Virus record (IMG/VR): IMGVR_UViG_3300033148_003642
Coordinates: 1-29,282 of that record
From: a virus
Length of the DNA: 29,282 bases
Reading direction: 5' to 3' (one strand)
Part shown: positions 1-29,282 of the stretch, piece by piece
Numbering within the stretch: the stretch's first letter is position 1
Layout of the letters: each line of letters opens with the position of its first letter
The notes under the pieces: model-generated
Database searches by the model: none
Seen by the model: the letters and a program-made list of their open reading frames with translations, nothing else
What the model was told of the DNA's origin: nothing
Made by a program: the position numbers and the translations under genes

Positions 1-2
1 AT

Positions 3-134
3 AAGTTTATTATGGTTTATTGTGACCGATGTATGTTTGGGCATAAGGAAGGGTTGGATTTTGTTGAAAAAAACAAACCTATTATAAACAGTTATAATTC
101 CGAATATTGGAGGGCAAATGAACAAGCTGAGTGA
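3..134 (+). CDS. Small protein, possibly truncated by the window edge
   Basis: An open frame runs from the left edge to a TGA at 132-134. The first ATG in it is at 12, giving a product that begins MVYCDRCMFGHKEGLDF. No ribosome-binding site is visible before that ATG, so the true start may lie outside the window. The CDRC pair followed by a His suggests a small metal-binding protein, but one Cys pair is too little to name a fold. The gene overlaps the next one by 17 nt, like the rest of this cluster. Function unknown. Confidence 0.5.
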   Translation, partial: KFIMVYCDRCMFGHKEGLDFVEKNKPIINSYNSEYWRANEQAE

Positions 135-384
135 AAAGGTTACAAACATATTAACCGACTATAAACAAGGTGAACCTTGTATGACAACGGGTTTAAGAAT
201 AGAGGTTTATAACACCGAGGAGTGTGTCCAAGCAATCCTAACCGCTATGAGGGAGGTGTTGCCGGAGGAAAAAGAACTAGACTCAATAATGAAACATCAC
301 TTTGGGATTTTAGTTAATAGTATACCTAGGAAATTATGTGCCAAGGCGATAGTTGATTATTTAGAGGGAAGATGTACGAAATAG
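118..384 (+). CDS. Hypothetical protein, 88 aa
   Basis: The ATG at 118 follows a strong GGAGGG site at 109-114. The product is a soluble, mixed-charge protein with no membrane segment and no motif I recognise; four scattered Cys residues do not form a CxxC pair. Its last codons overlap the start of the next small gene: the same bases encode its C-terminal Cys-Thr-Lys-stop and the next gene's Met-Tyr-Glu-Ile. Cluster position suggests an early or accessory phage gene. Function unknown. Confidence 0.65.
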   Translation: MNKLSEKVTNILTDYKQGEPCMTTGLRIEVYNTEECVQAILTAMREVLPEEKELDSIMKHHFGILVNSIPRKLCAKAIVDYLEGRCTK

Positions 385-385
385 A
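372..385 (+). repeat. Direct repeat copy 1, gene-junction 14-mer
   Basis: ATGTACGAAATAGA occurs here and again at 694-707. Each copy spans a gene junction and is read in two frames: Cys-Thr-Lys-stop of the upstream gene and Met-Tyr-Glu-Ile of the downstream gene. The flanks are also similar. This fits an old duplication of a gene boundary. Confidence 0.7.
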
Positions 386-446
386 ATGTGAGAGAGATGA
401 AGGCTTCAACCATTGCCTCAAGGAAATAAAAGGGAGGATAGAGTGA
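372..446 (+). CDS. Tiny overlapping ORF, 24 aa (MYEIEC...)
   Basis: ATG at 372 follows GAGGGAAG and starts inside the end of the 88-aa gene. It ends at a TGA that overlaps the GTG start of the next gene (GTGA, 443-446). The product is acidic and begins MYEIECERDEGF. Its first four residues match those of the 27-aa ORF at 694 (MYEIDYEF). It may be a real micro-protein or mainly a translational coupler bridging its neighbours. No function can be assigned. Confidence 0.4.
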   Translation: MYEIECERDEGFNHCLKEIKGRIE

Positions 447-706
447 GTAAGAGTGAATACATAAATACAAAGATAGAGTTTATTACTGAGAGGAGGTGGG
501 TTATAGAAAGTTTTAAGACAGAACTTAAAAAATTAGTTAACGAACATTCGGTAGAAAACATCTGTGATATGCCTGATTTTCTATTAGCAGAAATGATTTG
601 TGATTTGATTGTTGCTATCGGGAGTAGTAGTAAAAGGAACCTTGATTGGCATGGTTGTAATTCGGTATGCCACCCAAAAACACAGGGGGAGGAATGTACG
701 AAATAG
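443..706 (+). CDS. Hypothetical phage protein with PDFLLAE motif, 87 aa
   Basis: The chosen start is GTG at 443, preceded at good spacing by GGGAGG and overlapping the previous stop; an in-frame ATG at 413 lacks a comparable site. The C-terminal half contains ENICDMPDFLLAEMICDL followed by a DWHG element. From memory, this resembles the recurring short phage protein with an 'EN.SNTPDF.LA.YL..CL' core and a WYG element, whose function is not known. The C-terminus ends Glu-Cys-Thr-Lys, like the 88-aa gene upstream, because both overlap a repeated 14-nt junction. Confidence 0.65.
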   Translation: MSKSEYINTKIEFITERRWVIESFKTELKKLVNEHSVENICDMPDFLLAEMICDLIVAIGSSSKRNLDWHGCNSVCHPKTQGEECTK

Positions 707-707
707 A
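694..707 (+). repeat. Direct repeat copy 2, gene-junction 14-mer
   Basis: Second copy of ATGTACGAAATAGA (first at 372-385), again joining the end of one gene to the start of the next in a different frame. Confidence 0.7.
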
Positions 708-777
708 TTATGAGTTCGAAGAATGGGTAGAGAGTGAAGGATTACAGTGGTTATATGATCAGTATAGCAGAGGTTGA
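694..777 (+). CDS. Tiny overlapping ORF, 27 aa (MYEIDY...)
   Basis: ATG at 694 directly follows GGGGGAGGA, a strong purine-rich site with short spacing, and overlaps the end of the previous gene. The product is acidic and aromatic-rich (MYEIDYEFEEWVESEG). The stop abuts the ATG of the next gene (TGAATG). Its N-terminus matches that of the 24-aa ORF at 372. It could be a micro-protein or a coupling ORF. Function unknown. Confidence 0.4.
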   Translation: MYEIDYEFEEWVESEGLQWLYDQYSRG

Positions 778-909
778 ATGACATTTCACGAATGGTTAAA
801 TTATATTGATGTTGTGGTTACACCGCCCTATACCTGGGTGGTTGCGGTCGTGGCTGCCCTTATTTGCGGGGCTATATATTGGGGGTATATATGCTTAAAC
901 AAATCCTAG
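778..909 (+). CDS. Small single-span membrane protein, 43 aa
   Basis: The ATG at 778 immediately follows the previous stop (TGAATG). A short polar N-terminus (about residues 1-17) is followed by one hydrophobic segment at about 19-39 (WVVAVVAALICGAIYWG) and a short tail. Phage genes of this size and shape include holin-like and superinfection-exclusion proteins, but nothing here decides between them. The next gene starts inside its 3' end. Confidence 0.5.
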   Translation: MTFHEWLNYIDVVVTPPYTWVVAVVAALICGAIYWGYICLNKS

Positions 910-1010
910 CATCCTTAGCAACCGCAGTAATGATTGTCTTGTTTCCTTTGGCTATGGTTTTTGTCGCGAGTGATATTATAGTTAAGCTCTTGTGGGGCGA
1001 GGAATTGTAA
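891..1010 (+). CDS. Small membrane protein, 39 aa
   Basis: ATG at 891 overlaps the end of the previous ORF in another frame. The preceding GGGGGT at 881-886 can act as a weak ribosome-binding site. A hydrophobic stretch covers about residues 5-31 (ILASLATAVMIVLFPLAMVF), followed by a short tail ending GEEL. The stop overlaps the next start (TAATG). It looks like a one-span inner-membrane peptide of unknown role, one of three in a row. Confidence 0.5.
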   Translation: MLKQILASLATAVMIVLFPLAMVFVASDIIVKLLWGEEL

Positions 1011-1162
1011 TGGACACAATCAGAAACTCTATAGCCTGGCATTTGACAAACAATACATTCACCACGATTGCTATCTTTGGAATAGGCCTATTCATGGTGG
1101 TATCGTTTATAGTAATATTGGTATTAATGATAGGGATTTTTATACAAACGAGGAAAAAATGA
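1010..1162 (+). CDS. Small membrane protein, 50 aa
   Basis: ATG at 1010 overlaps the previous stop and is preceded by GAGGAA. A polar N-terminus of about 18 residues precedes a long hydrophobic helix at about 19-45 and a basic end (TRKK), which predicts N-out/C-in topology by the positive-inside rule. The next gene overlaps it by ATGA. Holin-like by size and shape only; no family recognised. Confidence 0.5.
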   Translation: MDTIRNSIAWHLTNNTFTTIAIFGIGLFMVVSFIVILVLMIGIFIQTRKK

Positions 1163-1332
1163 GTTGTTATATAAATATGAAACCCTTGGAAGATAGAGTG
1201 GGTTGTAAACAGTTTATACCAAGTGGAGCGTTTGACCCTAAAGGCAGAGAGTATTGTGCGCTATGTGGGAAGCCGAAGGGGAAAGAGCTGGATTGGTCAA
1301 AGGAACAGTCTAAACATAAGAAGGAGGTCTGA
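1159..1332 (+). CDS. Small zinc-binding-like protein, 57 aa
   Basis: Starts in an ATGA overlap with the membrane-protein gene and ends in a TGATG overlap with the next. Cys residues occur at 3, 16, 33 and 36; the last two form CALCGK, a zinc-knuckle-like pair. The C-terminus is Lys-rich (KHKKEV), and its codons carry the AAGGAGG ribosome-binding site of the following gene. Possibly a small metal-binding protein; the role is unknown. Confidence 0.55.
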   Translation: MSCYINMKPLEDRVGCKQFIPSGAFDPKGREYCALCGKPKGKELDWSKEQSKHKKEV

Positions 1333-1610
1333 TGCAACCATGGGCTGAATATATTACATGGCTATATATCACTGGGGCAGTGCTTTCAACTATTGGCGTA
1401 ATGACTAAGAAGGCATGGCCAGTGGTGGTAATATTGTTAATCTTGAATTGGATACTTCTTAGTCACGGCATACAGGTCAGTAAACGATATGACAGGTTGG
1501 TCGAATCATACGCTCATGAGATCAAGGATGCAAAGGACAGGATTGAGCTTAGTGAGCATAACATAGTAGCCATGAAGAAAGATATAAGAATTATCATATA
1601 TGGATACTGA
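1332..1610 (+). CDS. Membrane protein with two spans and a coiled-coil tail, 92 aa
   Basis: ATG at 1332 follows AAGGAGG. Two hydrophobic segments, about residues 8-24 and 29-47, are followed by a charged helical tail at about 50-85 (YDRLVESYAHEIKDAKDRIELSE) with heptad-like spacing. The shape suits a holin, a small membrane chaperone or a spanin-like protein, but no family is recognised. It is the last of the overlapping plus-strand chain; a 166-nt leader region separates it from the nuclease gene. Confidence 0.6.
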   Translation: MQPWAEYITWLYITGAVLSTIGVMTKKAWPVVVILLILNWILLSHGIQVSKRYDRLVESYAHEIKDAKDRIELSEHNIVAMKKDIRIIIYGY

Positions 1611-1630
1611 GGTTTGGTGGTAAAGAAAAC

Positions 1631-1658
1631 TTGACAAAATAGCACCAGTAGTTATGCT
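1631..1658 (+). promoter_or_regulatory. Sigma70-like promoter candidate upstream of the HNH-type gene
   Basis: A perfect TTGACA at 1631-1636 is followed after 16 nt by TATGCT at 1653-1658. A second -10-like hexamer, TAGAAT (1658-1663), carries an extended-10 TG but would need a 21-nt spacer. Transcription would start near 1665 and produce a leader of about 110 nt before the nuclease gene. Confidence 0.5.
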
Positions 1659-1688
1659 AGAATTAGCTAAAGAAGGTGCGATTTTTTT
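1642..1688 (+). terminator. Terminator-like hairpin ending the small-gene chain
   Basis: GCACC (1642-1646) can pair with GGTGC (1675-1679). Inside, TAGTTA (1649-1654) pairs with TAGCTA (1664-1669) with one G-U. A run of seven T (1682-1688) follows. This fits an intrinsic terminator for readthrough from the upstream genes. It overlaps the promoter candidate, so only transcripts started upstream would contain the whole hairpin. Confidence 0.45.
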
Positions 1689-1740
1689 ATGTAAACTCAG
1701 GCCAGTTATTAGGTGGAAGATATATCGTATCTTCTTTAGC
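1666..1740 (+). promoter_or_regulatory. Possible antiterminator pairing
   Basis: GCTAAAGAAG (1666-1675) is the exact reverse complement of CTTCTTTAGC (1731-1740). This pairing would take part of the innermost arm of the 1701-1761 hairpin, and its 5' arm also overlaps the 3' side of the first terminator. The three structures are therefore mutually exclusive, as in a transcription attenuator. Seen by eye only; no folding energy was computed. Confidence 0.35.
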
Positions 1741-1761
1741 ACACCGAAAGCTGGCTTTTTT
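1701..1761 (+). terminator. Nested terminator/attenuator hairpin in the HNH-gene leader
   Basis: Three nested perfect arms: GCCAG (1701-1705) with CTGGC (1751-1755), GGTG (1712-1715) with CACC (1742-1745), and GAAGATA (1716-1722) with TATCTTC (1728-1734). They are followed by six T (1756-1761). It lies just upstream of the GGAGG at 1767 and start at 1777, so it would stop transcription before the gene unless disrupted. Confidence 0.5.
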
Positions 1762-1776
1762 AATTTGGAGGATTAC

Positions 1777-2316
1777 ATGAAAACTAAAGCGTGTTCTGGG
1801 TATGGTGTAATTAAAAATCTTACCGATTTTCATAAAAATACTGCTAGAAAAGATGGTTTTCAATATTGTTGTAAAATTTGTCGGCAATTATATGACCAAA
1901 ATATTAAAATTAAATTCAACGAGTTGCATTCCGTATGGTTAAATTTAAAAAACAGATGTAATAGTAAAACCCATCCTGAATACAAATATTGGGGTGGAAG
2001 GGGCATCACCGTATGTAAAGAATGGCAAAAGTTTTTACCTTTTTATAATTGGGCGATAACTCATGGTGTCAAAAAAGGTTTGCAGATAGACCGCAGAAAT
2101 AATGACGGCAACTATACACCAGGGAATTGTCGATTCGTTACTTGTGCAGAAAATTCTAGGAATAGCAGAGCAACAAAACTAACAGTCGAAAAAGCAAAAG
2201 AAATTAGAAAAGAATTGTCAAACGGTGTTCTTCAAAAGACACTCGCTCAAAAATATTCTGTCAGTTCAGCACAAATTTCAATGATTAAAACAGGACAACA
2301 CTGGATAGGGGTTTAG
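1777..2316 (+). CDS. Putative HNH-type (homing) endonuclease with HTH, 179 aa
   Basis: The start chosen is ATG 1777, which has GGAGG at 1767-1771; an in-frame ATG at 1654 would read through the terminator-like leader and has no such site. Three parts are visible. Residues 1-41 form a Cys-poor version of a zinc finger, with CKIC at 32-35. Residues about 50-131 carry the core seen in a common phage nuclease family: WLNLKNRC, YWGGRGITVC, GLQIDRRNNDGNYTPGNCRF, then NSR. Residues about 134-179 form a helix-turn-helix (KLTVEKAKEIR...LAQKYSVSSAQISMI). Family membership is from memory of the WGGRGI...IDR.DN.G.Y.P.NCR pattern. It is the only long plus-strand gene, has its own promoter-like leader, and converges with the late operon, which suits a mobile moron gene. 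The first zinc-finger Cys pair is broken (CSGYG rather than CxxCG). Confidence 0.7.
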   Translation: MKTKACSGYGVIKNLTDFHKNTARKDGFQYCCKICRQLYDQNIKIKFNELHSVWLNLKNRCNSKTHPEYKYWGGRGITVCKEWQKFLPFYNWAITHGVKKGLQIDRRNNDGNYTPGNCRFVTCAENSRNSRATKLTVEKAKEIRKELSNGVLQKTLAQKYSVSSAQISMIKTGQHWIGV

Positions 2317-2320
2317 CCGC

Positions 2321-2524
2321 TCACTGGTCGAACTCAATATCAGGCATCTTCATCATCGGTTCACCAGTCCCCTTAGTGCCATCCGGGAACTCACCACTTC
2401 CGATACCACGTATCTTTATAAACTCACTCGCTACAAGATCACCATTAACAACTTTTCCTTTAGTTATGATGGTCGTGCAAGAAATAAAAGATAAACCCAA
2501 AACTGCTAAAATAAATAGTTTCAT
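2321..2524 (-). CDS. Small lipoprotein, 67 aa
   Basis: The start at 2524 follows AGGAGG. The N-terminus has Lys2, a hydrophobic core and a lipobox FISC with Cys16, followed by Thr-Thr; with no Asp at +2, outer-membrane sorting would be expected by enterobacterial rules. The mature part is only about 52 residues, Gly-rich in the middle, and not proline-rich as classic Rz1 spanins are. It is the last gene of the minus-strand unit, beside a putative cell-wall hydrolase. It could be an outer-membrane spanin partner or a receptor-blocking exclusion lipoprotein; the sequence does not decide. Confidence 0.6.
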   Translation of the reverse strand: MKLFILAVLGLSFISCTTIITKGKVVNGDLVASEFIKIRGIGSGEFPDGTKGTGEPMMKMPDIEFDQ

Positions 2525-2536
2525 GCGAGCCTCCTC

Positions 2537-3055
2537 TTACTCAATAATTCCTTCGAACGCACATTCAAACTCTTTTTGATTCAGAAAATCTGCTGGCATA
2601 ATATCACTTGGTTTTCGTCCTTCTAACGCTTTTGGGAATACTTTTTGAAGGCTTTGGCTAACCCCCTCAGAACAAAAGTAATATCTATTATTTTGTTTTA
2701 TCCACCTAACCAAAAATCTCAAGACCCCTAAAAAATCATAGCCTAGATTATTTAATGTCGCGCTAAAGTAAGCTACCTTGTATCTCTTACTTTTGTTATA
2801 GACAGAGTTTTTATAAACCATTATCTTAACATACCTGTCTTTATGAGTTTTTGTTATATCGATTAACCTAGCCCGGGGAGGGGCTATTTGGATGCTATGT
2901 TTTTCTCCCCCCGATATCTCTACGTGGGTGAAGTCAGCGTGTTCAGATAGAAAGCCAGCTTTTAACTGCATATCCCTTATTCTGTTTGCTACCCAGCTAC
3001 CGTCTGTTCTGTATGCTAGGATGTAACCCATTTTGCATATTTTAAGGTCTACCAT
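2537..3055 (-). CDS. Permuted papain-fold (NlpC/P60, YiiX/YebB-like) hydrolase, 172 aa
   Basis: The start at 3055 follows GGGAG at good spacing. The N-terminal part (GYILAYRTDGSWVANRIR, then THVEI with His44) and the later YYFCSEGVSQSL (Cys128) give a His-before-Cys order. That order, with 'FCSE' at the start of a helix, is typical of circularly permuted NlpC/P60-like papain folds such as YiiX and YebB, which act as amidases or peptidases. No signal peptide is seen. Position next to a lipoprotein at the end of the late operon suggests a role in cell-wall cleavage during lysis or entry, but related folds also act on other amide bonds. The catalytic assignment comes from pattern recognition. 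Confidence 0.6.
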   Translation of the reverse strand: MVDLKICKMGYILAYRTDGSWVANRIRDMQLKAGFLSEHADFTHVEISGGEKHSIQIAPPRARLIDITKTHKDRYVKIMVYKNSVYNKSKRYKVAYFSATLNNLGYDFLGVLRFLVRWIKQNNRYYFCSEGVSQSLQKVFPKALEGRKPSDIMPADFLNQKEFECAFEGIIE

Positions 3056-3201
3056 TTCTTACTCCCAATCTCATTTTTAATATAGTACCGAGCATACGCC
3101 TTAGCCGCGATTAATAGCCACCCTCCAACATCGCGCCAAAAACTACCTGTAGGCTGAGGTTTTTCTTCAAGGAACTCTTTTACTGCTTTTTCATCTGACA
3201 T
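3049..3201 (-). CDS. Small protein with hydrophobic segment, 50 aa
   Basis: ATG at 3201 is preceded by AAGGAGG. The product is acidic over residues 1-14, then has a short hydrophobic/aromatic stretch (GGWLLIAAKAYARYY, about 26-40) and a basic end. The gene fills the space between the large ejection-type gene and the hydrolase and overlaps the hydrolase start by 7 nt. A weak membrane-association signal is present. The function is unknown; a holin would normally be more hydrophobic. Confidence 0.6.
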   Translation of the reverse strand: MSDEKAVKEFLEEKPQPTGSFWRDVGGWLLIAAKAYARYYIKNEIGSKKW

Positions 3202-3210
3202 TAGGCCTCC

Positions 3211-6200
3211 TTATCTAAAGCTTAGCTTATTACGCCTTAGTGTTTTCCTTCTTAGTCTACTTCTGCCTTGGAACTTGCTCTTGGGTTTCTTCTCTTTCTT
3301 CTCACCTAATGCGTATTTAGAAAATACCAGTCTGCGTATGTCTTTGCTCCGGCCACTTGCTAAGTCCATTATCCCGTCAAAGGTCGTGAATAATTGATCC
3401 GGTATCCTTCCTGTAAATGTACCTAAAGCGCGGGTGAAATTCTTAATCTTTGACTTCGTAGATTTAGCTCTAGCGCCTCTGGCTCCGCTCTCGAACCCTC
3501 TCAATCCCGGGGGGGCTTTGAAGCCGAAAGGTTTTGCTATCGCACTAGCTAAATCCCTTATGAGGAACAAACCTCCGAAGGCGTAAGAGATAGCCTCTGC
3601 CGGAAACTTCTTAACAAAATTCTTTGTAAATTTCTTTTTATCAAACACATTGAACCCTGACCTCGCCATAGTGGAATAGATAACAGGCGCGACTAATATC
3701 CAAAACCATGCAGAGGTAAAGTCTCTGACCTTCCTTAGAGGGTGTTCTTTACCAAACTTTAATCTATCAAAAGTAGATGCTTGCTGGTTATATAACTGGG
3801 AAAAGAATGTATAAAAGGCAGTGAATAGTTTTTGGAATGGTCTGCCTCGCGATATTTGTGCTAAGTCCTTGACACTACCTTGAGGTTGGGTCAGTCTTAC
3901 GATCTTATCTGCATACCTCACCGCCTCTATATGACTATTGGTTTGGCCTAGTTTTAAATGATATGCACCTAACCATGACGGCATAGTGGTCAGAAAATCA
4001 ACTCCTTTAATCATAGCGAATAGAACCTCATCTGCCCCGGGTAAATCTTTTATCATCTTCTGCACACCACGGGAGTTAATCCTATCTTTGATTTCCCGGT
4101 CAAAAGTTTTAGCCCTGAATTTCATTTGGGATGAGTTTTCAAATACAAATCTTGTAGCCGCGTTAGGATTGCGCCAAAATTCCACTAACCCCTGCATGGA
4201 AGGTACTAAGCCTATCTCCTTAATAGTCAATGTAAATGAACCGGCTTGTAATAGTGATACGGAGAATTTAAGGCCTAATATAGCAGCGGTGCTGTTACGT
4301 CTCAAATGGTCAACCCACTTTTCAACCGTAGTAACCCCAGGGGTCCGGGGATCCGCTACTGTTTTAAGCCAGGGTGGAAATTGTTTTGTTATCGCCTCGC
4401 CCATAGCGTTGTCTATAGCATTCTTTATTCTTGGGCTGGCTATTAGTTTCTGTACGTCTCTTATAGCTAAGGCATGAGTGTTGTAATGGATAACAGAGTC
4501 TAAGTGTCGCATAATAGAGGTGAACCCTCTTAGCTCTATCGCATCGCGTCCTCCAACTCTTGACTTAGTAAACCCTTTCTCTACAGAGGTTCTTTGGAAT
4601 ACCTCTTGGAATAAATCCTTTTCAGCTTCTCTGAACTGAGCCATCTTGCTAAGTTCTTTGTCTGTAATGATAGGGAAATATCTACCGGCTACCTTTTGGA
4701 CTCTTAACCCTGTTAGCTTAAGGGTGGTGTTTACTGTATCGTCAAAAAGGCTATCGAATAAGTCAAATATCCCATCAGCAAATGTTTTAACCTCTGGGTA
4801 GTCTTTAGCTAGTTTAGAATTTATGGTATCTATCTGCGCTTCGGTGAGATTGTTGCCTCTTATAAGCCTCTCAAGGTTGCCGGAGTTCTGACTGTTAAGG
4901 TATACGGTCATCATTTCCTCTATAGTCATTTGAGTCTTAACCCCGGGGACAGATATCTTAGTATTTATAACTTTATTCATGTTCAAAGGTTGAACTAAGT
5001 TACGTAATTTGGTATAGACCTCTTCTGTTTTTGACAGTTCAGCGCTCCCGGCATCTTGTATCGGTTGGGTTATGTTATCTTGGACTGGGCCGGAGCCAAA
5101 CCCATCTAATGTCCTAGCTATGAACTCTGTCTTTCTATGAAAGCCGAAAAACTTAGACACAGCATCGTCTATCCTACCAAAGAAATCCTTTTTTCTAGCA
5201 GACGGCGGGGCAAATTCCTCTCCTAATTCTTCAACAACTTTGTTTGGCCTTAATTCTCTTATCCTCGTTACGATATCATTCTCTACCACTTTGAAATCTC
5301 TTAGTTGTTTGCTTGCTATAAGTTTCTTCTTCAACGCGCCTATATGCACTATCTGGGCAATGGTGTCCTTTATGGCTTCTAATTGGTCTACGTTTAAGTT
5401 ATTAAGGGTTATCTGGTCTATGGCTTCTAAACGGTCTGTGGGTATCGGGATCAGTTCACCCTCCGCCTTTAACCTTTCAACAAAGTCTCTCATGCTCTGC
5501 CTACGAGCTATAGTTTTGGGGGCGCGAAAATGCAGGTCAAACTTGCTCATTATAGCGTCTACTTGGTCTTTGAAGTCCGGGGGGATGTCGCGCTTGGATA
5601 GGCTGTTTATTGTTTTAACAAGGTCATTTACTTTTCGTTTTAATGCCTCTGCTGTTCTGACTTCTCTTTTTCCTACCTTCTCCCCTAGCTTAGACGCTCT
5701 CTGCTCTGCCTGTAGTTTAAATTTAAGAAGTTTGGCCTCGTTAGTTACTATGGTTTCAATAGTTTTAGTAAATCCTGTGGCCTCATGGATAGTAGGTTTT
5801 ACCTTGCCTAGAGATAAAACAGAAGGTTTTATAATAGGGGCTTTTGGTTTTATAACAGCCGGAGGTTTAATTGCTCTCTCTACTCCGGGGGAAACCTCAT
5901 CAGCAAAAGATAAAGAGGTAGCATCACTTTGTATTGAATCTAGCAAAGCTACAGAAGGGAACTCATCCCCGGAAAGGATTATATCTCCGCTTTCTATAAG
6001 TTGATTGGCTAAGTCCTCAAACTTTTGGCCACCTTTTTTAAGCAAACCCTTAGCTCCGAACTCTGCAATATCTTGCTTAGAAACCCCGGCTGCTTGTAGA
6101 CTTGTTGGGTCTATACCACCTGCCTTGCGGATTATAGAACGAATTGATTTTGGTTGGCGGATGATTGGTTTTGCAGGAGTTTTAAGTTTCCCACCTTCAA

Positions 6201-7647
6201 CAAAGCTCTCTCTTGACTTTGCTATCTTTGCTTTTACAGCCTCTAAGGAAAATTTATCCCCAGCCACAGCTAATGTTGAGCCGGTCTTAGGGTCATCGAA
6301 TTGGATTATATCTGGTGTAGCAGGGAACTCACCTTGGGCTTTTAGGCCGGGGGTTATGCCTTTGAATTTGCCTCCGGCTTGTTCTATGATTGATTTGGGG
6401 TCAACAGGTGTTACCTCTTTGGCTTTGTTGAATATGTCGGTGAGTTGTTGCTTTGGTATATCTTCTTCATATTGGTACAAAAATTTGCCTTCTTTGTCTA
6501 TAAACCCTGGGACAATATCTTTCGGAAAATCTAATTTTTTTGCAATATCTGCATGATTATATATTCCACCCTCTCCAAATTTAGCACCGATTATTTTATC
6601 CCCTTGCAAAAATGCAGGACCAACTATATTTTTTGCTATTTCGGGATGTAACTCTATGTCCTCAGAAGAGTACACATTTGCTTTCTGAGCCTTGGTAAAC
6701 TCCTCCGCAGTCTCAAACTTCTTGGCTTCTTCTGCCAAAGGTTCCGGAGATAAATCAGACAAATTCTTAACAACCTCTTTCCCCCCTATCAATAATATAG
6801 CCTTCCCTGCTTCTATCTTACTTATCTTAGCTATGTCTTTGCCTATGCGGACTATATCGCCTGGTTTGAAGGGTACAGGTGCACCTGCGAATAATAGGGT
6901 GGGTTGGCCTTTGACTAATTGGCCTTTCGAGATAGCGTCTAACACTTTCCTCATAGCCGGGTTTCTCTGGGCTTCCGTTATGAATGCTTTGGCTTTCTGG
7001 GTAAGTACATCTCCCCGGCCTATGGTCTTGCTACTGCCAAACTTCACTTTTAATTTTTCTAATGCCGGTATCGCTCTCTTTACTCTATCAAGGCTAACTC
7101 TGCCCCTAATACCTTGGGCTACACGCTTGGCGGCGTTACCAAATACTAATTGGAATAATGCGAACTCTTCTACACCGGTGACTAATGCTCTGGGGATAAG
7201 TCTTGCTGCCGGTCCGCCTCTCTCAAACTTTGTTATGGGTACTCTGCTGGTTATAGTCTTAGCTTTTTCAGGCTCGAGAAACCCTCTGGCTCCGGCCCTT
7301 AACGCTTCAGCTGCTGTCTTGCCCTCTAGCGCTGTCCCTACCGTCTCTTGGATACCTGCTATTGGTCTGTGGATTTGTCTGAAAGGGAATGCTACGGTCT
7401 TACCTAGAGCTTTGGCTTCGGTAGGTTTGATCACCTCTGATGGCTGTCCGGGTCTCCCCCGGAGTAACGCACCTCTAGCCTGGCCGAATGAGAGTTGTTT
7501 ACCTACAAACTTGCCTACTTTCTTTAAATCTTCCCTAGTGGGCAAGAGCTTACGCTCTCTCTCTATGAACGCACCCTGTTCTTCAGGTGGGATTATGCGG
7601 TCAAGCTCATCCAAGATCTTGGATTTTATTTTAAAATTAAGAGCCAT
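3211..7647 (-). CDS. Very large internal virion / polyvalent-type protein, 1478 aa
   Basis: The largest gene here. The start at 7647 overlaps the previous stop (TAATG). The N-terminal 850 residues are low-complexity, Lys/Ala/Pro-rich and partly coiled coil (about 640-730). From about 850 to 1320 the sequence follows a pattern I know from large phage polyvalent proteins: a YFPII segment near 985, GFTKSR, DREIKDRINSRG near 1190, MPSWLGAY, a RYADKIVRLTQPQGS segment, and KLFTAFYTFFSQLYNQQ near 1275. A hydrophobic segment follows at about 1308-1328 (WFWILVAPVIYSTM). The last 30 residues are strongly basic (KKPKSKFQGRSRLRRK), as expected for DNA contact. Placed after two ejection-type genes, it is probably packaged and ejected with the DNA. 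No lytic transglycosylase motif was recognised. Confidence 0.65.
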   Translation of the reverse strand: MALNFKIKSKILDELDRIIPPEEQGAFIERERKLLPTREDLKKVGKFVGKQLSFGQARGALLRGRPGQPSEVIKPTEAKALGKTVAFPFRQIHRPIAGIQETVGTALEGKTAAEALRAGARGFLEPEKAKTITSRVPITKFERGGPAARLIPRALVTGVEEFALFQLVFGNAAKRVAQGIRGRVSLDRVKRAIPALEKLKVKFGSSKTIGRGDVLTQKAKAFITEAQRNPAMRKVLDAISKGQLVKGQPTLLFAGAPVPFKPGDIVRIGKDIAKISKIEAGKAILLIGGKEVVKNLSDLSPEPLAEEAKKFETAEEFTKAQKANVYSSEDIELHPEIAKNIVGPAFLQGDKIIGAKFGEGGIYNHADIAKKLDFPKDIVPGFIDKEGKFLYQYEEDIPKQQLTDIFNKAKEVTPVDPKSIIEQAGGKFKGITPGLKAQGEFPATPDIIQFDDPKTGSTLAVAGDKFSLEAVKAKIAKSRESFVEGGKLKTPAKPIIRQPKSIRSIIRKAGGIDPTSLQAAGVSKQDIAEFGAKGLLKKGGQKFEDLANQLIESGDIILSGDEFPSVALLDSIQSDATSLSFADEVSPGVERAIKPPAVIKPKAPIIKPSVLSLGKVKPTIHEATGFTKTIETIVTNEAKLLKFKLQAEQRASKLGEKVGKREVRTAEALKRKVNDLVKTINSLSKRDIPPDFKDQVDAIMSKFDLHFRAPKTIARRQSMRDFVERLKAEGELIPIPTDRLEAIDQITLNNLNVDQLEAIKDTIAQIVHIGALKKKLIASKQLRDFKVVENDIVTRIRELRPNKVVEELGEEFAPPSARKKDFFGRIDDAVSKFFGFHRKTEFIARTLDGFGSGPVQDNITQPIQDAGSAELSKTEEVYTKLRNLVQPLNMNKVINTKISVPGVKTQMTIEEMMTVYLNSQNSGNLERLIRGNNLTEAQIDTINSKLAKDYPEVKTFADGIFDLFDSLFDDTVNTTLKLTGLRVQKVAGRYFPIITDKELSKMAQFREAEKDLFQEVFQRTSVEKGFTKSRVGGRDAIELRGFTSIMRHLDSVIHYNTHALAIRDVQKLIASPRIKNAIDNAMGEAITKQFPPWLKTVADPRTPGVTTVEKWVDHLRRNSTAAILGLKFSVSLLQAGSFTLTIKEIGLVPSMQGLVEFWRNPNAATRFVFENSSQMKFRAKTFDREIKDRINSRGVQKMIKDLPGADEVLFAMIKGVDFLTTMPSWLGAYHLKLGQTNSHIEAVRYADKIVRLTQPQGSVKDLAQISRGRPFQKLFTAFYTFFSQLYNQQASTFDRLKFGKEHPLRKVRDFTSAWFWILVAPVIYSTMARSGFNVFDKKKFTKNFVKKFPAEAISYAFGGLFLIRDLASAIAKPFGFKAPPGLRGFESGARGARAKSTKSKIKNFTRALGTFTGRIPDQLFTTFDGIMDLASGRSKDIRRLVFSKYALGEKKEKKPKSKFQGRSRLRRKTLRRNKLSFR

Positions 7648-8366
7648 TAAAAGCGCACTCCTTGTTTTTGTCTTCTAAATTCACCTATACGAGTCGCCTC
7701 TTCTTCCTTGATCCCAAAAGCCTCTAGTATAGCATCAACGTCTATCCCTTCCTGCTCGGCCTCGTCTCTGCGGAGTATAAGTTCATCTATATCTTCTTGG
7801 GTTTTTATCTGGTCTATAACACCTTGAGTCTTTTCATCTACTTCAGCTTGTGAACCGGAGAAGAAAGATTTGATATGGCTGACTGGCGTGCCTGTGCCTT
7901 TCGTGAAAGCGGGGTCTTGCTCTACAGTTGCAGATAATTGCGCCTCTACGTCTAACCTATCCTCTAAATCTTCAATGGCTTTTCTTTTTAACGGAAACTT
8001 TTGTTTTACCTCATCAAAGTTGATCTCACCTGAGATAGCCTTTTGGATTACATCATCGAATTTATCTTCTTTAGGATCAGCAAACTCTTTCTTGATTGTA
8101 GCCTTGATTCTTTCTTTGCGTTCATAATCACTGATGGTTCTTTCAGCTTTAAGGCTCTCTATGGAAGCCGGGGTCTGTTGCAAGGCTGCGAATGGCTTAC
8201 CTTGTATGGCAGAAGATATTCCCTGTGCTGCCCCTCTTAAACCTCCGGCGATTGCACCACCTGCACCACCGCCACCACCTTCAGCCTGTCGTCTTATTAC
8301 TTCTTGCTTTAATTGCGCTCTACCCTCCGGGCCTAGCGCTGTTAATTGTTCTTTTAAAGTGGACAT
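7647..8366 (-). CDS. Hypothetical virion-associated protein, 239 aa
   Basis: The start at 8366 follows AAGGAGG, which is formed by the last two Arg codons of the upstream gene. The N-terminus has a glycine run (GGGGGAGGAIAGGLRG, about 31-46) that could be a flexible hinge or membrane-active segment. The rest is charged and helical, with long acidic and basic stretches (EDLEDRLDVEAQ; DELILRRDEAEQE). It sits between a putative pore-type ejection protein and the 1478-aa protein, so an internal virion or DNA-ejection role is likely by position. No family recognised. Confidence 0.55.
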   Translation of the reverse strand: MSTLKEQLTALGPEGRAQLKQEVIRRQAEGGGGGAGGAIAGGLRGAAQGISSAIQGKPFAALQQTPASIESLKAERTISDYERKERIKATIKKEFADPKEDKFDDVIQKAISGEINFDEVKQKFPLKRKAIEDLEDRLDVEAQLSATVEQDPAFTKGTGTPVSHIKSFFSGSQAEVDEKTQGVIDQIKTQEDIDELILRRDEAEQEGIDVDAILEAFGIKEEEATRIGEFRRQKQGVRF

Positions 8367-8368
8367 AA

Positions 8369-9250
8369 TTACCTCCTTAAAGTTGGATTTGCTGCAAAAT
8401 TAGATTTTAAAGTTCCGACATTAGTTCTTGCTCCTGTTGTACCATCATCTACATCAAAATCATTGAGAGATGTCATCAAGGCTTCAAGACTCAAAGAATT
8501 AGCCACGCCTGACGCTGCGCCCGATAACCCTGAACCCATTATCATTGCTTGTTGTAGATCATCTGTTGCCTGTTGGATACCACCTTGTCGGATAGACTCT
8601 GCTATAGCTGTGTTGTCTCTCTGTTCTAAAGCAGAGTTACCTGTGATGATATTAGCTAATGCAAACTCTCCTTCACGGCCGAATTTCGCAACCCTTTCAA
8701 GGCCACCTTGTTCTTGAACTGCTAAACCCCCTCTTGCACCCACGGCTCTTTCTATCTGCCCCTGTTTATACCGCTGTAGTTCTGCGACTCTTGATTCTAT
8801 ATCACGCTCTGCCGCTTGTGAGGCTTGGCCTATCTGTGATACCGGGATTGTAGAACGACCTAACCCTCTTGCTGAAGCTGCTGCTGTTATTCCGGGTATA
8901 GTCTGCTCTTGTAGTCCTGCCCTTCTTTGGGCCGCAAAAGGTGCTGTTTGTTTGCCAATATCTATAAGCCCACGCCCTGCTATTCTATCCTCTAGGGTTT
9001 GCTCTTGTCGCTTGCCTATATCTGTACCTAGAATAGAGGGGAATTTATACTGTTCCGTAGCTTTTGTCGCTACACCCAAAGCACGTTGGCGATTAGCTGT
9101 TTGCCGCGCAGCTTCTTCTCTCAAGAATTGGGTATATTCTTCTTGAGAACGTGCAGCCTTTTTAGAAGCACTATGTTGTCCAAATGCAGAAATACCTGAC
9201 CCTAATAACCCTGCCCCTGCCGCTAATCCTATCGCTAATGGTAAGCCCAT
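8369..9250 (-). CDS. Internal virion (DNA ejection) protein, T7 gp14-like, 293 aa
   Basis: The start at 9250 follows AGGAGG. The first 25 residues form a Gly/Ala-rich hydrophobic helix (LPLAIGLAAGAGLLGSGISA) followed directly by an Ala/Lys/Gln-rich helical region (SASKKAARSQEEYTQFLREEAARQ). This is the layout of small podovirus ejection proteins such as T7 gp14, which form an outer-membrane pore during infection. The middle contains many Ala/Arg/Gln helices. Its place next to larger candidate ejection proteins supports the role. Assignment rests on architecture and context, not on a diagnostic motif. Confidence 0.6.
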   Translation of the reverse strand: MGLPLAIGLAAGAGLLGSGISAFGQHSASKKAARSQEEYTQFLREEAARQTANRQRALGVATKATEQYKFPSILGTDIGKRQEQTLEDRIAGRGLIDIGKQTAPFAAQRRAGLQEQTIPGITAAASARGLGRSTIPVSQIGQASQAAERDIESRVAELQRYKQGQIERAVGARGGLAVQEQGGLERVAKFGREGEFALANIITGNSALEQRDNTAIAESIRQGGIQQATDDLQQAMIMGSGLSGAASGVANSLSLEALMTSLNDFDVDDGTTGARTNVGTLKSNFAANPTLRR

Positions 9251-9259
9251 AAGTACCTC

Positions 9260-9526
9260 CTATTTATAAGCGCATTCTTCCGGTAAAATATTTTTCTCTA
9301 TCATCTGTTCTATAGTCAAACACCATTTTGGTCTATTTTCATAAATACTGCATATAGTGAATACTGAAAATCCTGCAATAACAGTTTCTAACAAATATTT
9401 GCATTTAAGACCTGTGTAAAATATTCTTCCTTCTTTATCCCTTTTCCTGAAATAACAACACCTGTTACAACGGTTGCAAGTTTCCTCTTTAAACCGCTGT
9501 AACGGTAAACTTTTTAAGCTCTCCAT
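9260..9526 (-). CDS. YkgJ-like CxxCxxCC cysteine-cluster protein, 88 aa
   Basis: The protein has the signature CNRCNRCC (residues 17-24), then a Cys, then CSIYENRPKWC near 59-69 and a final Cys. This follows the layout of the YkgJ/UPF0153 'putative zinc- or iron-chelating' family (CxxCxxCC ... C..Y..RP..C). Such proteins are thought to bind metal or act in metal-dependent modification; the function is not settled. The start at 9526 lies 38 nt inside the preceding 70-aa gene in another frame, with only a weak GGA site. Family proteins are usually longer. A YkgJ-like protein among virion genes is unexpected. Confidence 0.65.
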   Translation of the reverse strand: MESLKSLPLQRFKEETCNRCNRCCYFRKRDKEGRIFYTGLKCKYLLETVIAGFSVFTICSIYENRPKWCLTIEQMIEKNILPEECAYK

Positions 9527-9701
9527 TCCCTAACTTAATAAATAATTCATTGTTGTAATACGCCATAGTATTAGCTTTCATCTCAGATGCACTTGTGGGT
9601 GTAGCCGTAAGCAAAATAATATTACCCATAGCATTTTGGGAAATATGGTCTAATGCTGAATTGAGGTCTTTATCTTGAATTTTCCTAGGGAATCTTTCCA
9701 T
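9489..9701 (-). CDS. Small tail-associated-type protein, 70 aa
   Basis: Start coupled to the upstream stop (TAATG at 9701). The C-terminal half has the form 'TPTSASEMKANTMAYYNNELFIKLGNGELKKFTVT'-like (positions about 34-67, abbreviated), a pattern I have seen in short proteins of environmental phages near tail-fibre genes. It predicts a small beta structure. No enzymatic motif. Function unknown; a tail accessory is likely from context. Confidence 0.55.
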   Translation of the reverse strand: MERFPRKIQDKDLNSALDHISQNAMGNIILLTATPTSASEMKANTMAYYNNELFIKLGNGELKKFTVTAV

Positions 9702-10108
9702 TATTCCGTATAGTTCCCGGGTAGCAACCCTTCGTCTATTAACTCCTTGATAGCGTCTTTACGCCCTTTGTCTTTTTTAATTTTAACAGCGCGCCCTATA
9801 ATCAACTTATCCTGTTGCCCCTTTAAGGCTTTAGTCTGGTTTACCCCAAGGCCGTTCCAGGGATCACCTTCCCAAGCATTTCGATCTGCCCTATCCGGTA
9901 ACATGGATGAGTCCATATCATCATAAGGTAACCCGATTAAGGTTGGGTCAGCACCTAGAGCTTCCTCTATACAGTAATCCCACGTCACGCTGGGGCTACA
10001 CGATCTTACCTTCACGGACTTATCTGGATAATACCAAACTCGGCGGGTATCAGCGTAAGCAACACCAACGGCTAAGATTAAAACAAAAGTTAAAATATAT
10101 TTTCTCAT
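9701..10108 (-). CDS. Exported tail-fibre-region protein with signal peptide, 135 aa
   Basis: The start at 10108 follows AAGGAGG. Residues 1-19 form a clear signal peptide (MRKYILTFVLILAVGVAYA) with a likely cut before DTRR. The mature part begins with VWYYPDKSVKV and later has SSMLPDRADRNAWEGD. Both elements recur in small cytoplasmic-looking phage proteins near tail fibres ('YYPDKSV', 'LPDxRxxRNAW'); here they are fused to an export signal. The C-terminus is charged and helical. The role may be tail-fibre assembly or attachment; the export signal is the odd part. Confidence 0.6.
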   Translation of the reverse strand: MRKYILTFVLILAVGVAYADTRRVWYYPDKSVKVRSCSPSVTWDYCIEEALGADPTLIGLPYDDMDSSMLPDRADRNAWEGDPWNGLGVNQTKALKGQQDKLIIGRAVKIKKDKGRKDAIKELIDEGLLPGNYTE

Positions 10109-10117
10109 AAAACCTCC

Positions 10118-11197
10118 TTATTGTGTTCCACAAGCTATGCAGCAAAGTGGGTCTGTATCTTCAGCAGCGGGAACGGCAGAAAAAGTATGTATTCTCGCAC
10201 TTCCAGTAGCTAATGCATTTATCCTAGTTGAATCGGATACTGACATACACGAGACAGCATAATCTGCATTAGTAAAATCAGTGTCCCAGGTGATAGTGTA
10301 CTCTCCTACACCCTCATCTGTTATCCCTGAGACATTAAAGGAATCGTCATCAGCTATTACCCCTGTACCGTCCAAATTTATCCACCCTTTTACTCTTGCA
10401 TCAAAATTTCCTCCTTCCGTCCAGGTCTTAATAGCCTTCTGTGTAGGTACTGCATCATCTGAATTGCCCGCTAATGTAGCGTCTGTTGAAAAATTAGTAA
10501 TATCTGCACCGGAAGAAAGTACCAATCCACTAGCATTTATCTGCGCTCTTTGTACATCAGCAGTTTTAAACCTGATTATATCCTCATCAGTATTTGCTTC
10601 CGTGTCTACAGAAGTATCGGAATCAGCGTCTTGTATCAAAGATGTATTAGATAGATTAATACCTGTAATCCTATCGTCTCTCACAGAAGAAACGGTGGTA
10701 GTATCAGACGATACCCTTGCTATTCTTATTGAGTTAGTTGCTACTACCGGTTCTGTTGCCTGTATTGCTACCTCTGAATAAGTATATGTACCATTGTTTG
10801 ATAAGTCTACAAAGGTATGCTTAGACGCTGTGTAAACCTTTGGTGTTGCGTCTTTAAGTACACGAGTGCCTAAGACATAGGCTGTACCTAACGTGGTAGT
10901 AGAGGTTAAGCTTGCACTTGTGGGAATGGTTAATCCGGTAAAAACAAAGTCATTAAACGCTTCATCCCAGCGATTTGTAGGATCTGCATTATCGTCAAGT
11001 GCTGTTGCCGGGATTGTACCAGCTTGTAGCAAAGCTCCATCTGCACTATTGATACCCGTCTCAGCGGTGGTAAAATTAGTTTGGAGATTATAAACGGTCA
11101 CGTCATCCGCAGTAAGTACATCGATCATTGTTACTTGTCCAAAGCAAACAGACGAATAAACAAAAGCCCCTATCAAAAATACAATAATTCTTTTCAT
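10118..11197 (-). CDS. Exported fibre-like protein with signal peptide, 359 aa
   Basis: The start chosen is ATG 11197, at good distance from AGGAGG; a GTG at 11203 overlapping the previous stop sits too close to that site. Residues 1-20 form a signal peptide (MKRIIVFLIGAFVYSSVCFG) with cleavage before QVTM. The mature protein is Thr/Ser/Asp/Ala-rich with beta-repeat character (TSASLTSTTTLGTAYVLGT) and the 'GTIPATALDDNADPTNRWDEAF' type segment seen in phage fibre shafts. The C-terminal 90 residues look like a beta domain, including a Cys-Cys near the end (DPLCCIACG). Likely a tail fibre or surface appendage. It follows the nozzle gene. Confidence 0.6.
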   Translation of the reverse strand: MKRIIVFLIGAFVYSSVCFGQVTMIDVLTADDVTVYNLQTNFTTAETGINSADGALLQAGTIPATALDDNADPTNRWDEAFNDFVFTGLTIPTSASLTSTTTLGTAYVLGTRVLKDATPKVYTASKHTFVDLSNNGTYTYSEVAIQATEPVVATNSIRIARVSSDTTTVSSVRDDRITGINLSNTSLIQDADSDTSVDTEANTDEDIIRFKTADVQRAQINASGLVLSSGADITNFSTDATLAGNSDDAVPTQKAIKTWTEGGNFDARVKGWINLDGTGVIADDDSFNVSGITDEGVGEYTITWDTDFTNADYAVSCMSVSDSTRINALATGSARIHTFSAVPAAEDTDPLCCIACGTQ

Positions 11198-11199
11198 CG

Positions 11200-12723
11200 T
11201 CACCCTCCTATTACTTTTATTTTCTTACGACTTTTAAGAACAAAATCTATCCCCATGCCCAACAACTCCGGCTGTAAATCATTTATATTTGCATCAATCT
11301 CAAACGCTATGCTTGAACCTCTAGCATAATCTATCTTAGGTCTCACCCTGCCTGTAAATTGGCTTTGGTTACCTATTTCTATATACCCTAGAGTCTTGGT
11401 TTCTCCTCTTAAATTCTGTATCCAAGATGTTTGTTCACCGCTTGGCTGCGAGATCCTTCCGTCTAAATGGTACATGATTATAAAGTTCATATCACCCGTA
11501 GGCACAAACTCAGGATAGAAAGCTAAAAATCTTACGTTTTGTCCCTTAGCTACGGTTAAATCCCTGGTGCGTAGTTTTGTATGTATTGCCACGCCGTCGA
11601 ACCTTCTGCCTCTATCACCATGCATTATAAAGTTTGAGTCAGAGCGGCAAAGTAATTGAAAATCGGTCTCCTTAGCCGAGTCACTTCGCATAAAAGCAGA
11701 GACATTACGGCCCTTTACAACATCAACATTGCCGGTTAAAGCATCATACCAGACCTCATAATTAGGTTCAGTACGTCCTTTCTCTACAAAACTGACTTGG
11801 TAATAATTGTTAAAAACTCCCGCAGAAGCCTTATCTAATTTATCCCTTACAGTTTCTACAAAATCCTTCATCTTCAATTCAAAGGTCAACATCTGTGCAG
11901 CGTTGCCATCCCATGACCATAGCTCATAATCATCTGCCATAAATATTATAGCCTTCTCTACCTTAGCAGCAGTACGCCCCGCAATGATGCTTCTTTCTTC
12001 AATAAGCCTAACCTCAAACGTAATCGCAAGCGCACTGATAACATCACCTATCACAACGAATATTCCTTCGGTATTGAATATGTAAAGTTTATCTTCAATT
12101 TTGCCTAAAGCAAGATTCTCCCCACGGCCCGAACCTACAATTATGTTAAGGCTGTCCGTTGCATCGTCAAATACGGTAGGTTCTAAATTCTTTGACACAT
12201 GGAGATCTGTCCTAGATATCATCCATAACCTATCTTTATGCTCTGCAACATCTATAGGCTTGAGTGAATTACCGTTTGCATCGGCCACCCCGGTTATATC
12301 AAACCTATTATCATTATTGCCGTCATATTCAACGAGGTTGACCCCGTCTACAAGATACATCTTAGTCTGGTTAGCCGTCTTAAAAAGCTGATGTTTAGGA
12401 TAAGCATTTAATGCCAGGTTCCCCCTTAGCTCTGTACGCGTGTTGAGAACATCATCTATAAGCCATATAAATCCATCCTCGGTATAAGCGAAAGTCTTAG
12501 GTGACACTATACTCGCCTCGTTGGTGTAATACCTTCCGGACCAACGTGGTATACCAGACATAGCCGATGTAAAAACTTTCTCTGTACCTAATGGGATTTT
12601 AAGCCTTCCATCGCGAGACAACCAATTTTCTCTTAATACCGGACTATCAGATTTCCCCTCATTTGATGGCGTGCGCCTGTCTATCTTACCGTTAAATTTA
12701 GTATAAAAATTTTTAGGTGGCAT
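11200..12723 (-). CDS. Tail nozzle/tube beta-propeller protein, 507 aa
   Basis: The start at 12723 follows GGGAG. The protein shows repeated blade-like segments (KMYLVDGVNLVEYDG; DRLWMISRTDLHVSK; KLYIFNTEGIFVVIGD; AIIFMADDYELWSWDG; NYEVWYDALTGNVDV), each a Tyr/Trp-rich beta strand ending in a turn. The 'DKLYIFNTEGIFVV' element is typical of podovirus tail-closure proteins of the P22 gp10 / T7 gp12 type, which close the tail after packaging. N-terminal RRTPSNEGKSDSPVLRENWL also fits phage proteins that begin with 'GLNTR...' anchors. No signal peptide. Assignment by pattern and synteny. Confidence 0.65.
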   Translation of the reverse strand: MPPKNFYTKFNGKIDRRTPSNEGKSDSPVLRENWLSRDGRLKIPLGTEKVFTSAMSGIPRWSGRYYTNEASIVSPKTFAYTEDGFIWLIDDVLNTRTELRGNLALNAYPKHQLFKTANQTKMYLVDGVNLVEYDGNNDNRFDITGVADANGNSLKPIDVAEHKDRLWMISRTDLHVSKNLEPTVFDDATDSLNIIVGSGRGENLALGKIEDKLYIFNTEGIFVVIGDVISALAITFEVRLIEERSIIAGRTAAKVEKAIIFMADDYELWSWDGNAAQMLTFELKMKDFVETVRDKLDKASAGVFNNYYQVSFVEKGRTEPNYEVWYDALTGNVDVVKGRNVSAFMRSDSAKETDFQLLCRSDSNFIMHGDRGRRFDGVAIHTKLRTRDLTVAKGQNVRFLAFYPEFVPTGDMNFIIMYHLDGRISQPSGEQTSWIQNLRGETKTLGYIEIGNQSQFTGRVRPKIDYARGSSIAFEIDANINDLQPELLGMGIDFVLKSRKKIKVIGG

Positions 12724-12724
12724 T

Positions 12725-12952
12725 TTACTCTCCCTTCGCTAAATACTCTTGCCGTTGTAACTGTAGATTACAGTCAAGTATCTTCACCTTATTATAAATC
12801 CTATGCATCTTATCCAACGCGTTGTCTAACCCTTTACCAGTTTTCTTAGCTAGTAACATCATAGTGTACACGTCTCGCATATCTTTCATCACAGCATGTG
12901 TACTTAGATAATTGTGCATGTACTTGATTACATATTTGTCTGGTATATTCAT
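12725..12952 (-). CDS. Hypothetical protein, 75 aa
   Basis: Starts in an ATGA overlap with the upstream gene and ends one base before the nozzle gene start, whose ribosome-binding site lies in its last codons. The product is helical and basic, with several Met and no membrane segment or Cys cluster. Tight coupling suggests co-expression with the nozzle gene. No recognisable family. Confidence 0.6.
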   Translation of the reverse strand: MNIPDKYVIKYMHNYLSTHAVMKDMRDVYTMMLLAKKTGKGLDNALDKMHRIYNKVKILDCNLQLQRQEYLAKGE

Positions 12953-13245
12953 TTTCTTATTAAATATTCAAACAATCTAACCAATATAAATAATGTAACC
13001 GGTATTCCTAACGAAATGGCTACTAATTTGCTTGTGTATGCCTTAGAGTAACTTTCAGCTTTGTCTGTGTACTCTCTTGATTCTTTCATACATATTTCTT
13101 TCTGCCCGCGGATGCTGTCGAGTTTTTTAAATATACATTTTAGGCTTTCGTCTATCCTACTAGAATTAGCATTAGCTCTGGTGTCGTGGTTATCCCAACG
13201 CTCGGTCATCGTAGCTTGGAATATTTTAAATTCTTCTCCGTTCAT
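12949..13245 (-). CDS. XhlA-like coiled coil with C-terminal membrane anchor, 98 aa
   Basis: The start at 13245 follows GAGGGTAGG. Residues 1-70 are charged and helical (DNHDTRANANSSRIDESLKCIFKKLDSI), and residues about 73-92 form one hydrophobic segment (LVAISLGIPVTLFILVRLFEYL) before a basic end (RK). This is the layout of XhlA-type haemolysin/holin-accessory proteins of phages. It lies in the tail region rather than in a clear lysis cassette. It could equally be a membrane-tethered assembly factor. Confidence 0.5.
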   Translation of the reverse strand: MNGEEFKIFQATMTERWDNHDTRANANSSRIDESLKCIFKKLDSIRGQKEICMKESREYTDKAESYSKAYTSKLVAISLGIPVTLFILVRLFEYLIRK

Positions 13246-13266
13246 CCTACCCTCACAAAGTTCTCC

Positions 13267-13857
13267 TTAATATATCATTATCATTTTCCCACGAGTAGTG
13301 GCAGTAGTATAAAATGCATATATCGCCAACAACCCAGTAAAACTGCCAGAACTAACCCCCCATGGACTAGGCAATGCTGTCTGTGATGTTTTGTAATCTC
13401 TCTTTGGAGTACCTGCTGAGTCTCTGTCTAATCTCGTTGCTCCACCAGCATCATTATCACACTGCATACACAACCAATATATTGTGTTCGGGGCTAGAGC
13501 TATGCTCAACCCCGCTTTCGTTTTCCAACCCACACCTGCTGATAACGCTCCTGCTGTAGACGATCCAACCAAAGCATCTGGTCTATCATTCCCGGCATCG
13601 TGAGTATATATACCTAACTCAAAATCCGGTGTATTCCCCGGGTTAGTGCTTATGTATGCACCCATTGCTGTTATTGTAGTCATGTCCGCGGGAGAGGTCA
13701 CTTTCATTGAAAAGGCTAAGGTATCTATTTGAGTATCGGCAGAACCGTCCGGATCAGCCACAGGGGCTGTTGTCACAAAACCAGAGTTGACACCATCTAC
13801 TAAAGCGCCGTAAGCTGGAAAAGACAATAATAAAAAAATTAATAATAGCTTAGTCAT
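13267..13857 (-). CDS. Exported beta-rich protein with signal peptide, 196 aa
   Basis: The start chosen is ATG 13857, overlapping the upstream stop by 8 nt (ATGACTAA); an upstream in-frame TTG at 13875 is less likely. Residues 1-17 form a signal peptide (MTKLLLIFLLLSFPAYG), cut before ALVDG. The rest resembles a carbohydrate-binding-like beta-sandwich: FSMKVTSPADMTTITAMGAYI, PDFELGIYTHD, APNTIYWLCMQCDN. Such domains occur in phage tail tips and host cell-surface proteins. It is co-translated with the 283-aa exported protein, suggesting a shared structure or place. Confidence 0.6.
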   Translation of the reverse strand: MTKLLLIFLLLSFPAYGALVDGVNSGFVTTAPVADPDGSADTQIDTLAFSMKVTSPADMTTITAMGAYISTNPGNTPDFELGIYTHDAGNDRPDALVGSSTAGALSAGVGWKTKAGLSIALAPNTIYWLCMQCDNDAGGATRLDRDSAGTPKRDYKTSQTALPSPWGVSSGSFTGLLAIYAFYTTATTRGKMIMIY

Positions 13858-14701
13858 AATCGTAACGAATCTCAAAGCACGCCTGTTTTATCGCCGTATT
13901 CGGAGCGCTGTCAAATGATATATATATAGTTTTCCCCGCGGCTACTCCCCCAGATGTAATACTATCATCGGCCAATACTCCGGCTGTAGTATCGAAAGTA
14001 TTTACTACCACCGGGTTAGCTAGTCCAATGAAAGTATCTGCGTATTTTAAATCACCGGCAATCTCATTCGCTGCTGAATCTAGCGTGACTGTTATTTTAG
14101 TTATGGTGATGTCCGCATCAGTTACCGGCCAAATACAGATCTCATTGTCCTCTGTTTGCGTAGCAAGAGGGTCTACAAGATTAAACCGTAAATACTTAGG
14201 TTCACTTGAAATGTTTCCTGTGATAACTGGTGTTGCTATAGTCGGAGTAGTGCCAAACACCCACGCGCCTGTCCCTGTCTCATCAGACACACGGCCGATC
14301 CAATTAGCTGATGTAGTCTGATCAATATTTGCGTAGGTATGATTATGGCTATCGTCTACCACATAAGCCTTAACATCATCCGGCCCACCTGCACCACCGT
14401 CAGTCCGTGTAAAGGTGACATCTGTATCGTCTTTAAAGTTAGCTACTGAGTCTACATTAACCCCATTGACTGTAACACTATCCCCACTCCCGCCAGTTAG
14501 TACAAGAGAAACCGTGCCATCGGAATTGTCAGTGAGCGTTCCATTGGTGACTTTGACTTTTGATATGTCCAGCACAGACGGCGCTCCATCCTCTTCTTCC
14601 ATAGATACAGCCCTATCAAGCCCTGTTATAGTAGGTTGCATCACTGCATAGCTATAGAATGTAAAAACACAAAGCAAAAGCAAAATGCATATTTTTTTCA
14701 T
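13850..14701 (-). CDS. Exported fibre-like protein with signal peptide, 283 aa
   Basis: The start at 14701 follows GAGGTAAGA. Residues 1-19 form a signal peptide (MKKICILLLLCVFTFYSYA). Next come VKVTNGTLTDNSDGTVSLVL, a short module also present as DNSDGTVTV near the N-terminus of the 958-aa fibre, and a Gly/Asp-rich beta region (GDSVTVNGVNVDSV). The C-terminal half (from about 180) is a compact beta domain with KYLRFNLVDP and DITITKITVTLDSA, similar in style to receptor-binding or collar-type domains. Likely a fibre or appendage. It is one of several exported proteins in a row. Confidence 0.6.
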   Translation of the reverse strand: MKKICILLLLCVFTFYSYAVMQPTITGLDRAVSMEEEDGAPSVLDISKVKVTNGTLTDNSDGTVSLVLTGGSGDSVTVNGVNVDSVANFKDDTDVTFTRTDGGAGGPDDVKAYVVDDSHNHTYANIDQTTSANWIGRVSDETGTGAWVFGTTPTIATPVITGNISSEPKYLRFNLVDPLATQTEDNEICIWPVTDADITITKITVTLDSAANEIAGDLKYADTFIGLANPVVVNTFDTTAGVLADDSITSGGVAAGKTIYISFDSAPNTAIKQACFEIRYDYD

Positions 14702-14713
14702 TCTTACCTCACA

Positions 14714-14965
14714 TTATCCAAATATCGTATCAAAACGGCCATAAGTTGCTGTCGCTTTGTTCGCCCAATCATAACCACTGTCTCCCTTAGCATAGGTATA
14801 AGTTGTCGCTGCTCCGGCCACTACTGCTTTTTGTATATACCATCCGCCGTCTTTATCGATATAGCCATAGTACGATGTTGATCCAGTTTCCGTATTAGAT
14901 ATATTATACCCGCCTACTCTTGACGCATTCGCATTCAAAAACGCCTCTGTACTAATATCTGTCAT
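14714..14965 (-). CDS. Small tail-type protein, 83 aa
   Basis: The start at 14965 follows GAGGTAAG. It contains STSYYGYIDKDGGWYIQKAV and ends YGRFDTIFG. Short phage proteins with a 'YYGYxDxDGxWYI' core next to fibre genes are familiar to me from environmental phages, but no function is known. Predicted to be mostly beta. No signal peptide, unlike its neighbours on both sides. Confidence 0.55.
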   Translation of the reverse strand: MTDISTEAFLNANASRVGGYNISNTETGSTSYYGYIDKDGGWYIQKAVVAGAATTYTYAKGDSGYDWANKATATYGRFDTIFG

Positions 14966-14968
14966 TTC

Positions 14969-15535
14969 TTACCTCTTTTTGTTTTTAAGTTTCTCTGCCA
15001 ATATAGACAATTTCAATCCCTTATCATCTAACTCAGTTTTCTTTTTTAACAATAACTTTGTGTCCTTATCCAACTTGCTCCTTTGCTCGTTCAACAGTTG
15101 AACATTATTCTTTAACTTGGTTTCCTCACCAGTTAAATACTCAAACTTCTTAATGTAATCTCTTTCTTGGACTCTAGCCTTGTCTAATGAAGCCTTAACA
15201 ACATTACGATCTATGACTAGGTTATCACACTCTATCTTGGCTTTAGATACAGCCAACTCAAGATCACCTGACAACTTAGCGTACCGGCTAGATTCACGGC
15301 TTAAAGATGTTTTGATATCAGCCTGTTCAGCTATCTTTTTGTTTAATTTATCTTCAAGGGCTATTACAACAACTTCATTTTTCTTAATTGTTTCAGTAAG
15401 AGAATCATCCAATATTTTAAATTTTGCACATTCTCCTTGCGCTTTCTTTAACTCAGCATTAGCTTCATCAAGAATCTTAATCTCCGCTCTTTTAATTTCT
15501 TTAACTACCGGTTCTAGCAATTTTGTATAATCCAT
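14969..15535 (-). CDS. Long coiled-coil protein A, 188 aa
   Basis: The start at 15535 follows AGGAGG. Almost the whole protein is a charged heptad-like helix rich in Lys, Glu and Leu (EDLKNKI-type segments; KLDKDTKLLLKKKTELDD near 150), predicting a long parallel coiled coil with no membrane segment. Its size and the segment IKTSLSRESSRYAKLSGDL resemble the 202-aa protein at 19117 (IKTQLGKEISKHNKLNNTL), so the two may be paralogues. Both lie next to small beta proteins and exported fibres. A fibre-shaft, tape or chaperone role is possible. Confidence 0.55.
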   Translation of the reverse strand: MDYTKLLEPVVKEIKRAEIKILDEANAELKKAQGECAKFKILDDSLTETIKKNEVVVIALEDKLNKKIAEQADIKTSLSRESSRYAKLSGDLELAVSKAKIECDNLVIDRNVVKASLDKARVQERDYIKKFEYLTGEETKLKNNVQLLNEQRSKLDKDTKLLLKKKTELDDKGLKLSILAEKLKNKKR

Positions 15536-15556
15536 TCTTACCTCCTGTTTGTTGTC

Positions 15557-15916
15557 TTATTGCGACATATCCTTATTAATCAACTTCTGCGCTGTACTTT
15601 TCATCAACGTCTTTAGCCATACCGGGGATCTGCTATATACTTCCGTTGTCGTATACGTTGTGTTTGAAATATCTCCGAAAGGATATATATCTGATTCGGT
15701 GACTCTTACACCACCAGTATTAGCCCAGCCCTCTATCTGCACCGCATAAGGATAATATTCCTTCTCTCTTGATGTAAAATTATAGGTCGAATATGGCATA
15801 ATTATATTTGTCTTAAATTTTATATCGTCTACATTCTCAAATGTGATTACCCTTTGGGCCAATACTGTTACGGTGATAAGCAATGTTACTATTGATAAAC
15901 AAATAATTCTTTTCAT
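15557..15916 (-). CDS. Exported protein with signal peptide, 119 aa
   Basis: The start at 15916 follows AAGGAGGTGG. Residues 1-20 form a signal peptide (MKRIICLSIVTLLITVTVLA), cut before QRVITF. The mature 99 residues are beta-rich and Tyr/Thr-rich (YSTYNFTSREKEYYPYAVQI; SNTTYTTTEVYSR) and end in a helical basic tail. No known motif. It directly follows the 958-aa fibre in the operon (11-nt gap), so it may be a small partner, cap or chaperone of that fibre. Confidence 0.6.
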   Translation of the reverse strand: MKRIICLSIVTLLITVTVLAQRVITFENVDDIKFKTNIIMPYSTYNFTSREKEYYPYAVQIEGWANTGGVRVTESDIYPFGDISNTTYTTTEVYSRSPVWLKTLMKSTAQKLINKDMSQ

Positions 15917-15927
15917 AACCCACCTCC

Positions 15928-18804
15928 TTACGATACAACTCCACCTAGATTATCAGCAACGCCTCTTATAATCATCTTATGCAAGAACGCACTTGCACCT
16001 AGAGTGTCTGTTAATTCATCACCCAATCTATAAATTTTTAGTCCTAATACTTTATCTCCCGCATCAAAAGCTGCCGTAGGGATAACACAGGTAGAATGAA
16101 CCAAACCATTTGCATTTCCTGAGCTTTCATGCAAACAAGGAACATCGGTTACGGCGGTATCAGTCATATCTTCACCTGCCGCTTTGATTTGATAACCTAT
16201 TTGCCAGTAACAATCTTCTGACGTTGTCGGGCTATCCCATACTAAAATAACTTCCATATTTTCAGTATCATCCCATCTTCCAGTGATCCTCATGCTTGCG
16301 TGGATATGATCTTGGTTGCCATCTGTAAATTCATAAGCTGTGCTTACCCCTCTATTAACAAGAGTTGCTGAATTGGCTGGTGGTTCTTTAAACCCTGCGG
16401 AATCTATTTCAAAGCCTATCCAATATCTTCCATCACCTGTCATTGTCATTCTGCCAGCGTTACTAATGATTGTGGTATCCGTTCCGGCTCCAAAGGTAGA
16501 GCTTCCCGCTACATCTAAATCACCCAAAGCCCATACAGGAGCATTCATCTCTATGCCTATTGTGGCGCCTATATTAACCCAACCATCTAAGCCAGAGTCT
16601 ATGTATTCATTACCGTCTGTTTGAGTTAATACTATTTTTCCTTTGGTATTGATAGTCCCCGCGTTAATGGTTAGGAATTGGTTCTCAACTACTGCATCAA
16701 AAAAGCCATAGATAAGGGCTTCTGCTCTTGCCTCTGCTTCGGTACTTCTGTCAATACTATCAATGAATAATTTATAAGTAGCAGTTTCATATAGACCAGC
16801 ATTATTTCCGATAGATACACCATAGTCTGCTACCTTAGTGACATTACCAACTGCTACGGCATAATCTGTATCAACATCATAAGCACGAGAATAATATCCA
16901 AGCATTGTATTTCTCTCGCCTGTTGTAAGATTGCCACCAGTTGAATATCCAAACAAAGCGTTTTTGTTTCCATTGGTTCTCAAAGCTGTTCCTGAGTAAG
17001 TTCCGACACATGTGTTATAACCGATATTGCTTGCCCCATTTGCACCAGTGCCTGAATAACCACCTACAAATACATTATAGTTTCCGCCTGCGGTGTATCT
17101 TCCAGCATTGTGTCCTAATCCTGTGTTTACAGTGCCAGAGGTAAACTGTAAACTATTCTGTCCAATAGCAATAGTATTAAGTGCAGAAGTGCCACAATTT
17201 ACCATTGGGTCATATCCTATCGCCACATTTGATGTACCAGTTTCTAAGGCTCTTCCTGCGTGGAGTCCAATGAGAGTATTGCCTAAGCCTGATAACTCTA
17301 AATTAGCTCCTGCCTCTGAACCTATAACAACGCTATTCCCAGAAATCCCTGCACCTGCACCCATCATGGTTGATGTAGCACCGATGATTAAGGCAGGTAC
17401 TCCGTCTTGCAGAATCATCGAGTTAGTGGTATTGCTTTGTGCGTAGAGATAGACCCTACCACTGACTTCCATTGTTGCGTCAGATATGTTGTCTATATAT
17501 TCCGTTGTGGTGTTGTTTGATACTGTGGCTAGGTGATACTCTTTATAATTCGCTTCACCTGCTTTAGTTCTGTAAATCTTCCTAGAAGTAACACGATAAT
17601 CAGGGCTTACAGAGATAGTTACTGTGACCTGTTGTTTACCTGCAACTACAGTTATTGAGTCAGCTGTACTTCGTTCTGTTTCTCCAAAAGCAGTTTCATA
17701 GGTAACGTAGTAATAGTGAAGTCCAGCGTCAACGTTCCCTGCTGTGTCTATTTCTACTGCTACAGGGGCATTGGGTTTGGTTACATAGTTAAAGTCTATA
17801 CCTGTATCTACAATGCCATATTCTGTACTGGCTATACCGTAAATATGGAGTGCAGAACTTCCATCGTTCAAGGTTACACCATCAGTGACTGAACCAAATG
17901 TTCCTTGGCCTTCAGTTGTAAGATTCTCATTGCCAAAACTGATGCTACCGCTTGAGTCTATAATGGTTCCACCATAGATAGACATTGTTCCAATATAGGC
18001 ATTTAAAGAGGTAACTGAATTATCAAAATTACCCCCTCCAGCGTTGTCTATCCAAGACTGGCCTGATAAGTCTATGAAGGCATAGGTATCTCCACCAAGC
18101 AAAACTCCTTGGGTATCTCCGTTACTACGGAAGATTCCAGCGAAAGTATTGCCACCGAAAGTTGACCCTCCTAACTCTGCATAGTATGAATTGCCGAAAG
18201 ACCCAGTATTTGAAGTATAGACTGAGCTATCATTAAAATTGGCAGCCCCAGGATTTGACCAATTGAAGACGGCATCGGAACCATTGCTTGCGTAAAGTAT
18301 TCTGTTAGCTATATCTACTGACAGAAGAGGGCTGCTATCGGTTAATCCACTGTCAAAGCGCCCTGTGCCTGTGGTTGTAAAATCACCAGTCCCGGCAGAT
18401 ATATCAACATCCGCTCCTGATATATTGCCTACCCAGCCATAATTTCCAAACTGTATTACTGTTGTGCCGTCTGTAACCCCGGTATCGAATGCGCCTGAAC
18501 CAGTAGTATCAATATCAAATGATCCGTCCTTATCCCCTGTTAGCCCGGTATCATTCACATACTTGCGCCAGAATACATCTGATAAAGCCGTATCAAGATT
18601 GACCGTAACTGTACCGTCAGAGTTATCCTGAACGCCGCCGTCCGGGGAGAATCCAATGCTATACGGGTTGAAAACAGAGGTACTATCGTCTGATATTATC
18701 AAAACTCTAGTCTCAAAGATATTGTCTTGTGCTTGTACGTTTAACGCAAAAGCAAAAACTAAAAGTAACTTAAATATACTCAACAATCCTGATTTCACTA
18801 ACAT
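15928..18804 (-). CDS. Large exported tail fibre with trimeric-adhesin-like roll, 958 aa
   Basis: The start at 18804 lies inside the end of the previous gene. Residues 1-25 form a signal peptide (LLSIFKLLLVFAFALNVQA), cut before QDNIF. Parts in order: a DNSDGTVTV module near 60; repeated 'xFDxGVTD' shaft units to about 330; a fibronectin-like segment (YYVTYETAFGETERS, about 365-455); then about 480-690 a YadA-head-like left-handed roll with repeats such as GLGNTLIGLHAG, NVAIGYDPM, NTGLGHNAG and YNVFVGGYSG; and a C-terminal beta domain (from about 800; DCYWQIGYQIKAAGE). This is the architecture of a trimeric receptor-binding fibre. No S74 autochaperone or beta-barrel translocator was seen, so it is not itself an autotransporter. 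Export by Sec of a phage fibre is unusual. Confidence 0.75.
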   Translation of the reverse strand: MLVKSGLLSIFKLLLVFAFALNVQAQDNIFETRVLIISDDSTSVFNPYSIGFSPDGGVQDNSDGTVTVNLDTALSDVFWRKYVNDTGLTGDKDGSFDIDTTGSGAFDTGVTDGTTVIQFGNYGWVGNISGADVDISAGTGDFTTTGTGRFDSGLTDSSPLLSVDIANRILYASNGSDAVFNWSNPGAANFNDSSVYTSNTGSFGNSYYAELGGSTFGGNTFAGIFRSNGDTQGVLLGGDTYAFIDLSGQSWIDNAGGGNFDNSVTSLNAYIGTMSIYGGTIIDSSGSISFGNENLTTEGQGTFGSVTDGVTLNDGSSALHIYGIASTEYGIVDTGIDFNYVTKPNAPVAVEIDTAGNVDAGLHYYYVTYETAFGETERSTADSITVVAGKQQVTVTISVSPDYRVTSRKIYRTKAGEANYKEYHLATVSNNTTTEYIDNISDATMEVSGRVYLYAQSNTTNSMILQDGVPALIIGATSTMMGAGAGISGNSVVIGSEAGANLELSGLGNTLIGLHAGRALETGTSNVAIGYDPMVNCGTSALNTIAIGQNSLQFTSGTVNTGLGHNAGRYTAGGNYNVFVGGYSGTGANGASNIGYNTCVGTYSGTALRTNGNKNALFGYSTGGNLTTGERNTMLGYYSRAYDVDTDYAVAVGNVTKVADYGVSIGNNAGLYETATYKLFIDSIDRSTEAEARAEALIYGFFDAVVENQFLTINAGTINTKGKIVLTQTDGNEYIDSGLDGWVNIGATIGIEMNAPVWALGDLDVAGSSTFGAGTDTTIISNAGRMTMTGDGRYWIGFEIDSAGFKEPPANSATLVNRGVSTAYEFTDGNQDHIHASMRITGRWDDTENMEVILVWDSPTTSEDCYWQIGYQIKAAGEDMTDTAVTDVPCLHESSGNANGLVHSTCVIPTAAFDAGDKVLGLKIYRLGDELTDTLGASAFLHKMIIRGVADNLGGVVS

Positions 18805-19120
18805 CTGCCCCTGCTGTTACAAGAAAAATATTGAATGAACCTTTAACTTTAAGGAATCTTATCTTACTCCTGGGATAAAAAGCAATCCCATTTGCTGAAG
18901 ATACTCCTGAACCTCCATAATAAATTACCTTACTTCCCGCATTTTCAAATTCTATGCTACCTTTACCCGCTCCGATTATAAATTGATGCACACCGGATGT
19001 TATATTTACAGGCGTTCGATGTGATGCCGCACCTATCTCCGCTATAGCCGTTACTTTCCCACCTTCTGCGTTTACATCACCTTCATTGAATAAAGGTTCT
19101 AAACTTTTGTTTGTACTCAT
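18770..19120 (-). CDS. Small beta-sandwich tail protein, 116 aa
   Basis: The start at 19120 overlaps the previous stop (ATGA) and has no clear ribosome-binding site, so coupling is likely. The sequence VHQFIIGAGKGSIEFENAG, KVIYYGGSGVSSANGI and FLKVKGSFNIFLVTAGADVSEIRIVE matches a short beta-sandwich pattern I know from small phage tail proteins ('VYFGGSGVTSxxGIPL ... GxFNLYLIA'). No signal peptide. Probably virion-associated, with the large fibre gene starting inside its 3' end. Confidence 0.6.
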   Translation of the reverse strand: MSTNKSLEPLFNEGDVNAEGGKVTAIAEIGAASHRTPVNITSGVHQFIIGAGKGSIEFENAGSKVIYYGGSGVSSANGIAFYPRSKIRFLKVKGSFNIFLVTAGADVSEIRIVEYI

Positions 19121-19725
19121 TTTAGTTTTAATTTAGTAAGCTCAAGTTTGATACGCTTTTCTTGGGTTTGTATCCACAAATCCCTTGCACCTAATATATG
19201 CTCTTTGTTTATCCTCTCCCGCTCTTTCTTATCAAAAACCTTTTCTTTAAGCCTTAAAGCATCCTCTCTTTGATCGTGTTCAGTACGTTTCTTTTCAAGA
19301 CGCTTGGAGTCTGTGCCTAACAATGTAGTTTTAAGCTCATAATTTTTCGTAATGGCTTCCTGTTTTCTTCTTTCATCTATGGCCAGGTCTCTTTCACCCT
19401 CGACAGTGCTTAGGGCCAAGTCTGATTTAGACTTATTGAATGATAATGTATTATTCAATTTGTTATGTTTTGATATTTCCTTCCCTAACTGAGTTTTTAT
19501 ATTTATAACTTCAGTTTGTTCTTTTACTAATTTCTCTACCTCTATCTTTAATTTACGATTGTTGCTTTTCTCTTGATCTTTCAAAACACCGTTTTGACGG
19601 CGGACTTCGAGTATATGCTTCTCTAGCTCTTTCTGTTTAAGTGCCAGGGCATCGTGAAACTTCTTCAGCTCAACCGCATACTTGTCTGTAACGTGAGACA
19701 ACTCTTCTTTAATAAATTTAAGCAT
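19117..19725 (-). CDS. Long coiled-coil protein B, 202 aa
   Basis: The start at 19725 overlaps the end of the ligase-like gene by 8 nt. It is Lys/Glu/Leu-rich throughout (EELSHVTDKYAVELKKFHDAL; KEQTEVINIKTQLGKEISKH) and predicts one long coiled coil with no membrane segment. It shares length, composition and an IKT-L--E-S---KL---L segment with the 188-aa protein at 14969, so a duplication is plausible. Role unknown; fibre shaft or assembly factor are options. Confidence 0.55.
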   Translation of the reverse strand: MLKFIKEELSHVTDKYAVELKKFHDALALKQKELEKHILEVRRQNGVLKDQEKSNNRKLKIEVEKLVKEQTEVINIKTQLGKEISKHNKLNNTLSFNKSKSDLALSTVEGERDLAIDERRKQEAITKNYELKTTLLGTDSKRLEKKRTEHDQREDALRLKEKVFDKKERERINKEHILGARDLWIQTQEKRIKLELTKLKLK

Positions 19726-20887
19726 AGGTCTCCTTTTTCATTGATAGTTCGAACAAAGCAAAGCCCGGAATTATGAAACACGCTGTCCTGGCAAGAAACA
19801 TCGGGAAGTGTGCTAGACTGATCAATAAGACAATAGCACAAAATGCCCCAAGGGCTAGAGTCTGGTCACTCTTCATCGAGTACCTAAACATTCTAAAAAG
19901 ACTATACACATAACCGAATAAAAACACCAAACCGAATACCCCCCATTCAAAAAATAAAGATACATAAAGATTGTGAGGGTTATCCCATTTGTGTACGTTT
20001 TGATGCAATACATTCTTTGACCATGTTTTATTTACTTTCGTTGCGAAGTTAAACGTCTTGGTTTTAGTTATGTTTCTAAATGAATCCAATCCCCAACCGG
20101 TTATGGGCCTCACAGTTGCTTTCCTAAGCACTACCTGCCATTGGCTGAGTCTTGCTCTCTGCGGTCTGTCTACCCATTTTAAATACGAGCCTCCACCTAT
20201 TAATAAAACGATAACAATACCCCACCAGAGCTTACGCGGGACTCTGAAGAAAGAAACAAAAATAAGCCCTATTATTGCGATTAAAAGGCAACTTGATGCT
20301 TTGGATAGGTAAAGACCGGCAAAGGCCAGGACAAGGGTCATTTTGCCCCATTTTGACCGCCTCATAGCGCATATCGGGACAGCTAACGCGCATAAATACC
20401 CTAGAATAGACGCATGCCCCATAAACCCGGTAGGCTTTAAATTAATAGCATGATTTTTCCATGCCGTAGCAGTGAGAAAGTTTTCCCCATAGATAAAATC
20501 ATACCCCGCTAGTTGGATAAAAGCGTATAGTACATTTATCGACATTAGGACAACAATCGCATTGAAGAAATATTTTATATGTTTTTTCTTAAAATATGTT
20601 TTTGTCAGGTAGTAAAGAATTGAACAGTAAAATATGTTAGACAAATAGGTATGGCCTGTCTCAAACTTGAAAAAGCAAAATAGGAATAATGTCCACCAAA
20701 GAAAACCTGTCAGCCAGATGTTTCTCAGCAATAGGCCGAATATAACAGAGATAGCTATAGTCATCACGAATTGCTGTGCTTCTCTTTCGTGCATGCCCTG
20801 GACTGTCACAATACAGAGAAAGCATAAGGCTATAATAAAAGCTCTGATTACTTTAGGAGAGTATGTCTCTAGTATTTGTTTTATCAT
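19718..20887 (-). CDS. O-antigen polymerase/ligase-family (Wzy_C) membrane enzyme, 389 aa
   Basis: A polytopic membrane protein with about ten to twelve hydrophobic segments. Near residue 305 it has NPHNLYVSLFFEWGVFGLVFLFG, the 'HN..y......E.G..G' signature of the Wzy_C/O-antigen ligase superfamily, and before it a periplasmic-loop segment ITGWGLDSFRN, also typical. The superfamily contains Wzy polymerases, WaaL ligases and PglL/PilO protein O-glycosyltransferases, which all use undecaprenyl-linked glycans in the periplasm; the sequence alone does not say which. The start at 20887 overlaps the adaptor stop by ATGA and the stop overlaps the next gene by 8 nt, so it is a built-in part of the late operon. 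Phage D3 uses a Wzy of this type for seroconversion. Its position among exported proteins is notable. Confidence 0.8.
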   Translation of the reverse strand: MIKQILETYSPKVIRAFIIALCFLCIVTVQGMHEREAQQFVMTIAISVIFGLLLRNIWLTGFLWWTLFLFCFFKFETGHTYLSNIFYCSILYYLTKTYFKKKHIKYFFNAIVVLMSINVLYAFIQLAGYDFIYGENFLTATAWKNHAINLKPTGFMGHASILGYLCALAVPICAMRRSKWGKMTLVLAFAGLYLSKASSCLLIAIIGLIFVSFFRVPRKLWWGIVIVLLIGGGSYLKWVDRPQRARLSQWQVVLRKATVRPITGWGLDSFRNITKTKTFNFATKVNKTWSKNVLHQNVHKWDNPHNLYVSLFFEWGVFGLVFLFGYVYSLFRMFRYSMKSDQTLALGAFCAIVLLISLAHFPMFLARTACFIIPGFALFELSMKKETYA

Positions 20888-21585
20888 GCTATTGGGATTT
20901 TCGGGCTAAAGTATGATATATCCGGTGAACGTGATTGACATTGCTGGTTCATCCCTATATTCTTAGCCGCCCCGATTATCAATTCATCTTTTAACTCTTT
21001 AACTTTGACCTTAGCAGCAGAGATACCAGTTGTATTACTATCATCTAAAAACTCTTTTAGCTCAGCTACGCCCATAGCTATTACTAATGGATCGTATTTA
21101 TTTTCAAAAGGTGAACTGCCGCCTGATATCACATCTGTTAATAATTTAATATAATCTAAAACTATCAGATCAGCAGTAGCAACGCTAGGCGTAGGGCCGA
21201 GATATAATTTATTATCCCATAAAGCGCATACGTCAGGGGTTGCAGCTGAGTCGGCAGAAGGATCGGGGAATAAATCTCTGTATCTGCTAAACGGTATTAG
21301 TTCTATAACACTATCATTAGTACGCTCTGTAAATTTGAATGGTTGGCTGAAATCTACCGGTAAAGCAGATATATCTATATATTCTTGATCTGCTACTGGC
21401 GTTAGGGTGGTTGATTCCGATATGTCATCTAAAAGGCTATGGTCTAAAAATAGCTGCTTAATGACTTTCAGCGCATCGTTGATTATGTCTATGGCTAAGG
21501 TGTCCAAGGGTGTGTCGTTAGACACATTATAATCAGCTCTGCGTTTTATCTTCGCGACTAGATTGTCTATTGTTGATTTTGCCAT
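20884..21585 (-). CDS. Head-tail adaptor (connector) protein, 233 aa
   Basis: The start chosen is ATG 21585 with GGGAGGAC just upstream; an in-frame TTG at 21597 is less likely. The helical N-terminus (DNLVAKIKRRADYNVSNDTPLDTLAIDIINDALKVI, abbreviated) is followed by a beta part (YIDISALPVDFSQPFKF) and LWDNKLYLGPTPSVATADLIVLDYIK, then a helical C-terminus. This is the organisation of P22 gp4 / T7 gp11-type adaptors, which bind under the portal and start the tail. It lies after capsid genes, as expected. Assigned by architecture and synteny. Confidence 0.6.
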   Translation of the reverse strand: MAKSTIDNLVAKIKRRADYNVSNDTPLDTLAIDIINDALKVIKQLFLDHSLLDDISESTTLTPVADQEYIDISALPVDFSQPFKFTERTNDSVIELIPFSRYRDLFPDPSADSAATPDVCALWDNKLYLGPTPSVATADLIVLDYIKLLTDVISGGSSPFENKYDPLVIAMGVAELKEFLDDSNTTGISAAKVKVKELKDELIIGAAKNIGMNQQCQSRSPDISYFSPKIPIA

Positions 21586-21872
21586 TTGTCCTCCCAATAT
21601 TTATTAGGTTTGTTAATAACGGTCATTATTATACTAAGTTCAACATCACTAACTGGATTATACGTATAGATAACGTATTCCGCCCCTTTGTTGATAATAA
21701 ATCCCCATGAGCCAACTGTCCTTTCGTTTGGGTCTAAGTCAACCTTAAACCCATTTTTTGCAAACTCTTGCTGTATTGCTTTGGGGTAACAAGAGAAAGG
21801 AATAGCCAACTCATCAGGATGAGCGGTAAAGGTAATCAATGTGAAAAGAATTAATATAAATATATTTTTCAT
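21567..21872 (-). CDS. Small exported protein with signal peptide, 101 aa
   Basis: Residues 1-17 are strongly hydrophobic after MKN (IFILILFTLITFTA), a likely signal peptide, though the cut site is unclear. The mature part (FSCYPKAIQQEFAKNGFKVDLD, WGFIINKGAEYVIYTYNP) is a small alpha/beta protein with one Cys. Its 3' end overlaps the adaptor gene by 19 nt. A strong GC hairpin lies just upstream, and only a weak site (GGTG) precedes the ATG. Function unknown. Confidence 0.6.
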   Translation of the reverse strand: MKNIFILILFTLITFTAHPDELAIPFSCYPKAIQQEFAKNGFKVDLDPNERTVGSWGFIINKGAEYVIYTYNPVSDVELSIIMTVINKPNKYWEDKWQNQQ

Positions 21873-21878
21873 AAATAC

Positions 21879-21906
21879 ACCGGGAGGCGGGAAGCCACCC
21901 CCCGGT
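21879..21906 (-). terminator. GC-rich hairpin after the capsid gene pair
   Basis: ACCGGG (21879-21884) pairs with CCCGGT (21901-21906), with further pairing inside (GGC with GCC). On the minus strand it is followed by GTATTT and then the next start codon, so the T-tract is weak. It may be a partial terminator or an mRNA 3'-stabilising hairpin that keeps capsid and decoration mRNA in excess. Confidence 0.5.
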
Positions 21907-21942
21907 AAATTTTCCTAATTGTCAAAAGTCTTTGGAATGCAA

Positions 21943-22539
21943 TTACTCACATTTCAAAAACACTTCTACGTCATCATCCCCAGCTGTACCATTGTCCATG
22001 AAAAATCCAGCGTTGCCTTGTCTGTGTGATTCACCAATACCAGCAGCATTAGTTGAAGTCCAGCCACTAGCTTCACCCAGCGTAGTACCTGTACCCATTG
22101 CTCCACCTGCAAAACCGCCAAGAGAAGCATCAACTCTGACTTCCGCCATACCATAGGTCTGCAAGAAAGTCCAGTTGTCTTTGCCTCTGTCCTGTGCGGC
22201 GGTATTACCTGAAGTGTCTTGAGTAAGACAGTTATTCACGATAATACCTGCAACAGTGGTATCCCCGGAAATCGTAGTCAGTTTGATTGTAACACCGTCA
22301 TCAACAACGGTATCCCAAACGACTATTGACTCCGCGGCAATAGTAGCCGATGTAGCCTCAGCCTCAACCCCTGTACCAAGATACCTAACAACCCTAAACC
22401 TTTTAGGTGCGGTATTCTGGTAAGACATGCTGATAAGTTGGCCATCACCCGGCCCGGTGCGATTACCTGGTGTCTGTGCAAAAACGTATCCCCCAAAAAG
22501 AAGGGACACGATAGCTAAAGAAAGTATAATCTTTCTCAT
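21943..22539 (-). CDS. Capsid decoration-like protein with signal peptide, 198 aa
   Basis: The start at 22539 follows AGGAGGG. Residues 1-21 form a signal peptide (MRKIILSLAIVSLLFGGYVFA), cut before QTPGN. The mature part is beta-rich: KRFRVVRYLGTG, TIKLTTISGDTTVAGIIVNN, then FLQTYGMAEVRVDASLGG. The 'v.GI....v.tyG.a.V.vd' flow resembles DUF2190-type capsid-decoration proteins, and position directly after the capsid gene fits. Two Cys are present (one near the C-terminus). A signal peptide on a capsid protein is hard to explain, because decoration normally happens in the cytoplasm. Alternatively it is an abundant exported protein unrelated to the capsid. Confidence 0.6.
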   Translation of the reverse strand: MRKIILSLAIVSLLFGGYVFAQTPGNRTGPGDGQLISMSYQNTAPKRFRVVRYLGTGVEAEATSATIAAESIVVWDTVVDDGVTIKLTTISGDTTVAGIIVNNCLTQDTSGNTAAQDRGKDNWTFLQTYGMAEVRVDASLGGFAGGAMGTGTTLGEASGWTSTNAAGIGESHRQGNAGFFMDNGTAGDDDVEVFLKCE

Positions 22540-22549
22540 TTTATCCCTC

Positions 22550-23638
22550 CTATGTGGTTGCTACGCCAGTTGCTACAAAGTGAGCAGCTGGTAAATCAGT
22601 GTCTAAATTACCAAAGAACCAGAAGAATAAGCCTCTGTTCAGGCCGTTTCCAATGGGTCTAAAACCTTTGGGATCCCAAATAAAGTTTCCATCTCTTAGA
22701 GCTTTCAACTTCATGTGGTTAGAGTTAACACCGTACATATACCCTGCGGTAATGGTATTAGCTCCACCCTTAGTCACTAGATTCTCAAAACCAATAGTCG
22801 TATTGCCTAGCTGAATGGTCTGAATCTTTAACTGGGCCATTTTGTCATCCGGGCGTAATCTCTGCAATGTAGCTAAGTATCCTGACAAACCCGAGAAGGT
22901 GTTCGAGTCCAGGATAACAAGATCGACTGCATCATTAGCGCCTATAGTCTGCTCGATGATTAACTTAGTCATAGCTTGGATACCTGCTTCAGAACCTATG
23001 TCGGTAATACCTGCGGTACTAGCGCCGTTCTGCAAAGCTGCATTGGTGGCTCTTGTCTGACCGCCAACGGTTCCAACAAGAGGGGTAGCTGAAATCAAAT
23101 TAGGTACACTTTCCGGCTCTAATGCACCCGGAGCAGTGTTCCAGAAAGCTGAGTTAAATTGGTTAGGGATAGTAGATTTAGCTTGTTCTCGTTGATCCAT
23201 AACCCAATCTCTCATCATAGCGCGACCTTTAACCATAGCTTTATGTTTTTCATTAATAACCATAGCGCCTGTAAAGGTCTGAATCGGGAAACGTAAGCGA
23301 AGATTAGGGTCTTGAAGATTAGCTGGTATTTCTGTTGTGTGAGATCTCCAACCAAAGTTAGTATTCTCAGTACCTCGTAGTGAGTTCCAAAATTCCAGGC
23401 CACCGCTAAGCAATTTATACCTTTTCTTTTCCTTTAACGCAGCAAAAAGAAAGTTAGTATTTATAATGCCATCGCCCTGTGTCCCGAAATCCGGTACAGC
23501 AGATACCAGTAATGATTCAAGAGCATCTTCATTAGTTGTTGCATATTCAACATTAGTAACAAACATAGCGTTACCCCATACGCAGTAATGCATAAATTTT
23601 GTTACTAGGCCAAATATACCAATGCTAAAGATATTCAT
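22550..23638 (-). CDS. Major capsid protein, 362 aa
   Basis: The start at 23638 follows AGGAGTG. Near the N-terminus are NTNFLFAALKEKKRYKLLSGG and EFWNSL; near the C-terminus YMYGVNSNHMKLKALRDGNF, KGFRPIGNGLNRGLFFWFFGNLDTDLP. This C-terminal run ('MYfvNt..lkL......F......P.nqda......GNL') is shared by a widespread set of environmental phage coat proteins with the HK97-type fold. It lies between a scaffold and a decoration-like gene. The first 25 residues are unusually hydrophobic (IFSIGIFGLVTKFM); a second Met at 25 could be an alternative start but has no good site. Confidence 0.75.
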   Translation of the reverse strand: MNIFSIGIFGLVTKFMHYCVWGNAMFVTNVEYATTNEDALESLLVSAVPDFGTQGDGIINTNFLFAALKEKKRYKLLSGGLEFWNSLRGTENTNFGWRSHTTEIPANLQDPNLRLRFPIQTFTGAMVINEKHKAMVKGRAMMRDWVMDQREQAKSTIPNQFNSAFWNTAPGALEPESVPNLISATPLVGTVGGQTRATNAALQNGASTAGITDIGSEAGIQAMTKLIIEQTIGANDAVDLVILDSNTFSGLSGYLATLQRLRPDDKMAQLKIQTIQLGNTTIGFENLVTKGGANTITAGYMYGVNSNHMKLKALRDGNFIWDPKGFRPIGNGLNRGLFFWFFGNLDTDLPAAHFVATGVATT

Positions 23639-23647
23639 TGTTCACTC

Positions 23648-24646
23648 CTAGTAAATACCCATGCGGTCAAATTCTGATTCAAGGATGCTCTCAGCGTCCT
23701 CATCGGTAACAGCAATTTTCTTTTGCCCTTTGCCTTCTGAGCCTGCGCCTTTAACATTTTGCCTTAGATCAGTCTTTTTTTCGTCACGAGTGATTTGCTC
23801 TTTCCCCGCTCGTAAGCGTTCAATGTTCAACTTATTAATCTGGATAGTGACAGCCTTTTCTAAGTCTGGTTGTAAACCTTCGGGGTTCTTATCTAGCCAT
23901 TCCTTTACCATGGGTTCAACGTCTTTAGTATAGTCTAAGATTTTCTCCTCTGCGACTTTAGCTTGTAGGTCTTTAACCAACGTGCGCCCTGCCTCAACCT
24001 GCTGTTTCTGTTGATCGGCTTGCCCTAGTCTGCTTTCAATAGGTTTAAGCCTGGCATCAACAATAGCACTTGAAGCCTTGATAATCTCTTCTAGGTAAGT
24101 TCTTTCCTCGGGTTTTAAATCATTAGCACTTTTAAACCCAAACTCTTTAGCAACAGCATCTAAATCGCTTGTCGCTGGCTTGGGTGCTTCAAAACCTTTC
24201 TCAATAAGTTTCGCATCAATTGCTTCCTGAGTATATCCTTGCTCCTTCATGGAAGTCTTGATATACGCCGGGGACTCTATAATAGTTTTAACATCCTCAA
24301 GAGATTGTGTCTGTTCTTCAGACAATCCACCCTTGGCCTTAAACTCATCACGCTCAGCTCTAGCTGTATTACGTTCATCCATAATACGCTTCCAAGCTGG
24401 ATCATCGTGATAGCCTTTCGGGGCTTCGGTAGTTTCTTCCTTGGCTTCTTCACTTTTTTTCGAGGTCGTGTCCTCGGAAGCCTTGGCTGTTTCTGCCTTA
24501 TCCTCGGTAGTTTGCTTTTCCGGTGACGAATCGGATGGCGTTCCTTGCTCAATCTTATCGAGTTGAGAGTCTAACAAGGCTTCAACCTTGTCATTAGAAT
24601 CCTCTACAATAACATCTGTTTTAGCGTCAAATTCTTGTCCTTCCAT
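23648..24646 (-). CDS. Scaffolding protein, 332 aa
   Basis: The start at 24646 follows AAGGAG at good spacing. The N-terminal 90 residues are highly acidic and Ser/Thr/Lys/Glu-rich (PSDSSPEKQTTEDKAETAK), the middle (about 95-240) is mostly helical and coiled-coil, and the C-terminus is mixed charge (KKTDLRQNVKGAGSEGKGQK, then an acidic end). This profile, plus its place between portal and capsid genes, is typical of phage scaffolds that assemble the procapsid and leave it. No protease motif was recognised. Confidence 0.75.
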   Translation of the reverse strand: MEGQEFDAKTDVIVEDSNDKVEALLDSQLDKIEQGTPSDSSPEKQTTEDKAETAKASEDTTSKKSEEAKEETTEAPKGYHDDPAWKRIMDERNTARAERDEFKAKGGLSEEQTQSLEDVKTIIESPAYIKTSMKEQGYTQEAIDAKLIEKGFEAPKPATSDLDAVAKEFGFKSANDLKPEERTYLEEIIKASSAIVDARLKPIESRLGQADQQKQQVEAGRTLVKDLQAKVAEEKILDYTKDVEPMVKEWLDKNPEGLQPDLEKAVTIQINKLNIERLRAGKEQITRDEKKTDLRQNVKGAGSEGKGQKKIAVTDEDAESILESEFDRMGIY

Positions 24647-24664
24647 GTATCTCCTTTTGTTTAG

Positions 24665-24681
24665 CGACGGGATTTCCGTCG
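24665..24681 (-). other. Intercistronic hairpin before the scaffold gene
   Basis: CGACGG (24665-24670) and CCGTCG (24676-24681) form a perfect 6-bp stem with a 5-nt loop. No T-tract follows on the minus strand; instead the scaffold ribosome-binding site AAGGAG comes next. It is more likely an RNA processing or stability element than a terminator. Confidence 0.4.
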
Positions 24682-24686
24682 AGTTT

Positions 24687-24836
24687 CTATTTCTTCAACC
24701 CTGTGCCTCTTGGCGGTAATTTAGTGGTCCCAAACTTAGCTAGATGCCTTTTCCTTCTTTCCGCATCAGTACGAGGGTTACCCATTCTGCGCTCACCTAT
24801 TCTTTCTTCAACACTCTTTTTAGATTGTAATGACAT
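24687..24836 (-). CDS. Small basic protein, 49 aa
   Basis: ATG at 24836 overlaps the previous stop (TAATG). The product is strongly basic: SLQSKKSVEERIGERRMGN, then DAERRKRHLAKFG and a Pro/Gly/Lys end (LPPRGTGLKK). 'MGNPRTDAERRKRH' followed by 'LPPRGTG' recurs in tiny proteins between portal and capsid genes of related environmental phages, as I recall. It may bind nucleic acid or the scaffold. Function unknown. Confidence 0.6.
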   Translation of the reverse strand: MSLQSKKSVEERIGERRMGNPRTDAERRKRHLAKFGTTKLPPRGTGLKK

Positions 24837-25036
24837 TATGCCTCCACAATAATCTTATTAATGCCCTTATGAGGATGCAATGCTACAACTTTCTCTGTAC
24901 TGTAAAGTATAGCTAAAGCGGTATCTAATGCAGGTTCATTAGGGTACTGTTCCCTGGCCATAATCAAATACTTGCCTAAATCAACAACTCTTTTGTTGAT
25001 GACTGGCTTTTTCGCAACCTTTTTCTCTGCCATCAT
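24836..25036 (-). CDS. Hypothetical protein, 66 aa
   Basis: Begins in an ATGA overlap with the zinc-ribbon gene; a second ATG immediately follows, so the start may be one codon later. The N-terminus is basic (EKKVAKKPVINKRV), and the rest is helical with YLIMAREQYPNEPALDTAL. No Cys, no membrane segment, no known motif. Position between portal and scaffold suggests a morphogenesis accessory. Confidence 0.6.
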   Translation of the reverse strand: MMAEKKVAKKPVINKRVVDLGKYLIMAREQYPNEPALDTALAILYSTEKVVALHPHKGINKIIVEA

Positions 25037-25374
25037 TTCTTTCCTCCTCCTGGTAATATACTGTTATCAAACTGTCTATCTCCTCGCTTTTGGCATCTGC
25101 GCATCTTTGCCTTAGCGTCATATCTCATTGAGCGGTCTGGTACGCATTCGTCTATATCTCCATATCCTGCCTTCTTCCAGTCTTTACGGGTTGTAATCGT
25201 TTTGCCTGAATGTTCATCTTTAAACTGGTTTTTAAAGCCGAAACAGTCGGCTGTGCCTTGGATAGCCGGGCTTGATCCTCGCAATAACCCACCGCAGTAA
25301 AGGCATATCATGCCTCTTTTAGCATTCTTTGGTTTGTCTTTACCGCAGTCTATGCATTTGTAATCAAATTCCAT
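25033..25374 (-). CDS. Zinc-ribbon protein, FmdB-like N-terminus, 113 aa
   Basis: The start chosen is ATG 25374, directly preceded by GGAGGG at good spacing; an upstream in-frame start at 25410 lies inside the previous gene and lacks such a site. Cys7, Cys10, Cys24 and Cys27 form two CxxC pairs (MEFDYKCIDCG ... MICLYCGG), a classic zinc ribbon similar to the FmdB type. The rest is charged, with a Lys/Arg-rich tail (KAKMRRCQKRGDRQFD). Such proteins are common next to phage portal and capsid genes; their role is unknown. Confidence 0.65.
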   Translation of the reverse strand: MEFDYKCIDCGKDKPKNAKRGMICLYCGGLLRGSSPAIQGTADCFGFKNQFKDEHSGKTITTRKDWKKAGYGDIDECVPDRSMRYDAKAKMRRCQKRGDRQFDNSILPGGGKK

Positions 25375-25591
25375 TAACCCTCCAATTAGACAAGACCTCT
25401 CTTCTAACAACTTTTAAAACGGCCCGAACAGTTTGCCTATCTATTTCTTTAGTTTCGTCATTTAACAAGGTATAGTCACCTTTAGTCCAATATTCTTTGC
25501 CTTTGCGTTTCTTATAAAACTCACAATAAGCTTTATGCACGGCCTCGCTACACTCTTCAACCAATTCAGAAATTATATCAAACTCCAGCAT
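25364..25591 (-). CDS. Hypothetical protein, 75 aa
   Basis: The start at 25591 lies 14 nt inside the portal gene and follows AAAGGAG. The product is a charged helical protein (ISELVEECSEAVHKAYCEFYKKRKG) with a basic C-terminus (KVVRREVLSNWRV). The 3' end overlaps the zinc-ribbon gene by 11 nt. No motif recognised. A portal-linked morphogenesis accessory is possible by position. Confidence 0.6.
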   Translation of the reverse strand: MLEFDIISELVEECSEAVHKAYCEFYKKRKGKEYWTKGDYTLLNDETKEIDRQTVRAVLKVVRREVLSNWRVNGI

Positions 25592-27419
25592 TCGCTCTCC
25601 TTTCAGCCTCAGCCTGTCTTTCTGCGTCCTCTTCCGGGCTTATCTGCTCCTCTCCGGCCTGTACAGCATTGGGGTCTGGTGGTGGTGGTGCGTCTACGAA
25701 TAGCACTTCCGGAGTAAAGCCAAACTGTTTACTGATCTTAGCTATCTCATCTGTGTTAATTGTCTTACCTTGGGCCTGGAATAAGGGTAATAGACCAGCT
25801 AGCTCTTTAATAAATAATATGGCCTCATTTCGCTTTCTCTCCTTGTTTGGGCGTAGAGCCGAAGATATATCGACTTTGACCCAATAATCGCCTGTAAGCA
25901 AGTCTGAGAGCGGATTAAGCACCATTTCCTGACCTGTCATAGGATTCACCGCTGTCTGTGGCTCATACCATGACATCTTTTCTTTACCAGTTATTTTAAA
26001 GAATATAGGTTTATCCCAAAATGTAGCTATCAAATCTTTGCCGGAGTCTAGTTGTTCTTGGATGAAGAATCTTAAACCTTCTTGGATGTCAGCAGTCTTT
26101 TCCTGGAAGCCCGCTTCTTGTATTTTAAGCCCTGTGGCGAACTTTTCATTAGCTTTACCTTGTAGCCTTGAGGTGGAAACACCCCATCCTTTCTCTGACC
26201 TGGTTTGGAATAGGGCGAATTGCTCTTTGTTTTCGTTGGATACTGGAGTAGGTACTAAGGGGATAATCGTGCCGGTAGGTGGCCCATCTGCCTCTACAAT
26301 ATCATTGACCTTAGTGCTTTTTAGAGATTCCTTAGCCGCATGTTTGATTTTCTTACCGTCTACAAGGTATTTGGGGATATTCCTCTTAGCCACCTCTGCT
26401 TGGAATCTGATATATTCATTCATCTCATCGCTCATCTTCTTGTTTATCTGAGCCATGGAAGTCGGATAAAGTCTACCGTATTTGTGTAATGTGCCTATCT
26501 TCATGTCAAAACCATTGGTGACATACGGTCTTTTGAACATATCAAGCTCTTCTTCTAAGATGCTAGGAGCTATAACAAGGTTCCAATAACTGCCGTCCTT
26601 CTTCTTGATTTGGAACTCATAGACGAACATCTTACCAGAACGGCTCTCTTTCTCATGCATGGAGTATCTAAATCGTCCATTGGAGTCTGTGACACGGCCA
26701 GCAAACTTAGGATAGGTGATGTTAAACTCTTCCGGGGACATCCAGACTTTCTTGAGATTGTATCTACGGTCTATGATTCGCTCAGCGCGCCAGTCCAAAG
26801 GTACATTGACAGGATCCCAACGTCTGATATATGTGCCTGTGTTGGTAGCAGTAGACGATTCCTTGGGAGGTTGTGCCTTCTCAAGAGCTTCTTCCGCGGC
26901 TTTCTCGTCCTTTCTCTTGAATATGCCTGTAGCACGTTCCATTAATGTTTTACGTTTGGCTAAATCCTGTTCTGACGGTAATAAATCCTTTTTACTGCCT
27001 GTGCCGGGGTTATATTGTCCTACTTCTATACACCCTATACCGGAATACAACATATCAAACAAAGCTACACGATTTTCTACGATAGCATGGCTTTTATCAA
27101 ACCAATAGCTCAATGCTGCTTTCATCAAATCCTCACCCTCTTCGGCTTCCGGTTTAGCGGCATCTACTACAATATCCGGGTTCTGATACATTATTTCAGA
27201 TATTAGTGCGTTGGTATTGGGGAAATGCTCGTTTATAATAGCTAGTCTTTGGTGAGTGTTTAGATGAGGGTGGGGGGCTTCTGCCCGGTCGAAGCCTTCG
27301 TAGTAGTTTATAAGGAAGGGGTAATTGTTGCGATGTAATAGCTCTTGCTGTTGTCTTTGTTCACATGAGCGGGCTTCACTCAACCAGAAATTTATCTCCG
27401 AAGCGTTTAGTTTCCCCAT
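25578..27419 (-). CDS. Portal protein, 613 aa
   Basis: The start at 27419 overlaps the previous stop (TAATG). Length and layout fit a podovirus portal, the dodecameric ring through which DNA is packaged. Supporting features: an N-terminal helical part with NALISEIMYQNPDIVV, a region with DMLYSGIGCIEVG, the domain around RRWDPVNVPLDWRAER and YRYSMHE-like segments, and helical EMNEYIRFQAEVAKRNIPKY near 350. The C-terminal part has DYWVKVDISSALRPNKERKRNEA, which is typical of portal crowns, and an acidic/Ala-rich end. It follows the terminase and precedes the scaffold, as expected. Confidence 0.8.
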   Translation of the reverse strand: MGKLNASEINFWLSEARSCEQRQQQELLHRNNYPFLINYYEGFDRAEAPHPHLNTHQRLAIINEHFPNTNALISEIMYQNPDIVVDAAKPEAEEGEDLMKAALSYWFDKSHAIVENRVALFDMLYSGIGCIEVGQYNPGTGSKKDLLPSEQDLAKRKTLMERATGIFKRKDEKAAEEALEKAQPPKESSTATNTGTYIRRWDPVNVPLDWRAERIIDRRYNLKKVWMSPEEFNITYPKFAGRVTDSNGRFRYSMHEKESRSGKMFVYEFQIKKKDGSYWNLVIAPSILEEELDMFKRPYVTNGFDMKIGTLHKYGRLYPTSMAQINKKMSDEMNEYIRFQAEVAKRNIPKYLVDGKKIKHAAKESLKSTKVNDIVEADGPPTGTIIPLVPTPVSNENKEQFALFQTRSEKGWGVSTSRLQGKANEKFATGLKIQEAGFQEKTADIQEGLRFFIQEQLDSGKDLIATFWDKPIFFKITGKEKMSWYEPQTAVNPMTGQEMVLNPLSDLLTGDYWVKVDISSALRPNKERKRNEAILFIKELAGLLPLFQAQGKTINTDEIAKISKQFGFTPEVLFVDAPPPPDPNAVQAGEEQISPEEDAERQAEAERRANAGV

Positions 27420-27661
27420 TATTTCTCCTTCATTTCTTTAATCCATTCCATTAAAAGCTTTCTGTATTCTTTGTCGGCTTCCTCTTTTATCGCTTGGGTA
27501 GCCACGTATTTGTCTACTGTTTGGGTAAGGTTACCTAAATGTTGTTGATTTCGTTGGATTTCCTGCTCCATAGCGGTTACTTTCTTAGGTAGATTGACGT
27601 AGCCGAAGATTACAGCTACTACTGCTACGGCGTAGATTAGTTTGTTGGTGTGTTTCTTCAT
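27419..27661 (-). CDS. Membrane-anchored coiled-coil protein, 80 aa
   Basis: An N-terminal hydrophobic segment (about residues 8-24, LIYAVAVVAVIFGYVNL) after MKKHTNK is followed by a charged helical tail (EQEIQRNQQHLGNLTQTVDKY). No signal-peptidase site is obvious, so it is probably a type II membrane anchor. The start codon lies directly after a terminator-like hairpin and has no visible ribosome-binding site. An internal ATG at residue 31 would give a soluble form. Function unknown; spanin-like in shape only. Confidence 0.55.
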   Translation of the reverse strand: MKKHTNKLIYAVAVVAVIFGYVNLPKKVTAMEQEIQRNQQHLGNLTQTVDKYVATQAIKEEADKEYRKLLMEWIKEMKEK

Positions 27662-27708
27662 AATAATAAAAGAGCAGCCCTATTACGTTATGTAATAAAA
27701 CTGCTCTT
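27662..27708 (-). terminator. Terminator-like hairpin between the terminase group and portal group
   Basis: Outer arms AAGAGCAG (27670-27677) and CTGCTCTT (27701-27708) form a perfect 8-bp stem. Inside, TATTAC/GTAATA-type arms (27681-27686 with 27692-27697) add 6 bp. On the minus strand the stem is followed by a T-rich run (TTATTATTAT), so it can end transcripts coming from the terminase side. The start of the 80-aa gene is immediately beyond. Confidence 0.65.
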
Positions 27709-27725
27709 AGTTAAAATCAAGCGCT

Positions 27726-27890
27726 TTATTCGTCGTCTAAGTCTTTATCTATCAAAAAACGATGCCGTCTACCGGCTGTGATTAAGACTAATGTCTTCTT
27801 ACCATTGGGGCCGACTGTGAATTCTAATTTGCCTTCCCCATGCTCTGCTATATTTATTGCTTCTTCTTTTAGGGTCTGTAACCAACTCAC
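27726..27890 (-). CDS. Hypothetical protein, 54 aa
   Basis: Starts at GTG 27890 in a GTGA overlap with the cysteine-rich gene. The product has an amphipathic helix (SWLQTLKEEAINIAEHGEG) and then a beta hairpin-like region (KLEFTVGPNGKKTLVLITAGRRHRFLI) with an acidic end. It is a soluble mini-protein of unknown function, the last gene before the hairpin at 27662-27708. Confidence 0.55.
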   Translation of the reverse strand: MSWLQTLKEEAINIAEHGEGKLEFTVGPNGKKTLVLITAGRRHRFLIDKDLDDE

Positions 27891-28024
27891 AGCCTCTCAG
27901 CTATCTCACATATAGCACAATTCTGTGTATCTTTACACCACCAGGCACACTTTTCCTCTTTACATTCTGCCATATCATAATTTCTCATGTATCCTTGGGC
28001 TGCTAGGGGGCATAGTTTAGCCAT
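27887..28024 (-). CDS. Cysteine-rich mini-protein, 45 aa
   Basis: The start chosen is ATG 28024 with GCGGAGG just upstream; a longer in-frame start at 28078 has no such site. Six Cys (5, 21, 26, 30, 36, 39) include ECKEEKCAWWCK and NCAICEIA. I recall short phage proteins with an 'xECxxxxCAWW' core and more Cys after it; they are thought to bind zinc, with no known function. It overlaps both neighbours (TAATG upstream, GTGA downstream). Confidence 0.6.
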   Translation of the reverse strand: MAKLCPLAAQGYMRNYDMAECKEEKCAWWCKDTQNCAICEIAERL

Positions 28025-28161
28025 TAAACCTCCGCGATATCCGTTGCCTTGAATAAAAATATAACCGTCTTTATACAATCATACGCCTGTTTCTTGGTGT
28101 ACCCGCACTTTTTAAAGGCTGTGATTATTTGTTTTAGGCGTTTTTGGTCGAAATCTTTCAT
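28024..28161 (-). CDS. Hypothetical protein, 45 aa
   Basis: ATG at 28161 follows GAGG and overlaps the previous gene by ATGA. The sequence is basic and helical (KDFDQKRLKQIITAFKKCGYTKKQAYDCIKT, abbreviated) with a 'KCGYTKKQAYDC' turn that could form a small helix-turn-helix, then a hydrophobic end. Its stop overlaps the next start (TAATG). Function unknown; packaging-related (for instance a small terminase accessory) is possible by position only. Confidence 0.55.
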   Translation of the reverse strand: MKDFDQKRLKQIITAFKKCGYTKKQAYDCIKTVIFLFKATDIAEV

Positions 28162-28322
28162 TTATTCCTCACTCTAACCCATCTTTTATAGTTAATACAC
28201 AGGATAGAAGCCAATAAAGTAACCATAATATCACCATGCAGTAAGAATAGTATAATAATCCTTTTTCCATTCATCCAACTGAATAATCCGGCTTCGCACC
28301 AGAGCCAGAATAATAAGCTCAC
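28158..28322 (-). CDS. Small membrane protein, 54 aa
   Basis: Starts with GTG 28322 in a GTGA-type overlap with the terminase stop, after GAGGGGG. Two hydrophobic segments are visible: about 1-16 (SLLFWLWCEAGLFSW) and about 22-44 (IIILFLLHGDIMVTLLASILCI), followed by a strongly basic end (NYKRWVRVRNK). That topology suits a small inner-membrane protein. No family recognised; a holin-like role is possible. Confidence 0.55.
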   Translation of the reverse strand: MSLLFWLWCEAGLFSWMNGKRIIILFLLHGDIMVTLLASILCINYKRWVRVRNK

Positions 28323-28990
28323 CTATTCCCCCTCGCCTCTTGCATCTCCTTCATAAGGGTAGCTGCGCTTAACCTGTGAGGGGTTATTTTATATATTAAC
28401 TCTGTTTTGCTTTGCCTATTCATACCTATCCAGCGTAAACAATCACATAAATGACAATCTGCGTGAAATGGGGTTGCTTTCACATCCCCTCGTATTGTGA
28501 TCTTTGGTTCTGCCCAGTGATATCGTTCTAATTCCCATATTAAGTTAGTACAGCTTGAGAATATCTTTATCTTCCCGGCCTTAAACAGCTCACCTATTCT
28601 ATTGATACCCGCAAATACATCTGATTCTCCGGGGTAAGCTACTATACCGTTATCTCTGTATTCATCATGTAGGCTATACATCTGCCCTTCTTGGGGCCTT
28701 AGTTTAGCTTTAGATGCTCTATCAATGAGCCAGAATATGTCATCTTCTTTGATCTCATAAGCTATATCTGACACCCTGGCGTTGGCTTTGTAAAACTCCT
28801 TATAGATGATTATAACGCCGTTCTCATCGGTGAATGACTTCAATGCTCCTGTCGTACCTGTCATTGCCGGGTCTATTGCTCCCACTTTCTCATACATATC
28901 AGGTACATAAAACGGCTCGATTACATGGTCTTTATTGAACTCAGACCATATCAGGCCTACATAATCCTCAAAAGAGGCTTCATATTCCTG
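28319..28990 (-). CDS. terL: Terminase large subunit, nuclease part (frame-disrupted)
   Basis: This frame carries the C-terminal nuclease half of a phage terminase, in a different frame from the ATPase part upstream. It is best read from about 28990 (QEYEASFEDYVGLIWSE), which is the usual sequence right after the ATPase domain. The first ATG, at 28897, starts just before the first catalytic Asp (AIDPAMTG) and has no ribosome-binding site. Later acidic motifs: WLIDRASKAKLRP and HADCHLCDCLRW, the third being near the end. RNase H-like nuclease activity cuts concatemers during packaging. Without a frame shift it would be detached from its ATPase. It ends in an overlap with the next small gene. 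Confidence 0.75.
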   Translation of the reverse strand, partial: QEYEASFEDYVGLIWSEFNKDHVIEPFYVPDMYEKVGAIDPAMTGTTGALKSFTDENGVIIIYKEFYKANARVSDIAYEIKEDDIFWLIDRASKAKLRPQEGQMYSLHDEYRDNGIVAYPGESDVFAGINRIGELFKAGKIKIFSSCTNLIWELERYHWAEPKITIRGDVKATPFHADCHLCDCLRWIGMNRQSKTELIYKITPHRLSAATLMKEMQEARGNR

Positions 28991-29282
28991 CAGGTAATGT
29001 CTTACGCGCTTCCTCTATCTCTGCTAAGGGGATAAAGGGGTTGCAGCTTGTAGGTAATTGCCAACTCTCCCACCCTGGCTCTTTCCTCTGGCCTTTTAGA
29101 TACAATTCAAAGAACGAGTTTTTGCCTCTTGGTGTACCGATGAACATCCCACCACCTTGTCTATCTGAAAGCATAGGACGTAATATCTTAGGCCAGACAT
29201 GGGGTTTATACAACGCATATTCATCAGGTACGATGTAATCTAACCCTGTTCCTACTAAGCTATCTTCGTTATCACAACCTTT
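28980..29282 (-). CDS. terL: Terminase large subunit, ATPase part (partial, frame-disrupted)
   Basis: The gene enters the window from the right edge. Residues visible include a Walker B-like segment (LDYIVPDEYAL), the coupling motif MFIGTPRGKNSFFELY, and the SCNPFIPLAEIEEARKTLP stretch that normally leads into the nuclease domain. Walker A lies outside the window. The frame stops with LPAGI-TGA at 28980, while the following nuclease sequence continues in another frame from 28990. The join sits at CCTGCAGG (28987-28994). In relatives the LP and QEY elements are separated by about five residues; here about 14 nt seem missing. The motor that packages DNA is essential, so either this copy is broken or the sequence has an error. 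Confidence 0.8.
   Translation of the reverse strand, partial: KGCDNEDSLVGTGLDYIVPDEYALYKPHVWPKILRPMLSDRQGGGMFIGTPRGKNSFFELYLKGQRKEPGWESWQLPTSCNPFIPLAEIEEARKTLPAGI

Follow-up and report, generated by a model that had tools for sequence, protein, structure and literature searches.

The window analyzed here, 29,282 bases long, corresponds to a single virus record in IMG/VR. Between 28.9 and 2.5 kb almost all of its large genes lie on the minus strand and can be read as a virion operon, in the order terminase, portal, scaffold-like protein, capsid, two small proteins, adaptor, an enzyme resembling O-antigen ligases and polymerases, and then coiled-coil, spike, fiber, and tail genes. The features are the following.

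25578-27419, minus strand: portal protein (P22_portal, Pfam E = 1.3e-11)
22550-23638, minus strand: major capsid protein (phrog_9953, E = 8.6e-19; weak similarity to the Mx8/BUCT555 capsid)
21943-22539, minus strand: protein with a Sec signal peptide, encoded immediately downstream of capsid (alignment of nine sequences with aligned cleavage sites; predictor)
21567-21872, minus strand: small protein with a hydrophobic N-terminus, conserved between the capsid and adaptor genes (alignment; predictor)
20884-21597, minus strand: head-tail adaptor (SU10_adaptor PF24175, Pfam E = 1e-9; 4-nt overlap with the enzyme gene)
19718-20887, minus strand: Wzy_C-superfamily (O-antigen ligase/polymerase-like) membrane protein of 389 aa with an ATG start (PF04932; conservation; WaaL motif; hydropathy)
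19117-19725, minus strand: coiled-coil protein (8-nt overlap with the enzyme gene; weak homolog at L008:16975-17589)
15928-18804, minus strand: tail-spike-like protein with a hydrophobic N-terminal signal, MLVKSGLLSIFKLLLVFAFALNVQAQ (phrog_4636, E = 9.1e-10; N-terminus read directly, not called by the predictor)
15557-15916, minus strand: signal-peptide protein, function unassigned (predictor)
13850-14701, minus strand: signal-peptide protein, with partial similarity to an exported protein from contig L012 (comparison; predictor)
13267-13875, minus strand: signal-peptide protein, function unassigned (predictor)
11200-12723, minus strand: conserved tail-region protein lacking a signal peptide (identity 42-58% across all contigs)
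10118-11203, minus strand: tail-fiber-like protein with a Sec signal peptide (phrog_11355 tail fiber, E = 1.5e-8; signal-bearing homolog in all seven contigs)
9701-10108, minus strand: signal-peptide protein, function unassigned (predictor)

At ~28990-29005 of the window the terminase frame is split, and residues 102-200 and 202-403 of the L008 terminase match adjacent stretches in different frames, which reflects either an assembly error or a real frameshift. Small genes that appear, as read from the sequence, to code for acyl-carrier-protein-like and response-regulator-like products are found in contigs of relatives, at L053:8625-8936, L053:11755-12180, and L054:4300-4683.

The product of 19718-20887 matches the Wzy_C profile PF04932 over residues 184-324 in the Pfam profile search (E = 4.2e-12; 46.5 bits, above the curated cut-off of 31.7 bits), and the same profile is matched by all six of its homologs. 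This bears out the superfamily identity proposed in the preliminary description, which had also presented the gene as wired into the structural operon. Both overlaps behind that claim are indeed present in the sequence: the gene shares four nucleotides (ATGA) with the upstream adaptor gene and eight with the downstream coiled-coil gene. Late expression would be expected from this position. Hydropathy analysis predicts about 12 membrane helices and a single long loop (residues ~238-308) that contains R246 and H305. The loop is predicted to be periplasmic from the family rather than from this protein alone, because its abundance of lysine and arginine (11 on average) is contrary to the positive-inside rule. 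No family was found for the enzyme in PHROGs or NCBIfam, searches of phage records and the PDB with its sequence gave nothing useful, and the PDB had no match to its profile. The structure predicted from three sequences is too poor for use (pLDDT 45). In two contigs (L010:8019-8205 and L012:~9960-10028), the enzyme frame lacks ATG, GTG, or TTG at the conserved start; one finds there a purine run resembling a ribosome-binding site followed by AATATC, suggesting a rare start codon or a frameshift from the adaptor gene.

Related contigs were sought in IMG/VR by scans with the portal and capsid proteins and then with alignments, and seven were found. Four of the seven first came to light with the enzyme as query, a bias for any count of its occurrence; a scan using only the capsid returned the same seven, so that the count is independent of the enzyme-based search. 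A homolog of the enzyme, 35-45% identical to that of the window, lies directly after the adaptor in all six related contigs that reach this place (L002 ends earlier). Hence the gene is not a loose moron, as the preliminary description had stated, and the absence from related phages that would have pointed to a recent insertion is not what is found, since every related contig covering the place has it. The pairwise identities of the enzyme correlate with those of the portal, capsid, and tail genes (r = 0.80-0.92, vs 0.83-0.94 for those genes among themselves), a description rather than a test because the 21 pairs are not independent. The mean pairwise identity is 41% for the enzyme and 44% for the portal. 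In a phylogenetic tree that also took in 23 Omnitrophota proteins, E. coli WaaL, and D3 Wzy, the seven phage enzymes form a single clade with full support and a long stem (~1.8 substitutions per site), and all other proteins fall outside it. The best bacterial matches to the enzyme in the sampled Omnitrophota have E values of about 1e-11 to 1e-13. On the basis of these sequence comparisons, the enzyme gene is a core gene of the virion operon in an undescribed clade of tailed phages.

R246 and H305 are invariant in the alignment of the seven phage enzymes (the window and six homologs). In E. coli WaaL, residues R215, R288, and H338 are important (PMC3643930). The last two correspond to phage R246 and H305 by identical local spacing (proline at R+15, glycine at H+11 and H+14), and the position of R215 is basic (K, R, or H) in seven of the seven phage enzymes. 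In the solved WaaL structure 7tpg, local spacing makes R265 and H313 the counterparts of this pair, and the equivalent Arg270 and His300 are needed in a phage-derived Wzy-beta, where they are tied to activity (PMC4815439). The Arg/His pair is retained in nearly all aligned members of the superfamily, and the superfamily motif of Arg, His, Pro, and Gly is invariant across the phage proteins down to 34% identity. The phage enzyme is likely, judging from these residues, to be active as a glycan transferase. Neither the pair nor the motif is diagnostic of subtype, because they are common to ligases, polymerases, and protein transferases.

The enzyme shares with WaaL (E. coli NP_418079; PDB 7tpg/7tpj) the PF04932 domain, a large late loop, the Arg and His with identical local spacing, and a comparable number of predicted helices. 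However, hhalign shows no overall similarity between the two (probability 0.1%), and WaaL is encoded in the LPS-core locus, whereas the phage enzyme is encoded among virion genes. The O-antigen polymerase Wzy-beta of phage D3 is likewise phage encoded and has a Wzy_C-type motif with catalytic Arg and His, but it has 10 membrane segments, an Arg-His span of 30 residues (59 in the phage enzyme), and a PF04932 score below the Pfam cut-off (21.9 bits), and it is encoded on the opposite strand by a conversion gene. It falls in a separate clade and matches the phage enzyme with an hhalign probability of 4%; the dissimilarity to both WaaL and D3 Wzy is weak evidence, because each was compared as a single sequence. 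The third group, the PglL/PilO protein O-oligosaccharyltransferases, shares the superfamily and the catalytic Arg/His. A PxxGxG following the Arg is common to PglL/PilO and the phage enzyme, and also to 7tpg WaaL. None of the seven phage enzymes matches PglL_A (PF15864) at E 0.1, and they show no match to the extra C-terminal periplasmic domain of PglL type; PilO, however, functions without PglL motifs and also lacks PglL_A (PMC3643930). PglL genes usually adjoin the gene of their acceptor (PMC3643930), and the phage gene lies near candidate exported acceptors in the same operon in seven contigs. As to the placement among Wzy, WaaL, and PglL envisaged by the preliminary description, the enzymes form their own clade, cluster with neither D3 Wzy nor E. 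coli WaaL, and lack PglL_A. By sequence, the enzyme belongs to the Wzy_C superfamily and is not assignable to any one of the three.

Export signals are conserved on several members of the operon, so that the enzyme does sit among exported phage proteins, as had been proposed. Homologs of the exported proteins 21943-22539, 21567-21872, and 10118-11203 are found in L003, L008/L011, L010, L012, L013, and L014. The post-capsid protein has a signal peptide in all seven contigs, with cleavage sites that align in nine sequences despite their divergence. The fiber-like protein encoded after the tail gene also has a predicted signal peptide in all seven (the homolog for the L008 contig being L011:18202-19680, from an internal ATG). 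The 100-aa protein encoded before the adaptor has a clear Sec signal peptide in the homologs of most contigs; that of the window (21567-21872) has a poor cleavage site and is not called by the predictor. The predictor, which is home-made, recognizes four well-known exported proteins of E. coli. It found no signal peptides among the control structural genes of BUCT555 (0/21), Mx8 (0/14), D3 (0/20), and P22 (0/13), and in other controls only those of a holin (SU10) and a spanin (T7), a comparison that somewhat favors the contigs, where alternative starts were allowed, over the controls, where only annotated starts were used. Most of the conserved signal-peptide cases start at the first start codon. 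In the open-licence literature, no report was found of signal peptides on tailed-phage fibers as a feature of a group.

A 1250-aa signal-peptide protein of L014 matches virion-structural and spike families. Because of such fiber, spike, and virion-structural matches, some of the exported proteins are likely to be in virions. No link was established between the post-capsid protein and its positional counterpart in Mx8 or BUCT555, and by position only the former may be a decoration protein; its structure prediction (nine sequences, pLDDT 37) is too poor for use. In L012 its gene is duplicated in tandem (6065-6649 and 6713-7297). The exported proteins had also been described as rich in serine and threonine. 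The enrichment is real (a mean Ser+Thr of 18.4% vs 12.5% in other soluble proteins of the same operons) but modest, and it is weak evidence for glycosylation because ordinary fibers of T7, P22, and SU10 have 13.7-18.3%.

No donor-making, flippase, or initiating enzyme occurs among the families listed (25 of 41) for 79 further ORFs, so that a host glycan would be the likely donor for either role of the enzyme considered below. Some of the related contigs carry further sugar genes. L014 has, between its spike and tail genes, a sulfotransferase (PF13469, E = 8e-17) and a weak match to a family-2 glycosyltransferase (16423-17055 and 17182-18009); L008 has a cytidylyltransferase (494-1195; PF02348, E = 3.5e-21); and L002 has a weak PMT_2 mannosyltransferase-like match (2442-3473). 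These genes are not common to the clade and prove nothing alone. As for the host, the sole relative of the portal found in a genome collection of 84,980 species is on L009, a contig of 4 kb binned as Candidatus Omnitrophota, whose portal gene is 55-62% identical to that of the clade. Binning errors are common, so an Omnitrophota host is a hint; a capsid search in 384 Omnitrophota genomes found one distant phage of another kind.

The reading that we tentatively favor, at somewhat less than an even chance, is that the sequence describes an active, late, periplasm-facing glycan transferase that acts on the phage's own exported proteins. An inner-membrane Wzy_C enzyme, with its catalytic Arg and His toward the periplasm, would take a host-made sugar chain linked to a lipid (undecaprenyl-diphosphate) and transfer it in the periplasm. 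The likeliest acceptors would be the fiber-like and capsid-proximal proteins, which Sec signal peptides would bring to the same compartment, and the glycosylated products would be taken up into virions once the inner membrane gives way during lysis. We infer the activity, the host glycan as donor, the acceptor, and the assembly at lysis. That the enzyme and the exported proteins are enzyme and substrate is suggested by their conservation together in one operon and by their shared compartment, a link that counts once because it comes from one evolutionary lineage. The preliminary description had offered glycosylation of exported proteins as speculation, and it is still an inference here. The missing PglL_A motif, the lack of a match to a PglL-type C-terminal domain, and the modest Ser/Thr excess speak against it. 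We also know of no route that takes periplasmic proteins onto a tailed virion assembled in the cytoplasm, which counts against it as well. A mycobacteriophage is proposed to decorate its own virion with sugars by means of its own enzymes; the enzymes proposed there are ordinary glycosyltransferases acting on the capsid protein, and the abstract mentions no Wzy_C enzyme or exported acceptors (PMC11256854).

Nearly as likely as glycosylation of the phage's own proteins is remodeling of the host surface, a possibility we hold at distinctly under an even chance. Here the enzyme would ligate or polymerize an O-antigen-like glycan of the host and alter the receptor late in infection, thereby blocking superinfection or, as cells lyse, keeping new virions from adhering to debris and to infected cells. 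The Wzy-beta of D3 does alter the linkage of the host O-antigen (PMC4815439), P22 carries gtrABC, and both the catalytic pair, common to ligases and polymerases, and a probable host donor fit such a role. But the D3 and P22 genes stand apart from the structural operon, as units of their own on the opposite strand, whereas the present gene overlaps both of its neighbors in the window and occurs wherever its place is covered. Both of those phages are temperate, and no integrase was seen among the families listed for the 79 scanned ORFs (the contigs may be incomplete), so that lysogenic conversion has little footing. The position inside the operon and the separate clade also differ from a seroconverting Wzy of the D3 type.

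It is rather unlikely that the protein serves some different purpose in the membrane, for instance by inhibiting or competing with the host ligase or polymerase, or by helping to handle the coiled-coil and fiber proteins, its catalytic residues being kept to bind lipid-linked glycan. The tight overlap with the adaptor and coiled-coil genes and the long branch separating it from bacterial enzymes (the stem of ~1.8 substitutions per site) would suit such a factor, but a motif that stays invariant at so low an identity is what one expects of an enzyme. Least probable by far, and rejected here, is a recent moron or horizontal insertion that plays no part in making virions: many bacteria have Wzy_C genes and there are phage morons of this sort, but this gene is not patchy (seven of seven contigs carry it), overlaps its neighbors in the window, co-diverges with the structural genes, and belongs to a fully supported phage clade outside which the sampled Omnitrophota proteins fall.

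The O-antigen enzymes known from phages are products of conversion genes in temperate phages. Here, an enzyme of this type has a constant place in a virion operon, with which it co-evolves, beside exported fiber-like proteins. The Sec signal peptides on conserved virion-operon proteins, including the fiber-like one, are possibly more remarkable than the enzyme. In the complete scenario, the fibers and capsid-proximal proteins of the clade would mature outside the cytoplasm: they would leave it through Sec, receive a lipid-linked host glycan in the periplasm from the ligase-like enzyme of the phage, and be joined to the virion at lysis. This scenario is a good deal more doubtful than the action on exported proteins taken by itself. 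If the enzyme does modify exported proteins, tailed phages would have a maturation step outside the cytoplasm and would make a sugar coat of their own. If it acts on the host surface only, then remodeling of that surface can be a core function of a phage and not an optional extra.

Follow-up and report, generated by a model that had tools for sequence, protein, structure and literature searches.

Tailed-phage assembly is taught as a cytoplasmic process that is completed before lysis, and it is well established that decoration proteins such as T4 Soc and Hoc and lambda gpD can be added in vitro to finished capsids. We know of no tailed phage shown to export virion proteins, known members of the Phage_cement_2 family are, to our knowledge, not described as exported, and none of the open-access papers that we consulted gave a precedent for such signals on a tailed-phage decoration or structural protein. 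Exported virion proteins are documented in the filamentous phages M13/f1, in which SecYEG exports pVIII and pIII, both made with type I signal sequences, ahead of their incorporation into the virion (PMC4823517).

The DNA analyzed here is a 29,282-nt stretch ("the window"; record G000 in our set, IMG/VR record IMGVR_UViG_3300033148_003642) containing the late region, on the minus strand, of an uncultivated tailed phage. Immediately after the gene for the major capsid protein (MCP) lies a gene, hereafter the post-capsid gene, whose product begins with a predicted signal peptide. Queries with the MCP, the portal, and the post-capsid protein (alone and as an alignment) identified seven further contigs from four metagenomes in IMG/VR. 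The resulting clade of eight contigs (G000, L002, L005, L006, L008, L009, L011, and L027) is entirely metagenomic, and several of its contigs are incomplete.

Late region of the phage and the gene after the capsid gene

Assignment to the tailed phages is based on five products: a portal of the P22 type, a scaffold-like protein of acidic character, an MCP, an adaptor of the SU10 type, and a protein that resembles tail spikes. The portal, scaffold, MCP, and adaptor genes follow one another in the order of a P22-like podovirus block, with profile matches to PF16510, PF24175, and phrog_9953, and these families are common to those clade contigs that cover them. The P22-like portal (25578..27419, minus strand; PF16510, E 1.3e-11), the scaffold-like protein (23648..24646, minus; assigned by position and its acidic, low-complexity N-terminus), and the SU10-like head-tail adaptor (20884..21597, minus; PF24175, E 1e-9) have no signal peptide. 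The MCP (22550..23638, minus; phrog_9953, E 8.6e-19) is homologous to the capsid proteins of Mx8 and BUCT555. Three of the eight MCPs have a hydrophobic or amphipathic N-terminal extension of ∼20–25 residues with its own Shine-Dalgarno sequence (window 23564-23638, minus; L002:8674-8740; L006:8892-8955), and the other five begin right at the conserved NVxYA segment.

Other parts of the window encode a 1478-aa protein (3211-7647, minus) that matches the uncharacterized family phrog_9880 (E 1.7e-114) and is probably an internal or ejection protein, and a 67-aa lipoprotein-like ORF (2321-2524, minus; LSFIS|C) that may be the outer-membrane spanin and, if so, would point to a diderm host. Between these lies a gene (2537-3055, minus) for a protein of 172 aa that carries the motifs H..FTHVE and YFCSE. 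This protein had no Pfam match at E values up to 0.1; we take it to resemble permuted NlpC/P60 (YiiX-like) peptidases.

With a gap of 10 bp to the MCP gene and a Shine-Dalgarno AGGAGG (22546..22551, minus) before its ATG, the post-capsid gene (21943..22539, minus) specifies a product of 198 aa. Its upstream neighbor being a match to the major head protein family phrog_9953, the placement directly after the capsid gene given in the initial annotation is upheld, as is the signal peptide ending in VFA before QTPGN. The first 21 residues, MRKIILSLAIVSLLFGGYVFA (22477..22539, minus), form a textbook n/h/c signal peptide with predicted cleavage after VFA. The predicted mature domain of 177 aa (21946..22476, minus) is rich in Ser, Thr, and Gly, and family alignment shows the conserved motif series NWTxLQTYG...AGxAM...NAGFF. 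The beta pattern also described in the initial annotation is plausible; AlphaFold2 gave pLDDT values of 39 and 36 for the full-length and mature protein (nine and ten sequences, respectively), too low to yield a usable fold.

Including that of the window, the clade contains ten homologs of the post-capsid protein in the same slot, the others being 37–50% identical to the window protein and the L027/G007 member the most distant. On all eight contigs a homolog lies directly downstream of the MCP gene or of the first tandem copy; two contigs carry a tandem duplication that includes the signal (L005:9356-10585 and L009:6127-7359). Starts of phage genes are often mis-called, and this general caution is the one point in favor of a true protein that lacks the first 21 residues. 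When the N-termini of the ten proteins were compared, as had been proposed, none started downstream of the signal and no downstream start codon was conserved; every member encodes the signal stretch, and a Shine-Dalgarno sequence is recognizable before the start of about eight (absent before the second copy in L005 and weak before the L008 copy). We consequently reject a mis-called start, which we consider very improbable.

Conservation of the signal peptide and the shared capsid unit

To all ORFs of the eight contigs, grouped into families, we applied one rule for signal peptides, namely a positive n-region, a hydrophobic core, and small residues at −3/−1. The rule is simple and crude: it recognized three of four known signal peptides (PhoA was missed), and some clade members pass only by eye. 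All ten post-capsid homologs passed, with n-region charges of +2 to +3 and core mean hydropathies of 2.8–3.6. Pairwise identity within the family averages ∼40% in the signal stretch, compared with 51% in the mature part. Because all ten pass at such low identity, whereas only 1.4% of ORFs do so in control phages, the signal is more than a chance resemblance, and the retention of a basic n-region and hydrophobic core at 40% vs. 51% identity is what would be expected if export were under selection. Since all homologs keep the signal, Sec-dependent export of the post-capsid protein is well supported by sequence.

A hydrophobic N-terminus might instead remain uncleaved, serving as a membrane anchor or assembly tether that, for example, holds proheads at the inner membrane. 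The N-terminal extensions on three of the eight MCPs, hydrophobic or amphipathic and preceded by a Shine-Dalgarno sequence, suggest some membrane contact and so lend this idea a degree of support. In the post-capsid family, however, the hydrophobic core is short and is followed by small residues, ending in A-x-A and then ATPG in most members with an ATPGxR-like mature start, features that are typical of cleaved signals, and we regard an anchor as unlikely.

Genome contigs scanned with the protein and MCP alignments yielded no relative, and a captured host gene was rejected as the origin on this basis. NCBIfam returned only weak matches, for the post-capsid protein and for a homolog of the next gene, at the N-termini of families such as HdeA, YgiW/YdeI, and AimP, which we take to be exported proteins. 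No relatives outside the clade that would link the family to a proven decoration protein were found, and there were none in the isolate-phage collection.

Downstream of the post-capsid gene lies a terminator-like stem-loop with a 13-bp stem (21878..21907, minus), and relatives have a stem-loop of unrelated sequence in the same place. We folded this region in seven contigs (the window, L002, L005, L008, L009, L011, and L027); six of them have a stem-loop here, which in L005 and L009 follows both copies, and none was seen in L008. Relative to shuffled sequences the folds gave z values from −7.0 to −0.1; because individual folds are not all significant, we rely on the recurrence of a stem-loop at this site. 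The placement of the stem-loop after the post-capsid gene, rather than before it, indicates that the gene is probably co-expressed with the MCP gene in one expression unit, as judged from layout. Adjacency to the MCP gene on 8/8 contigs, together with this layout-based co-expression, agrees with what defines the decoration class. In the P22 record a stem-loop is annotated just after the coat gene; that its counterpart here follows the exported gene suggests, by analogy, that the post-capsid protein is made at capsid-like levels.

The initial annotation took position and beta pattern to suggest capsid decoration by a protein with a signal peptide. Export is well supported, given the signals kept in all ten homologs, and decoration is suggested by the slot, the shared MCP unit, a parallel with Mx8 p49 (discussed below), and a sub-threshold match to Phage_cement_2 (PF09956, formerly DUF2190). 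The comparison with DUF2190 profiles that it had proposed gave, across 13 phage records, a single match at E values up to 10, inside the G007 member (model positions 43–95 of 103). At 14.8 bits this match is below the curated cut-off of 24 bits, and no other clade record produced one. The post-capsid protein had no convincing match in Pfam, PHROG, NCBIfam, or PDB; weak matches to a trypsin inhibitor (at the signal region), a YDG domain, and Fab chains were dismissed as chance.

The next gene (21567..21872, minus) encodes a conserved small protein of 101 aa with a signal-peptide-like or membrane N-terminus; four of eight homologs passed the rule, and a hydrophobic n/h/c stretch is visible by eye in all eight. 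Its mature part reads DELxIPFSCYPK...ESWG, and in three relatives a basic N-terminal extension of about 30–45 residues precedes the hydrophobic stretch. Because holin and endolysin genes occupy the slot between capsid and adaptor in BUCT555, a link of this small gene to lysis is possible by analogy.

Distribution of predicted signals among the protein families of the clade

Applied across the clade, the rule separated the families by predicted role. Decoration-like proteins passed in 10/10 cases and tail-fiber proteins in five of six, the sixth being clear by eye (SSA|G), whereas none of 45 core assembly proteins did so (terminase 0/9, portal 0/8, scaffold 0/8, MCP 0/8, adaptor 0/6, and gp10-like 0/6). 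Apart from the small gene that follows the post-capsid gene (4/8, as above), other shared families also scored zero, except for the multi-membrane protein Wzy_C, whose first transmembrane segment passed in 3/6. As predicted from sequence, then, fiber and decoration families carry signals and core assembly families do not. For the clade as a whole 47 of 305 ORFs passed, vs. four of 294 in five isolate phages of other hosts that served as controls (Mx8, BUCT555, P22, HMO-2011, and DB virus 2; Fisher p 6e-11, although kinship among the clade ORFs makes them non-independent). When only ORFs of at least 150 aa were counted, the figures were 25/150 and 1/162.

The tail-fiber family protein of the window (10118..11203, minus; phrog_11355 tail fiber, E 1.5e-8) has the signal MTMKRIIVFLIGAFVYSSVCFG followed by QVT, and it matches annotated tail fibers of the marine phages Octadecabacter DB virus 2 and HMO-2011. 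Within the family the N-terminal part is conserved and the C-terminal part variable, as in fibers, which supports its fiber-like character; the family was not found outside the clade in IMG/VR. A tail-spike-like protein of 958 aa (15928..18804, minus; phrog_4636 tail spike, E 9.1e-10) also has a signal, ...LNVQA before QDN, as do the products of window genes at 13267-13875, 13850-14701, 15557-15916, and 9701-10108. The tail-spike-like protein contains YadA-like NxAIGxxA repeats.

Since the assembly of tailed phages is generally placed in the cytoplasm, signals on an MCP-coupled protein and on fibers are unexpected. The initial annotation had offered two branches, one in which the exported protein meets capsids outside the cytoplasm and one in which the slot next to the capsid gene serves to express an abundant exported protein. 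In the second branch, our main rival reading, the product would be a non-virion protein with a periplasmic or outer-membrane role such as superinfection exclusion, receptor masking, or preparation of the envelope for lysis, and exported fiber-like proteins could likewise act as, e.g., receptor blockers. A clear export signal without proven decoration homology agrees with such a function, as do neighbors that may act on the envelope, namely the small gene with an exported or membrane N-terminus and the Wzy_C gene three genes on. Virion parts are a better fit to the tight coupling with the MCP gene ahead of the stem-loop and to the Mx8 parallel; the same holds for signals on a recognizable tail-fiber family whose members agree in the N-part and vary in the C-part. 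The single weak profile match, moreover, points to a family of capsid cement proteins. We therefore hold a non-virion function to be a genuine but somewhat improbable possibility, and the fiber signals favor, without proving, the first branch, in which virion parts meet capsids outside the cytoplasm.

The Wzy_C gene (19718..20887, minus), which encodes a membrane protein of the O-antigen ligase/polymerase superfamily, adjoins the adaptor gene. It is present in the late operon of all clade contigs that cover the site (6/6), where the motifs GWGLDSF and WDNxHN are invariant; a search of four control phages found no counterpart. Family comparison led to no assignment among ligase, polymerase, and protein-glycosylating subtypes. 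The protein could function in surface conversion or, more speculatively, in glycosylation of exported Ser/Thr-rich virion proteins; Ser and Thr make up 20–24% of the mature decoration and fiber proteins.

Proposed virion finishing outside the cytoplasm and comparison with known systems

What can be read from the DNA itself is the open reading frame with its start, the signal kept by every family member, the location after the MCP gene, the stem-loop that follows, and the presence of signals in fiber and decoration families but not in core assembly families. With signals on the capsid-coupled protein and the fibers and on no core part, passage of outer virion proteins through the periplasm is the simplest account. 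In the model that we propose, the post-capsid gene would produce a small head-surface protein in large amounts from a stem-loop-ended capsid/decoration gene pair, and the host Sec system would export this protein with removal of the 21-residue signal. The mature protein (∼177 aa) would wait in the periplasm together with the tail fibers, which also carry signals, while the capsid, portal, adaptor, and tail-closure proteins would assemble in the cytoplasm. Once the inner membrane breaks at lysis, the exported decoration and fiber proteins would bind the particle. Actual export, cleavage, capsid binding, and their timing are steps that we infer, and late attachment is physically reasonable because in vitro decoration of finished capsids is established in other phages. 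An abundant, Sec-exported head-surface protein that is held in the periplasm with the fibers and joins the particle at lysis is, in our judgment, an evenly balanced proposition. A fuller scheme of extracytoplasmic finishing, in which exported decoration proteins and fibers would undergo periplasmic modification, perhaps including glycosylation by Wzy_C, before being added to DNA-filled capsids at lysis, is a good deal more conjectural and on present evidence improbable.

If the model is right, virion parts of tailed phages can pass through the periplasm and join the particle at a later stage, so that the finishing of a tailed virion outside the cytoplasm, and periplasmic chemistry such as disulfides and glycans on phage particles, become testable. 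If the protein is not part of the virion, the slot beside the capsid gene serves to make an exported phage protein in amounts like those of the capsid, and this too would be unusual.

Among described slot proteins the nearest counterpart is Mx8 p49 (phrog_29386), whose annotation is "major virion structural protein". It shares the slot directly after a homologous MCP and is similar in size (162 aa) and Gly/Ala/Thr-rich. Neither p49 nor the BUCT555 slot proteins had BLAST similarity to the post-capsid protein. Membership of the p49 family was likewise not supported by BLASTP or by hhalign against Mx8/Mx9 p49 (E 0.07), the best local profile alignment of which pairs NWTWLQTYG of the clade with QYGWYLITG of p49, colinear and not significant. 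Unlike the clade protein, p49 has no signal peptide. The HMO-2011 slot protein likewise lacks a signal peptide; its sequence looks unrelated, and it was rejected as a relative. Phage_cement_2 is represented by the sub-threshold match of the single G007 member.

The P22 head block has the same portal/scaffold/coat order as the clade and an annotated stem-loop after the coat gene. P22 has no exported head protein, whereas in the clade the stem-loop lies after the exported gene, which thus shares the coat unit. With respect to export, the closest systems are M13 and f1, whose pVIII and pIII resemble the clade protein as virion proteins with type I signals, the virion role of the latter being the one proposed here. 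The M13/f1 coat proteins are inserted in the membrane and assemble during extrusion of the filament, whereas the clade consists of tailed dsDNA phages whose portal is P22-like, and their exported protein, unlike the filamentous coat proteins, has no membrane anchor beyond its predicted signal.
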